Source of the DNA: Candidatus Acidulodesulfobacterium acidiphilum
GTDB lineage: Bacteria > SZUA-79 > Acidulodesulfobacterales > Acidulodesulfobacteraceae
Length of the DNA stretch: 56,588 nt
Assembly: GCA_008534395.1 (NCBI GenBank)
Contig: SHMQ01000015.1
Coordinates: 1-56,588 of the forward strand
Direction of reading: 5' to 3'
Shown: piece after piece, positions 1 to 56,588 of the stretch
Numbering within the stretch: position 1 is the first letter of the stretch
How the letters are laid out: each line of letters opens with the position of its first letter
Notes under the pieces: model-generated
What the model was told of the DNA's origin: nothing
What the model saw: the letters and a program-made list of their open reading frames with translations, nothing else
Database searches by the model: none
Translations under genes and position numbers: made by a program

Positions 1-2569
1 TATAATTTTCCATAACGTCTCCGCCTATAGGATAGCCGTAAGGATTTAAGTTTACGAGTCCTATAGAATCCTGAGGGAAACCTCTGACGGTCGTTCTTCC
101 GCCGAGAAAAAACCTTTCGTTTATCGGTACCTGAGAGGTCGGCGACAACGGCCTTATATAGCCTAATCTTGCACCTATAAGAAAATCCGTGTTATATAGA
201 AAAGGAATATATTCTTCCGAATGAAAATAAATTTTAAAAAAGTTAATCTGTGAATCCAATATAAAATTAGAATAAGAAAAACGTAAATTGGTTAAGTTTC
301 CGGAAGTCGGATTGAAGATATTATTTTTGGTATTATATATAAACGAAAGCGACGCAGAGCTTATTCTGGTAAAACCGTCGTCGCGGGGCGTAATTTCGGC
401 GCCTGGATTTAATCCGGAAAGAAAATCGTAAAACATGCCGTACGACAGCAATCCTTTAAAATATCTGTTAAATCTTCTTATAAGCGAAAAATCCGCCCCT
501 TCTTTGTGCATAGTGTAATTAAGCGTTATCACGTCGGTATCGAGTCCGCTCGCGTTAAACGCCAACCCTCTGTATCCGTATATCGCAGGGTCGTAATAGC
601 TTAACAAAAGATTTGTATAAATAGCGCTTTTGGAAAATCTTAAAGAAAGAGATTTTCCAGTGCCGAACAAATTGTCGTTTTCAATCTGAATAAACCCTTT
701 ATATCTGGTATAAGTGCCGTAACCTGCGCCAAAACTCAAATCTAATGGTTTAGCATCTTTTACCTTAACGATTATCGTTTTTTCCGAAACTTCGTTTTCG
801 GGATTTTCTATTTTAATGACGGCCGAATTAAATATACCTCTTTTATAAAGCCTGTTTTGAGTTTCAAGTATTTTCCGCTGGTCGTAAAACTGCCCTTTTT
901 TAAAAAGTAAAAGACTTTTAATAAAACCCGTCCTCGTTACAGTATTGCCCGTTATTAAAATCCGTTTTATCCTGACTCTCGGTCCCGCTTTTATCTCATA
1001 GTAAATATACGCATATTTTTTATTTTTTAAAAACTTTACGTTCATTTTAACTTTTGAAAAAACGTACCCTGAATCCGATAATTTTGTGGAAAGCAGTTCC
1101 TTTCCGTTCTCGGCAGTAATTATACGGAATGGTTTCGCTTTCATTTTTAAAAAATAGCCGGTAAGCGCGGCATTGTTTTTAAAAATAGCCGGAAGTCCGG
1201 TAATATAAACTTTTTTTACGATAGTGGGAATTCCCGAATCTATATTTACGGTTACCGCTACGCTCTTTTTATCCGGCGAAAATTTTAATTTATAAGAAAT
1301 ACGGGCGGATAAATAACCTTCGTTGTCGTAATAGTTTTTAATATTTTGAACGTCGTTTTTAAGCCTGTTTCTGCGGAAATATTCCCTGTTAAAAAAAGAA
1401 GTTACGCGCGTTCTCATAAGACGCTTTATAGTCCCTATGCTGAAAGGTTTATACCCGTATATGTTTATTTTGCTTATTTTTACTTTGCTTCCCTTATATA
1501 CCGAATAGTAGAGATTTATCGTCTTATCTTTCTTGTCCTTATTTTCTTTAAACAAGACCTTGGCAAAAAAGTAGCCCTGTTTCATATAGTATTTTTTTAA
1601 AACCTTTTGAAAAGCTAAAAAAGTGCCGTCGTCGAATATTAATACGTTTTTAATTTGCAATACGGATTTTTTTACGAAATTTTCGCTTAACGGCTTTATT
1701 CCTTTAAAATGAAACAATATTTTATAACCCGGATGAACCTTAAGAGCTATCACGGCTTTGCGTTTAGAAATATAAGTTATTTTAGGGCTTGCTATAATAG
1801 CATTTAAATAGCCCTTTTTTTTATATAAATCCCATATGCTTTTCCTCAATAAATGAATTTTATTTAAATTAAGCGGTTTGCCGATAAGTTTTTTAATTAA
1901 AACTTCAATCTTTTTTTCGGGATAATATAATTTAAATTTAACGAATATATTAGAAATTATAACCGGCCTGCCGGCAATAATTTTTATATTTACCGCATAA
2001 GCTTTAGGCTTTTCATTTAATTCGGTAGTTTTTATGCTTACTTTTGCCGACGGATAACCGCCATTAGACATAATCTTTTTTATTTTTTTTATGCTTATAG
2101 TTTTATAATATTTATATACTAAACCGCTTTTTTTAAAAGGAATGGATTTTATTATCCTACCGTTCGAAATTCCGGTATTCTTAAGTCCTTTTATATTAAT
2201 TTCTTTAATGTAAATTTTTGGAGAAAAAACAAATTTTAAATAAATTAATTTTAATTTTTTATTTATATTTGCAAAAACAGAAACATTGGAAAAATAGCCT
2301 GAAGCATAAAGCGTTTTAATCGTTTTTTCCAAAGAAATCATTGAAAATTTTCTTCCGGATTTTATATAGAAAAGATCTTTTATATTGCTTGCCGGAATAC
2401 CGTAAGGCATTTTGTAATTAATAGATTTTACTGTATATTGCCCTGCATTTATATCGTAGATATTGCGAATGTTTGAGGCAAAAACGTTATTTGCCGCAAA
2501 ATATAAGAAAAATATCGCAAATAATAAAGTATAAGCAAAAAAAATAAAAGATTTTTTTATAATATTCAT
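1..2569 (-). CDS. Omp85-family outer membrane assembly protein (BamA/TamA type), C-terminus outside window
   Basis: The reading frame starts at ATG 2569 and runs off the left edge after 856 codons, so the end of the barrel is missing. It opens with a signal peptide (hydrophobic to about residue 27, cleavage likely after VFA). Seven consecutive POTRA-like units of about 75-85 residues follow, to about residue 575. A beta-barrel begins near LDLSFGAGYGTY and contains GGRTTVRGF, the VRGF motif of the Omp85 L6 loop. The family inserts or assembles proteins in the outer membrane. It lies 19 bp downstream of tamB on the same strand, so the two are probably co-transcribed and may form a TAM-like pair. 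BamA usually has five POTRAs and TamA three, so I cannot choose between the two names from sequence alone. Confidence 0.9.
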   Translation of the reverse strand, partial: MNIIKKSFIFFAYTLLFAIFFLYFAANNVFASNIRNIYDINAGQYTVKSINYKMPYGIPASNIKDLFYIKSGRKFSMISLEKTIKTLYASGYFSNVSVFANINKKLKLIYLKFVFSPKIYIKEINIKGLKNTGISNGRIIKSIPFKKSGLVYKYYKTISIKKIKKIMSNGGYPSAKVSIKTTELNEKPKAYAVNIKIIAGRPVIISNIFVKFKLYYPEKKIEVLIKKLIGKPLNLNKIHLLRKSIWDLYKKKGYLNAIIASPKITYISKRKAVIALKVHPGYKILFHFKGIKPLSENFVKKSVLQIKNVLIFDDGTFLAFQKVLKKYYMKQGYFFAKVLFKENKDKKDKTINLYYSVYKGSKVKISKINIYGYKPFSIGTIKRLMRTRVTSFFNREYFRRNRLKNDVQNIKNYYDNEGYLSARISYKLKFSPDKKSVAVTVNIDSGIPTIVKKVYITGLPAIFKNNAALTGYFLKMKAKPFRIITAENGKELLSTKLSDSGYVFSKVKMNVKFLKNKKYAYIYYEIKAGPRVRIKRILITGNTVTRTGFIKSLLLFKKGQFYDQRKILETQNRLYKRGIFNSAVIKIENPENEVSEKTIIVKVKDAKPLDLSFGAGYGTYTRYKGFIQIENDNLFGTGKSLSLRFSKSAIYTNLLLSYYDPAIYGYRGLAFNASGLDTDVITLNYTMHKEGADFSLIRRFNRYFKGLLSYGMFYDFLSGLNPGAEITPRDDGFTRISSASLSFIYNTKNNIFNPTSGNLTNLRFSYSNFILDSQINFFKIYFHSEEYIPFLYNTDFLIGARLGYIRPLSPTSQVPINERFFLGGRTTVRGFPQDSIGLVNLNPYGYPIGGDVMENY

Positions 2570-2588
2570 TGTTTTTATTTTAAAAATT

Positions 2589-5500
2589 TTAATAAAACCT
2601 AAAGTGAAATACTATATTACCGCCTACTTCGCTGTAAACGTTGGAACTGTTCGGCGCTAGCTCGTTATTTTCCCATACTCCTATAACGGAAATATGCGGG
2701 GTAAGCCTATAAGTAACGGTAGCCGATTGCGACGATTGCGACGAAGCTATATCGCTGTATGAAACCGACAGCCGCTTCGTCAAGTTTTTAGAAACGGTTA
2801 CCTGCGGCGCGGCGCTGTGCGTTATCGCCGAATAGCCGGGCGTTACCGACATATTTTTAAAACCGAAATAGCTGGATATAGTTCCGGTAACGCTCTGCTC
2901 GACCCCGCCGCCGATTGCGGAAGCCGCTTCGGAAGCGGCTATTCCTCCCGCCGATGAAGCATAAACCGAATTTGTCGAAGTACCGAGCGCAAGCATCGAA
3001 ACTATGCTTAACTCCGAAAGAGGCGGAGTCGATGAAAGATTTACGTTAAAATTTAACATGGAACCGCTTGCATTCATTCTTATTATATATTGATTTATAT
3101 AAGTTCTTGCCGCAACGTCGAAAGTCGGATTTATTTTATACCTGTTATTAAAATCTAAATTTGCGTATGACAGTTTCAGCTCAGTTCCCCTGAAAAATAT
3201 ATCGCCCTTTTCGGCATTCGCCGTTCCTATTATTACGGGATTATCGAGAGTGCCCAGAATATTAAGGTCGGCGCTGAAATTAGTATTTATTATATTATTT
3301 CTTATCTCTATTTTCTTTTTCGATACGACTTTTATGTTAAGCCTCGGATTAGTTAAACTTACCGGAGATTCCTGCGTTACCGCGCCGTATCTTTTATAGC
3401 TTAAAAGGAACGACGAAAAATTTATTTTCTTATCGTACATGGCTTTTTTAATTTTTACGCTTCCGTATAAAACCGGGTTGTCGGGTCTGCCGTAAAAACC
3501 TAACCTTCCGCTCATCTTTGCGTAAAAATAGTTTGACTCCCTGTAAACCGCGGAATTAAAATTAGTTTCCAGTCTATAATAAGATGGCGAAAAGTTTTTA
3601 AGCCTTATAATGCCGTGCGTCGAAAAAATGCCGTTAAACATCCTGAATCTTGCTTTTTTAATATAAATCATATTTTTATTAAACGTAACCTGCGCAAAAA
3701 TTCTTGATGCGGCAAAAGAAGAATCGACGGAAGGTTCGACAAGTCCCCTTTTTATATTAGCAAATCCGTATATATTCGGGGATGCGAACGGCCCGAATAT
3801 AACGGCCGAAGCGGTCGCAAATCCGGATGAATTTATTATCTTATTAGTAAAAATTCCAATAACCCATAAATCGGTTCTGTCGTTTAATATTATATTGTAT
3901 CTTCGCGGAGTTATATATCCTCTTAGCTGAAAATAGTTGTTGCCGCCTTTCAATTTAAAACCGCTGAATTTTACGGTTTTGTCCATATACGATATTTTAA
4001 TGTTCCGGATGTTTTGCAGGAAAAAAGGACCGTGCTTTAAATATACGTAATCTAATTTGGAAAACAGATACGAATTTTTAAAATTAGAAAGTTTTCCGCT
4101 TCCGAAAATTCCGCCGGACAATCTGAATAAAGTTTTTCTGTAATTAACGCTTAACATTTTTATATTCGTAATAAAATTGTAAGGATAACCTTTTTTCAAC
4201 AGAATTTTAGCTTTTGTACTAATTCTGTTATCCATCGCATATAAATGCAGTTTCATTTTTCTTTTCGACGAATTGACAACCGCTTTTACGGCGCCTATAT
4301 AGTAATTTTTAACCGAAATTTTTTCCGCATCTACCGAACCTGAAATATCCGGCAGACTAAATGTGCCTCCTATATGCAAATCGGCATCGGCAGTTCCGTG
4401 TACCTCATAATTTTTTAAAAAATTGAAATTTAAATTAGAAAGATTAACGCCGTTTGAAACTATTTTTATATTGTAATTATTATAACCGCTATAATTATTG
4501 CTGCGACCGTAACCTCCGCCCGATGCCGCGTTAACAAAATTCAAAACGCCGTAAGCGTTAAAATATGCTCCGCCGTATAAGCCTTTAAGTTTGTATAAAT
4601 TTAATATTTTTTTCGTAACGGAAAATTTAAAATTAACGCCGTTAACGTCTTGCCCGTATATAACGACTTTTTTTGAATTACCGGTTGCGGTTAAAAGAGG
4701 ATTTTTTAATTCCCCTTTAATATTTCCTTCGGAATTAAAAACGGCAAAGAAACCTCCGTGGGTCCCGCCGCGATGCGACGCCGCAAGGTTTTTTGCATTA
4801 AAATACCCGTTAATCAGTTCTTGACGCGAAATTTTGTCCTTATAAATTTCTCCGCTAAAATTAAACCTACCCGCTCCGTCCGTACTGCCTTCTTTTAATC
4901 TTACTTTTTTTATGAAAACCTTACTGCTTCCGGTAATATTTATGTTTGCGGTTCCGGTAAAAGGAGCCGTATATCCGTTTATAAAAAGCCTTTTAAACCT
5001 GTTTTTAAACTTAAAATATATGTCGTGATATGTTCCGACTATATTGCCGTTCATGTTACCGTCAGCCGATGGATTAAAATAGCGGCTCCTGTATTTTTCG
5101 ACTAAGTCTATTTTCGGCAGTTTATTATAAGAGGCCGTAAAATGAAAATTTAAATATTTTTTTTCGTAATTTATTTTACCGCCGAAAAAGCCTTTAAGGG
5201 TTTCCGATAAAATTCCAGTACGCTTTATAATAACGTATTTATCGTTTACTAAGACCGTACCGTTAATTAAAATTCCGTTCCCGTAATATATCCGATATAT
5301 TTTGTTTACTCCTTTTCTGTTTTTAAATTTAAGCTGTTCGACCGGTTTAACTAAATTTATTTTTTCTATATTTGCGACGTAAAAATTTTTGCCGAAATTT
5401 AAAAAAGTTGTAATATTGCCGTCGGCTACGGCTTTTAACTGCGGAATTTTTTCGGTATCGTAAAACTCGATAAGCTTTCCTACATCTATATTCTTTATGA

Positions 5501-6626
5501 CGGATTTAAATCTGCCTTCTTTCTCGTTAAGGTTTATACTGCCCTTAGACTTAAACGTGCCGTTAAAAGTTTTAAGGTTGATTTTTTTGAATTTTATAAT
5601 ATTATTTTTGTTTTTTGCGCCGTTTCGGTCAAACGTACATAATATTTTTCCGCTTTTAAAATCGCCGCCCGAAAAGACAGTATCTTTTAAAGCGATTACG
5701 GCTTTAGATTTTAACATGCCTGCAGCCGATCCTATTACGTTCACGTTTGCTCTTAGTTTTCCTTTTAAAGCCGGAAGTTCGTCGAAATGTTTAGAAAAAA
5801 ATGACAGATTGTTTACTTTTAATATTGTAGTATCGTTGATTTTTTTAATAATTTCCGGAAATAAAATTTTTTTCTTTAACTCAAAAATGCCGCCTGACGA
5901 AATGTTAAAATATTGATTTCCAAATTTCACTTTGCGGTAATATATAAAACCGTTGACGTAATGTATCTGTTCGGCGCTTGAGCGGTAAGCTCCGCCGTAT
6001 CTTAATTTACCCGACTTTAAAAATATATAAGGAATATCGTATTTAAAATATATACCGGAGTTTTTATAAATAAACGGCGTTTTAGAAGGTTTTTTATAAA
6101 CGGTAAGAGCTATGTTTTTAAGATTAAGAAGTATATTTTTATCTTCATCGTCAAAGTTAAAACTGCCGCCTGATACCTCTATTTTATCAAACGAAAGCGA
6201 GATTAGACGATTTTGATTCGGAAGAGCAAACTCTTTTATTACCGAGCCTATTTTTTTATAGTTATAAAATTTATTGTGCTTTATTAAAACATTTAAGTCC
6301 GGCTTAATTATACTTATTTTATAAATATTTAACTCTCTGCGGAAAATATTAACATGTCCTATGTTTATATCGATTTGTTTAATTTTTGCCAAATTTTTAA
6401 TTTTTACGCCGTAAATACTAATTTGCGGGGAAAAAATAGAAAATTTTATTTGTTTTAAGGTTACCTTTTTTTTAAGTTTTTTGGAAAGATAAGAAGATAT
6501 ATAAGTTTTTGCTATATAGGCAAAATAGGAAGATTCTAAAAAAGAAACGGCGCTTGCCGAGATTGCGACGATAAGAAACAGCAAAACTGCAAGATAAATT
6601 TTAAGCTTTTTGTCATATTTTTTCAT
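2589..6626 (-). CDS. tamB: TamB-like AsmA-family translocation/assembly protein (DUF490)
   Basis: This is a 1345-residue protein with a single N-terminal membrane anchor (about residues 9-30). A very long body of repetitive beta-strands follows (GNIKGELKNPLL, GTLDNPVIIGTANAEKG, YGRPDNPVLYGSVKI). The C-terminal region is typical of TamB/DUF490 and ends in an aromatic residue (FHFRFY). TamB proteins span the periplasm as a lipid-conducting or assembly groove and work with an Omp85 partner, which is the next gene here. Its start overlaps the end of the response-regulator gene by 14 bp, which suggests translational coupling. A Gly/Asn/Tyr-rich stretch (GGGYGRSNNYSGYNNYN) occurs near residue 710. 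Length and layout match the family, so the call is firm at family level. Confidence 0.9.
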   Translation of the reverse strand: MKKYDKKLKIYLAVLLFLIVAISASAVSFLESSYFAYIAKTYISSYLSKKLKKKVTLKQIKFSIFSPQISIYGVKIKNLAKIKQIDINIGHVNIFRRELNIYKISIIKPDLNVLIKHNKFYNYKKIGSVIKEFALPNQNRLISLSFDKIEVSGGSFNFDDEDKNILLNLKNIALTVYKKPSKTPFIYKNSGIYFKYDIPYIFLKSGKLRYGGAYRSSAEQIHYVNGFIYYRKVKFGNQYFNISSGGIFELKKKILFPEIIKKINDTTILKVNNLSFFSKHFDELPALKGKLRANVNVIGSAAGMLKSKAVIALKDTVFSGGDFKSGKILCTFDRNGAKNKNNIIKFKKINLKTFNGTFKSKGSINLNEKEGRFKSVIKNIDVGKLIEFYDTEKIPQLKAVADGNITTFLNFGKNFYVANIEKINLVKPVEQLKFKNRKGVNKIYRIYYGNGILINGTVLVNDKYVIIKRTGILSETLKGFFGGKINYEKKYLNFHFTASYNKLPKIDLVEKYRSRYFNPSADGNMNGNIVGTYHDIYFKFKNRFKRLFINGYTAPFTGTANINITGSSKVFIKKVRLKEGSTDGAGRFNFSGEIYKDKISRQELINGYFNAKNLAASHRGGTHGGFFAVFNSEGNIKGELKNPLLTATGNSKKVVIYGQDVNGVNFKFSVTKKILNLYKLKGLYGGAYFNAYGVLNFVNAASGGGYGRSNNYSGYNNYNIKIVSNGVNLSNLNFNFLKNYEVHGTADADLHIGGTFSLPDISGSVDAEKISVKNYYIGAVKAVVNSSKRKMKLHLYAMDNRISTKAKILLKKGYPYNFITNIKMLSVNYRKTLFRLSGGIFGSGKLSNFKNSYLFSKLDYVYLKHGPFFLQNIRNIKISYMDKTVKFSGFKLKGGNNYFQLRGYITPRRYNIILNDRTDLWVIGIFTNKIINSSGFATASAVIFGPFASPNIYGFANIKRGLVEPSVDSSFAASRIFAQVTFNKNMIYIKKARFRMFNGIFSTHGIIRLKNFSPSYYRLETNFNSAVYRESNYFYAKMSGRLGFYGRPDNPVLYGSVKIKKAMYDKKINFSSFLLSYKRYGAVTQESPVSLTNPRLNIKVVSKKKIEIRNNIINTNFSADLNILGTLDNPVIIGTANAEKGDIFFRGTELKLSYANLDFNNRYKINPTFDVAARTYINQYIIRMNASGSMLNFNVNLSSTPPLSELSIVSMLALGTSTNSVYASSAGGIAASEAASAIGGGVEQSVTGTISSYFGFKNMSVTPGYSAITHSAAPQVTVSKNLTKRLSVSYSDIASSQSSQSATVTYRLTPHISVIGVWENNELAPNSSNVYSEVGGNIVFHFRFY

Positions 6627-7335
6627 CTATAAATTTATAGCCTACGCCTCTTATAGTTTCAATAAACTTAATAGATTCGTCTATCTCGATATTCGACCTG
6701 AGCCGTCTTATGTGAACGTCGACAGTTCTTGGTTCTACGAAAGAATCGCTTCCCCATACGTTATCTAAAAGTTTCTCGCGCGAAAAAACGTCGCCTGAGT
6801 AAGTCATCAAAAAAATAAGAAGTTTAAATTCTATAGGACTGAGTTTTATCTCGATGTTTTTTACCATTACGCTGTGTTTAAGAACGTTAATGGTAATATT
6901 TTTAAAACCGAAACCGTCCGATATTTTCCCCGTCTTGCTATTTTCTTCATTGCTTGCCGGAGGCACTCTTCTTAAAATAGTTCTTACGCGCGCCAGAAGT
7001 TCGGCTACCGAAAAGGGTTTCGTTATATAGTCTTCCGCTCCGGACTCAAAACCCAGCACCTTATCGACCTCTTCCTGCTTTGCGGAAAGAAATATTACGG
7101 GAACGGTCGAAAAATTTTCCGTTCTTTTTATTCTTTTGCATACTTCGTAGCCGTTAATATCGGGAAGCATTATATCTAATATCAGAAGGTCGGGCTTAAA
7201 AACTTCCGATGCCCTTAATCCGTCAAATCCGTTAAAAGCAAACTCTACTTTATAGCCTTCTTTAGCAAGATTGTATTTTAGAAGTTCTACTAAATCCGGC
7301 TCATCGTCTATTATAAGTACGTTGGCTTTATACAT
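6613..7335 (-). CDS. OmpR/PhoB-type response regulator
   Basis: This 240-residue two-domain regulator has an N-terminal receiver domain (about 1-120) with the acidic pair D10-D11, the phosphoacceptor D54 in LLILDIMLPD, and a conserved lysine in YITKPF. A C-terminal winged helix (about 145-238) carries RTVDVHIRRLRSNIE and TIRGVGYKF, hallmarks of the OmpR/PhoB subfamily. It acts as a cytoplasmic DNA-binding regulator controlled by phosphorylation. No histidine kinase is encoded in the window, so its partner and its signal are unknown. It sits between an HD-GYP gene (32 bp upstream) and tamB (14-bp overlap), suggesting a link to envelope biogenesis. PhoB itself is possible but not shown. Confidence 0.92.
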   Translation of the reverse strand: MYKANVLIIDDEPDLVELLKYNLAKEGYKVEFAFNGFDGLRASEVFKPDLLILDIMLPDINGYEVCKRIKRTENFSTVPVIFLSAKQEEVDKVLGFESGAEDYITKPFSVAELLARVRTILRRVPPASNEENSKTGKISDGFGFKNITINVLKHSVMVKNIEIKLSPIEFKLLIFLMTYSGDVFSREKLLDNVWGSDSFVEPRTVDVHIRRLRSNIEIDESIKFIETIRGVGYKFIDEKI

Positions 7336-7367
7336 AATAAATAATACAACATAAAAAACGGCTCATG

Positions 7368-8543
7368 TCAAGAATTTTCCTCATCTATCCTACGCCTTAT
7401 ATCCAGTATCTCGTCTAAACCTTTTAAAAAAGCATCGAAGCAGTCCGGATCGAAAGCCGCCCCCGGTTTCATTTCGTCTTTCATTATCCTGAGCGTTTCT
7501 TCCAGCGTATAAGCCGGTTTATATATTCTTTTATTTATAAGCGCGTCAAAAACGTCGGCTACTTTGGTAATCCGTCCCGAAAGCGGTATAGAATCGCCTT
7601 TTAATCCGTTTGGATATCCGCTTCCGTCGTAATTTTCGTGATGCGACAGCGCTATAGCCGCGCCTTCTTTTAAAGTATTCGATTCGGAATCTTTCAATAT
7701 ATTATATCCTATAACCGTGTGCGACTTCATAATTTCAAATTCGTCTTTATCTAATCGTCCGGGTTTCAAAAGAATATTATCGGGTATTCCGACCTTGCCT
7801 ATATCGTGCATGGGAGCGGAATTCAATATATTTTCCCGATAAACGCCGTCCATTCCAAGTTCCTTTGCTATAACGGCGGCAAAATGGGACATTCTGGCAA
7901 TATGATTTCCGGTGTCTTCATCCCTGTATTCCGCTAAAACCATCAGCCTGTTCAGAGAATCGTGCTCCATTTTATAAACGTCGTCTATGGTTTTTTGATA
8001 ATACGATTCTATGGCAAGCGTTATATCGATAGACAGCATTTTCTGTACCGAATTAAGTATCGATACAGACTCTTCGCTGTCAATGCCGTTTTCTTTACAG
8101 CATTTTATAACGGCATCCGTTATAAGCGTATTGTAATACCCGTAACTTCCTATGTAAACCGAGGGAGATATCTTGTAAACGTAATGCGCAAAACCGACTA
8201 TAACCCTGTTAATAAAATAATTTTCGTCGTATTCAATGCCGAATAACTGATTTATATAATGAGACTGCGTAAGTATAAGCTGGTCTAAAAGATCCGGTCT
8301 CGAATTAATAATTTTAGCGGTTTCTTCTATGTTCAGCAAATATTCGTAAAAATCCGAAGCTATTTTTAAAGAAATATTTTCTATGCATCCCTTTATTTTA
8401 CCTATGCCGTCTATGTCTTTTTGCGTAAAATGAGTCAAATCTTTTAAAAGCTTTATATTTTTCTGGGCAAAGAGGCTATATATGCCTATAACGCCTTTTT
8501 CGGTCATTTTATTTTTTTTCAGTATGTCGTCTAATCTGCCCAT
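7368..8543 (-). CDS. globin-coupled HD-GYP cyclic-di-GMP phosphodiesterase (probable heme sensor)
   Basis: This is a 391-residue protein. The N-terminal half (about 25-185) looks like a sensor globin: a helical domain with GFAHYVYKISPSVYIGSYG, where H120 fits the proximal heme-ligand histidine and PSVYIGSYG matches the conserved stretch after it. The C-terminal half (about 205-375) is an HD-GYP domain with GNHIARM, MHDIGKVGIPD (H246, D247), HHENYDGSGYPNGL (GYP at 309-311) and KVADVFDAL. HD-GYP enzymes hydrolyse cyclic di-GMP, and a globin input usually means gas or redox control. The gene is tightly spaced with the response-regulator gene downstream. The HD-GYP call is firm. The globin call rests on motif recognition only. 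Confidence 0.85.
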   Translation of the reverse strand: MGRLDDILKKNKMTEKGVIGIYSLFAQKNIKLLKDLTHFTQKDIDGIGKIKGCIENISLKIASDFYEYLLNIEETAKIINSRPDLLDQLILTQSHYINQLFGIEYDENYFINRVIVGFAHYVYKISPSVYIGSYGYYNTLITDAVIKCCKENGIDSEESVSILNSVQKMLSIDITLAIESYYQKTIDDVYKMEHDSLNRLMVLAEYRDEDTGNHIARMSHFAAVIAKELGMDGVYRENILNSAPMHDIGKVGIPDNILLKPGRLDKDEFEIMKSHTVIGYNILKDSESNTLKEGAAIALSHHENYDGSGYPNGLKGDSIPLSGRITKVADVFDALINKRIYKPAYTLEETLRIMKDEMKPGAAFDPDCFDAFLKGLDEILDIRRRIDEENS

Positions 8544-8581
8544 AAATTATCCTTATTTTTAAAATACTTTTTATTTAATTT

Positions 8582-9598
8582 TTACTTTTTATCGGCTTCT
8601 TCGGCCGCGACGGCGATTTTTAAACTCTGCTCCATATTTCTCGGATGAAATTTAGCGTGCTGCTCACTTAAATGAGATATATCGGTATGCGTATAAATTT
8701 CCGTAGTAGAAATACTTGTATGCCCCAGCATCTGCTGAATCGACCTTAAATCAGCCCCGCCTCCCAGAAGATGGGTCGCAAAAGTATGCCTTAACGTATG
8801 CGGAGTTATATTTTTATCTATTTTAGCCAACAGCGCAGCTTTTTTAATAATTTTCCACAGCCCCTGCCTCGTTAAAGGCATGCCTTTTTCGGTAATAAAC
8901 AGATAGGAACTTCCGGCATTTTTTGATTTAACTGCGTATTTTTGCCTTAGCGGCAGATAAACTTTAAGCATCTCCTTAAAAGGTATTCCGAACGGCACTA
9001 TCCTTTCTTTAGAACCTTTGCCTATTACTCTTGCAAAATTTAAATCGAAATTAAAATTATCGAGCTTAATGTCCGCAAGTTCGGAAATTCTTAGTCCGCT
9101 TGAATATAGAAATTCTATTATTGCTTTATTTCTAAGGTTTTCAAATTTGTACGCATCGGGGTCTTTTCTTTTTCGTATTCTTCCCCGTCCCGTAAACTCG
9201 ACAGATAAAATTTTTCTCATCTCTTCTTCCGTAAGAAAATCGGGTAATTTCTTTGCCGTAAAAGGATATTCTATATCCTTAAAAGGAAATTCCGTTACAA
9301 TGCCGCGTTTAAATAAAAATTTATAAAATCCTTTAATAGAGGAGTAAAACCTCGCCCTTGTTTTTCCGCTTAAATTTAGCTCGGAAAGATAAGACAGGAA
9401 ATCCTGAAAAAAAAATGGGGATAGTTCTTTAAAATTAATATTTTTGTCCTTTACGAAAGCATGAAATTTCATTAAATCCAAATAATACGAAGAAACGGTA
9501 TTAAGGCTTAAACCTCTTTCTATTTTAAGAAAAGATATATAATTTTCTATAAAAGCCTCAAATTCGTCTTTTTTAATCGGAATCTGCCCTTCATTCAT
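8582..9598 (-). CDS. xerC: XerC/XerD-type tyrosine recombinase
   Basis: This is a site-specific recombinase of about 338 residues. An N-terminal SAM-like DNA-binding domain (EAFIENYISFLKIERGLSLNT) is followed by a catalytic domain with the first arginine in SGLRISEL, the lysine in GKGSKERIVPFG, HTLRHTFATHLL (HxxR) and LGHTSISTTEIYTH with the nucleophilic tyrosine. Xer proteins resolve chromosome dimers at dif. Its place between aroB and signalling genes in an ordinary operon argues for a housekeeping Xer rather than a phage integrase. The ATG at 9598 is chosen; a TTG five codons upstream (9613) is an alternative, and neither has a strong Shine-Dalgarno. XerC and XerD cannot be told apart by eye. 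Confidence 0.88.
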   Translation of the reverse strand: MNEGQIPIKKDEFEAFIENYISFLKIERGLSLNTVSSYYLDLMKFHAFVKDKNINFKELSPFFFQDFLSYLSELNLSGKTRARFYSSIKGFYKFLFKRGIVTEFPFKDIEYPFTAKKLPDFLTEEEMRKILSVEFTGRGRIRKRKDPDAYKFENLRNKAIIEFLYSSGLRISELADIKLDNFNFDLNFARVIGKGSKERIVPFGIPFKEMLKVYLPLRQKYAVKSKNAGSSYLFITEKGMPLTRQGLWKIIKKAALLAKIDKNITPHTLRHTFATHLLGGGADLRSIQQMLGHTSISTTEIYTHTDISHLSEQHAKFHPRNMEQSLKIAVAAEEADKK

Positions 9599-9665
9599 AA
9601 TTTTGCATTTCAAATTTGCGGTGCCCGAATTTAATTATTGGGCGTTTTTATTAATTTTGCGGCGT

Positions 9666-10802
9666 TTATAACTTAGCCTGCTTATTAAGTTTAGCCAGAT
9701 AATTAAATAAAAAGCCGAAATCCAACTTTTTAAACTCATATACCCCTATTCCTTTTATCAGCACGAATTTTATCTGTTTATCGGACACCTTTTTGTCTAA
9801 TTTCATTGCGTTTACGTACTGTTCCGGAGTAAAATCCGGAATATCGGACGGCAGGCCTGAATTTATTATTAAATTTTTAATTCTCGCCACCTCTTCTTCG
9901 CCGCATAATCCAAGATGTTTAGACAGTTTTGCGGCAAAAACCATTCCTATGGCTATCGCCTCGCCGTGTTTAATATTTTCGTAATTATACAAAGTTTCGA
10001 TAGCATGCCCCAAACTGTGTCCAAAATTTAAAACGGAACGCAGTCCCGATTCTTTTTCGTCCTGATTTACGATATCCGCTTTAATGGAACACGACTTTTC
10101 TATTATACGGATTAAAGATTCTTCGTCGTAAGCAAGGATTTTTTTATAATTAGATTCAAGATAAGAAAAAAAATTCGCGTCTAAAGAGGCTCCGTATTTT
10201 ATGACTTCCGCAAATCCGTTGGTTAATTCTCTTTTATCTAATGTTTTAAGGATATCTACGTCTATCAGGACGGTTCTCGGCTGATAAAAAGAGCCTATAA
10301 GATTTTTGCCTTTAGGATGGTCTATGCCGGTTTTCCCTCCTACGCTTGAATCCACGTCGGCAAGCAAAGTAGTCGGAACCTGAATAAAGTTAATTCCCCT
10401 TAGATACGTAGCCGCGGCAAAACCCGCAAGGTCGCCTACAACCCCGCCTCCGAAAGCTATTATATAATCCGACCTTTCCATACCGTTATCTATCAGACGG
10501 TCGTAAATATCGGAAAGATATTTAAGGCTCTTCGTGGATTCTCCGTCGGGAAGGACTATGAAATCAAAATTTTCTATTCCGCATTTTTTAAGAAATGACG
10601 AAAATTTATCTCCGTATAAGCCATAGACTGTTTCGGATGTTACCGCTAAAAACCCCGCTTTTAAATTTACGGCGGCGGAACTAAACGCCGAAACGATTTC
10701 TTTCGCGGAAACTCCGCCTATAATTCCGGCGTCGATTATTATATCGTAGCCGTCTTTGCCCTCTTTCTTGCCGCTTATTTTCGGTTCGACCCTGATTTTC
10801 AT
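9666..10802 (-). CDS. aroB: 3-dehydroquinate synthase
   Basis: This 378-residue enzyme catalyses the second step of the shikimate pathway, converting DAHP to 3-dehydroquinate in the cytoplasm with NAD and a divalent metal. The diagnostic nucleotide-binding and active-site block FGGGVVGDLAGFAAATYLRG, followed by QVPTTLLADVDSSVGGKTG and the metal-binding NFGHSLGHAIE, are all present. Length is normal for AroB. It is the first gene of the minus-strand run aroB, xerC, HD-GYP, response regulator, tamB, Omp85, with gaps of 52 bp or less between successive genes. There is a possible promoter about 110 bp upstream. Confidence 0.95.
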   Translation of the reverse strand: MKIRVEPKISGKKEGKDGYDIIIDAGIIGGVSAKEIVSAFSSAAVNLKAGFLAVTSETVYGLYGDKFSSFLKKCGIENFDFIVLPDGESTKSLKYLSDIYDRLIDNGMERSDYIIAFGGGVVGDLAGFAAATYLRGINFIQVPTTLLADVDSSVGGKTGIDHPKGKNLIGSFYQPRTVLIDVDILKTLDKRELTNGFAEVIKYGASLDANFFSYLESNYKKILAYDEESLIRIIEKSCSIKADIVNQDEKESGLRSVLNFGHSLGHAIETLYNYENIKHGEAIAIGMVFAAKLSKHLGLCGEEEVARIKNLIINSGLPSDIPDFTPEQYVNAMKLDKKVSDKQIKFVLIKGIGVYEFKKLDFGFLFNYLAKLNKQAKL

Positions 10803-10909
10803 ATCATTGGCTTTAGCTTTCCTAAGGGTGTTATTATTTATTATATTTATTTATTATATTATTAATAAATATATTACATTGCCGATTAATTCGCGCTTAC
10901 AAAGAATAC

Positions 10910-10938
10910 ATTTTATTTTATAAATCGAATTTTGTCTA
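10910..10938 (-). promoter_or_regulatory. possible sigma70 promoter for the aroB operon
   Basis: On the minus strand TAGACA (10938-10933) and TAAAAT (10915-10910) are separated by 17 bp, each one mismatch from consensus. It lies about 110 bp upstream of the aroB start in a gene-free stretch. Such matches are common in AT-rich DNA, so support is modest. Confidence 0.35.
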
Positions 10939-11001
10939 ACATTTTTTTAATATACTACCTGATACTGCCCAAACTCACTGTTGATATTTTTAATCCGGAT
11001 G

Positions 11002-11047
11002 AGCCGTCTAAATACCGACGGCTTTAAAACGTACCCGCGTAGGCGGG
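11002..11047. terminator. two short hairpins between rhlE and aroB
   Basis: AGCCGTC/GACGGCT (11002-11008 with 11017-11023) and CCCGC/GCGGG (11034-11038 with 11043-11047) form two stems just downstream of the rhlE stop on the minus strand. They are GC-rich against an AT-rich background and could end or stabilise the rhlE transcript. There is no strong T-run after them in the rhlE direction, so a classical intrinsic terminator is not established. Confidence 0.35.
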
Positions 11048-11056
11048 CATGACTAT

Positions 11057-12568
11057 TTATTTAACCTTAGCCGATTTAGAAAAAGAATTTTTTGAAAAAT
11101 TCTGCTTTTTAGAATTTCCGAAACGAGACGAATTTAAAGGTTTTAATGAACTATTTTTAGAACGGAATAAATTTTTTGAACCTTCAGAGCCGTCGGTTTC
11201 CGCACAGATATTAAAACGATTTTTCTTTGCGGGCGTTTTACCCTGCGTCGTCCTCGTCCTGCCTTTAAACCGTCCTTCGTAATTATTATGATTTTTATGG
11301 AATACCGCCGCATTATCAGGCGACGCCGCTATATTAATATTTGCAGGCGGTACGAAACTGTCGAACGCAACCCTGGGTATCTCGCGTTTTATAAACCTTT
11401 CTATCTCCTTTAGGAAACGCATTTCTTCCCTGTCCACCAAAGAAACTGCTTTTCCGCTAACCCCCGCTCTTCCCGTTCTGCCGATACGGTGAACGTAGTC
11501 TTCTGCGGCGTTAGGCAGTTCAAAATTAACGACATACGGCAGGCGGTCTATATCGATGCCTCTCGAAGCCACGTCCGTTGCTACTAAAGCGGTTACCGAA
11601 CCGTCTTTAAACTGATTAAGCGCCTTAATTCTAGCAGGCTGGCTTTTGTTTCCGTGTATTGCGGTCGCCGAAATTCCGTCCGCCGCAAGCTTGTCCGCAA
11701 GCCTGTTCGCTCCGTTTTTAGTACGCGTAAAAATAAGCACCTGCTCCCATTTATGATGTTTAATGAGGTGGGATAACAGATGGCTTTTTAACTTCTGGGA
11801 AACCATATGAACGCTCTGGTCAACCAATTCCGAAGCAGCATTCTGTTTTTCTCCCTGCACGAAAGCAGGATTGCGAAGAACAAATTCCGAAAGCGACTTG
11901 ATTCTTTCCGAAAAAGTCGCCGAAAATAAAAGATTCTGCCTCTGTTTCGGCAAAAGCGCAATAATTTTTTTAATATCTACTATAAAACCCATATCCAGCA
12001 TTCTGTCCGCTTCGTCAAGAACTAAAATTTCAATTCCGGATAAATCTACCGTTTTTTGTCCCGCATGGTCGAGAAGCCTTCCCGGCGTAGCTACTAATAT
12101 ATCTACATTACGCCTTAGCGCTTTTATCTGAGGAACTATGCTCATTCCTCCAAAAACCGACGTCGATTTAAGCGGAAGGTATTTTCCGTACGTTTTTACC
12201 GATTCCTCGACCTGCACCGCAAGCTCTCTGGTAGGGACCAGCACAAGGCATCTCGGCTTGGACTTTAATGCGGAAGCAGTCGAAAACTTCCTTTCCTGCC
12301 TGTCGTTTTTATAAGTCTTATCTTTAATTTCTGCCGTATCTTTCCCCGAAAGCATATGCAGTATCGGAAGAGTAAAAGCTGCCGTCTTTCCGGTTCCGGT
12401 CTGCGCTCCGGCAAGAAGGTCTTTTCCCGAAAGCACTATAGGTATAGACTTCGCCTGAACCGCCGTCGGATTTTCATAACCCGCATCGGCAACTGCCTTC
12501 ATCAAATTTTCAGATAAATTTAAATCTTTAAAACTCATTTCTTCAATAGTCTTTAATTTTTTTAACAT
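11057..12568 (-). CDS. rhlE: DEAD-box RNA helicase, RhlE type
   Basis: This 503-residue ATP-dependent RNA helicase shows the Q-motif region (MSFKDLNLSENL...NPTAVQAKSIP), Walker A AQTGTGKTA, PTRELAVQ, the DEAD box in VLDEADRML, SATF, ATDVASRGIDI and HRIGRTGRAG. The roughly 120-residue C-terminal tail is basic and low in complexity (NRFNICAETDG, KKQNFSKNSFSKSAKVK), as in RhlE-type helicases that bind structured RNA. The ATG at 12568 is preferred over an internal MSFKD start because AGGAGG lies about 10 bp upstream of it. It has its own promoter and a leader of about 139 nt, which may reflect autoregulation or cold-shock-type control, though this is not shown. Confidence 0.92.
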   Translation of the reverse strand: MLKKLKTIEEMSFKDLNLSENLMKAVADAGYENPTAVQAKSIPIVLSGKDLLAGAQTGTGKTAAFTLPILHMLSGKDTAEIKDKTYKNDRQERKFSTASALKSKPRCLVLVPTRELAVQVEESVKTYGKYLPLKSTSVFGGMSIVPQIKALRRNVDILVATPGRLLDHAGQKTVDLSGIEILVLDEADRMLDMGFIVDIKKIIALLPKQRQNLLFSATFSERIKSLSEFVLRNPAFVQGEKQNAASELVDQSVHMVSQKLKSHLLSHLIKHHKWEQVLIFTRTKNGANRLADKLAADGISATAIHGNKSQPARIKALNQFKDGSVTALVATDVASRGIDIDRLPYVVNFELPNAAEDYVHRIGRTGRAGVSGKAVSLVDREEMRFLKEIERFIKREIPRVAFDSFVPPANINIAASPDNAAVFHKNHNNYEGRFKGRTRTTQGKTPAKKNRFNICAETDGSEGSKNLFRSKNSSLKPLNSSRFGNSKKQNFSKNSFSKSAKVK

Positions 12569-12713
12569 TTCTTTAAAATCCTCCTGTTTTTATACAAATT
12601 AACACTGCGAATAGTTTCGGAGGAATATTTAAAGAGACGCCTTTAAAGGGATACCGCGCTTTTAACTTTAACAATGTCGATATATATATTTATATTATTT
12701 TTTTTATCTTTTA

Positions 12714-12742
12714 ATTATACCTTATGACGCAACTTTATGCAA
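12714..12742 (-). promoter_or_regulatory. sigma70 promoter of rhlE
   Basis: On the minus strand TTGCAT (12742-12737) and a perfect TATAAT (12719-12714) are spaced by 17 bp. Transcription would begin near 12707, giving an untranslated leader of about 139 nt before rhlE. Confidence 0.6.
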
Positions 12743-12768
12743 ATATCTTTTATTTATTTAAAGTATTT

Positions 12769-12836
12769 AAAGGGGTCAGATTTATTTATTGAGTATAAAA
12801 TATTTTTTAGATTTAAAGGGGTCAGATTTATTTATT
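12769..12836 (+). repeat. two tandem copies of the REP-like GGGGTCAGATTTATTTATT repeat
   Basis: AAAGGGGTCAGATTTATT(TATT) occurs at 12769-12790 and 12815-12836. Each copy is followed by or near TTTATTGAGTATAAAAT, so a unit of about 45-60 bp has been duplicated. These are members of the family dispersed through 12.7-22.2 kb and again at 56.1 kb. Confidence 0.85.
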
Positions 12837-12867
12837 ATTTTATTTATTGAGTATAAAATTTTTTTAC

Positions 12868-12925
12868 ATAGACATTTTAGGTAAACGGAATAAATTTTGC
12901 CATAAATCATAAAAATATGTATAAT
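12868..12925 (+). promoter_or_regulatory. duplicated promoter module, copy 1 (TTGCCA-17-TATAAT)
   Basis: This 58-bp stretch from ATAGACATTTTAGGTAAACG to TATAAT recurs at 22191-22247 with one base missing and one substitution. It ends in a near-consensus promoter: TTGCCA 12897-12902, a 17-bp spacer, TATAAT 12920-12925. It drives the membrane-protein gene that begins only 6 bp after the -10 box. Confidence 0.75.
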
Positions 12926-12931
12926 TTAGAT

Positions 12932-15379
12932 ATGATGAAGGAATACTGGTTTCATGACCGATACATGGGTAAAGTTTCTTTCTTAAAAAATCTATTCGTT
13001 TTTATATTTTACCTGCTTCTTTCCGTCTTGTTTTTCGGATATCCTGTGCTGTCCCACATATCAACGTATTACATAGGCGGAGGGGTTGATCCTACGCAGT
13101 ATATATGGTCGTTCGAGTGGGTAAAGTACTGCCTGTTCCATTTTAAAAACCCTTTTTATACTAATTTTATGTGGGCGCCGCACGGCTTCGACCTTACCGG
13201 TTCTACTGCGGTTTTCGGCGCAGCTTTTCTTTCTTTGCCGCTAACTATTCTTTTAGGTCCTGTAGCAAGCTATAATATTGTTATGATTTTACTTCCCGCT
13301 CTTGCCGCTTTTTCGATGTTTATACTGCTTAAGCATATTGTAACGACGACGCGGTTTTTTCCGGCAATTCTAGGCGGCTATATATTCGGCTTTTCCAGCT
13401 ATATGATAAACCAGATGTCTTCGCATATGCATCTCGTCCTTGTATTTATAATCCCGCTGATGGGTTACCTGTTTTTGCTTAAAATTGAAAACCGCATTAC
13501 AAATTTAAAATTTATTTCGCTTTTCACGGTTATGCTGATATTCCAATTTCTTTTCTCATTGGAAATTTTTGCGACTTTTACTTTTTTTGGTTTTATTTCC
13601 CTGGTTATATTTCATCTAATATACAATAAAATATACTATAAAAAAAAGCCTAATAATAATAATGTAAATGACATAATAATAAATGACATAATAAATAATA
13701 CAAATAATGCAAATAATGCAAATAAATCCAAAGATAACTATGAAGATGACGATAAAAATAAAGATTTAAAATTAAGAATGGCGAAAACATTAAAGTCCAC
13801 CGTCCTTTCTTATATTATAGCAGGCGTCGTTCTTTCGCCTTATCTGTATCTATTTTTTATTCAGGGACGATTTAACGTCGTACATTTTGCTCCTGCCGAT
13901 TTTTCTTCAAACTTATTAAATTTCTTTATACCGTCAAAATATACCATGCTTGGCGGAAAATTTTTTACTTTTTTATCCGATAAATTTGACGCCCGCGATT
14001 ATGTTTTCGATCAGGACGCTTATTTAGGCTTACCATTTATCGGTATCCTTATTTTTTATTTTTATAAAAACAGATTCAAACCTTTCGTAAAAGCCCTAAT
14101 GTATTCTTTGTTGACAATAGTCGTATTTTCGATAGGACCTACGCTTCATATTTATAAATATTCAATTATGCCTATGCCTTACAAGCCTTTCATTGTCGTC
14201 CCGCTAATAAAGCATGCCCTCCCCGCCCGCTTTATGCTTTACGCTTTTTTCACGTTGGGCATTATAGTCGCTTTATTTTTGAACGAACAATCCAAAAATT
14301 CATTTAAAAATAAAAAATTAAACGCTAAATTAAACGCTATAAAATATGCTTCAGTCTTGCTTGGAATATTATTTATACTGCCGCCTTTAAGTTTTTCCGG
14401 AAGATATACCAACCCAAACCTTCCTGCATTTTTTGTCAACAATACCTCTAATAATTACAAAAAATTTATAAAAAAAGGCTCTAACATACTTATCATACCT
14501 TTCGGTTACAACGGTTTATCACTGTATTATCAGGCAATCGACGGAATGTATTATAAAACCGCCGGCGGCTATCTGGGAGATACTCCGTCTTATTTTTCCA
14601 AGTATGCGATAGTCCACACATTTTATCATGCGGAACCTATACCCTATTCCAAAATGGAATTAGCCTATTTCCTTTATAAACATAACGTTAAAGACGTTAT
14701 ACTCGTTCCTCCGGTAAACAAATATTATTTCAGGCTTTTCGGCAAAATTAAAATTAACAAAAACCTCTATAAAAGCGGCGTTTACGTTTATCCCGTTTCT
14801 TTGGCCGCTATTTCTAAGTATAAAGCTTTAAATGTAAAAATCACTAAACCGATACTAAAAGCCTATTACTTCAGCCTTTTATTAAAAGGAGCGGTTAAAT
14901 TAGTAAAAGAAAATATACAAAACTTGAATATCAAAAATATTAAATTATCTCCCGAATTTTTAGAAAAACACGGATATATTCCCAATTTTTTTGGAGTATC
15001 CAAAAATATAAACGGAAGCGGATTTGCTAAATATTACACGGCACAGGATTCATGGATAGGCCCGTTTCCCCTTAACGGAAAATATGACAAAATAACAGAC
15101 GGTATAGCAAACCTTAACTCAGGTTTAGCCGCAGGCGGCCATATAGGAAGCGATGTAAAAAGTCATATAGACGCCAATAACGGAATCGGCATAGGTATAG
15201 GAATAGGCATAGGCGGTTCATATAAAAATCTGCGTTTAATTTTTAAAAAATACGCAAAATATGCAAAAAAAATTTATTTCCCTTATCCGTCTAGATATGA
15301 AGGCTCAAAAACTGGAAACGGCTTGCTCTTAATGGTATTTAGCATAAAAAATTTAGAATCTATCGCCTTTAAAAAATAA
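12932..15379 (+). CDS. large polytopic membrane protein, GT-C/YfhO-like glycosyltransferase candidate
   Basis: This protein of about 815 residues has roughly 10-12 transmembrane segments in its N-terminal 500 residues and a soluble C-terminal part. The first extracytoplasmic loop (GGVDPTQYIWSFEW...NPFYTNFMWAPHGFDL) resembles membrane GT-C enzymes, which use polyprenyl-phosphate sugars in the periplasm. The ATG at 12917 lies inside the promoter -10 region, so the start is put at ATG 12932 (or 12935), implying a leaderless mRNA. Two oddities are an Asn/Asp-rich insert after KIYYKKKP (about residues 240-275) and a Gly-Ile repeat near residue 755 (DNA 15182-15215). The stop codon lies in a REP-like repeat. 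Function is inferred from topology only. Confidence 0.7.
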   Translation: MMKEYWFHDRYMGKVSFLKNLFVFIFYLLLSVLFFGYPVLSHISTYYIGGGVDPTQYIWSFEWVKYCLFHFKNPFYTNFMWAPHGFDLTGSTAVFGAAFLSLPLTILLGPVASYNIVMILLPALAAFSMFILLKHIVTTTRFFPAILGGYIFGFSSYMINQMSSHMHLVLVFIIPLMGYLFLLKIENRITNLKFISLFTVMLIFQFLFSLEIFATFTFFGFISLVIFHLIYNKIYYKKKPNNNNVNDIIINDIINNTNNANNANKSKDNYEDDDKNKDLKLRMAKTLKSTVLSYIIAGVVLSPYLYLFFIQGRFNVVHFAPADFSSNLLNFFIPSKYTMLGGKFFTFLSDKFDARDYVFDQDAYLGLPFIGILIFYFYKNRFKPFVKALMYSLLTIVVFSIGPTLHIYKYSIMPMPYKPFIVVPLIKHALPARFMLYAFFTLGIIVALFLNEQSKNSFKNKKLNAKLNAIKYASVLLGILFILPPLSFSGRYTNPNLPAFFVNNTSNNYKKFIKKGSNILIIPFGYNGLSLYYQAIDGMYYKTAGGYLGDTPSYFSKYAIVHTFYHAEPIPYSKMELAYFLYKHNVKDVILVPPVNKYYFRLFGKIKINKNLYKSGVYVYPVSLAAISKYKALNVKITKPILKAYYFSLLLKGAVKLVKENIQNLNIKNIKLSPEFLEKHGYIPNFFGVSKNINGSGFAKYYTAQDSWIGPFPLNGKYDKITDGIANLNSGLAAGGHIGSDVKSHIDANNGIGIGIGIGIGGSYKNLRLIFKKYAKYAKKIYFPYPSRYEGSKTGNGLLLMVFSIKNLESIAFKK

Positions 15380-15556
15380 ATAAATATGACCCTTTTTTCC
15401 TTCCCGACCCCTTTTTCCCTTTTTTTCTCTTTTAATCTATTTTAAAGGGGTCAGATTTATTTATTATTCAATCAGGAGTAGGGAAATAAATAAATCTGAC
15501 CCCTTTTTCCCTTTTTCCTAAAAATAAATAAATATGACCCATCCCCTTTTTTGACC
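15375..15556. repeat. cluster of REP-like repeats including a 22-bp inverted pair
   Basis: Three elements are visible. A variant AATAAATAAATATGACCC starts at 15375 and contains the stop codon of the upstream gene. An inverted pair follows: AAAGGGGTCAGATTTATT from 15444 and the complementary AAATAAATCTGACCCC ending near 15506. They could form a stem of about 21-22 bp with a loop of about 20 nt and T-rich flanks. A further variant lies at 15530-15553. The pair could act as a bidirectional terminator. The rest of this 277-bp gap is T/C-rich and holds a promoter. Confidence 0.8.
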
Positions 15557-15591
15557 CTTTTTTCTTTCTTTTAATCTAATCCAAAAATTAA

Positions 15592-15620
15592 TTGACATAT
15601 AATTTTTCCCCTGCTAAAAT
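15592..15620 (+). promoter_or_regulatory. sigma70 promoter of the first DUF4143 ATPase gene
   Basis: A perfect TTGACA (15592-15597), a 17-bp spacer and TAAAAT (15615-15620) precede the ATG at 15657 by 36 bp. Confidence 0.6.
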
Positions 15621-15656
15621 AAAAATATATAATATTTTATTTGGTTTATACTTTTT

Positions 15657-16874
15657 ATGTATTATAAAAGAGAGTTGGAAGACAAGATAAAAGCCTATTT
15701 AGATAAACCGGAAATCATTGCCGTACTTGGACCGAGACAGGTCGGAAAAACTACCCTTCTAAAAAAAATTTATGAAGAATCAAAAGATGCGGTTTTTTTA
15801 ACTTTTGAAGATATAGAATTAAAACTTTTATTTGAAGAAGATATTAAAAGTTTTGTAAAACTTTATATCGAGCCTTATAAAACGATATTCATCGATGAGT
15901 TTCAATACGTGAATGAGGGCGGAAAAAAATTAAAGTATATATACGATACTTCAACCGGAAAAAAACTTTTAATAAGCGGGCCTTCCGCAATAAATTTGAG
16001 TATAGAAGCAATTAAGTATCTGACGGGGCGTATTTTTGTTTTTTATCTTTATTCCTTCAGTTTTTCGGAGTTTTTATCGGCCGCAGACAAACCCCTGCAT
16101 AATATATTTATTGAGGAAGATAAATTTTCTGAGCAAATTAATAAAAAAATTTATAAATATCTGTTAAACTATCTGATTTACGGCGGATATCCGCGTATTT
16201 TGCTTGCAAAGGACGACGATGAAAAAAAAGAAGTTCTGAAAAATATCGTCAATATCTATTTATTGCGGGACATAAAGGATTTAATATCTATAGCGGATGA
16301 AACCAAGTATTATAAACTTCTTAAGGCGCTTGCTTTGCAGATTGGCAATATAACGGTCTATAACGAACTTGCGGCTGTCAGCGGATTGGATTATTATAAA
16401 ACAAAGCGGATACTTTCCATTTTCGAAAAACTTTTTCTTGTAAAGTTCGTTACTCCTTATTTTTCCAATAAACGGATAGAAATCTCCAAAAATCCTAAAG
16501 TTTTTTTTATGGATTTAGGGATTAGAAATGCTATACTTGGAGATTTTAAATTAATAGACGACAGGGTGGATAAGGGAGCGTTATTCGAAAATTATATATT
16601 CAGGGCGTTTTATGAGAATGACAAGAGCGTAAAATACTACAGAAGTAAAAGCGGGGCGGAAATAGACTTTATAATAGACGACAAATTACCCGTCGAAGTA
16701 AAGTCTAAACTTTCAAAGCCTTCCGTTTCAAAATCTTTCCGAAGTTTTATCCAAAAGTATAACCCGGATAAAGGCATTATTTTAAATTCAAATACCGCAG
16801 GTTCTTTATTAATAGACAAATGCAATGTTTTATTTTTAAGGCACTATATGGCCGAAAAGCCGGAATTATATTAA
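15657..16874 (+). CDS. AAA-family ATPase with DUF4143 C-terminal domain
   Basis: This is a 405-residue protein. The N-terminal P-loop domain has Walker A GPRQVGKTT (from residue 25) and Walker B TIFIDEFQY (D80, E81). A winged-helix-like middle follows, then a C-terminal DUF4143 region with the nuclease-like signature GAEIDFII...LPVEVKSK. These proteins are abundant accessory ATPases of unknown role, often scattered near mobile DNA and toxin-antitoxin genes. Length is typical. The gene has its own promoter, and its TAA stop is the first part of a TAAATAAATCTGACCCC repeat. No Shine-Dalgarno is obvious. A second ATPase of the same family lies convergently downstream. Confidence 0.85.
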   Translation: MYYKRELEDKIKAYLDKPEIIAVLGPRQVGKTTLLKKIYEESKDAVFLTFEDIELKLLFEEDIKSFVKLYIEPYKTIFIDEFQYVNEGGKKLKYIYDTSTGKKLLISGPSAINLSIEAIKYLTGRIFVFYLYSFSFSEFLSAADKPLHNIFIEEDKFSEQINKKIYKYLLNYLIYGGYPRILLAKDDDEKKEVLKNIVNIYLLRDIKDLISIADETKYYKLLKALALQIGNITVYNELAAVSGLDYYKTKRILSIFEKLFLVKFVTPYFSNKRIEISKNPKVFFMDLGIRNAILGDFKLIDDRVDKGALFENYIFRAFYENDKSVKYYRSKSGAEIDFIIDDKLPVEVKSKLSKPSVSKSFRSFIQKYNPDKGIILNSNTAGSLLIDKCNVLFLRHYMAEKPELY

Positions 16875-16894
16875 ATAAATCTGACCCCTTTTTT
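16872..16894 (-). repeat. REP-like repeat containing the ATPase stop codon
   Basis: TAAATAAATCTGACCCC followed by a T-run starts exactly at the TAA stop (16872-16874) of the upstream ATPase gene. Confidence 0.85.
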
Positions 16895-16964
16895 CTGTGT
16901 GGGACTTCTCGGCAATGTTAGTTAAATTTTAAAGGCATTTAAAAAGTCCATTTCATTTAAATTA

Positions 16965-18293
16965 CTATATAAAATACCAAGGCAGGGATAGGTTTCCGCT
17001 TCTTATATAGAATGCGTCTCCGCCGTTAATAAGTATTCCTGTTTTTGAAACGCCGGCGTTTTTATCTAAACTTTTAAAATAATTAAGTCCGTCAAAAAAA
17101 GAATTTACTATAGTTTCTCCTGATTTAGCCTCAACGGGAATAAGCTTATTGCCTGTATCTATTATAAAATCTATTTCGTGTCCCGTTCTGTCCCTCCAAA
17201 AATATAAAGGCGGTATTTCACCCATATTTGCAAAGAATTTATAAAATTCTAAAAAGACGAAATTTTCGAATATCTGCCCTTTCATGGAATTAAACAAAAC
17301 GTCTTCGGCATTTCTGATTCTAAGCAGATAACATAAAAGCCCTGTATCCAGAAAATATAATTTAGGGCTTTTAATTATTCTTTTAGAAAAATTTGAAAAA
17401 TGAGGAGGCATAACATGCACTATGAAACTTGCCTGAAGAACCGAAATCCAATTTTTTGCGGTAGTATGCGAGATTCCGGCATCGGATGCAAGCGAAGAAA
17501 GGTTGAGTATCTGTCCGCATCTTCCAGCGCATAATTGAATAAATCTATAAAATGTTTCTATATCTATAATATTTGTAATTTCCCTTACGTCTCTTTCCAC
17601 ATAAGTTCTGTAATAAGCAGACAGCCAATCCTTAGGCTCTAAATCTTTGTCGTATATCGGCGGATAAAAACCTTTAAAGAGATATTCTTCTAATTTTAGA
17701 GGCGGTTTGTCATACTTACTTATGCCCGATTTGTCTAATTTATCTGATTTATCTGCTTTGCCGGATTTGCCTGCTTTATCTGCTTTGCCGGAAATATTTT
17801 CAACGCCCTCTATTTCTGTTATGTCGCTTATGTCCGTCAAATTAAAAATATTTATAGGCTTTTTTCCCAATATTTCGTTAAGGCTAAACGGCAGCAAATT
17901 AACTATTGCGGTTCTTCCGGCAAGCGTTTGAGTTATATTTTTCATCAGGTAAAACTGATTAGAACCCGTTAAAATAAATTTACAGGATATATTTTCTTTG
18001 CCCGATATATTTTCGTTGTCTATAATTCCTTGGATATATGACAATAAAACGGGAACTCTTTGAATTTCATCCAGTATAACTCCCGAAGAAAATCTTTTTA
18101 AAAAACCTTTAGGATCGGAAATAGCAAACTCTCTTTCGTCCGGATCTTCCAAGCTTATATATGAATAATCATAATCCTTAAAAATATCTTTTACGAGCGT
18201 AGTCTTTCCCGATTGACGCGGTCCCGTAATAGTAACGGAAGGGAATTTTTTTGACAGATTAATGATTTTTTCGGACAACTCTCTTTTTATCAT
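16965..18293 (-). CDS. AAA-family ATPase with DUF4143 C-terminal domain
   Basis: This is a 442-residue paralogue of the ATPase at 15.7 kb, in convergent orientation. It has Walker A GPRQSGKTT (from residue 24), Walker B GVILDEIQRVP and the C-terminal motif HEIDFIIDTGN...IPVEAKSG. The ATG at 18293 (MIKRELSEKI) is chosen because it matches where the family normally begins; an upstream in-frame ATG at 18389 would add 32 residues unlike the family. A perfect palindrome ATAATGCATTAT lies at 18333-18344 upstream of this start, and TTGACA is present at 18417-18412. An insert made of repeated Lys/Asp/Gly/Ser units (GKADKAGKSGKADKSDKLDK, about residues 169-188) interrupts the fold and is encoded by short tandem repeats. 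Cellular role unknown. Confidence 0.82.
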   Translation of the reverse strand: MIKRELSEKIINLSKKFPSVTITGPRQSGKTTLVKDIFKDYDYSYISLEDPDEREFAISDPKGFLKRFSSGVILDEIQRVPVLLSYIQGIIDNENISGKENISCKFILTGSNQFYLMKNITQTLAGRTAIVNLLPFSLNEILGKKPINIFNLTDISDITEIEGVENISGKADKAGKSGKADKSDKLDKSGISKYDKPPLKLEEYLFKGFYPPIYDKDLEPKDWLSAYYRTYVERDVREITNIIDIETFYRFIQLCAGRCGQILNLSSLASDAGISHTTAKNWISVLQASFIVHVMPPHFSNFSKRIIKSPKLYFLDTGLLCYLLRIRNAEDVLFNSMKGQIFENFVFLEFYKFFANMGEIPPLYFWRDRTGHEIDFIIDTGNKLIPVEAKSGETIVNSFFDGLNYFKSLDKNAGVSKTGILINGGDAFYIRSGNLSLPWYFI

Positions 18294-18461
18294 AATGAAT
18301 GAATAATGCTTATGCTGTAAGACTGTTATACTATAATGCATTATCATTATAATATAATTAATTTTTCTAAATCTTAAATTTACATTCATCTTAACACAAA
18401 GTAAATTTATATGTCAAATTGAAAATAGCATTTTCAATCAGCAAATTTAAAGATAAATTTT

Positions 18462-18620
18462 AGGATTCGCTTGCGGAGGGAAGACGCAGGCAAACTCTAC
18501 GAAAATTATATTTTTAACGTCTTGGATAATACCGCCGATATATTAACGTCTAATTATTTTTACCGCACTACGTCTCAGACCGAAATAGATTTTATACGAG
18601 AGAATGAAGAAGGTCTATGA
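18462..18620 (+). pseudogene. C-terminal remnant of a third DUF4143 ATPase
   Basis: Fifty-two codons without a start encode KLYENYIFNVLDN...YFYRTTSQTEIDFIREN before a TGA. This matches the ENYIF...YYRSKSGAEIDFII region of the intact ATPase at 15657-16874. The Walker motifs and most of the gene are gone. It shows that a further copy was once inserted here and decayed or was partly deleted. The 330 bp between the minus-strand ATPase and the RHH antitoxin contain only this remnant and a promoter. Confidence 0.7.
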
Positions 18621-18637
18621 ATTGCATTAATGCGGCA

Positions 18638-18678
18638 TTGACTAATGGTCGAATATGATGTATAATTTATACATCATA
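18638..18678 (+). promoter_or_regulatory. promoter with overlapping 25-bp palindromic operator of the RHH/PIN pair
   Basis: TTGACT (18638-18643), a 17-bp spacer and TATAAT (18661-18666) form a strong promoter. A perfect palindrome with 12-bp arms (TATGATGTATAA, T, TTATACATCATA; 18654-18678) covers the -10 box. This is the expected layout for autorepression by a ribbon-helix-helix antitoxin. Confidence 0.7.
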
Positions 18679-18710
18679 AAGTATAATATTTAAATTAAAA
18701 GGTGGAGATT

Positions 18711-18962
18711 ATGCATAGAACCCAGATATACATCGAGGAGGAAATTTTTCAAAAGGCGAGGAAAGAATCGGAGATTTTAGGAGTATCTATTTCGGAATTT
18801 ATTCGAATGTCTATAAAGAAAAATATCCAAAAAAATTCGACAAATAATATAAACGTTTTTTTTGACAATTTAAAACCCCTAGAAAGTTTTAAAGATATTA
18901 ATCCCAAAAAATATGTCGATAATATCAGATCCAAGAGCAGGATTTTAACGAATAATGAATAA
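18711..18962 (+). CDS. ribbon-helix-helix antitoxin (VapB-like)
   Basis: This 83-residue protein has an N-terminal ribbon-helix-helix DNA-binding fold (RTQIYIEEEIFQKARKESEI, then GVSISEFIRMSIKKNIQ). The less conserved C-terminus is expected to wrap the toxin. The ATG at 18711 follows AAAGGTGG at normal spacing; an in-frame GTG three codons upstream is unlikely. It overlaps the PIN-domain toxin gene by 8 bp and lies behind a promoter with a palindromic operator. It should neutralise the toxin and repress the operon. Confidence 0.82.
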   Translation: MHRTQIYIEEEIFQKARKESEILGVSISEFIRMSIKKNIQKNSTNNINVFFDNLKPLESFKDINPKKYVDNIRSKSRILTNNE

Positions 18963-19353
18963 CTTTGCCGATAACATAAATAAAATATTTTTAGATACAG
19001 ATATAGCGATTTTTTTACTTAAAAAAGAAACTAAATTTGTAAAACCGTTTTTAAATCTATACGGCAATGGAACAAGGTTTTTTTATAACCCTATAGTTAA
19101 GGCTGAAATATATGCAGGCGCTTTTAAAAGCGAATACGACACAATCGAACGATTCTTTAATTTTTTAGAATGCGTTGATATAAACGATGAGATTGGGGAA
19201 AAAGCGGGATTATATGCCAATGAATTTAAAAAATCTTATAACGGTATATCGCTTGAAGATTTTATAATTGCCGCAACCGTAAAAACACATGGACTTAAAC
19301 TCTGGACAAATAACATTAAACATTATCCAATGAAAAATATAGAATTTATTTAA
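18955..19353 (+). CDS. vapC: PIN-domain ribonuclease toxin (VapC-like)
   Basis: This 132-residue PIN domain contains the acidic residues of a VapC-type nuclease: D14 and D16 in FLDTDIAIFLL, E51 in VKAEIYAG and D102 in LEDFIIAAT, then LWTNNIKHY near the end. VapC toxins cleave specific RNAs, often initiator tRNA or 23S rRNA, when the antitoxin is lost. The gene starts within the last codons of the RHH antitoxin (8-bp overlap). Length and layout are typical, and all key residues are present, so it is probably functional. Confidence 0.85.
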   Translation: MNNFADNINKIFLDTDIAIFLLKKETKFVKPFLNLYGNGTRFFYNPIVKAEIYAGAFKSEYDTIERFFNFLECVDINDEIGEKAGLYANEFKKSYNGISLEDFIIAATVKTHGLKLWTNNIKHYPMKNIEFI

Positions 19354-19551
19354 GAAAACCGGTGGGGAAAAGAACCTCTTTTGTCGGCAATTATAAGAAG
19401 ATTATTAATTTTTGGAACATCTATGGCAACATTTTTTACATAGAATGCAAGGTATAATTTTTTATAATTTTTTAGTTGCCCATTTTTATTTTTAGTGATA
19501 AAATCGATAAAAATCATTAGACACGTTGCTTTACTGATTCAATCATTCAAC

Positions 19552-19602
19552 TCAATTGTAGGTAATTTAACAATTGAAATTTACTTGGCATAACCTTATA
19601 AA
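19552..19602 (+). promoter_or_regulatory. promoter and inverted repeat upstream of the HEPN gene
   Basis: TTGAAA (19574-19579), a 17-bp spacer and TATAAA (19597-19602) precede the HEPN start by 22 bp. An inverted repeat TCAATTGT...ACAATTGA (19552-19559 with 19570-19577) overlaps the -35 box. The remaining part of the 19354-19624 gap shows nothing I recognise. Confidence 0.5.
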
Positions 19603-19624
19603 TTAATTAATAATCAACAAAATA

Positions 19625-20173
19625 ATGAATAACCTTTATAACGTTTATAATGCTAATATCAATGACGACATTGAAATAGCAAAACTAATAAGCGTATTTA
19701 AGGAATGCAACGAAAATATAGTTTATTTATCGCTAATCGTAAACAAATTAAAGGCTTTCATGCCTTTAACCGTTGAAAATTACGACGATCTTACGGCGAT
19801 TGATTTAGTTTTTATAGACGGCTTTATTTCTAAATTTATAAAACTACAGGATGTTATTGAGGAAAAACTGTTTAGGCTGATTTTAATTAATTTAAAAGAA
19901 AATGATTTTAATTCTACAAACGCACCTTTCACAAATGTTTTAAACAAGCTGGAAAAATATCGGATTATCGATAGCGCTGAAGAATGGCTGAATTTGAGAA
20001 ACATTAGAAACTCTTTTGCGCAAGAATATAAGGCAGACTTATTGAAGCGAATCGATGCATTAAATAAATGTTTTAATAATTTGTATAATCTTTACGATAT
20101 ATACGTTAAAATAAAAAAATATGCGGAAAATAAATTATCGACATTGAAAAATATCGATATTTCCTGCATATAA
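19625..20173 (+). CDS. HEPN-domain protein with altered catalytic motif (HepT-like)
   Basis: This 182-residue mostly helical protein has a C-terminal HEPN-type motif LRNIRNSFAQEY. HepT ribonucleases carry R-x4-H-x-Y. Here the arginine (R128) and the tyrosine (Y135, the residue AMPylated in characterised HepT/MntA systems) are kept, but the histidine position is Q133. That change predicts loss of, or change in, nuclease activity. It is longer than the common 110-140 residue HepT. A gene for an MNT-type nucleotidyltransferase follows after 96 bp. The HEPN assignment rests on this motif, helical character and context. Confidence 0.65.
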   Translation: MNNLYNVYNANINDDIEIAKLISVFKECNENIVYLSLIVNKLKAFMPLTVENYDDLTAIDLVFIDGFISKFIKLQDVIEEKLFRLILINLKENDFNSTNAPFTNVLNKLEKYRIIDSAEEWLNLRNIRNSFAQEYKADLLKRIDALNKCFNNLYNLYDIYVKIKKYAENKLSTLKNIDISCI

Positions 20174-20269
20174 AACCCCTGAATTAGATTAAAATTACGC
20201 ATTATTTTATTTAAAATTCGCTATATTATTTAATTTCTGAACAGACCGTTTGAGACCGTTTAAAAAGTA

Positions 20270-20485
20270 GTGCTATTCGGTTCTCTCGCAAAAAATAAAA
20301 TGACTAAAAACTCCGATATAGACATCGCGGCATGGAACATACCGAACGATTTATTTTACAAAGCCGCCGCTTTTGCGACAGGCTATAGCAATAAATGGAA
20401 TGTTGATTTAGTCGACTTTGACGATTGCAAGGAATCTTTAAAAAAAGCTATTCTTGCCGAAGGTATAATATTATTTAAGGTATAA
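20270..20485 (+). pseudogene. N-terminally truncated MNT-type nucleotidyltransferase (MntA-like)
   Basis: The frame reads LFGSLAKNKMTKNSDIDIAA near its start, the G-S-x10-D-x-D signature of minimal nucleotidyltransferases, and VDLVDFDD later for the third acidic residue. Characterised MntA proteins have about 20-30 residues before LFGS. Here an in-frame TAA at 20261 leaves only two codons before a GTG at 20270, and no Shine-Dalgarno is present. It is therefore either a truncated remnant or an unusually short 71-residue protein using GTG. A direct repeat GACCGTTTgaGACCGTTT lies just upstream. A REP-like repeat follows the stop by 10 bp. Confidence 0.6.
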
Positions 20486-20495
20486 TATTATTGAT

Positions 20496-20519
20496 AATAA
20501 ATAAATCTGACCCTTTTTT
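20496..20519 (-). repeat. REP-like repeat between the MNT and RelE-like genes
   Basis: AATAATAAATAAATCTGACCC and a T-run lie between two convergent gene ends (20485 and 20532). They may serve both as a transcription end. Confidence 0.8.
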
Positions 20520-20531
20520 CTTTTTTTCTTA

Positions 20532-20807
20532 TCAATATACATCGTCATGGGTTCCGACATCCACTGGAATAATAGAATCGTCTTTAATTAAAAACTCAAC
20601 GGTTATCCTATATTGTATGTTTATAGATACGGAGTAAAGGCCATTCAAGCCACCTTCCAATTTGTGCAGCCTGAGCGAATTATGAAAAGGGTTTAATCCA
20701 AGCAATTCTAAAGTTTTAACATATTGATTGAATATATCGGGATGCTTCTTTAAAAAACGTTTTTCTTTCTTAGTATAGCTTTGGGTAAAAATTATATCAT
20801 AAGCCAT
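20532..20807 (-). CDS. RelE/ParE-superfamily toxin (YafQ-like mRNA interferase)
   Basis: This 91-residue protein shows the compact RelE-fold pattern, including RLHKLEGGLNGLYSVSINIQ, YRITVEF and the terminal VDVGTHDDVY. Members cleave ribosome-bound mRNA. It starts inside the end of the Phd-like antitoxin gene (11-bp overlap), the usual antitoxin-first order. The likely active-site region near the C-terminus (GTHDDVY) is intact, and length is typical. Confidence 0.85.
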   Translation of the reverse strand: MAYDIIFTQSYTKKEKRFLKKHPDIFNQYVKTLELLGLNPFHNSLRLHKLEGGLNGLYSVSINIQYRITVEFLIKDDSIIPVDVGTHDDVY

Positions 20808-21036
20808 TGCGAAGTTTTTTTAAATGATTTTTTACGCTTTCTTTAATAAACCTTCCGTTTTCTATATCTTTTTTCGTATCCTCTATTGCCCTGCTAAGTT
20901 CGCATTCCCTAAGATACTGATAGTAATCAAAATCGATAACTACGAATTTACGTTTGCCTCTTACCGTTATAACGGTTTCATTGTCCAAAATCGAAGCCCC
21001 TTTTGTTTTTAATTCGTTTGCCGTTATACTTAGCAT
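20797..21036 (-). CDS. Phd/YefM-family antitoxin
   Basis: This 79-residue antitoxin has an N-terminal DNA-binding region (SITANELKTKGASILD...ETVITVRGKRKFVVIDFDYY) and a C-terminal helical toxin-binding part. The ATG at 21036 is chosen over one at 21060 because AGGAGG lies 5 bp upstream. The promoter upstream has a perfect TATAAT and a tandem 15-bp repeat that may be the operator. It is co-transcribed with the overlapping RelE-like toxin. Confidence 0.83.
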   Translation of the reverse strand: MLSITANELKTKGASILDNETVITVRGKRKFVVIDFDYYQYLRECELSRAIEDTKKDIENGRFIKESVKNHLKKLRNGL

Positions 21037-21095
21037 ATATGCCTCCTGCTTTTTCAACAATAATTAAATAATAGATATTTATTAAGATAAGTTTT

Positions 21096-21153
21096 ATTAT
21101 AGCACTGCTTATAATACTTTTCAATAAAAGTTGACAACATAAAAGTTGACAAC
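21096..21153 (-). promoter_or_regulatory. promoter with tandem 15-bp direct repeats upstream of phd/relE
   Basis: On the minus strand TTGAAA (21124-21119), a 17-bp spacer and TATAAT (21101-21096) form a strong promoter. Immediately upstream, ATAAAAGTTGACAAC is repeated perfectly in tandem (21124-21138 and 21139-21153). Each copy contains the near-palindrome GTTGACAAC, so it could be a two-site operator. Confidence 0.65.
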
Positions 21154-21240
21154 CCTAAACCCGATTTAGAAATTTAATATTCCTTTTTTTAAAGCCTAAA
21201 TTTTTATTTTTAATGTTAGGGTCAGAAAAAAGAGAAGAAA

Positions 21241-21262
21241 AAAGGGGTCAGATTTATTTATT
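21241..21262 (+). repeat. REP-like repeat abutting the mazF stop
   Basis: AAAGGGGTCAGATTTATT(TATT) at 21241-21262 overlaps the stop codon of the minus-strand mazF gene (21263-21261). Read in the mazF direction it is TAAATAAATCTGACCCC plus T-run, the same arrangement seen at the two upstream plus-strand genes. Confidence 0.85.
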
Positions 21263-21584
21263 ATTCTACGAGCATCTCTCTAATTGAAGTTTTGACGGAC
21301 AGTATTACATCTTCGCTTATTCTTCCGAGTTTTTTAACTAACCGCTGTTTATCTATTGTTCTTATCTGGTCAAGGACTATCCAAACCGTTTTGCCTTCAA
21401 AGGATAGCTTGATCCTGGTCGGATAATCATGCGATTTTGTAGTCATTGGGGTTATAATAACCGTCCTGATATTATCGTTCATTTCGTTTGGCGAAATTAC
21501 AAGACAGGGTCTCGTCTTTTTCATTTCATGTCCGATAGTCGGGTCGAGATTTACGAGACACACGTCATACTGGCTTATTTCCAT
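21261..21584 (-). CDS. mazF: MazF/PemK-family endoribonuclease toxin
   Basis: This is a toxin of about 107 residues with the MazF fold signatures GDV-like start (QYDVCLVNLDPTIGHEMKKTRPCLVISP), NIRTVIITPMT and WIVLDQIRTIDKQRL. MazF toxins cut single-stranded mRNA at short motifs. The ATG at 21584 is preferred; a TTG two codons upstream is possible. It overlaps the end of mazE by 10 bp. The conserved arginine of KKTRPCLV and the threonine in ITPMT are present, so it is probably active. Confidence 0.88.
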   Translation of the reverse strand: MEISQYDVCLVNLDPTIGHEMKKTRPCLVISPNEMNDNIRTVIITPMTTKSHDYPTRIKLSFEGKTVWIVLDQIRTIDKQRLVKKLGRISEDVILSVKTSIREMLVE

Positions 21585-21829
21585 TCCCAATTCTCTTCCC
21601 CGTCAAGATCTAATGCGTCGTCAATAATCAATGCGTCGTCGTTTCGTCTGCGCATTAGCTTAAAAGCATTATCCCATCCGTCTCTGGGCTTATTTTTGGC
21701 AGGTTTTAAAATTATTTCATTGTCTTTGACCTCAAGATCCAACTCTTTTTCTATATTGCACTGTTTAAGGATTGCCGACGGTATTCTTATGCCTTTTGAA
21801 TTGCCGATAGTTATAATATTTAATTTCAT
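21575..21829 (-). CDS. mazE: MazE-like AbrB/SpoVT-fold antitoxin
   Basis: This 84-residue protein begins with a swapped-hairpin AbrB domain (NIITIGNSKGIRIPSAILKQ, then LDLEVKDNEIILKPAK). It ends in an acidic tail (DDALIIDDALDLDGEENWEW) expected to block the toxin active site. The ATG at 21829 is preferred over an upstream start at 21865: that start would lie in the -35 region of a strong promoter, whereas 21829 is 7 bp after the -10 box. This implies a leaderless transcript. Confidence 0.85.
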   Translation of the reverse strand: MKLNIITIGNSKGIRIPSAILKQCNIEKELDLEVKDNEIILKPAKNKPRDGWDNAFKLMRRRNDDALIIDDALDLDGEENWEWK

Positions 21830-21833
21830 AAAT

Positions 21834-21865
21834 GTAATTATAAAGTAATTACGGTAAAAAGTCAA
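21834..21865 (-). promoter_or_regulatory. promoter of mazEF with inverted repeat over the -10 box
   Basis: On the minus strand TTGACT (21865-21860), a 17-bp spacer and TATAAT (21842-21837) form a strong promoter. GTAATTA-5-TAATTAC (21834-21852) is a perfect inverted repeat around the -10 region, a likely site for MazE autoregulation. Confidence 0.6.
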
Positions 21866-21941
21866 TATAATTTTTTAAAACTGAACAGATAGGCATGAAT
21901 ATACTTATCGTTCATAAGTTATTAATTAACTTTTTTATCCT

Positions 21942-21962
21942 GGTAAATATGTTCGTACCTAT
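21942..21962 (+). repeat. 21-bp repeat, copy 1
   Basis: GGTAAATATGTTCGTACCTA(T) recurs at 23490-23510 with one substitution. The second copy contains the stop codon of the intervening glycosyltransferase gene. Apart from this and the features listed separately, the stretch 21866-22300 has no gene that I can see. Confidence 0.65.
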
Positions 21963-22029
21963 CTACCAAAAATTTTATTTTCTCATTTTACATAAGTTAA
22001 AAATTACACCTGCGTAAAATGTTAAAAAT

Positions 22030-22140
22030 AAAGGGGTTAGATTTATTTCGCTCCGACTGGCATAAAAGCTTCGCTTTTATAAACGCCCGCCTCCGTATTC
22101 TACTCCCGACTGAATAATAAATAAATCTGACCCCTTTTTT
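22030..22140 (+). repeat. composite REP-like repeat at the left edge of the glycan locus
   Basis: A variant AAAGGGGTTAGATTTATT (22030-22047) and an inverted AATAAATCTGACCCC (22113-22140) flank a core with the hairpin ATAAAAGCTTCGCTTTTAT and the string AAACGCCCGCCT. The segment 22039-22112 aligns without gaps to 56127-56200 on the same strand with about 8 differences in 74 positions. Confidence 0.8.
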
Positions 22141-22190
22141 CTCTTTTTGCTAAAAATTTTACTTTATTTTAGACCCTTTTTTTATTTTTA

Positions 22191-22247
22191 ATAGACATTT
22201 TAGGTAAACGGAATAAATTTGCCATAAATCTTAAAAATATGTATAAT
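22191..22247 (+). promoter_or_regulatory. duplicated promoter module, copy 2 (TTGCCA-17-TATAAT)
   Basis: This is the second copy of the module at 12868-12925. TTGCCA lies at 22219-22224 and TATAAT at 22242-22247, with a 17-bp spacer. It would drive the first glycosyltransferase gene of the glycan locus with a leader of about 47 nt. Confidence 0.75.
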
Positions 22248-22300
22248 CTTATTTAAAATAATTCGCGCCGTATGCGCCGCATAAGATATACGCACAATAT

Positions 22301-23494
22301 ATGAATATTCTTCACGTCATATCGTCTAGGGGCTGGGGAGGAGCGGAAAATTCAGCCGTCTATCTTGCCAAAACCCAGATAGAAAAAGGAAATTCCGCTT
22401 TCTTTTTCATTCATTCCTTTAACGACAAACTTATAAATATCTTAAAAACTAACGGCGTTAATTTTTATTCGGCATTTAATCCGGAAAGAAAAAATATATA
22501 CGCATTAAATAAAATTATAAAAATATGCCGTGAAAATAAAATAGATATTATACATACGCATCTCGGCACTGGAAGTTATCTTGGGGTTCTAGCCGGAAAC
22601 TTTCTTAAAATTCCGGTAGTCAGCACTATAAATATATTCAGCGGTTATCATTATTACGCGCTTGCGGATGCGTTATGCTTCGACAGCAATGCCGTGAAAG
22701 ACTATCATATGAAATACTTCTCGACGCCCGAATATTTAGAATACAAGCCTAATTTAATAGAATCTGCCGTCAACAAAATTTTTAAGCTTTCTTACAAAAC
22801 CGTTAATAATTTAGAGGAATTAAAAAATAAATCCCATGTAGTATACGAAAGAATAGACGAATCGCATTTCATTAATTATAAAGACAGATTAAACGAATTC
22901 GATAATTATTTTAATATAGGCATGACGGGAAGGATAGACGAACAGAAAGGACAGATTTATTTTATAGAAGCGGCGGAACTTTTAATTAAAGAATACCGTA
23001 ACAATTCAAACGTTAAATCAAAAGTGAAGCCGCTTATGTTTCATATAGTAGGAAGCGGCAAAACCGAAAACAATTTAAAACGGATAACCAAAAATAAAGG
23101 GATAGCAGAAAATTTCAGATTTTGGGGTTACCAAAAAGACGTGAGAAAATTCGTCAATACTTTCGACGTATGCGTTTCCTGTTCGTTAAACGAACCTTTC
23201 GGCATTAATAACCTGGAATATATGTTTATGAAAAAACCCTGCATAGCTGCCTCTTCCGGCGGAATTCCGGAAGTTTTCGGCGACACCAATATCCTTATTA
23301 CCCCAAAAGACCCCTTTAAACTCAAAGAAGCTATTAAAATTTATATAGAAAACGAAAATTATAAAAACGAACAAGCATCTAAAGGTTTTGAAAGAGCCAA
23401 AAAAGTTTTTTCTTCCGATATTTCCTATAAAAAAATCATGGACGTTTACGGCGAGGTTTTGGATAATCAAAAATCAAAATTTGCATACAGGTAA
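22301..23494 (+). CDS. GT4-family glycosyltransferase
   Basis: This 397-residue GT-B fold enzyme begins ILHVISSRGWGGAENSAVYL, the typical start of GT4 retaining transferases. The C-terminal donor-binding domain has GMTGRIDEQKGQIYFIEAAELL, VGSGKTENNL, FWGYQ and NEPFGINNLEYMFMKKPCIA, including the E-x7-E pair. It adds a sugar from a nucleotide donor to a growing surface glycan in the cytoplasm; donor and acceptor are unknown. It is the first gene after the duplicated promoter module and is flanked by a 21-bp repeat on each side. The right copy contains its stop codon. Confidence 0.87.
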   Translation: MNILHVISSRGWGGAENSAVYLAKTQIEKGNSAFFFIHSFNDKLINILKTNGVNFYSAFNPERKNIYALNKIIKICRENKIDIIHTHLGTGSYLGVLAGNFLKIPVVSTINIFSGYHYYALADALCFDSNAVKDYHMKYFSTPEYLEYKPNLIESAVNKIFKLSYKTVNNLEELKNKSHVVYERIDESHFINYKDRLNEFDNYFNIGMTGRIDEQKGQIYFIEAAELLIKEYRNNSNVKSKVKPLMFHIVGSGKTENNLKRITKNKGIAENFRFWGYQKDVRKFVNTFDVCVSCSLNEPFGINNLEYMFMKKPCIAASSGGIPEVFGDTNILITPKDPFKLKEAIKIYIENENYKNEQASKGFERAKKVFSSDISYKKIMDVYGEVLDNQKSKFAYR

Positions 23495-23510
23495 ATATGT
23501 TCGCACCTAT
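23490..23510 (+). repeat. 21-bp repeat, copy 2
   Basis: GGTAAATATGTTCGCACCTA(T) matches 21942-21962 with one difference. The TAA at its positions 3-5 is the stop of the GT4 gene. Confidence 0.65.
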
Positions 23511-23644
23511 ATAACATCTATTAATTTTATTCTTTTTCGCTTTATTTTCTTTATGCATTAAATTATAATATTTCATACAAAATCAATAATAAATAATTGC
23601 TTATCAATTGTTTATTGCTGCGTAAAATGAAATCTATAAAATCA

Positions 23645-23690
23645 ATCAATAAATAAATAAATAATAATAATAATAATAATAAAAATAATA
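23645..23690 (+). repeat. AAAT/AAT microsatellite upstream of a GT2 gene
   Basis: A run of AAAT units passes into about eight AAT units and ends roughly 12 bp before the next gene start. Length changes by slippage could alter the distance between upstream promoter elements and the gene, but no promoter is evident right here. Confidence 0.7.
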
Positions 23691-23701
23691 AAACATTATA
23701 C

Positions 23702-24391
23702 ATGAAGCTATCTGTCATTATACCTTGCTACAACGAAGTTAAGACTATTGAAGAAATTATAACGGCCGTCAAAAACTCCCCTTACGAAAATAAAGAAATA
23801 GTAATTGTAGACGACTGCTCTACAGACGGAACGAGGGAACTGCTTAAAAACGGACTTGAAAAACAGGTCGACAAGGTAATTTACCATGAAGTAAATTCCG
23901 GCAAGGGAGCGGCGATCAGGACTGGAATAGCCGAAGGCGATATGGTAATAATTCAGGACGCAGATCTTGAATACGACCCCAAGGAATATCCAAGCTTAGT
24001 CGAGCCCATACTTAAGGGCAAGGCCGACGTAGTTTTCGGTTCTCGCTTTATAACGACGGAAACCCGCAGGATACTTTATTTCTGGCACAGAGTCGGCAAC
24101 GGCATCCTGACCCTGCTTTCCAATATATTTACCAACTTAAACCTGTCGGATATGGAAACCTGCTATAAGGTTTTTAAAAGCGATATAATAAAGAACATAA
24201 AAATCGAAGAAAACCGCTTCGGCTTCGAACCTGAAATAACCGCTAAAATTGCTAAAATAAAAGGCGTACGCATTTACGAAGTCGGTATATCCTATTACGG
24301 CAGAACGTACGACGAAGGCAAAAAAATCGGTTTAAAAGACGGTTTCAGGGCGCTATACTGCATAATAAAATATAACGTTTTCAGGAAATAA
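23702..24391 (+). CDS. GT2-family glycosyltransferase, polyprenyl-phosphate sugar synthase-like (DPM1 type)
   Basis: This 229-residue GT-A enzyme has [30 protein letters not shown], the metal-binding DAD in [11 protein letters not shown] and VFGSRF. Length and motifs fit the soluble DPM1-like subgroup, which transfers a sugar to polyprenyl phosphate at the inner membrane. No transmembrane segments follow the catalytic domain. It would supply lipid-linked donor to GT-C membrane transferases such as those elsewhere in the locus. The specific sugar cannot be read. Confidence 0.83.
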
Positions 24392-24452
24392 TTTATAGAA
24401 ACAAATTTATATAAGAAAATCTACCGTTACAATTTCCTCTTTTTCTAAAAAT

Positions 24453-25385
24453 ATGAAACTATCAGGATTTACATATATAAGAAACGGTTCGTCACTGCAC
24501 TACCCGTTCATAGAATCTATTAAATCTTTGCTGCCTATAGTCGATGAATATGTAGTTTTGGTTTGCGACTCCACTGACGACACAAAAGAACTTATAGAAA
24601 ATATTAGCGACCCTAAGATAAAAATATACGACTCCGATTGGAACGATGCAGAAAAACTGAAAGGTGAAATACATTCCCATAAAACCAATGAGAGTCTTAA
24701 ACATATCACCGGAGATTTCGGATTTTATCTTCAGGGAGACGAACTGATTCACGAAAAAGATTACGACGGTATATTAAAATTCCTTGAAGAAAATAAGGAC
24801 GACGCATCTATAAAAGGTTTTGTTTTTAATTATATGCATTTCTTCGGCGGTTTTTTCAGCTATCCCAAAAAAGAATATATGGAAAAAATATTTTATTACG
24901 ACAAAGAAACGAGGATCATAAGAAACGATAAAACCGTGCTTTCTTCCGGAGACGCAACCGGTTTTGCGGAAATAAGCGGAAAAGCCGTTTCGTTAGAAAA
25001 CGGCAACGCTTTAAAGATGCCTGAAGATATAAAAATATATCACTACGGAAAGGCTTTAAAACCAGAATATAATTATAAAAAAGAACTTAATACCTTAAAT
25101 ATTAACGAATCCAAATTAACAAGAAAACTTAAAACATGGGCTTTTAATTTCAGCCCTAAAGTTGACAAATATATTTTTAACGATTTCAATTTCCTTGAAT
25201 TCGTCGACAAGGAAAATCTGCAATTCCATCCAGAACCTATAAGATATCTTGCCGCTCAACAGGACTGGGATGTAAAAGATTTCATAAATTATAAAAGAAA
25301 ACCGAATGCAATAAGAAGATTTTTTAAAATTACCGTTTACAGGATAATAAACGAAATATATAGCGGAATAAAAAAAATAAAATGA
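24453..25385 (+). CDS. GT2-like glycosyltransferase
   Basis: This 310-residue protein starts KLSGFTYIRNGSSLHYPFIE with VDEYVVLVCDSTDDT and the QGDE acidic motif (FYLQGDELIHE), as in GT2-like transferases of surface-glycan clusters. The C-terminal third is basic and of unclear role. It overlaps the next GT4 gene by 4 bp (ATGA), so the two are translationally coupled. Substrate unknown. Confidence 0.72.
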   Translation: MKLSGFTYIRNGSSLHYPFIESIKSLLPIVDEYVVLVCDSTDDTKELIENISDPKIKIYDSDWNDAEKLKGEIHSHKTNESLKHITGDFGFYLQGDELIHEKDYDGILKFLEENKDDASIKGFVFNYMHFFGGFFSYPKKEYMEKIFYYDKETRIIRNDKTVLSSGDATGFAEISGKAVSLENGNALKMPEDIKIYHYGKALKPEYNYKKELNTLNINESKLTRKLKTWAFNFSPKVDKYIFNDFNFLEFVDKENLQFHPEPIRYLAAQQDWDVKDFINYKRKPNAIRRFFKITVYRIINEIYSGIKKIK

Positions 25386-26587
25386 AAATTTTTTTTGACG
25401 CGCGGCTCATAAATTATGCAGGACTAGGAAGATACGAAAGGGAACTTATAGCCGAGCTTTTAAAATTAAATCCGGATATCACGTTTTATGTTATAGGAGA
25501 AAAAGACAAAATAACGTCTTATATAAACGATTTCAAACTTAATCCTAAAAACTTCGTCGTTATAGACTTAAAAATTAAAAAATATACCTTTAGCGAGCAG
25601 TTTAAACTTATCAATATAATACGCAATATGGAATTAGAAAAAAAAGTTGATATTTTTCTTTTTCCTCATTTCAACGTACCATTTTTATATATTCCAAAAA
25701 ATTCGGCGGTTATAGTCCACGATTTGACATTTTTTCACTTTCCTCGATATTTTGGACGCATAAAAACAATGCTGGCTAAATTAGTTCTTAAAAACGTTCT
25801 GATTAAGGCAAAAAAAATCATTACGGTTTCAAATTTTGTCAAAAATGATATTATAAATATGTTCGGTTCTGAATCAGGTAAGCATAAAAATTCAAAACTT
25901 GACAAAAATATATTGCAGGATAAAATAACCGTCGTATATTCGGGATATTCGCCTAAATTTAAACCTGCTTCCGAAAATAAAATCAAGGAATTTAAAATAA
26001 AAAATAATCTCGACCTTTTTATACTTTATTGCGGCAATCGTAAAAAACATAAGAACATTATAAACCTAATTAAAGCATTCCGTGAAGTAAAAAAAGAATT
26101 TGCGGATTTGAAACTTATTTTAATAGGAAAAAGATTTGAAAAACCGAATAAGCAAGATTTTATCGACGAATTCATAAATAAAAACGGCGTTAAAGACGTA
26201 ATATCGGTAGAATATGCAAGCGACGACGATTTAAATCTTTATTACTCGGCTTCAAGCGCTTTCGTTTTTATATCGCTTAGCGAAGGGTTCGGATTTGCGC
26301 CACTTGAAGCTTTGGCGTCAGGCACAAAATTAATCCTCGCCGACAACAGCGCATTACCGGAAATTTTTGGAAATTCTGCCGTTTACGTTAATCCTTACGA
26401 TATTAACGATATTGCCGGCGCTATAAAAAAAATACTAAAACTATCGCCAAACAACAAAGAAAAGCAGGAGCAGGAAACAGAAGATAAGTACAAATCGGCG
26501 AGAGAAACAATTTTAAACAGTTATCCCAACGATTTATGGGCAAAAAATATCTTGAAAGTATTAAATAATATTAAACCAAATTCATAA
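25382..26587 (+). CDS. GT4-family glycosyltransferase
   Basis: This 401-residue protein has the N-terminal acceptor domain start KIFFDARLINYAGLGRYERE, typical of mannosyl/rhamnosyl-type GT4 enzymes. The C-terminal donor domain has ILYCGNRKKHKNIINLI and SEGFGFAPLEALASGTKLI, followed by DNSALPEIFG. Length is normal for the family. It starts within the stop of the preceding GT2 gene. It probably transfers mannose, rhamnose or a related sugar, but this is inferred from family preference. Confidence 0.87.
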   Translation: MKIFFDARLINYAGLGRYERELIAELLKLNPDITFYVIGEKDKITSYINDFKLNPKNFVVIDLKIKKYTFSEQFKLINIIRNMELEKKVDIFLFPHFNVPFLYIPKNSAVIVHDLTFFHFPRYFGRIKTMLAKLVLKNVLIKAKKIITVSNFVKNDIINMFGSESGKHKNSKLDKNILQDKITVVYSGYSPKFKPASENKIKEFKIKNNLDLFILYCGNRKKHKNIINLIKAFREVKKEFADLKLILIGKRFEKPNKQDFIDEFINKNGVKDVISVEYASDDDLNLYYSASSAFVFISLSEGFGFAPLEALASGTKLILADNSALPEIFGNSAVYVNPYDINDIAGAIKKILKLSPNNKEKQEQETEDKYKSARETILNSYPNDLWAKNILKVLNNIKPNS

Positions 26588-26604
26588 AATTATTACATTA
26601 TACA

Positions 26605-27921
26605 TTGGAATCAAAATTAGAAAAAATAAAATCTATAAGAAAGTCTGAAATTGAAAAGCTTGCCGCCTCGCCTCTTAAAAGAAAGGTAAAGAAAATCGTA
26701 TATCTTTTAAAATACGGCATGCCGTTAGGCAAATTTATTAAATATGCTTTTTCCTACTTATTCATAATACCTATCGCAAAAATAAAAACCAATTTAAAAA
26801 GCAAACCGATTAAAAAGAAATACTTTGAAAACGGAACGAACGATACATGTTATATAGCCGTCAACATCGGCAACGCCGGCATAGGCGACGCTATCGTGGC
26901 GATAAGATTTTTAAGGGATTTTACCAGCTTCGTAACTAAAGGCACGAACGGACATTTAGTCTTCGACGTTTTCTACAGGTCGCCCGACTCCATAAAGTTT
27001 ATTACGGCGGCTCTGCCTAACGTCAGAAGTGTTTTAAACCTGCCCGATTATACGCTTATGCGCAAATTTTACGATATAGACTTAAAATTAAATACTTTTT
27101 TCATTAAAGAAGAAATTAATGATAATGAATTAAGCCGCAAAAAAATATCGGAAAAATTTCCGTCTATTTTAAAAATTACCGAAAACATTAAAACCAACCG
27201 GTCATCTCTCGAAAAATATATTAAAACCCGTCCTTTCAGCGAAGGCATATTATCGGACGCCGTAACTGCTATGGGACTTTCGCGCGCGGTTTACCTTAAT
27301 AATACTGCCGGAATAGCAACCCCTGACGACACGCTTAAACTTAAAATAGATATATATTCGGCAGAAACGATAACGTCAAAATTTAATTTGCAAGGCGTAA
27401 AATTTATCACCGTTCACGACGGATGGGACGAAAACACTAAAACAAAAACCGGCTCGTCGACGAAATCTTATCCGCCCCAAAAATGGCAGGAACTAGTAAG
27501 CTTGCTAAAGCATGAATTCCCCGACTATACGGTCGTTCAGCTCGGCGGCCTCGGCAACGGCTCCGACATTACGGGCATCGACTTAAACTTAAGGGGAAAA
27601 ACGACCCTAAAGGAAGCCGCCTCTCTTCTTGCGGTATCTTCCCTGCATATCGACACAGACTCCGGACTCGTGCACATCGCCGTTTCACTTGGAACTCCAT
27701 GCGCCGTTCTTTACGGTCCAACTAATGCCGACTACTGTTCTTATTCACGGTTTCCAAACTATATAACCGTCACCCAAAGCTTGTGCGGAAACTGCTGGTG
27801 GAGCACCGACGACTGGATGGAAAACTGTCCAAGAGGGCTTAACGCTTCAGAATGCATGAATTCAATTGAACCTATAGATATAATAAAGAGTATAAACGAA
27901 ATACAAATATTAAACAAATGA
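26605..27921 (+). CDS. GT9-family (heptosyltransferase-like) glycosyltransferase
   Basis: This 438-residue protein shows the GT9 layout: an N-terminal Rossmann part (NIGNAGIGDAIVAIRFLRDF) and a C-terminal donor domain with GGLGNGSDI, SSLHIDTDSGLVHIAVSLG and CAVLYGPT. Near the end CGNCWWSTDDWMENCPRG is cysteine-rich. GT9 enzymes include ADP-heptose transferases of the LPS core. The start is a TTG at 26605 with no clear Shine-Dalgarno, so the N-terminus is uncertain. It overlaps the next GT9 gene by 4 bp. Confidence 0.8.
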   Translation: MESKLEKIKSIRKSEIEKLAASPLKRKVKKIVYLLKYGMPLGKFIKYAFSYLFIIPIAKIKTNLKSKPIKKKYFENGTNDTCYIAVNIGNAGIGDAIVAIRFLRDFTSFVTKGTNGHLVFDVFYRSPDSIKFITAALPNVRSVLNLPDYTLMRKFYDIDLKLNTFFIKEEINDNELSRKKISEKFPSILKITENIKTNRSSLEKYIKTRPFSEGILSDAVTAMGLSRAVYLNNTAGIATPDDTLKLKIDIYSAETITSKFNLQGVKFITVHDGWDENTKTKTGSSTKSYPPQKWQELVSLLKHEFPDYTVVQLGGLGNGSDITGIDLNLRGKTTLKEAASLLAVSSLHIDTDSGLVHIAVSLGTPCAVLYGPTNADYCSYSRFPNYITVTQSLCGNCWWSTDDWMENCPRGLNASECMNSIEPIDIIKSINEIQILNK

Positions 27922-29408
27922 TGTTAAGACAAAAAATAAATAAAATAAAAAGGCGCTCATATAAATTATACAACAAGCTGTTTATATACCTGCCGGTCGA
28001 TATACTGATTTATTTTCGCAATCTTTTACGCGGCGTACGCGGCGTTTTTCGTTCAGAACGTTCCACTCCTGCTGAAAATCAAGAAAAGCGTGTCATAATA
28101 TTCCGGCACGACGGCATAGGCGATTACGTACTGTTCAGAAACTTCCTCGAAGTATTAAAAAAAAGCCCCCGATTTGCCGGCTATAAAATAACGCTCCTCG
28201 GCAATGCCGCATGGAAAGACCTTGCGGAATTTTTGGATAAAGACTATATAGACAAATTTATCTGGCTCGACAAAAAAAGTTTTACGGTAGATTTCTTTTA
28301 CAGATACAAAAAATTCAAGGAAATAACCGCCGTTAAATACGACATCCTTATTCATCCTTTCAGCAGGGAATTTTTTAACGCCGATAACGATTTAGCTTTT
28401 CTTATAAAAGCCGACAAGAAAATCGGAAGTATCAGGCTCCCCCGCTTTACAAAACCGTATAAAAATAAAATCCTCGAAAAAATTTATAACGAATTAATCC
28501 CAGACGTTGAAAACATCCGGTTTGAATTTTATAAAAATAAAAATTTCTTTGAAAAACTGCTGTCTGAAACCGCAGCCGAAAAAATAAGCGCCGAAATAAG
28601 TTTAAACAGACCTTTTATAAATCTGCCGGCGCGTCAGGCGGCGACTACTGTCTCTGCCGCTCCTGCCCCTGTCTCCGCCGCCGACTCAGCTCCAACCCCT
28701 GCTCTTTCCGGCATTGCCGATTTAAAATCAAAACTTGGAATTTCCTCTCCTTACGCCGCGTTTTTTATCGGCGCAAGCGTTAAGCACAGAAAATGGTCGC
28801 CCGAATACTTTGCCGAAACCGCCCGCTACCTCCATACAAAATACGGCTTTCACATAGTCTTGTGCGGCGGAAAAAGCGAATTAAACGACGCCGCCGAATT
28901 TAAAAAACATTTTCCGTCCGACCTTGCAGACAACGCCTCGTTTACCGACGCCGTAGGAAAAATATCGCTTATAGAACTGTTCTATATCGTCAAAGACGCC
29001 TCTTTGGTTATCTCCAACGAAACTATGGCGCCGCATATCGCAATGGCGCTTGCAAACGCCGGCACTGTAAATGATGCAAGCCGAACAAACCAAACTGCCT
29101 CCGCAACATCCGCGCCTGACTCTCCCAATATACCGTCCGGCTCTCCGTCTTTAACCTCAGCCCCAGCCCCAAAACCAGCCGTAATCGTAATCTCCACAGG
29201 CGAAGACTCATTTGAACATTTCAGCCCTTATCCAAAAGAAATAACCGGTAATTCCAATTATGCAATAGTTTTTCATCCGCACATAGAACAAAACCCAAAA
29301 GAATATATTGATATTGCAGCGGCATTAGGACGAGGCTACGACGACAGGTTCGATATTTCGGAGATAACCGTTAGAGCGGTTTTGAATAAAATAGACAAAA
29401 TTTTATAA
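27918..29408 (+). CDS. GT9-family glycosyltransferase with Ala/Pro-rich inserts
   Basis: This 496-residue protein has GT9 signatures: IFRHDGIGDYVLFRNFLEVL, FFIGASVKHRKWSPEYFAE, VLCGGKSE and ISNETMAPHIAMALA. Two low-complexity inserts lie at about residues 240-264 (Ala/Pro/Ser-rich) and 383-420 (Ser/Ala/Pro/Asn-rich). The second splits the region just after the donor-binding helix, where other members simply continue. The inserts are notably higher in GC than the surrounding gene. It is coupled to the preceding GT9 gene by an ATGA overlap. It may add heptose or another sugar to a core oligosaccharide. Confidence 0.8.
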   Translation: MMLRQKINKIKRRSYKLYNKLFIYLPVDILIYFRNLLRGVRGVFRSERSTPAENQEKRVIIFRHDGIGDYVLFRNFLEVLKKSPRFAGYKITLLGNAAWKDLAEFLDKDYIDKFIWLDKKSFTVDFFYRYKKFKEITAVKYDILIHPFSREFFNADNDLAFLIKADKKIGSIRLPRFTKPYKNKILEKIYNELIPDVENIRFEFYKNKNFFEKLLSETAAEKISAEISLNRPFINLPARQAATTVSAAPAPVSAADSAPTPALSGIADLKSKLGISSPYAAFFIGASVKHRKWSPEYFAETARYLHTKYGFHIVLCGGKSELNDAAEFKKHFPSDLADNASFTDAVGKISLIELFYIVKDASLVISNETMAPHIAMALANAGTVNDASRTNQTASATSAPDSPNIPSGSPSLTSAPAPKPAVIVISTGEDSFEHFSPYPKEITGNSNYAIVFHPHIEQNPKEYIDIAAALGRGYDDRFDISEITVRAVLNKIDKIL

Positions 29409-29685
29409 AGATAATTATTTTTATTTTTTATAGTAGCAAAATTTATTATATTAGCAAATTACGTATTATAATTGTTGCAAAATAAAATAAAATATTAAAT
29501 AATTAAATAATTGCGTTATTAAACATGCATTTAATCGTTTAAATATTAAAAATGACAATTCCCGCAAACAGACTTAAAAAATATGTTACTATTTAAAAAA
29601 GTCGAATTAACTTATTTTTAAATTTATTCAGGTTATTTCTTTTAAATAATTAAACCTGCCAAGGATAAAAACAATACCGTATACT

Positions 29686-31122
29686 ATGTTATCAAACAAG
29701 CAAAGATTTATAAAAAATTTGACGTTTTTATTCAGCTCCCGCATTTTGAGCGCGATATTAACTCTTGTGGCTAATATTTACCTTATAGAAAGATTAGGAT
29801 CTTCTATATTCGGCGAATTTGCTTTTGGAGTAACTTTAGTCGGATACTTTATTTCTATTGCAGATACCGGATTATCGCCTTTCGGCGAAACGGCGGTAGC
29901 AAAAAATAAAAGCAATATAGCGGAAATTATAACCAATATTTCTTCTGCAAGGCTTTTGCTCTCATTTATTTCGTTTATAATTATTATTTCCATAGGATTA
30001 ATATTTTTTCAAGACGCTCCCCGCCAAAAAAATATAATTATCGCTTTTTCTTTATTGCCGTTAATATACTCTTTTAACTTCTCATGGGCGTTACGAGGCA
30101 TGGAAAAAAATCACGTTATTTTATTTACTAATTTTATAAACAGCCTATTATTTTTACTTGGAATTTTATTGATAGTAAAAAATTTTAACTGGTATTTAAC
30201 GGCGGTGTTATTATATTTAGCCGGAAATTTAACTGCGGTGCTGATTCAAACCAATTATATAGAAAAAACCGTAAAAAAAATAAAAATTAATTTTGCGTTT
30301 AATGCGGTAAAAAAAACTGTTAAAAATTCCCTGCCTTTTGGAATATTTTCATGGGTCAGCATTTTATATATAAGCTATCCTATAATTTTCCTAAAGATTT
30401 TTAATAATAACAAAAATATAGGTTATTATTATATAACCTACAAAATAATAGGATTTATATTTATGATGCTTAATTTAACCGGCAACGCTTTTATTCCCGT
30501 TATATCGGATGCTGTAAAAGAAAAAGACAAAATAAAAGAATCTAAATTATTAAGCGAGTTTATAAGATTTATTTATACTTTTTCTTTGCCTGCAATTTTT
30601 GGGGGTTATGCAATAAGCAGCGCTTTAATTATAGAATTATTCGGAATAAAATTAATAACAGCCGCCGGTCTTTTAAGAATAATGATATGGTCAATATTGC
30701 CTGTCGGAATAAGTTCAGCGCTTATATCTTATCTTATGGTAAAAAACGCAAGAAAATACCTCGTGAAGTCTGCATCCTTTGCTTCTTTAGGAGGATTTAT
30801 TTTTGCATTTTTCTTTATTAAATATTACGGACTTAAAGGAGCCGCATATTCTTTAATTTTTATAGAACTTTTAATGGCAGGCAGTTTATTATATTTTACT
30901 CATAAAACCGTTAAAATTAAATTTGATACGATAAATTTTATAAAAGTTTTACTGTCGTCATTAATAATGGGATTTATAGTAATAGAATCCCGACAAAAAT
31001 TAATTTTAAGCATAATAATAGGCATGTTCGTTTATGCTATGTTCTCATTAATTTTAAAAACTATCGGCAAAAAAGATATTATGGAAATTAAAAAATTATT
31101 GACCGTTAAAAAAGCTCGGTAA
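29686..31122 (+). CDS. Wzx-like polysaccharide flippase (MOP superfamily)
   Basis: This 478-residue protein has about 12-14 predicted transmembrane helices. The start LSNKQRFIKNLTFLFSSRIL and the central RGMEKNHVILFTNFI pattern are typical of Wzx/RfbX-type O-unit translocases, which flip undecaprenyl-linked oligosaccharides across the inner membrane. It follows a 277-bp AT-rich gap in which I see no feature. Because the locus also has Wzm/Wzt, two export routes seem to be encoded. No convincing Wzy polymerase or Wzz was identified nearby. Confidence 0.82.
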   Translation: MLSNKQRFIKNLTFLFSSRILSAILTLVANIYLIERLGSSIFGEFAFGVTLVGYFISIADTGLSPFGETAVAKNKSNIAEIITNISSARLLLSFISFIIIISIGLIFFQDAPRQKNIIIAFSLLPLIYSFNFSWALRGMEKNHVILFTNFINSLLFLLGILLIVKNFNWYLTAVLLYLAGNLTAVLIQTNYIEKTVKKIKINFAFNAVKKTVKNSLPFGIFSWVSILYISYPIIFLKIFNNNKNIGYYYITYKIIGFIFMMLNLTGNAFIPVISDAVKEKDKIKESKLLSEFIRFIYTFSLPAIFGGYAISSALIIELFGIKLITAAGLLRIMIWSILPVGISSALISYLMVKNARKYLVKSASFASLGGFIFAFFFIKYYGLKGAAYSLIFIELLMAGSLLYFTHKTVKIKFDTINFIKVLLSSLIMGFIVIESRQKLILSIIIGMFVYAMFSLILKTIGKKDIMEIKKLLTVKKAR

Positions 31123-31144
31123 TTATTCAATCTTCATTATAATT

Positions 31145-32158
<1,014 letters not shown>

Positions 32159-32163
32159 TTAAT

Positions 32164-33174
32164 TTATCTTAACTTTTTTCTCCAGTAATTTAAAATATCT
32201 TCTATGCTTTTTTTAAGCGGTATTTTTGGCTGCCAGCCGGTATATTCTTTAAGTTTATTACTGCTTCCGTAAATTCTTTCCTGCTCGTTCGGCCTTAACT
32301 TAGCCTCGTCTATTTTTATTTCTGCTTCTATGCCCGTTATTTCAAACATTAAATTTAAAATAGACCGCAAGGAAACTTCGCTTCCGGAACATACGTTAAA
32401 TACATCAAACTTATTATTTATATCATAAACTTTTTCGTTTTCCAATAATAATTTATAAACTTCCGCTACGTCCCTTACGTCTAAAAAATCCCTGGTTACG
32501 TCGATATTGCCGGTAGTAATTACCGGCTTTCTTAATCCAAGCTCTATTTCTATTACCTGCTTTGCAAAAGAAGATACAGCAAAGCTTTCACTCTGGTTCG
32601 GGCCTATGTGGTTAAAAGGCCGTACTATTATAAACCGCATATCCGGTTCCGTAACCGACCACTGATAGCACAGGGCTTCTACGGCAACTTTACTTACGGC
32701 ATAAGGATTTCTGGGCTTAAGAGGATATTCTTCTTTTATCGGAAGAGAGCTTTCATTTACTAGACCGTAAATATCTCCGGAACTAACATAAAGTATTTTG
32801 CCTTTAAAACCTGTTTCTTTTAAAGCACTTAACAGGTTAAAAGTGCCGGTAAAATTTATGTCGAAAGTCTCGAGCGGATTTTTAAAAGACTCAGGAACAA
32901 AACTCTGTGCGGCTAAATGGATAACTGCGTCGAATGCCGGAATACCCGGAGCCGATAAAAACGATTTTAATCTGGCGGCGTCTCTTACGTCTATTACTCC
33001 TTGTTTGTCTTCCAAAGGGATACATACGTGGGGTATGGGTATGGGTATAATAGATTGCGGAGATTTAAGAAATTCTAAAGATTGTATATTTTGCGGCAAG
33101 TTTTGAGAATCGCCAAACGCCCGTATTACATAATAACCTACAAAACCGGAAGCGCCTGTTATTAAAATATTCAT
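32164..33174 (-). CDS. rmd: GDP-6-deoxy-D-mannose reductase-like NAD-dependent epimerase/dehydratase
   Basis: This 336-residue extended SDR has NILITGASGFVGYYVI, HLAAQSFVPESFKNP, SSGDIYG, the catalytic NPYAVSK (Y158, K162) and RPFNHIGPNQSESFAVSSFA, all strong marks of Rmd-type reductases. Rmd turns the Gmd product into GDP-D-rhamnose. The pairing with gmd immediately downstream supports this, although a fucose or talose variant cannot be excluded by eye. An insert after AFGDS (about residues 22-55) contains an Ile-Pro repeat (IIPIPIPHV) encoded by GGGTAT hexamers around 33031-33050. Confidence 0.82.
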   Translation of the reverse strand: MNILITGASGFVGYYVIRAFGDSQNLPQNIQSLEFLKSPQSIIPIPIPHVCIPLEDKQGVIDVRDAARLKSFLSAPGIPAFDAVIHLAAQSFVPESFKNPLETFDINFTGTFNLLSALKETGFKGKILYVSSGDIYGLVNESSLPIKEEYPLKPRNPYAVSKVAVEALCYQWSVTEPDMRFIIVRPFNHIGPNQSESFAVSSFAKQVIEIELGLRKPVITTGNIDVTRDFLDVRDVAEVYKLLLENEKVYDINNKFDVFNVCSGSEVSLRSILNLMFEITGIEAEIKIDEAKLRPNEQERIYGSSNKLKEYTGWQPKIPLKKSIEDILNYWRKKLR

Positions 33175-33341
33175 GACAATAGATTTTTTCTTTAAAAAAT
33201 ATGAAATATAATATACAATATTTATAATTATAATTTATTATATTATACAAAAAAAATTCGTAAAACAAAATAACAACTTTAAATTTTTATTCATCAATAA
33301 AATTAACAAACATGATTTTAGCTTAAGGCGATTTGTGAATT

Positions 33342-34535
33342 ATGAATAATATACTTATTTTAGGCGGGGACGGATACTTAGGTTGGCCAACCGCAATGTA
33401 TCTCTCAATGAAGAATTGCAAAGTAACCGTGGTTGATAATTATTTGAGAAGGAATTTATGCAATAAATTAGATATATATCCGTTGTATAATATTCCAAAC
33501 CTTATTCATAGGGCAACCTTGTGGCATCAATTAACAGGTTTAGAAATAAAAGTCGTAATAGGAGACCTTCAAAATCCCGAACTTATGAGGTCATTATTTA
33601 ACGGAACAGTTAAATACGACTGGGCGATAACAAATCAATTCTCTGGAATTCCAAGCACCGTCGTTCATTACGCAGAAATGCCATCCGCTCCTTATTCTAT
33701 GATAGATTATAAAACTGCAAATTTTACTATATCAAATAATTTAATTACAACTAATAATTTAATGTGGGCGGTAAAAGATTTTTCTCCTGATACTCATATT
33801 GTAAAACTAGGAACAATGGGTGAATACGGAACTCCAAATATTGACATAGAAGAGGGCTGGTTAGAAATAGAACATAAAGGAAGGAAGGATAAATTTCTAT
33901 ATCCAAGGCAAGCTGGTTCGCTATATCATACTACTAAAATAATGGATACCGATTTACTTTGGTTTGGGGTTAGAATGTGGAATTTAAAAGTAACCGATTT
34001 AATGCAAGGTCCTGTATATGGCTTGGAAATTGAAGATATTAAATTAAAATTAGACGAAAATCTTTATACCATATTTAATTACGATGAAATTTTTGGAACT
34101 GTTATTAACAGGTTTATTGTTCAAGCTATCGTGGGGTATCCACTGACCGTTTATGGTGCAGGAGGACAAACGAGGGGCTATATCAATATTAACGATACAT
34201 TGCAATGTATTTATCTATCTATTAAAAATCCTCCTCAAAATGGCGACCTCAAAATATATAATCAATTTACCGAAACATTTACGGTAAATGAATTGGCTGA
34301 ACGCATTAAATCTATGGCTGATAAATTAGGATATGATTGCAAAATAAATTCGATAAAAAATCCGAGAAAAGAACAAGAAAATCATTATTACAATGTAAAT
34401 CATAAAGGTTTGCTCGACATTGGACTTAAACCGCATTACCTAACAGACGAAGTACTGGAAAGAATGTTTAAGGTCGTCGAAAAATTCAAAGATAATATTA
34501 AAAAAGATATTATTTTCAAAGGGATAAAATGGTAA
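33342..34535 (+). CDS. sqdB: UDP-sulfoquinovose synthase-like enzyme (SqdB/SQD1/Agl3 family)
   Basis: This is a 397-residue extended SDR. NILILGGDGYLGWPTAMYLS, VDNYLRRN, PSAPYSMIDY, LGTMGEYGTPNIDIEEG and YPRQAGSLYHTTK (T158, Y195, K199) match UDP-sulfoquinovose synthase nearly motif for motif. The enzyme joins sulfite to UDP-glucose to give UDP-sulfoquinovose, used for sulfolipid or, via Agl3 in Sulfolobus, for protein glycans. Here it lies in a surface-glycan cluster, divergent from rmd and without a recognisable sulfolipid synthase, so a glycan role is inferred. A paralogue with a different substrate is the main alternative. Confidence 0.82.
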   Translation: MNNILILGGDGYLGWPTAMYLSMKNCKVTVVDNYLRRNLCNKLDIYPLYNIPNLIHRATLWHQLTGLEIKVVIGDLQNPELMRSLFNGTVKYDWAITNQFSGIPSTVVHYAEMPSAPYSMIDYKTANFTISNNLITTNNLMWAVKDFSPDTHIVKLGTMGEYGTPNIDIEEGWLEIEHKGRKDKFLYPRQAGSLYHTTKIMDTDLLWFGVRMWNLKVTDLMQGPVYGLEIEDIKLKLDENLYTIFNYDEIFGTVINRFIVQAIVGYPLTVYGAGGQTRGYININDTLQCIYLSIKNPPQNGDLKIYNQFTETFTVNELAERIKSMADKLGYDCKINSIKNPRKEQENHYYNVNHKGLLDIGLKPHYLTDEVLERMFKVVEKFKDNIKKDIIFKGIKW

Positions 34536-34612
34536 TTTTTATATAATTTTATACTAAGAACGATCTTTATATTAATATGAATTAGTAAAACATAAGGAAA
34601 AATAGAATAGAG

Positions 34613-35176
34613 ATGAAAGAACCTTTTATAGCACCAATATTAAGACAGATACGAATTAGAAAGGTTTTACCTGTAATACAAAAGGTAAATAATTGTAGAG
34701 TTTTGGATATAGGCTGCGGTTGGAACGCCAAATTTCTAAGTATTATAGAACCTTATATTGATAAAGGTGTAGGAATTGATTTTAAGCGCCTAATATGCAA
34801 ACAGAAAAAATAAAAACCATTCAGACTACTATTATGGATAAATTACCATTTGAGGATTATTCATTTAATGTTGTTACTATGATGGCTGTTTTAGAGCATT
34901 TACAAAACCCTTTGATAATTATCAAAGAAATAGATAGAGTTTTAGAAGTGGGGGCAATTAATTATTACCGTACCAAGTAAAATAAGTAAGCCTGTTTCAG
35001 AGTTTTTAGCTTTTAAAATGCATATTATAAATGAACAAGAAATTAAAGACCATAAAAAATATTATAACAAAAAAGATTTATACGATTTATTTAAGTATAC
35101 TAATTTAAAAATAATTCAACATTATTATTATCAATTAGGATTAAATAATTTCTGTTTATTAATAAAAGAAACATAA
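34613..35176 (+). pseudogene. class I SAM-dependent methyltransferase broken by two frameshifts
   Basis: The first frame (34613 on) encodes RVLDIGCGWNAKFL and GVGIDFK. The second (from about 34795) encodes MDKLPFEDYSFNVVTMMAVLEHL and EIDRVLEVG. The third (from about 34957 to the TAA at 35174-35176) encodes LIITVPSKISKPVSEFLAF and a normal C-terminus. Joined, they give one typical methyltransferase of about 187 residues. The second shift lies at a run of five G, so a sequencing error is possible. The first shift lies near TTTTAAGCGCC. As it stands the gene is inactive. Confidence 0.78.
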
Positions 35177-35206
35177 AATATTTGCGTATAAACGAATATT
35201 GCGTCG

Positions 35207-36076
35207 ATGAAGCTTTATAGCATAATAGTTATGATGACTAATACTATATTAAATAATAATGTAATATCAATTGATTATGAAGATTGGTACCATGGATTGA
35301 CTTCAACTAGCAAAAAATTTGAAAATTGGAATGAATTTGAAAAAAGAATAGAATATAGCACGAATCTTTTATTAAACATACTTAAAGCGCATAACATTAC
35401 GGCAACTTTTTTTGTTCTCGGCATATTAGCAAAAGAACGACCGGACTTAATACGCAAAATTAGCGCTGAAGGTCACGAAATTGGAGTGCATACATATCAA
35501 CATTCTTCGGTAAAAAGTTTAACACAAAAAGAATTTGAAAAGGATATTGAAATAACCATTGAAGCTATTAGTTCAGCTTTGCCAAACATAAAACCAAAAG
35601 GTTTTAGGGCGCCTTATTTTTCTATAAATAATAATATGTTATGGTTTTATGAATCACTTGCAAAATATGATTTTAAATATGATTCCAGTGTATTCCCTTT
35701 AAAAACTCCTTTATACGGAATAAAAAATGGTGAAAGATTTTTTTATTCCGTGAACACCAAATACGGAAATATTTTAGAATTTCCTATTTCAACATTTAAA
35801 TTTTACGGATTAAGAATACCGATGGCAGGAGGATTTTATTTTAGATTAATGCCGCTAAACTTAATCAAATATTTTATAAACGAAATTAATAAAAAAGAAA
35901 AACAAAAGGTAATAATGTATTTCCACCCATGGGAATTTGACCCGTCGCATCCTTACCAGCCAAAGTCTTTCAGGGAAAAAATAAGCCATTATTACGGTTT
36001 GAAAAATACAACCCAAAAATTCAACTCTTTTCTTAATGAAATTAAATTTTCGTCGTTCGAAAGTTCTATAATATGA
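35207..36076 (+). CDS. NodB-type polysaccharide deacetylase
   Basis: This 289-residue protein has VISIDYEDWYHG (the catalytic-metal aspartate region), TATFFVLGILAKERPDLI, GHEIGVHTYQHSS with the metal-binding histidines, GFRAPYFSIN and a later YFHPWEFDP. This subfamily with DYEDWY often sits in exopolysaccharide loci. It removes acetyl groups from N-acetylated sugars. Several starts are possible (35207, or internal ATGs at about residues 8-9). The gene overlaps the next one by 4 bp, suggesting the two act together on the same lipid-linked or exported glycan. Confidence 0.85.
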   Translation: MKLYSIIVMMTNTILNNNVISIDYEDWYHGLTSTSKKFENWNEFEKRIEYSTNLLLNILKAHNITATFFVLGILAKERPDLIRKISAEGHEIGVHTYQHSSVKSLTQKEFEKDIEITIEAISSALPNIKPKGFRAPYFSINNNMLWFYESLAKYDFKYDSSVFPLKTPLYGIKNGERFFYSVNTKYGNILEFPISTFKFYGLRIPMAGGFYFRLMPLNLIKYFINEINKKEKQKVIMYFHPWEFDPSHPYQPKSFREKISHYYGLKNTTQKFNSFLNEIKFSSFESSII

Positions 36077-37083
36077 AATTAAATTTCTTCAAAAATTATA
36101 GTAAGAAAACAATCTTAAAATATATATTCGTTGTTACTTTTTGGTTTTTAGTGCTTTTATTAATTTTAAAATTAATAAATTTTAAAATTAATAAACAAAT
36201 ATTCTTAAATATATCTTTGTCTCCTTTAATAATTTCTTTTTGTTTTTATATTTTATTCTCAATTTTTAGAGGAATGAGGATCGCTTATCTGCTTAACTCT
36301 AAAAATTATTTAAAAAGTTATGCTATCTCTGGAATGTATGTATTAAGTTGTGCAATTTTTCCGGGAGGTATAGGCGAAGCAACTTTACCTTTTTATATTA
36401 AAAAATATATGGATATTTCTCTTTCAAAAGGAACAGCATTGTTGCTAACAACAAGAATTTTTGATATATTATTCGTAATAATTTTTTTTATTTATTCTCT
36501 TTTTGCAATCCACTTATCTTATAGCAATTTCCATTTAGTTTTGTCAGGAGTTTTTTTTATAATCCCAATTTTTTTTATTATTTTTTTTATTATTTTTTCA
36601 AATAACTTAAGATTTTTTTTTATAAATAAACTTGGGGAGAAAAAATTAAACAATAAAAATATTTTGGGTCATTTTATAAATAAATTCATCTTGTATATTA
36701 AAAACATTGACAATGAATTAAAAGAAATTAATATAAAAAAAAAAGATATATTAGTTCTTTTTACCTTAATGGGAAGATTAAGCGTTTATGCTTCCTTTTT
36801 CTTTCTATTTAAGTCGCTGAATTTAAACATAACAATAAATCAAGTTATTTTCGTTAGCACCTTTGTTACATTAATGTTAATAATCCCATTTCAAGGATTA
36901 GGTGGATTTGGAAGTTATGAAATATGGGTAACTATGGCACTTATAATTGTAGGCATTAATAAAAACAATGCATTGACAGCAAGCATTCCGACACAATTAT
37001 TATTTTTTATATTCAGTATTTTAGAGGGTATTACAGGATATATTTTATTAATAATTGTAAGCAAACGGCAAAAAAATAAATAA
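36073..37083 (+). CDS. lysylphosphatidylglycerol synthase/AglD-type flippase-like membrane protein (UPF0104)
   Basis: This 336-residue protein has about eight transmembrane segments, with a central GMYVLSCAIFPGGIGEATLPFYI and a later FQGLGGFGSYEIW. Both G-rich re-entrant patterns are typical of the UPF0104/AglD family. Members are linked to GT2 and polyprenol-sugar metabolism, but their exact activity is unclear. It is translationally coupled to the deacetylase gene and converges on a GT2 gene with a 2-bp gap. Confidence 0.75.
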   Translation: MKLNFFKNYSKKTILKYIFVVTFWFLVLLLILKLINFKINKQIFLNISLSPLIISFCFYILFSIFRGMRIAYLLNSKNYLKSYAISGMYVLSCAIFPGGIGEATLPFYIKKYMDISLSKGTALLLTTRIFDILFVIIFFIYSLFAIHLSYSNFHLVLSGVFFIIPIFFIIFFIIFSNNLRFFFINKLGEKKLNNKNILGHFINKFILYIKNIDNELKEINIKKKDILVLFTLMGRLSVYASFFFLFKSLNLNITINQVIFVSTFVTLMLIIPFQGLGGFGSYEIWVTMALIIVGINKNNALTASIPTQLLFFIFSILEGITGYILLIIVSKRQKNK

Positions 37084-37085
37084 AT

Positions 37086-38141
37086 TTACTGCTTCTTCCC
37101 TCTAATAAATGTTTTTAATATAGTTATAGCAAATTTTAAACCATATATATAATTTCTCCCTTTCTTGCTTTCCCCGCTCAATCTTTGATGAACGGTTATA
37201 GGAACCTCTTTTATAATCAAACCGTTTCTCGCTGCTTCTATCAATAATTCCGGAGAATGATACTGTTCTTCCTTAAATAAAAGTTTATTTAAGCCTTCTG
37301 ATTTAACGGCTCTAAAACCGTTTGAGCAATCTGTTAGCTTTGTAAGCGTAACTATACTCATTATTTTGCTAAAAAGATAAATTCCCATTCTTCTTACAAA
37401 AGGCGTATTTTTTGCACTGCCAAGTACTCGTGAACCTAAAACAAAATCTGCTTCTCTGTTAATAATCGGCCTAATAACATCTTTAATTTCATTAGGGTCA
37501 TGCTGTCCGTCAGCATCCATCGTTACGATAATTTTAGCACCGAATTTAATAGCCATTTTATATCCTAATCTTAACGCAAGACCCCCGCCTCTATTAACAA
37601 TGGTTCTGACGGCTAATGTGTTATTATTTTTTACAATATCGTACGTATTGTCATCCCCGCCGTCAACTACGACTAATACATCAACCTCGATATTATTTAT
37701 TTTTTTTGGAATTTTAGATAATACTGACTCAATATTCTTTTCTTCATTATAAGCCGGAATTATTACAACGATATCCGAAAATTTAAAATCTTTTCCGTAA
37801 ATACTTTCAAATTCATTAATGGCGGTTTGATCAAAAAAAATATTAAATTTATCACTTAACTTAGTTATCTTACCTATAATATAAAAAATAAAAAACCAAC
37901 CGAAAATTGAAGAGACTACTAATAAAGCAATAATTCGATAATTGTTGCTTTTTTTAAAATTCAATAAAAAAGAAAATATTAACGCAAAATTAGGATAAAT
38001 TGAAACAATGAGTAAAAATATTAAAAAAAGATATATTAATATTATATTTGCAGTATTTATTTTCTTTTTTTTAAAAAGAATGAAAACTATAAAACAAGAT
38101 GATAGCGATAAAAATATCCCTAAAATTCTTAGATTGCTCAT
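37086..38141 (-). CDS. GT2 glycosyltransferase with N-terminal DUF2304-like membrane domain
   Basis: This is a 351-residue protein. The first 105 residues carry three transmembrane segments (LRILGIFLSLSSCFIVFILF onward) resembling the small DUF2304 membrane protein that is usually encoded separately beside such GT2 enzymes. The rest is a GT-A domain with VVIIPAYNEEKNIESVL, VLVVVDGGDDNT, the DAD motif in IVTMDADGQHDP and VLGSRVLG, like DPM1-type polyprenyl-phosphate transferases. It probably charges polyprenyl phosphate at the cytoplasmic face. Confidence 0.8.
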   Translation of the reverse strand: MSNLRILGIFLSLSSCFIVFILFKKKKINTANIILIYLFLIFLLIVSIYPNFALIFSFLLNFKKSNNYRIIALLVVSSIFGWFFIFYIIGKITKLSDKFNIFFDQTAINEFESIYGKDFKFSDIVVIIPAYNEEKNIESVLSKIPKKINNIEVDVLVVVDGGDDNTYDIVKNNNTLAVRTIVNRGGGLALRLGYKMAIKFGAKIIVTMDADGQHDPNEIKDVIRPIINREADFVLGSRVLGSAKNTPFVRRMGIYLFSKIMSIVTLTKLTDCSNGFRAVKSEGLNKLLFKEEQYHSPELLIEAARNGLIIKEVPITVHQRLSGESKKGRNYIYGLKFAITILKTFIRGKKQ

Positions 38142-38153
38142 ATATTATTTTCC

Positions 38154-39197
38154 TTAATACAAAAATTCATTCAAATTTTCTTTGATATAATTAACATAAA
38201 GTCTGCTAATTTCTTTATAAGAAAGTAATTCAACCGTTTGCGATGTTATTTTGTTGATAATTTTTTCATTTATGATATTATCATATATATAATCTATATT
38301 TGAATATAGCGACCTAAACGCAGGTAATATTACATAAAACTTATCCAATTCAATTGCTCTCTGAGTTTCTTCCTCGCTTAATAATTCTTCATATAATTTT
38401 TCTCCAGCTTTAGAGCCAATAAAAGAAATGGTAACATCTTTTACATTAAAAACAGTGGATAATTCTTCAATCATAACCTTTGCTAAATCAATTATTTTTA
38501 TTGAATTCATTTTTAATATAAATGTTTCTCCACCTTTTGCTATTATTAACGATTGCAAAATTAAATCTACGGCATCTTCTTTTTTCATAACAAATCTTGT
38601 CATATTTTCATCTGTAATAGTAAGATTGCGGCCGTCCTTCAACTGATTCAAAAATATCGGTATAACCGAACCACGTGAACCCAAAACATTCCCAAATCTG
38701 GAGTTGCAAAATATCGTACCGTTATCAACTTGTAAATTATTAGCAGCGGTTACTAGTTTTTCCCCCATTAATTTTGAAGCGCCCATTGCATTTGTAGGGT
38801 TTACCGCTTTGTCGGAACTCATAAAAAGAACTTTTTTAACTTGCGATTTTATAGAGGCTGAAATTACATTTTGAAGACCGACTAAGTTTGTTTGAACAAT
38901 GTCGGTAGGATTGTATTCACCCAATATAACATGCTTTAAGGCAGCTCCATGAAAAACATATTCGCAACCCTGCATAAGAAATTCCAATTTTTCTTTGTCC
39001 CTGATATCGCAAATGAAACAGTGAAGATTTTTTACATTTTTGTATTGCTCCGACAGAAAAAATACTTCTGTCTCATTATTGTCTATTGCTATTATTTTTC
39101 CTATATCAAACTTCATTAAGTGTTTAATGAGTTCCTTTCCGATTGTCCCTGCAGCCCCTGTGATAAATATATTTTTGCCAGTATAAAAATTTTTCAT
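38154..39197 (-). CDS. CapD-like nucleotide-sugar 4,6-dehydratase (UDP-GlcNAc type)
   Basis: This 347-residue soluble SDR has NIFITGAAGTIGKELIKHL, HGAALKHV, SSDKAVNPTNAMGASKLMGE and SRFGNVLGSRGSVIPIF. These are the marks of the CapD/WbpM/FlaA1 group, which makes 4-keto-6-deoxy sugars from UDP-GlcNAc. The usual YxxxK tyrosine position is methionine (AMGASK), as in WbpM-like members, while the preceding DK pair is kept. It lacks the N-terminal membrane part of full-length WbpM. It suggests that an N-acetylated 6-deoxy sugar is also part of the glycan. Confidence 0.83.
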   Translation of the reverse strand: MKNFYTGKNIFITGAAGTIGKELIKHLMKFDIGKIIAIDNNETEVFFLSEQYKNVKNLHCFICDIRDKEKLEFLMQGCEYVFHGAALKHVILGEYNPTDIVQTNLVGLQNVISASIKSQVKKVLFMSSDKAVNPTNAMGASKLMGEKLVTAANNLQVDNGTIFCNSRFGNVLGSRGSVIPIFLNQLKDGRNLTITDENMTRFVMKKEDAVDLILQSLIIAKGGETFILKMNSIKIIDLAKVMIEELSTVFNVKDVTISFIGSKAGEKLYEELLSEEETQRAIELDKFYVILPAFRSLYSNIDYIYDNIINEKIINKITSQTVELLSYKEISRLYVNYIKENLNEFLY

Positions 39198-39246
39198 TGT
39201 AATCCCCCTTTAAAAACTGAATAATTTTTGGTCTAATAATTTTAGT

Positions 39247-41286
39247 TTAATAATAAAAATAAGGCTCATTATTTGTGCTTGTAAGATGAATATTTCCCCA
39301 GCTCATAATGCTATTAAAATAATTTTGATTGGATATATAATATACTTTCTTTGTATGATATTTATTGTGAACACTTTGAATTATTAGACTATCAATTTTC
39401 TTTTCGTATTTTTTTGAAACATTAATAATTAACATATTATTGTTGTGCTGGTAAAATTCTATAGGCTTATTTAAAATACATAAATATTGTTTTTTATTCA
39501 GATTTAAAAAAATTTCATGTATTTTTTGCATTTTGCATAAAATTTTATATTTGCCATGAGGTAAAAATATTTTATATCTTTTATTGTTATTTAATTGCGA
39601 ATTTAACAATTTTATTTTTTTAGGAAATATATTTTTTCTTATAAAATTATTACCTATCCAAAACCATAATTGATACTTAAAACCTATATTTTTTATTTCC
39701 TTATTTGCAACTATTATCTTTCTTGATGGTATTTTATGTTTAACCAGATATGTCGGAATTTTTGATGAACCGATTACCCATCTGTCTAAACCTATATTTC
39801 CAGCTATAGCATAAATATTTGCAACCGAAAGGAATAAAACAAGCGATGTGAAATAAAATTTGAGTGAAAACTTATTTTTAAATTGAAAAAAAACATAACA
39901 AAGCAAAATTAAAATTATTAAAATTTTTGTAAAAAATGACGGTAAAAGTATTAAATGCATTTTGCTTAACAATGGTACATTTGAAGATTTAAATAAATAT
40001 AAAAATAAATCCCCCGGCGAACCAATTATAGCCTGAGCGGTTATGTATTTATTTATTGAAAAAATTGCAATAAGAACAATTATAAAACTCAATAATACCG
40101 TAATAACTCGCAACGATTTTAAATTCTTATGCTTATTAAATATGTCAAAACCAACCGCTCCTATTAAAAATATTAGCGGCATAATTACAGCGATATGGCG
40201 GCCTAAAAGACGATTTGTGGCGGCGGTATAAACCATTAGTTCCGATTGCTTTGATGCAATGAATAATAATAAAATAAACGGAAAAATAAATATTCCTAAA
40301 AGTTTTTTAGTTTTTTCGAAACTGGACTCTTCATTTTTATCCATTGATAAAAAATTTTTGAAACTCAGCCATAAAACATATAAAAAGAATAAAAATGGAA
40401 TGATACCAGAACTTATAACCATTAACGCAATGTGTTCAAGCGCTAAATAAAATAATAAAATATAGGATACATGCAAGTTAAGAAAATCTTTTGCCTCCCC
40501 GTAATGATAATTAAGCATTCCTGTAACAGAAAAACCAAAGTAATAGCCATTTCTAATTAACCATGATAAGATAATTAAAGCAGAAACTATAAAAATTATC
40601 TTTCTTTCAAATAAACTACTAAATATTTTTTTTACTTTATCTAATATACCATGTTTATTACTCACGATTGAATAAAATAAAACATAAAGCAAATATCCAG
40701 CAAATAAGGATATGCCGGTAGGTTTTGCAAGAAAAGAAAGACCTATAAAAATACCCGAGAGAAAAGCAAAATTCAATTGTTTTTTTGTTTCATATTTGAA
40801 TAAAAAATATATAGAGACAAGGAAGCAAGGAAAATATATATTTTCAGCCAGAATATTAAGCGAATATGAATTGGATGCGGGTAGCAATCCTGTTAATACA
40901 GCTATTAATAATGCGCTTTTTTTATTTAAAAGTTCTTTTGCTAAAAAATATAACGGAAAAATAATAATTGAACTCAAAAAGGCATTGAGTATCTTTATTA
41001 TACCATAACTATAAATCATGTTATGAAATAGAAAAGCAATTGAGATAAAAATAGAATATAAAGGTTCTTTGCCTATCGGATGACCAAAATAATACCCAAG
41101 TTTATGAGCCTTAATTATTGACCTCGCAATTTCCGTAAAAGTAAATTCATCCGGTATAACTTGAATTGTCTTTATAAAAAGTAAGGCTATAATAGCTTTA
41201 ATTATAGAAAATGAGATATAAATTAAAAACAACAAAATCATTTCTTTATTGAATTTATTTTTAATTGACTGCATTATAAACCTCAA
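39247..41286 (-). CDS. GT-C-fold membrane glycosyltransferase (PMT/ArnT-like)
   Basis: This 679-residue protein has about 12 transmembrane segments, followed by a soluble C-terminal part of about 180 residues. The first loop carries VIPDEFTFTEIARSII, with the DE pair where GT-C enzymes keep their catalytic acidic residue, then GHPIGKEPLYSIFISIAF. Such enzymes move sugars from polyprenyl-phosphate donors to acceptors on the periplasmic side. The DPM1-type GT2 gene just upstream could provide the donor. Substrate unknown. Confidence 0.78.
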   Translation of the reverse strand: MRFIMQSIKNKFNKEMILLFLIYISFSIIKAIIALLFIKTIQVIPDEFTFTEIARSIIKAHKLGYYFGHPIGKEPLYSIFISIAFLFHNMIYSYGIIKILNAFLSSIIIFPLYFLAKELLNKKSALLIAVLTGLLPASNSYSLNILAENIYFPCFLVSIYFLFKYETKKQLNFAFLSGIFIGLSFLAKPTGISLFAGYLLYVLFYSIVSNKHGILDKVKKIFSSLFERKIIFIVSALIILSWLIRNGYYFGFSVTGMLNYHYGEAKDFLNLHVSYILLFYLALEHIALMVISSGIIPFLFFLYVLWLSFKNFLSMDKNEESSFEKTKKLLGIFIFPFILLLFIASKQSELMVYTAATNRLLGRHIAVIMPLIFLIGAVGFDIFNKHKNLKSLRVITVLLSFIIVLIAIFSINKYITAQAIIGSPGDLFLYLFKSSNVPLLSKMHLILLPSFFTKILIILILLCYVFFQFKNKFSLKFYFTSLVLFLSVANIYAIAGNIGLDRWVIGSSKIPTYLVKHKIPSRKIIVANKEIKNIGFKYQLWFWIGNNFIRKNIFPKKIKLLNSQLNNNKRYKIFLPHGKYKILCKMQKIHEIFLNLNKKQYLCILNKPIEFYQHNNNMLIINVSKKYEKKIDSLIIQSVHNKYHTKKVYYISNQNYFNSIMSWGNIHLTSTNNEPYFYY

Positions 41287-41403
41287 CTCATATTTATTAT
41301 GTTTCTTAAATCACAGTTAGAAACTTGGAAAACACCCTAAATTATCAACAATAATTCCTACGATGATTTAAGATGTTGTATATTTTCTTTTTTAAAAAGA
41401 AGA

Positions 41404-42147
41404 TTATTCATGAAGTCCAAGCCGTAATTTTAAAACCATAAACATAGCTTCAAAAAAAACCTTTTTGCTCAACTTTGAAATCCCCGCATTTCTTTGACTA
41501 AATACAATAGGAATTTCTTTTATCATAAAGCCCTTTTTAAATATCTTAAATTTAATTTCTATTAAAAAAGAATATCCAATCGAAGATAGCTTATTGATAT
41601 TTATTGATTTAATTGTATCCGTTCTAAAACAATTAAACCCACCTGTCGCATCAGTAAAAGGAAGTCCGCCGATTTTATTAACATAAAAATTTGCGAGTTT
41701 AGAAAGAAGGAGTCTTTTAAAATCCCAGTTGAGTATTCTTATCCCGTTAATATACCTTGAGCCAATCACAAAATCGCAATCCTTTATTTCATTTAGAAAT
41801 AACGGTATCGTATTAAAATCATGGGAAATATCGGCATCCATTGTGATTATACAGTCAAATCCCTTATCTATTGCAAATTTAAAACCTTCGATATATGCAG
41901 TACCTAACCCATTTTTTTGATTTCTATGTAGAACATACACCTTGTCTGGATATTCTTTGGAAAGCGAATCAGCTACAACACCAGTTCCGTCCGGAGAATT
42001 ATCGTCCACTATAAGAATACTAATTTTATTTGGTAGTGAAAATATGTTGTTAACAAGTAATTCAATATTATCTTTTTCGTTATAAGTCGGCAATATAACA
42101 ACTGGTTTAAATATGTCTGGTCTCCTTAACGAGGTGATAACGGTCAT
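41404..42147 (-). CDS. DPM1-type polyprenol monophosphomannose synthase-like GT2
   Basis: This GT-A enzyme of about 247 residues has VVILPTYNEKDNIELLV, ILIVDDNSPDGT, GLGTAYIEGFKFA, the DAD in IITMDADISHD and VIGSRYI. This is the DPM1 pattern almost throughout, and the protein has no membrane helices. The ATG at 42147 is chosen because AAGGAG lies about 8 bp upstream; an earlier ATG at 42177 would overlap the preceding gene. It is the likely donor-maker for the GT-C protein downstream. Confidence 0.87.
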   Translation of the reverse strand: MTVITSLRRPDIFKPVVILPTYNEKDNIELLVNNIFSLPNKISILIVDDNSPDGTGVVADSLSKEYPDKVYVLHRNQKNGLGTAYIEGFKFAIDKGFDCIITMDADISHDFNTIPLFLNEIKDCDFVIGSRYINGIRILNWDFKRLLLSKLANFYVNKIGGLPFTDATGGFNCFRTDTIKSININKLSSIGYSFLIEIKFKIFKKGFMIKEIPIVFSQRNAGISKLSKKVFFEAMFMVLKLRLGLHE

Positions 42148-42148
42148 T

Positions 42149-42898
42149 TCAATTCTCCTTTTTTTTACAAACAGCAAAAAGCGTTAATCCAAATGGATGG
42201 TTTATTAGCTTTTCTATTTTTGAAAATAACGGAACAAGTTTATCATATATTCCGATTTGATTTTCTGAAGCAAAGGATTCCTTTCTTAGAATTTTAAATA
42301 AAAAAAACCAAGCCATAAAACCAACTATATCCATATATAATAAATCAACTATTTCTAAACCATTAAATAATATTTTTTCAGATATATATTTTTTGTTATA
42401 CCTCCTAAAATGTCCAACATTTTTATCTAAATTTGAATATAACAAGTTAAAGGCTGGAACTCTTAAAATAATGTATCCATTTTTCCCAAGGCATTTTTTC
42501 ATATTACCTATAGCTTTTAGGTCGTCTTCGATATGCTCCAAAACATTGAAACATATTACTGTATCGATATCCGCATTATCTCTTTTTATAATTTCCACAA
42601 AACTTTCATCCAAAATATCGCCTTTAACAACCTTTATTTTAGGATTATCATTATACTTCTTTGAAAGTTCCGCAAAACAATTATCATCGATTTCAGTGGC
42701 TATTACTATTTTTTTTTGAAGAAAAAATTCTGTAAATGTCCCTAAACCTGCACCGACCTCTAGTATATTATTTCCGATATATTTATCTACAATAGAAATT
42801 GACCATTTGGCAAAATTAGAAGCATTTTTTATTGAATCAATAGCTTTATTGCAAGTGGCTACATTACTTGAATCATTCTTAAACATTTTTCTCCTCAA
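42149..42898 (-). CDS. class I SAM-dependent methyltransferase
   Basis: This 249-residue protein has motif I ILEVGAGLGTFTEFFL, an acidic loop VIATEIDDN, VICFNVLEHIEDDL and YIILRVPAFNLLYSNLD. It resembles methyltransferases found beside DPM1-type GT2 and YfhO genes in glycan clusters. It lies directly between such genes with gaps below 10 bp, so it is part of one operon. The acceptor could be a sugar or a lipid intermediate, and nothing in the sequence decides. Confidence 0.83.
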   Translation of the reverse strand: MRRKMFKNDSSNVATCNKAIDSIKNASNFAKWSISIVDKYIGNNILEVGAGLGTFTEFFLQKKIVIATEIDDNCFAELSKKYNDNPKIKVVKGDILDESFVEIIKRDNADIDTVICFNVLEHIEDDLKAIGNMKKCLGKNGYIILRVPAFNLLYSNLDKNVGHFRRYNKKYISEKILFNGLEIVDLLYMDIVGFMAWFFLFKILRKESFASENQIGIYDKLVPLFSKIEKLINHPFGLTLFAVCKKKEN

Positions 42899-42905
42899 AT
42901 TAATT

Positions 42906-45053
42906 TTATTTAAAAGTTTTTTTTATATGCAAATACAATATTAGCAAAATTATGTTACCTAAAGAAATAATACAAATTAACTCGCCGATATAAAAATAAA
43001 ACGGTTCAAATTTAAGCACGACATTATTATTTCCTTTTTTTATAAACACACCTTGAAAATTATAGTCGGTTTTATAAATCTTTTTCGATTTTCCATTAAT
43101 ATATGCTTTCCATCCTTTAAAAAAAGTATTACTAATAAATAAAAAACAGTTATTTTTAGTATCTGTTTTTATGTTTATCAAATTGTTATCCCATTTTTTT
43201 ATTAATACCTTTTTCTTGCAGTAATCGCTTTTATCTTGATATTTAATATAATGGTTATTATTGCCTAAAACATAACCTGTATATTTTGGATTAAAAGAAG
43301 AATTAAGCATTTTATGAAAAATTGTGGAATTTTTTTTAAAAAATTTTACATTCTTTATTAAAAACGCCCTTCTAAATGTTTTATTCAATTCATATACATA
43401 AAAATTAAATTTATTTAAATGATACTTATTAACCAATGAAACGCTTTTTCTACTATTATTTTTAATAAGCTTAGCGGTAATAATATATTTTAGGTTAAAT
43501 AACCTATAAAGCCCAGAATTTAGTCCTTCTCCCCTTGCTGTATCAATAATCCTATCATAATCCTTTAAGACAAACACTTTTGTCCCTGTTATACTATCCA
43601 AGCTAACATAATACAAAGGTGTTTGTGCTATTAACGAATTATTCCAAATATCAGGCGGCAAAGAAGAACTTAAATGCATTCTAAAAGAAAATACTCCCGA
43701 AACAGGATATATTCTTCCGGCATAATTTTTTGATTTATAAAATAACAAAAAATGATTTGTTCTTAAAGTTTTTTCAATATTTTTATAGCTTGTCATAATA
43801 TTAAATTGGGAGGGCATTATAAAAATATTTATAATCACTATTAAAACAATAAAAATCCCTATTATATTACCTAAGAATAAATTTTTGAATTGTATTTCTT
43901 TTATTATAATATCTAATGATATAGCCGAAAGAATAGTCAAGAAAAAAACGCCCATAATCATAAATCTAGATGGAAGAGGAAATTTATCGAAAAAAGGAAT
44001 ATGAATTAAAAAATAATTATAGAATAGAGAATATTTACCAAAAGCTATAAAAAAAATTATAAGGATAGAATAAAAAAATGAATTAAAAATATTATTATTG
44101 TAATTATATTTTTTTTTGAATTTAAAACTTAATCCAATCAAAATTAAAAAAATTGATGTAATAATACCGAAAATTATATGCGAATTTTTATAAAATCCTA
44201 AAAAGTTTTCTATTAATAATATAGGCTTTAAAGAACCTTGCAAAACAAAATTTTTCGAAACATTTGCGACATTTGATTTTAATGATAGCACAAATGTTGG
44301 AATTACTTGAACCATTGCAATTAAGAACCCGATAAATATGATTACCACGGTATATTTTAAAAAATACCATAAAGCTTTTAATAAATTATTCGATTTTCCA
44401 TCATCAAATAAAAATAACCTAAAAAATGCGTATATTATTATTCCTATTAATGTTATAAACGAAATTTGCGGAGAACCTGCTAAAATTTGAAAACCTAGTA
44501 ATAATCCAGAAATTAAAACATATATTAAATTTTTATTATTTTTAAGATATTTTTCAAAGAATAGGAAAATGGCAGGAATAAACCAATAAGTCGCGATAAA
44601 ACTATAAGAATAATTTAAAATAAAGCCGGAATACGTAAACAATAATGCACAAATAAAACTAGAAACTTTACTTATGCCAATGGTTCTTAAAAACAGGTAT
44701 GAAAAAAAGGAAATAAGCAAAAATGATATTAAAAAAGAATAATTAATTATAAGATGATTTGGAATTAAATAATCGAGTAGAATATTTAAAAAATAATAAG
44801 TGCCGTTTTGTGGATCGGCAAAAAATGGATCGCCTATAAACAAACTTTGTGACCATAAAGGGATTTTACCTCCAGTAATCGACCTTGCAATAAATATTTT
44901 AGTTGGCATAAAATAAGTTTCGATATCACCGTAATAAAGAATTTTTCCATTTATAATTAATCCTTTAAATTTAAAAAACAATACTACAAGGAACAAAAAA
45001 TAAGGGATTAATGAACTTATGGAATAAAAAAATTTGCTATTTTTATTAAACAT
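42906..45053 (-). CDS. YfhO-family membrane protein (putative GT-C glycosyltransferase)
   Basis: This 715-residue protein has about 12 transmembrane segments and a C-terminal soluble domain before a last helix. The first loop YYGDIETYFMPTKIFI, GKIPLWSQSLFIGDPFFADPQ, then a run of helices, is characteristic of the YfhO family. Later, NTFFKGWKAYING is typical of the C-terminal domain. Family members in Gram-positives glycosylate lipoteichoic acid using lipid-linked sugar. Here it probably modifies a periplasmic glycan using a donor from the GT2 enzymes nearby. Confidence 0.82.
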   Translation of the reverse strand: MFNKNSKFFYSISSLIPYFLFLVVLFFKFKGLIINGKILYYGDIETYFMPTKIFIARSITGGKIPLWSQSLFIGDPFFADPQNGTYYFLNILLDYLIPNHLIINYSFLISFLLISFFSYLFLRTIGISKVSSFICALLFTYSGFILNYSYSFIATYWFIPAIFLFFEKYLKNNKNLIYVLISGLLLGFQILAGSPQISFITLIGIIIYAFFRLFLFDDGKSNNLLKALWYFLKYTVVIIFIGFLIAMVQVIPTFVLSLKSNVANVSKNFVLQGSLKPILLIENFLGFYKNSHIIFGIITSIFLILIGLSFKFKKKYNYNNNIFNSFFYSILIIFFIAFGKYSLFYNYFLIHIPFFDKFPLPSRFMIMGVFFLTILSAISLDIIIKEIQFKNLFLGNIIGIFIVLIVIINIFIMPSQFNIMTSYKNIEKTLRTNHFLLFYKSKNYAGRIYPVSGVFSFRMHLSSSLPPDIWNNSLIAQTPLYYVSLDSITGTKVFVLKDYDRIIDTARGEGLNSGLYRLFNLKYIITAKLIKNNSRKSVSLVNKYHLNKFNFYVYELNKTFRRAFLIKNVKFFKKNSTIFHKMLNSSFNPKYTGYVLGNNNHYIKYQDKSDYCKKKVLIKKWDNNLINIKTDTKNNCFLFISNTFFKGWKAYINGKSKKIYKTDYNFQGVFIKKGNNNVVLKFEPFYFYIGELICIISLGNIILLILYLHIKKTFK

Positions 45054-45127
45054 TATTTAAATTTTATAAAAAAATTAATTTATTAGGAAGCGTTAAATAT
45101 TTAAGTAAATTCAATTTTAATAATCCT

Positions 45128-45838
45128 CTATGGTTTTATGCAATGATAATACTGAATATAACCATTAGAAACCTCATTAGTAAAATGCCTACCAAAAACA
45201 AAGTCCGTATAATGAAATTTATCTGTTGATATTGTTAATGGCATTTCACACAATCCTAATGCCTCGCTAATTATAAAACCTGTGTTTTCCAAAATTGTCA
45301 TTAGTTGTTGAGGATAATATTCAATGCAATGTTCTGGATGAACAAATCCCCCGCCCACTGAACGAGTATGTATTTGTGTTATTAACCGGTTGGGAGTATC
45401 CAAACAGAAAGAACCACCACTCCTTAGAACTCTAAAAACTTCCTTACACATATGCTCACCTAAATCTAGGGGAACATGTTCTATGCTTTGCCCTGACCAA
45501 ACAAAATCAACGCTTGAGTCTTCTATTCCAGCCAAGTTTGTCATATCGGAATATTGAACTATAACTTCTCCTAATTGACATTCATTATCAATGACTATTT
45601 CCTTATAAAATAGTCTTTCTTCCGGTGAAAGATCTATTAAAATCAACCTCTTAAATCTATAAGTATATCCCATTTTGTAAAGCTGACAATTTGCGCCACC
45701 CAAATCTAAAATAATTTCGCCTTTGGGCAATAAATATCTGACCATAGTGCATCTAATGGCATGGATAATATTCAAATGTTCATCAATTGCTTTCTGTTCA
45801 ACCAATGAGTCATTAGCAATATTGTCTAAATTATCCAA
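45128..45838 (-). CDS. class I SAM-dependent methyltransferase
   Basis: This 236-residue protein has motif I IILDLGGANCQLYK, LILIDLSPEERLFY, VDFVWSGQSIEHVPLDLGEH and VLRSGGSFCLDTPNRLITQ. The last is shared with methyltransferases of O-antigen clusters. It starts inside the end of the 1283-residue glycosyltransferase gene (13-bp overlap), so the two are made together. It may methylate the chain built by that enzyme, possibly as a terminal cap, but this is inference. Confidence 0.85.
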   Translation of the reverse strand: MDNLDNIANDSLVEQKAIDEHLNIIHAIRCTMVRYLLPKGEIILDLGGANCQLYKMGYTYRFKRLILIDLSPEERLFYKEIVIDNECQLGEVIVQYSDMTNLAGIEDSSVDFVWSGQSIEHVPLDLGEHMCKEVFRVLRSGGSFCLDTPNRLITQIHTRSVGGGFVHPEHCIEYYPQQLMTILENTGFIISEALGLCEMPLTISTDKFHYTDFVFGRHFTNEVSNGYIQYYHCIKP

Positions 45839-48800
45839 CTTTTTATATAATTTAAAGCATTTGTGTTTGCTTTTATTTTAATGTTTGTCGATAACGTTTT
45901 GTTGTGTTTCTTAAATATATTATTATTAAAAATTACGTCCATAAGTTGCTCTGCGCTTTGTTTCCAAGTGAGCCACGGCATATTATCGGATTTTGGATGC
46001 ATTCCTTCTTTATATAAATTAAGCCAATCTTTAATCGCTTTTGCCAAATCTTCCGAATTAGCACCTTCAAAATAAAAAGCATAGTTGCCCGCCACTTCTC
46101 TAAAAACTGGAATATCTCTGGCAATAATCGGTAGTTTATGCAAGGCAGCTTCTATTAAAGGAAGTCCAAAACCTTCGCCCTCACTTGCCGCAATTAAGCA
46201 AGTGCTTGCCTCATAAACTTTTTCAAGATATTCATCGCTAATACATTCAAGCCAGAAAAGATGTTTGTTAAGTTCTTTGTGTTCTTTGATTATAGATAAA
46301 ATCAAAGGTATAGTTCTCTTTTGATTTATTGGTAAATCTTTCCAGCCTTCTTTTCCAACGATTATAAGATTAATGTTTATATTTTTTTGCCATAACAAAC
46401 TAAATGCTTCTAAAACCTGCAAATAACCTTTTCGAGGTTCTATTGTTCCTACCATTAAAAAACTTAACTCTGCATGTAATTTGTCCAATAAAAATTTATT
46501 ATCTTTTGATATGCCTATTGTAGGAGAACTATTCGTTATATCTGCTCCAAGATGAAAATATCCAAAAATCATAGGCTCTATACGATTGCAATTATTTTCT
46601 TTAAGCCATTTTATTAAATCATCAGTTGTTGACTTTGATATAGATAATAACCCCGAAGATACCTCGTGAACCATTTTTAACCAATTTTTAAATAATTTAT
46701 CAGAATCAGGCGGAAACCACTCAGGATGTCTAACCGGAAGTAAATCATAAACTGTATAGTAAATATTAATACCGTAATAATTATATAATCTTAATATTTT
46801 CTTTTTTTCCTCTAAATATTCAACATTTAATTCAAGATTTAAAAAAATATCATTTCTGTTAGGCTCAATAATACTGTCGTTAAATTCGCATTGTTCTATA
46901 TTTAAAAAATTAAAAGTAAATTTGCGTGCATAACGATAATTATGTCCGTCAAAATAAACAGGTTCAACTCTAAAATTTTTTGGAGGATTTTTTAAAAGTT
47001 CTAACATTAAAGCTCTTGTAACTCTTTCGATACCGGTTTTTAAATCTAATTTAGTTAAATTAGAAATGTCAATAAAAAGCTGCCTTTTAGATGTTTTAAA
47101 AGAGCCGTTTGCAATTGCTTCTGATATTGATATTATATCTGCATTGGCAGGTTTTACATTTGTATCAATATTACTCAATGAATTTATTAAATTTTTATAT
47201 TTAGTATTTTCGCTATTTAAATAAAAATTCTCTATAGCATTAAAATAATCATTAGTTATTTTTTTAGGAGAATGTTTTTCAATGATATATTTTCGCGCTA
47301 AATGACCAAGATTATTACGCAATTTAGGTTCATCTTTTAATTTTTCAAGAGCTTTTATTAGACTATCGTCGTCAAATTCGTCAGGAAGTTTTATTAAAAT
47401 ATTTTCTGGATATTCAGCCATCTGTCCGTGCGCATTAATAATAAGCGGCAATCCAAAAGCTAAAACATCTAAAACAGCTCTTGAAGTCTCTCCTCGAGTT
47501 AAATTACGTAATTGTACAGCGATGTCGCAAATCGAAAGATATTGGCAGTAAATATTTTCATTTACAAAGCCGGTGATTTTAATATTTCCTTCTAATCCAC
47601 TGTTTTTAATCATTTCAGAAATATTTTTGCCGTAATCGCCGTCATGATTTTCCCCGACAAAAATCAAATGACAATTTTTATCTTTAGATAAAGATGAGTT
47701 TAAAAAAGATTTTAATAGACGATGATTTAGTTTAGTCTCGTCTAAAAAACCAAATGAACATATAAGAAAATCATCTTTATCGAAACCAATCATGTTCCTT
47801 GTATCAATAATATCTTTGTAATCAGTTTTTTTGGCTAAACTTCGTAATTGAGGAATATATGAAAATTTATAATCTAAACTTGATACATAATATTCTTTAG
47901 CTTTTTCGATTGAATATTGTGAATGAACAATAACGCCTATTGAGTTATCTAAAACTTCTTTATTTACAGGGAAAGTAAATTTCGTTTTACCTACGCCGTT
48001 TTCTTTTAAAAAAATCAAAGCATTATAACCATGCGAATAGTATAAAGATTGTCTATAAAACCATGGGGCATAACCTGAATTTTCCATCCAATTAGCTACA
48101 CTACTTAAATAAAAGTCGTGAAGCACTACTACCCCGGAATATTTCTTTAATAATGAAAACATATGCTTGTGAAATGGCGAATTTCCAAATTGGAATAATA
48201 TGCGGTCAAATTTTTTAATATTGGCTTCAAACCATAAAACGTCATTAATTGGAAAATTTGCATTTAACAATATATCTTCAACTTTAGGCTGGTCAACAAT
48301 AATAGTAATATCGTAATATAATGCAAGTTTGGGCAAAAGTTCTTTACTGTAGTTTGAAATACCTGATTTTTCTGGAGGTAATGGCGATAAAAATGCAAGA
48401 CGCGGTCTATATAACGCTCTGCTATTTGATGTTGATATTGATACTGCACCTTTATAGCTTTTATTAAGCATCTCAAATGCATCAAATGCTTTTTTTGCCG
48501 ACTTATCCCATGAAAATTTATTTGCTTGTTTTAAAGAATGTTCCTTTAAAGAGTTAAAAAAACCTTCGTTTGTTAGTACCTCAGATATTTTGTCGGAAAT
48601 AGATTTTGCACTAAAGGGATCAAATAATGCATCTTGCCTGCCTATAACTTCAGGAATGCTTGTGCGGTTTGAACCTATTGTCGGCGCTCCGCATGCCATA
48701 GCCTCAAGAGGAGGCAGTCCGAAACCTTCATGCAAAGAAGGGCAGACGAACAGCTTACAAAGGTTATACATGGTTATAAGGTCGTCGTTTTCAAGATAGC

Positions 48801-49677
48801 CGGTAAATATAAGTTCGCTTTTGTTGATGTTAAATTTTTTTGCGTGGGTTAGTAAATTGGATTCAGTTTCTTCGTGTATTTTACCTGTAATAACAAGCTG
48901 ATAATCTTTTTTAATGCTATTAGAAAGTAAGCTATATGCTTCTATTAACTTTTTAATATTCTTTCTTTCTTCAAAGCCGCCGGGAGAATACATAATAAAT
49001 GACTTTTTAATATTATAACGGCTAAGTATAGAGCTTTTTTGTTCTTCCGAATATTTAAGCGGCTTAAAGTTCTCATCGATAGCTGCAGATATGTTTATAA
49101 TATTTTCTTCCGCAATTCCAAGATTACCTACCGCCTCTTTTTTTGAATATTCGGAAATAGCTAAAAAAATATTCGCCTTTATAAACGATTGAATTTTTCT
49201 ATAATACCATTTTTTAATTTGTTCATTAGGCAAACTATTTTCAGGGTCAACATAAGGTATTAAATCATACAAAGTTACGGCACTTGGTATTGTTGAATCA
49301 AACGCCCCTATAGATGTAACGGCATCGTCTCCGTATCCTTCAAATAAACTATTTATATGAACTATATCCGGTTTAATCTGGGATAATGCGTATTCTCTGA
49401 CTAGCTCTGCGGCTCTTGTGCGCCATTCATTTTGCGGGTCTATTTCCGCAACGGGTCCGAGAGCGGAAAAAACAAAAATGCGTTCTTTGGGTATCAGACC
49501 TTCAAATGAATGCCTGATGTATGGAATTGTGTCAGGAAAGAGACCATTCAAAAAAAGCCATATCTCATGACCGCCGGCATTTTTAGCTATTGCTTTAGCT
49601 AATGACATAGAATAACGACCCATGCCGCGAAATCTGCTCTCAGTTTGACATGCCTGTAAATCCAATACTATACGCAT
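45826..49677 (-). CDS. three-domain GT4 glycosyltransferase (polymerase-like)
   Basis: This is a 1283-residue protein with three GT-B domains in a row. Domain 1 (about 1-390) has RGMGRYSMSLAKAIA and HEGFGLPPLEAMACGAPTI. Domain 2 (about 425-795) has PLPPEKSGISNYSKELLPKL, FGFLDETK and RGETSRAVLDVLAFGLPLI, so its E-x7-E is less canonical. Domain 3 (about 865-1265) has TGIERVTRALMLELL, MVGTIEPRKGYLQVLEAFSLL and SEGEGFGLPLIEAALHKLPI. Multi-GT4 proteins next to Wzm/Wzt, such as WbdA of E. coli O9a, polymerise mannose or rhamnose chains in the cytoplasm. Its neighbours are methyltransferases and wzt/wzm. The specific linkages cannot be read. Confidence 0.88.
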   Translation of the reverse strand: MRIVLDLQACQTESRFRGMGRYSMSLAKAIAKNAGGHEIWLFLNGLFPDTIPYIRHSFEGLIPKERIFVFSALGPVAEIDPQNEWRTRAAELVREYALSQIKPDIVHINSLFEGYGDDAVTSIGAFDSTIPSAVTLYDLIPYVDPENSLPNEQIKKWYYRKIQSFIKANIFLAISEYSKKEAVGNLGIAEENIINISAAIDENFKPLKYSEEQKSSILSRYNIKKSFIMYSPGGFEERKNIKKLIEAYSLLSNSIKKDYQLVITGKIHEETESNLLTHAKKFNINKSELIFTGYLENDDLITMYNLCKLFVCPSLHEGFGLPPLEAMACGAPTIGSNRTSIPEVIGRQDALFDPFSAKSISDKISEVLTNEGFFNSLKEHSLKQANKFSWDKSAKKAFDAFEMLNKSYKGAVSISTSNSRALYRPRLAFLSPLPPEKSGISNYSKELLPKLALYYDITIIVDQPKVEDILLNANFPINDVLWFEANIKKFDRILFQFGNSPFHKHMFSLLKKYSGVVVLHDFYLSSVANWMENSGYAPWFYRQSLYYSHGYNALIFLKENGVGKTKFTFPVNKEVLDNSIGVIVHSQYSIEKAKEYYVSSLDYKFSYIPQLRSLAKKTDYKDIIDTRNMIGFDKDDFLICSFGFLDETKLNHRLLKSFLNSSLSKDKNCHLIFVGENHDGDYGKNISEMIKNSGLEGNIKITGFVNENIYCQYLSICDIAVQLRNLTRGETSRAVLDVLAFGLPLIINAHGQMAEYPENILIKLPDEFDDDSLIKALEKLKDEPKLRNNLGHLARKYIIEKHSPKKITNDYFNAIENFYLNSENTKYKNLINSLSNIDTNVKPANADIISISEAIANGSFKTSKRQLFIDISNLTKLDLKTGIERVTRALMLELLKNPPKNFRVEPVYFDGHNYRYARKFTFNFLNIEQCEFNDSIIEPNRNDIFLNLELNVEYLEEKKKILRLYNYYGINIYYTVYDLLPVRHPEWFPPDSDKLFKNWLKMVHEVSSGLLSISKSTTDDLIKWLKENNCNRIEPMIFGYFHLGADITNSSPTIGISKDNKFLLDKLHAELSFLMVGTIEPRKGYLQVLEAFSLLWQKNININLIIVGKEGWKDLPINQKRTIPLILSIIKEHKELNKHLFWLECISDEYLEKVYEASTCLIAASEGEGFGLPLIEAALHKLPIIARDIPVFREVAGNYAFYFEGANSEDLAKAIKDWLNLYKEGMHPKSDNMPWLTWKQSAEQLMDVIFNNNIFKKHNKTLSTNIKIKANTNALNYIKSWII

Positions 49678-50867
49678 TTATTTTTTCCTTCTTCAACAGC
49701 ATTTTTTAAATCCAAATATATTTTTTGCACACGAGGAGATAAATCAGATACCTCTTCCTTGGATAGTTCGTCTTTGCTTTGATATACGCTCTGAAGTTCC
49801 TTGGATTTAACTTCTGTATTATCAATGTTACTATATCCAATTCTTTTTAGCCTAATAAGCAAACTAGGAAATGGCTTTAAGGCTAATTTGATTTTGGCTT
49901 TTAGCTTTGGTTTTTTTAAAACATAATCTTTAGCTTTTATTAAAAGTTTTCTGGCAATTCTTCTTGGCCTGCTTTGCGGCGCAAATGTAAGCCAAGCAAT
50001 AGAACCGTTCTTAAACCATCTAATAAACTTGGCTAATCTACGAAGAGGATTTGTAATTTTCCACGATTTGCTTTGATATACGCTCTGAAGTTCCTTGGAT
50101 ATAAAATCAATTTTATTTTCTATAAAGACATCATAACGTTCAGCTAAATCATCCAAGGTTATGCCGTAATTTTCATTAAATGCTTGGTTAAACAAACTCA
50201 TAATTTCGACTGATGCATCTTTTTGCGCAACTACAGCAATATCTGGACTCACGCCTTTAAGTATATCAATCAATTTTATCTTATCTTTAGTTGCAAGTTC
50301 TAATGATTCTTGTAATCTCAAAAGTTTAACTCGTTTAAAACCGTAATATTCCGGCAGATAAGATAACATCAAAGGCGGTATCGGACGCTTATGTGTAGAA
50401 TCTAAATAGAAATTATTGGTAGCTACATTTATATTCTCAATATTTGGGGTTTCAAGTATCAATAGCCCCCCTGGTTTTAAAACTCGCAAAGACTCAGATA
50501 CTAAAGTTCTAAGGTCGTCAAACGAAATATGCTCTATAACATGAAATGCCGATATCACAACATGACTCTCATCTGGCAAAGATTTTAAAAAAGACACTGC
50601 TTCCTGCTTTGTTGCAGACAAACCTCGCTCATAACAAGCCCTTAACATGCCCTCATCAATATCACACCCGTAAGCTTCAAAACCAATTTCAGACATTAAT
50701 TCAAGCCACTCTCCCCTACCGCAACCAATATCAAACGCTACACAATCAGGATAAATTACATGCAATGGCGATACAAAAGGCAAGTACACTTTAAGTCTTT
50801 CTTTTATTAATTCTCGTGAGCCACGATTTTTATTCTCAAAATCTCTATAAAAATTATCTTCCGTCAT
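49668..50867 (-). CDS. SAM-dependent methyltransferase with helical C-terminal extension
   Basis: This is a 399-residue protein. The N-terminal methyltransferase domain (about 1-205) has VAFDIGCGRGEWLELM, YGCDIDEGML, VISAFHVIEHI and LKPGGLLILETPNIENI. The C-terminal part is basic and helical, with KELQSVYQSKSWKITNPLRR, a linker seen in many glycan-cluster proteins. The string SKELQSVYQSK occurs again near residue 360 because a 34-bp DNA segment is repeated. It starts behind AGGAG and overlaps the triple-GT4 gene by 10 bp. A chain-capping role like that of WbdD is plausible but no kinase domain is present. Confidence 0.85.
   Translation of the reverse strand: MTEDNFYRDFENKNRGSRELIKERLKVYLPFVSPLHVIYPDCVAFDIGCGRGEWLELMSEIGFEAYGCDIDEGMLRACYERGLSATKQEAVSFLKSLPDESHVVISAFHVIEHISFDDLRTLVSESLRVLKPGGLLILETPNIENINVATNNFYLDSTHKRPIPPLMLSYLPEYYGFKRVKLLRLQESLELATKDKIKLIDILKGVSPDIAVVAQKDASVEIMSLFNQAFNENYGITLDDLAERYDVFIENKIDFISKELQSVYQSKSWKITNPLRRLAKFIRWFKNGSIAWLTFAPQSRPRRIARKLLIKAKDYVLKKPKLKAKIKLALKPFPSLLIRLKRIGYSNIDNTEVKSKELQSVYQSKDELSKEEVSDLSPRVQKIYLDLKNAVEEGKNKCV
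49773..50100. repeat. 34-bp exact direct repeat within the methyltransferase gene
   Basis: The segment beginning TTTGCTTTGATATACGCTCT and ending CCTTGGAT occurs at 49773-49806 and at 50067-50100. It encodes SKELQSVYQSK both times. The copies are 294 bp apart, a multiple of three, so recombination between them would delete 98 codons in frame. Confidence 0.85.
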
Positions 50868-51115
50868 TAAAATGCTCCTGCCTTTATTGGCATTAATGCT
50901 TCAATTCTGCAACACAAAATTAATCTACTATGTATGGTTTTTTTGCACCCGTTTTTTATTTATTTTCAAAATAAAACAATATAAAATAAAAAAATTAAAC
51001 TAATATAAACATCAATGAAACAAATTTTAGAAAGGTATCGCTTTTTAATCTGCAAATTTGTTTTTCAATTAATCAAATCCTATTTAAAATTTAATTTTAA
51101 TACCTTAAAATTATC

Positions 51116-51898
51116 TTAATTTTTAGCTGTTTCAATTTCTTCATATTTATCTACCACATCTCGTGTTTGCCCTGTCGCAACAACATTCCCTTTATATAGA
51201 AGCATAGCTTCGCTGCAGTAGTCTAATATCGATTTTTTATCGTGGCTTACCAATAAGACGGTTCTTCCGCCGTTAATAAACTCTTCTATCCTTTTTCTGC
51301 TTTTAGCCTGAAATTCGGCGTCGCCTACCGCTAAAACCTCGTCCAATACAAGAACATCAGGATTTACGTTTACGGCAACCGAAAAAGAAAGCCTTACCTG
51401 CATTCCGCTCGAATATGTCTTAATAGGCTCGTCTATAAAATCTTTCACGCCGCTGAATTCTATTATTTCGTCGTATTTAGTCATTATTTCTTTTTTGCTT
51501 AAACCTAAAATCAGTCCGTTTATAAGAATATTTTCCCTGCCCGTAAGTTCTGGGTGAAAACCGGTGCCGAGTTCAAGGAGGGCAGACAAGGAACCGTTGA
51601 CGGCAATGCGTCCGGTAGTGGGTTTCATTATACCGCACAATATTTTTAACAAAGTGCTTTTTCCGGCGCCGTTAGGACCTATTATGCCGAACGTTTCTCC
51701 CTTTTTTACTTTAAAACTTACGTTTTCTAAGGCCGTAAATTTTAACATTTTTACCTGTTTATTTTTATTGAAAGTAATTAAATCTATAAAAGCTTTTTTA
51801 AGCGTCGTATGCGATGACAATCTTCTAAAAACCTTAGAAATATTTTCTGCTTCGATAGCATATTCTGAATCATAACGGTGCATATTATATAAATTCAC
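51116..51898 (-). CDS. wzt: O-polysaccharide ABC transporter ATP-binding protein
   Basis: This 260-residue ATPase has Walker A GIIGPNGAGKSTLLKILCG (74-81 core), the signature YSSGMQVRLSFSVA, Walker B VLVLDEVLAVGDAEF and the switch histidine in LLVSHD. It ends about 25 residues after the ABC core, so it lacks the C-terminal carbohydrate-binding domain that recognises capped chains in O9a-type Wzt. It overlaps wzm by 14 bp (4-5 codons less if the ATG at 51883 is used). The 248-bp gap downstream to the methyltransferase gene is AT-rich and otherwise empty. Confidence 0.92.
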   Translation of the reverse strand: MNLYNMHRYDSEYAIEAENISKVFRRLSSHTTLKKAFIDLITFNKNKQVKMLKFTALENVSFKVKKGETFGIIGPNGAGKSTLLKILCGIMKPTTGRIAVNGSLSALLELGTGFHPELTGRENILINGLILGLSKKEIMTKYDEIIEFSGVKDFIDEPIKTYSSGMQVRLSFSVAVNVNPDVLVLDEVLAVGDAEFQAKSRKRIEEFINGGRTVLLVSHDKKSILDYCSEAMLLYKGNVVATGQTRDVVDKYEEIETAKN

Positions 51899-52691
51899 TA
51901 AACAGTTCCTTCCTTATGGCAAAATATGAATAACCGAGCATAAAAACGATGACGGAAACAATTAAAATTCCGGCTACATAATAATAACGGGGAAACATAT
52001 TATAATAAAAAATATCCTGAAAGCATTTCATAACGTAAGCTATTGGGTCTAAATATATTATATGGCGCAATTTTATCGGAAGTTGTTTGTCAAAATACAT
52101 AATCGGCATAGAAAAATATATAAAGGTGGTAAGGTTAAGAATTATAAATTGAATATCCCTGTAAAAAACATTAAGAGCGGCAAAAAAAAGACTTATGCCA
52201 GCCGTCAATAAAAAGGTTATAGCGATTATTAACGGAAAATATATCACCGGAAGCCCTATGCGCAATTTAAAGATATAAATAAATAATATAAGGATAGGAA
52301 TAGACAGCAGATAATTTAATAAATTCGAGCCAATTTTCGACATAACTATGACTTCCGGCGGAATAAGGGACTTAGAAACCAAACTTCCGGCGTTAGATAT
52401 AGAGCTTGTGGAAATTATAATCGAGTTTTGAAACCACGTATATGGAAGTATTCCGCAAAAAAGATAAACCGGGTAGGCTTTGGCGGTATTATGGAATACT
52501 ACGACGAACAAAAAGGTATAGATGATAAGAAGTAAGAGCGGGTTCACGAGCGACCAGAAAAAACCTAGATAAGACCCTCTGTACTGCGTTTTAAGCTCTT
52601 TAAGGGATAAAACCCATATCAGATATCTGTATTTAATTAATATGTTAAATCCTTCGGCTATGCTGTTTTTACTGCTATTGTTAAGTGACAT
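51885..52691 (-). CDS. wzm: O-polysaccharide ABC transporter permease
   Basis: This 268-residue integral membrane protein has about six helices. The start LIKYRYLIWVLSLKELKTQY then SYLGFFWSLVNPLLLLIIYT is the classic ABC-2 export permease motif (RYR...LGxxWxxxxP). Wzm forms the channel that passes polyprenol-linked polysaccharide through the inner membrane. It is immediately upstream of wzt with overlapping reading frames and downstream of a GT4 gene. Confidence 0.92.
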   Translation of the reverse strand: MSLNNSSKNSIAEGFNILIKYRYLIWVLSLKELKTQYRGSYLGFFWSLVNPLLLLIIYTFLFVVVFHNTAKAYPVYLFCGILPYTWFQNSIIISTSSISNAGSLVSKSLIPPEVIVMSKIGSNLLNYLLSIPILILFIYIFKLRIGLPVIYFPLIIAITFLLTAGISLFFAALNVFYRDIQFIILNLTTFIYFSMPIMYFDKQLPIKLRHIIYLDPIAYVMKCFQDIFYYNMFPRYYYVAGILIVSVIVFMLGYSYFAIRKELFSEFI

Positions 52692-52732
52692 TTTTAATTA
52701 TTATTATAATGTATTATAATTGTTATATTTTT

Positions 52733-54217
52733 TTATAAAGCAAATATTTTAGAAAAAAAAGTATCTACCGATTGTTCCCAAGTTAAATAGTCTGCATTTG
52801 TATGGGAATCAGGGGCAGTGGCAGAATTAAAATCTAAACTGGAGACGTCGAAATCGGCGTTTATTTTTTCTAAAACCTTTCCTTTTCCTTTCTTTGTATT
52901 TTCAAATTGTTTAATAGCTTGAATGAGCCCCGATTTTTGAGCTTTAAAATACGAAAATACGGGGTATTTCTCTCCAATTTCCCTAAAAACCGGTATATCG
53001 CTTGCAAACACTTTTTTACCGCAAAATGCCGCTTCAACCAAAGGCAAACCGAAACCCTCCCTTTTAGAAGCGCATATTACCGCATCAGAATTCTTATATA
53101 AAAAATCTAATTCTTCGTCGCTTAAATCATTAAAAATAAATAAGTTTTTGCCTAAACAAGGAGAGTTTTCTATTTTTTTAAGCAAATCTTCTATCTTCCA
53201 GCCTATCCTTCCGGAGATGACTAAAAATCCGTTAAAACCGCCGCTCCATAATTCTTCGAACGCTTCTAATGTATAATTATGACCTTTTCTAGGCTCAATA
53301 GTTCCAACCATCAAATATAAATTCGAAGTTTTTGCCGCTTTTAATTCTTTTAATTTTATTAGTTCGTTTCTTATAACGGCATAATTTTCATGTATAATAA
53401 GGTTGGAACTTTCGCCGTTATAAAAGCTTTCATCTAAACATTTATCGATAAAATCGGTACCTAGTTCAAAATATAAAACTTTCTTATTCTCTATCTTAAG
53501 ATTGTCTTTAAGGTAATTTTTTATATTTTCCGCTTCGTTTTTCGATATAGTCATTATTACATCTACTAAATTTTTAAAAGCATAAATTTTTTTTTTAAAC
53601 CGCTCAACCAGTTCTTTTTCAAAAAATTCGGGATTGGTCAGGGGAATTATATCGTAAATAACCGCAATTATCATACCGCCCTTTTGTTTGAATCGTCTGC
53701 AAAAATAAGTAAAATAATTATTATAGCGGTAACCCCAAAAACCGTCCAATAAAATTAATAAATCTCCCTCCTGAGGAATAATAGTCTTTTCCGACGATAT
53801 AGGCAACAACGAATAATGAATCACCTGACGAAAACCGATAAGCATATATTTCAGTTTTTTCATTAAAATCCATAAAAATTTTGAAAATTTAAAAATAACG
53901 TCGGTTTCCTTTAATTTAAAATTTTCTTTTAAAATTTTTTTAATAAATTCTTTTATTTTTTTTATTTTATTAACTTGCGGTTTATTATCGTTGTTATTGC
54001 ATTTGTTATTACCGTTTCTTTGGCTCAAAAAAAACTGCAAATCTACATAGCCGTTTTTAGAGTCTAATACGACTGGAATTATCGGTACTTTATATTTTTT
54101 AGACATTTTTTCCGAACGCTTAACTATATTTTTAACGACCCTCTGTATTCCCGTATTTAAATTTTCTATATAGGTTTCGGAACATTCCAAAAAAATCCTG
54201 TTTATTTTTTCAGCCAT
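52733..54217 (-). CDS. GT4-family glycosyltransferase related to domain 3 of the triple GT4
   Basis: This is a 494-residue protein. NTGIQRVVKNIVKRSEKM, VIYDIIPLTNPEFF, MVGTIEPRKGHNYTLEAFEE and KREGFGLPLVEAAFCGKKVF closely parallel the third domain of the 1283-residue protein (TGIERV, MVGTIEPRKG, FGLPLIEAA, IPVFRE). The two are therefore paralogues and probably act on the same chain. The N-terminal part has a long Asn/Lys-rich linker (NGNNKCNNNDNKPQVNKIKK). It lies 41 bp upstream of wzm. Confidence 0.87.
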   Translation of the reverse strand: MAEKINRIFLECSETYIENLNTGIQRVVKNIVKRSEKMSKKYKVPIIPVVLDSKNGYVDLQFFLSQRNGNNKCNNNDNKPQVNKIKKIKEFIKKILKENFKLKETDVIFKFSKFLWILMKKLKYMLIGFRQVIHYSLLPISSEKTIIPQEGDLLILLDGFWGYRYNNYFTYFCRRFKQKGGMIIAVIYDIIPLTNPEFFEKELVERFKKKIYAFKNLVDVIMTISKNEAENIKNYLKDNLKIENKKVLYFELGTDFIDKCLDESFYNGESSNLIIHENYAVIRNELIKLKELKAAKTSNLYLMVGTIEPRKGHNYTLEAFEELWSGGFNGFLVISGRIGWKIEDLLKKIENSPCLGKNLFIFNDLSDEELDFLYKNSDAVICASKREGFGLPLVEAAFCGKKVFASDIPVFREIGEKYPVFSYFKAQKSGLIQAIKQFENTKKGKGKVLEKINADFDVSSLDFNSATAPDSHTNADYLTWEQSVDTFFSKIFAL

Positions 54218-54318
54218 TATTTAATCATTAACGGATTTTAAATTCAAGTTATTTTTGTTGTATTTATATTTTGTATTGTTCTTATTTTAAATTTTATAAA
54301 ATTTACATATATTATGTA

Positions 54319-55737
54319 TTATATTATATTTCTATTATAGATATCTTCAAATCTCACTATGTCGTCTTCTTTAAGATATTCACCCACCTGCGCTTCTATT
54401 ATAACCAGCGGTATCAAACCCGGATTTTCGAGCCTGTGGACGAAACCCACAGGTATATAGGTAGATTCGTTGGCTCTTAAAAGCGTTTCTTTATCGCCGA
54501 CGGTAACAAGGGCGGTTCCGCTAGTTACTATCCAGTGCTCAGACCTGTGAAAATGCTTTTGAAGCGAAAGTTTCGCGCTGGGTTTTACCGAAATCTTTTT
54601 AAGCTTATAAAGGGGGGATTCGAGCAAAACGGTATATGAGCCCCAAGGCCTGTGGACGGTAAGATGATGGGTGTGAAGTTCGGAATTTCTATTTTTTAAT
54701 TCATCTACGACTTTTTTAACGTTCTGCGAAGAACCTTTCTTAGAAATTAAAATAGCATCGTCGGTATTAACAACTATTAAATCTTCTATATCTATAGCGG
54801 CAATCATTTTACCGCCGGACATTATAAGATTGTTTTTGGAGTTAATGCCTACGACATCTTCTTTCGAACTTACGGCGTTATTATTTTCGTCTTTTTCCAG
54901 CTCGTTATAAATAGAATCGAAATTTCCCAGGTCTGACCAGTCTATATCTGATTCTACGACCTTAACCGATTTAGTCTTTTCCAGAAGGGCAAAATCTATA
55001 GAATTTTCTTCTATTTTAAGCATATCAGCTTCTTTGAGCCTTATCATGCCGTCGTCCTTAGACGCGTTTTTATAAGCCTCCCCTGAATTTTCGTAAATTG
55101 TTGGGCACAGGGACTTAAGCTCCTTAAGCAGTATTTCTGGTCTGCACATCAGCATTCCGCTGTTCCAGTAAAAATTCTTTTCCGAAATATATTTCGCTGC
55201 GGTTTCTTTATCGGGTTTTTCTTTAAAAGACAAAACAGGCGATATTGCGGCATTTCCGGTTTTTAAGGGCATTCCGGCTTCTATGTAGCCGTAACCGGTT
55301 TCGGGGTACGCCGGCTTAATGCCGAACATAACGATGCCGCCTTTCATGGCTTCGTCCCGCGCGGTATCTATAATATTTTTATAAGCGTCTTCGTTTTTTA
55401 TGAGATGGTCGGACGGGGTAACGAAAACCAAATCCGAACCGTTTTCGGCGGCGTCTAAGCATGACAGCGCGACGGCCGCAGCGGTATTTCTTGGAGCAGG
55501 CTCTAAAATAAACCTGCGGTTCTTAACGCCGATTTCATCGAGCTGGTCGAGCGCGATGAAATACTGGTCTTTATTGGTTACGATTATGAAATCGCCGCAT
55601 AAATCTTTGTTTCTTAATACGGTAAGCTGAAACAAAGACATATCTCCTATAAGTTTATAAAACTGCTTGGGGAAATAAGTCCTCGAAATAGGCCACAGCC
55701 TCGTTCCGTTTCCTCCGCATAAGATAACGTTCGTCAA
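54319..55737 (-). CDS. manC: mannose-1-phosphate guanylyltransferase / mannose-6-phosphate isomerase
   Basis: This 472-residue bifunctional enzyme supplies GDP-mannose. The N-terminal nucleotidyltransferase domain has VILCGGNGTRLWPISRTYFP, PAPRNTAAAVAL, FVTPSDHLI and FKEKPD...NFYWNSGMLM. The C-terminal cupin domain has HRPWGSYTVL, LSLQKHFHRSEHWIVTSGTA and YIPVGFVHRLENPG, with the metal-binding histidines. The start is a TTG at 55737 that overlaps the TGA of a small upstream frame, with GGGAGG about 10 bp upstream. It is first in the minus-strand operon leading to GT4, wzm and wzt. Confidence 0.94.
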   Translation of the reverse strand: MTNVILCGGNGTRLWPISRTYFPKQFYKLIGDMSLFQLTVLRNKDLCGDFIIVTNKDQYFIALDQLDEIGVKNRRFILEPAPRNTAAAVALSCLDAAENGSDLVFVTPSDHLIKNEDAYKNIIDTARDEAMKGGIVMFGIKPAYPETGYGYIEAGMPLKTGNAAISPVLSFKEKPDKETAAKYISEKNFYWNSGMLMCRPEILLKELKSLCPTIYENSGEAYKNASKDDGMIRLKEADMLKIEENSIDFALLEKTKSVKVVESDIDWSDLGNFDSIYNELEKDENNNAVSSKEDVVGINSKNNLIMSGGKMIAAIDIEDLIVVNTDDAILISKKGSSQNVKKVVDELKNRNSELHTHHLTVHRPWGSYTVLLESPLYKLKKISVKPSAKLSLQKHFHRSEHWIVTSGTALVTVGDKETLLRANESTYIPVGFVHRLENPGLIPLVIIEAQVGEYLKEDDIVRFEDIYNRNII

Positions 55738-55871
55738 AGTAAATTTACCTCCCTGCCTATTAAGGGGAGTATAAGCTTAAACTTTTTTGCCGAAACCGCC
55801 GCGGGTTCATAAATGTCTCTTCCGTCATCGCTGTTTTCGGAAACGTAAGTCTGTTTTTCGGATTCTTCCAC
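55734..55871 (-). CDS. possible small protein coupled to manC
   Basis: A 45-codon frame starting at GTG 55871 ends at a TGA that overlaps the manC TTG start (TTGA). It reads EESEKQTYVSENSDDGRDIY then EPAAVSAKKFKLILPLIGRE, with normal-looking composition. The overlap would suit translational coupling. No family is recognised, and there is no strong ribosome-binding site at the GTG. It could equally be a leader peptide or chance. Confidence 0.3.
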   Translation of the reverse strand: MEESEKQTYVSENSDDGRDIYEPAAVSAKKFKLILPLIGREVNLL

Positions 55872-56002
55872 TGCACTTCTTCATTTATTTTTCGTTTCTA
55901 TTTAAGCTACTTGGTAATTTACGCTTTATGCCGATTTACGCAATATATCGATAAAGCGCATAACATTCTATTTATTTACTACATATTAAATATTCGACAA
56001 TA

Positions 56003-56031
56003 AATATACAATATTACCCCAGCTTTGTCAA
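56003..56031 (-). promoter_or_regulatory. sigma70 promoter of the manC operon
   Basis: On the minus strand a perfect TTGACA (56031-56026), a 17-bp spacer and TATATT (56008-56003) precede manC by about 265 bp. Transcription would begin near 55996 and include the small frame. The gene-free stretch 55872-56513 otherwise holds the composite repeat and a second promoter. Confidence 0.6.
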
Positions 56032-56073
56032 TAAAATTCATCCCCCAAAATTGCCGATAGAAAATTTTGAAAT

Positions 56074-56281
56074 AAAGGGGTCAGATTTATTTATTCCCTT
56101 ACTCCCGCCTGTAAAATAATGATGCCAGATTTATTTCACTCCGTCGGGCATAAAAGCTTCGCTTTTATAAACGCCCGCCTTCGTATCTTACTTCCGCCTG
56201 CTTTTGCGGGCAAACCGCTTTCGCCCTTACAAAACATACTTTGACTTCTTTTTAAAAATAAATAAATCAGACATCATTTTT
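56074..56281 (+). repeat. composite REP-like repeat at the right edge of the glycan locus
   Basis: It contains a full AAAGGGGTCAGATTTATT (56074-56095), a variant from 56122, the hairpin ATAAAAGCTTCGCTTTTAT, AAACGCCCGCCT, a second hairpin (GCCTGCTTTTGCGGGC) and an inverted variant AAATAAATCAGACATC. Segment 56127-56200 is a direct repeat of 22039-22112. Confidence 0.8.
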
Positions 56282-56477
56282 ACTTAAAAACGGTGATATA
56301 AAATAATTTATTTTTGCTTAACTACACAATAAGGATTATGCCATAATTGCATTATTTATTAGAAATTTAAATGAATGTTAGACACATTTAACTACCCTTC
56401 CCTCTTCCCTCTTCCCACCCTGTAAATATAATCCAGATAAATTAGTCAATAAGTTTCGATTATAATCTAAAACATTA

Positions 56478-56506
56478 TTGAATTTCATAAAATATTATAG
56501 TATAAT
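56478..56506 (+). promoter_or_regulatory. promoter of the rightmost ATPase gene
   Basis: TTGAAT (56478-56483), a 17-bp spacer and TATAAT (56501-56506) end 7 bp before the ATG at 56514, so the transcript would be leaderless or nearly so. Confidence 0.55.
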
Positions 56507-56513
56507 CGAAAGT

Positions 56514-56588
56514 ATGGAAAATGAAAATTTAGCACTTATTCAAAGAGATGTATATCTTAATTTTATTGAAAATTATATAGATAAACCT
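56514..56588 (+). CDS. start of an AAA-family ATPase gene (DUF4143 type), truncated by window end
   Basis: Twenty-five codons are visible: MENENLALIQRDVYLNFIEN then YIDKP. This resembles the N-terminus of AAA ATPases of the same broad group as those at 15.7 and 17 kb (compare RDIYL...I...IDKP just before the Walker A). The P-loop is outside the window, so the assignment is tentative. It has its own promoter and lies just right of the composite repeat, which again places an accessory ATPase next to this repeat family. Confidence 0.5.
   Translation, partial: MENENLALIQRDVYLNFIENYIDKP

Follow-up and report, generated by a model that had tools for sequence, protein, structure and literature searches.

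A proline-type SQD1-family enzyme with a conserved dehydratase partner in a surface-glycan cluster of Candidatus Acidulodesulfobacterium acidiphilum, a probable route to a sulfonated sugar

Plants and cyanobacteria are known to carry sugars of the sulfoquinovose type in their sulfolipids, and a few archaeal glycans contain them as well. What, then, is the role of an SQD1-like gene that lies in a bacterial surface-glycan cluster? Such a gene was found in the window, which is the whole 56,588-nucleotide stretch of contig SHMQ01000015.1 from Candidatus Acidulodesulfobacterium acidiphilum that was analysed. The initial annotation had described it as a UDP-sulfoquinovose synthase-like gene and had predicted a sulfonated sugar in the exported glycan.

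The open reading frame is complete from ATG to stop, its boundaries are exact, and it encodes 397 aa. Searching the PDB with phmmer identified Arabidopsis SQD1 as the nearest solved relative (1qrr; E = 3.9e-116, 391 bits, residues 1-397), and the next family scored only about 40 bits. A model predicted by AlphaFold from 22 sequences (pLDDT 79, pTM 0.84) retrieved the same structure as the top Foldseek match (E = 2.4e-42), with other SDR families at about 1e-17. Sequence and predicted fold thus bear out the annotation as an SQD1-family enzyme. The NCBIfam model for UDP-sulfoquinovose synthase (NF041015) matched over the full length with 418 bits against a cutoff of 575. We dropped this score as an argument against family membership, because a cyanobacterial SqdB (464 bits) fails the cutoff as well, which makes it uninformative here.

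The protein shares with Arabidopsis SQD1 and with the SqdB proteins of Sinorhizobium meliloti and cyanobacteria the SDR family, the fold, the TMG...YHxxK pattern and an NAD-type Rossmann site (VDN). Its T/Y/K triad is in place, as had been annotated (T158 in LGTMGEYG; Y195 and K199 in YHTTK), and the [ST]MG...Yx3K fingerprint is intact and invariant across the alignment. A review of nucleotide-sugar dehydratases gives TMG...Yx3K as the fingerprint of SQD1 and Agl3 (PMC8987622). The further claim that the SQD1 signature motifs are kept held for TMG...YxxxK but not for EQRSAP, which reads EMPSAP here. In the alignment, H-F-G-E-Q100-R101-S-A-P-Y of SQD1 corresponds to H109-Y-A-E-M113-P114-S-A-P-Y, so that Gln is replaced by Met at 113 in addition to the replacement of Arg by Pro at 114. 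An insertion of about 13 aa (residues ~90-103) was also seen relative to SQD1.

The arginine of the EQRSAP motif is present in SQD1, S. meliloti SqdB and Okeania SqdB. Agl3 of Sulfolobus acidocaldarius, which belongs to the same family and makes the sulfoquinovose of the S-layer N-glycan, resembles the window protein in serving a glycan rather than a lipid; unlike it, Agl3 keeps the arginine, judged by its mutagenesis primers, and its R101A mutant is inactive (PMC4388408). Proline occupied this position in the nearest 80 of 528 homologous stretches (genome contigs), in 97 of the 107 proteins compared (arginine in the other 10; active-site H, T, Y and K invariant) and in all 90 ingroup proteins of this proline type (P-type). 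Most of the 80 read HYAEQPSAPY, the window protein and those closest to it read HYAEMPSAPY or HFAEMPSAPY, and SQD1 reads HFGEQRSAPY.

In two maximum-likelihood trees, taken without Agl3, the arginine-bearing (R-type) proteins formed one side of a branch (support 100/96, then 93/84). This side held SQD1 and cyanobacterial SqdB, joined in the second tree by S. meliloti SqdB and other plasmid-borne SqdB-like proteins. The second tree also separated the clade of the window protein from the arginine proteins with support of 100/99; the phylogenetic check against SqdB and SQD1 that the initial annotation had suggested therefore places the protein outside their group. Two Okeania genomes hold both forms, an EQR-type SqdB and a P-type protein. 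Proline was also found at the arginine position in deep outgroups, so arginine may be the derived state and proline the ancestral one. We had considered whether sulfite use can be read strictly from this residue, but this was weakened by the outgroups and by one proline protein (L097, with ENP) that passes the curated NF041015 cutoff. Proline at this position thus marks the clade and calls for caution, but does not prove function.

Judged by its sequences and gene neighbourhoods, the P-type clade is widespread in bacteria and lies in surface-sugar gene clusters. We know of no characterised member. Among 22 plasmid records, the best of which was 47% identical, the five bacterial proteins examined were R-type and the haloarchaeal one was P-type. 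The latter, on a Haladaptatus plasmid (L151, 1-8189), and related AQP-type proteins share the proline with the window protein, and the L151 neighbours match types found in the window (a polysaccharide deacetylase, an LPG-synthase-TM gene and a DUF2304 gene). They differ in being only ~33% identical, in having TTTGVYG for TMGEYG and in having no PF02719 partner of the type described below. A small plasmid of Pelagovum pacificum (L152) carries, at 5995-7901, an R-type SqdB-like gene with a phosphoadenylyl-sulfate reductase gene directly after it, and glycosyltransferase genes lie near. A genome from a relative of the host family (G025) carries two P-type genes (L163 and L164), 80% and 75% identical to that of the window, each with its own partner dehydratase.

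The setting beside gmd/rmd, a deacetylase and glycosyltransferases was confirmed, and a flippase is also there (Table 1). The presence of both Gmd and Rmd supports GDP-D-rhamnose synthesis well. The methyltransferase that follows the SQD gene is intact and 188 aa long in two relatives (L009 and L010), but in the window it is broken up into three short ORFs that lie in different frames, which reflects either a true pseudogene or assembly errors. At 45826-49677 (minus strand), a 1283-aa protein contains three separate GT4 (Glycos_transf_1) stretches and is also found in L010.

Table 1. Genes of the surface-glycan cluster in the window, with the basis of each assignment
Feature	Position	Strand	Basis
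Five to six glycosyltransferase genes (GT4, GT2, GT9-like)	22301..29408	+	Profile matches
Wzx-like flippase (PF01943)	29686..31122	+	Profile match
Gmd, GDP-mannose 4,6-dehydratase	31145..32131	-	417 bits vs cutoff 415
Rmd, GDP-6-deoxy-D-mannose reductase	32164..33174	-	Best PDB match 6x3b, 258 bits
P-type SQD1-family SDR, the gene under study, 397 aa	33342..34535	+	phmmer, alignment, tree, predicted fold
Disrupted SAM methyltransferase remnants	34613..35176	+	Counterpart intact after SQD gene in L009, L010
Polysaccharide deacetylase with DUF3473	35207..36076	+	Profile matches
LPG-synthase-TM / flippase-like membrane protein	36073..37083	+	Profile matches
GT2 glycosyltransferase, weak DUF2304 part	37086..38141	-	Profile match
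Partner, soluble PF02719 UDP-GlcNAc 4,6-dehydratase-like SDR (SSDKAV, NAMGASK)	38154..39197	-	Profile and tblastn
PMT_2-like membrane protein, GT2, methyltransferases, YfhO-like protein, triple GT4 protein; same glycan cluster	39247..49677	-	

The most constant companion of the P-type gene is a soluble PF02719 dehydratase. Neighbour-gene clustering followed by tblastn located it near the SQD gene in 72 of the 73 testable loci, which are those with at least 1.3 kb of sequence upstream of that gene, and directly upstream in 52; it was present at the Pseudomonas and Stutzerimonas loci (tblastn). In six more P-type loci, sampled independently, the partner was directly upstream in every case. When 386 genomes were searched for the partner irrespective of the SQD gene, every match above 300 bits lay in a genome with a P-type SQD gene and close to that gene, and the R-type and outgroup loci examined had no such partner. 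The exceptions to the pairing were L074, G091 (L160) and G020. In the window, the partner is encoded on the strand opposite to the SQD gene. A GalE-like epimerase was found in 38 of 80 P-type loci; no epimerase of this kind is encoded in the window.

The closest solved relatives of the partner are UDP-GlcNAc dehydratases. It resembles PglF/WbpM, CapE/FnlA and the Pen-type enzymes in its PF02719 domain and [ST]DK acid/base pair (SSDKAV is invariant among the partner proteins), and PglF and FnlA also in that Met replaces the Tyr of YxxxK. Unlike all of these, it falls under all curated cutoffs (in the window, 281 vs 408 bits for PseB and 230 vs 730 bits for FnlA) and is genetically tied to an SQD1-like enzyme. 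To our knowledge, PF02719 dehydratases play no part in the known sulfoquinovose pathways. An assignment as a standard UDP-sulfoquinovose synthase was therefore not upheld, given this foreign partner, the separate clade and the proline in place of the arginine essential in Agl3.

A link with sulfur metabolism emerged from the relatives. Using E. coli Cys proteins as queries, we found genes for APS kinase, PAPS reductase or CysDN in 12 of 85 P-type loci; those assignments that were tested were confirmed by Pfam and NCBIfam. The APS kinase gene cysC occurred in 10 of the 85 (11 genes), compared with 0.4-0.8 expected by chance for the DNA scanned, an estimate that assumes random gene placement and was computed after the pattern was noticed. 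Two loci, L021 and L082, carried cysDN, and two others, L077 and L043, a PAPS reductase gene. Six loci, drawn from different lineages, have a cys gene that adjoins or overlaps the cassette, and the order varies: cysC-partner-SQD-epimerase (L027), partner-SQD-epimerase-cysC (L052), cysC-partner (L069), cysC-epimerase-partner-SQD (L162), cysD-cysNC-SQD (L082) and PAPS reductase-partner-SQD-epimerase (L077), where the stop codon of the reductase overlaps the start of the partner as ATGA. About 73 of the 85 loci, and the window itself, had no sulfate-activation or PAPS reductase gene nearby, and the independent sample of six loci contained no cys gene, so the sulfur link was not replicated there.

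Because of family membership, the sister clade and the fact that sulfate-activation and sulfite-producing genes were recruited repeatedly, we consider it probable (at roughly 55%) that the gene encodes an SQD1-family variant dedicated to glycan synthesis, whose product is a 6-C-sulfonated nucleotide sugar. The P-type enzyme would act as an NAD-dependent SDR on the C4-C6 part of a UDP-sugar and would share one pathway with the PF02719 partner, which the GalE-like epimerase may join in about half of the relatives. The most likely product would be a 6-deoxy-6-sulfo (C-sulfonated) hexose or hexosamine nucleotide, and the neighbouring glycosyltransferases may place the sulfonated sugar, together with D-rhamnose, in an exported glycan of the cell surface. 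The predicted parts of this scheme are sulfite use, the identity of the sugar, the sequence in which the two enzymes act and the entry of the sugar into the glycan. A clear dsrA gene was found in the host genome (2.09 Mb, 70 contigs), which makes sulfite a normal metabolite there. We also envisaged a more specific two-enzyme route to a new sulfonated amino sugar, which we regard as rather unlikely: the partner would dehydrate UDP-GlcNAc, the SQD-like enzyme would add sulfite at C6 to give UDP-6-deoxy-6-sulfo-GlcNAc, the GalE-like enzyme would make the galacto form, and the sugar would be widespread in the surface glycans that marine, subsurface and sulfur-cycling bacteria make.

The main rival to sulfonation is a non-sulfonating SQD1-like enzyme, an explanation that we hold to be less than an even bet but a serious one. 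Having exchanged Arg for Pro, the protein would no longer handle sulfite and, together with its PF02719 partner, would work as a dehydratase or isomerase that turns a UDP-sugar into a 5,6-unsaturated or deoxy sugar. The exchange throughout the clade and the near-obligate dehydratase partner both fit this explanation, as does the finding that Agl3 without sulfite is already a 5,6-dehydratase (PMC8987622). The cys genes would then serve O-sulfation. Indeed, sulfotransferase-like ORFs were seen in 6 of the 12 cys loci and in 13 of the 73 others (by motif screen, with Pfam confirmation only for L024 and L086), so PAPS at the cys loci may be used for O-sulfation instead. However, five of the six loci in which cys genes abut the SDR cassette (L052, L069, L077, L082 and L162) had no sulfotransferase-like ORF in the examined flanks. 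Moreover, PAPS reductase, as in L077 and L043, yields sulfite and not sulfate esters. Because sulfate-activation or PAPS reductase genes were recruited beside the cassette in several lineages, the sulfonated glycan predicted initially is still plausible.

Could the gene instead be decaying or out of use, carried along as a passenger when the glycan cluster was transferred? It was absent from the congeners examined, which points to horizontal transfer, and the adjacent methyltransferase is broken. Nevertheless, the ORF is open and full-length with all invariant catalytic residues, and an orthologue in another genus is 93% identical, and we consider this explanation improbable. A phage origin was unsupported, as phage records gave no match to the gene. 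That the gene encodes a normal UDP-sulfoquinovose synthase supplying membrane sulfolipid (SQDG) agrees with its family but was rejected as highly improbable on its clade, separate from SqdB, its glycan locus and a host-genome search with S. meliloti SqdD that gave no match (without a positive control), and Okeania retains a normal SqdB beside its P-type gene. The host genome has only one SQD-type gene, and SqdX was not separable there from other GT4 proteins; these searches gave no sign of a sulfolipid pathway, in agreement with the initial view that the gene lies beside glycan genes rather than a sulfolipid synthase.

In the open-access literature, we found nothing on SQD-type genes in bacterial O-antigen, EPS or surface-glycan clusters, and no description of the SQD-type/PF02719 pair or of sulfoquinovosamine; this is weak evidence, as most subscription papers lie outside that scope. 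The P-type proteins form a separate, widely transferred bacterial branch that has a conserved partner and has repeatedly recruited sulfate-activation genes. If their product is a sulfonated sugar, several bacterial phyla would commonly bear sulfonated glycans on their surfaces, and these glycans would represent an unrecognised source of organosulfur. If they do not sulfonate, many glycan-cluster genes annotated as UDP-sulfoquinovose synthase are misnamed.

Two further features of the window lie outside this argument. Two convergent DUF4143/AAA_14 ATPase genes border the glycan cluster (15657-18389). Farther upstream (7368-8543, minus strand), a Protoglobin domain is fused to an HD_5 (HD-GYP-like) domain in what may be a gas-sensing signalling protein.
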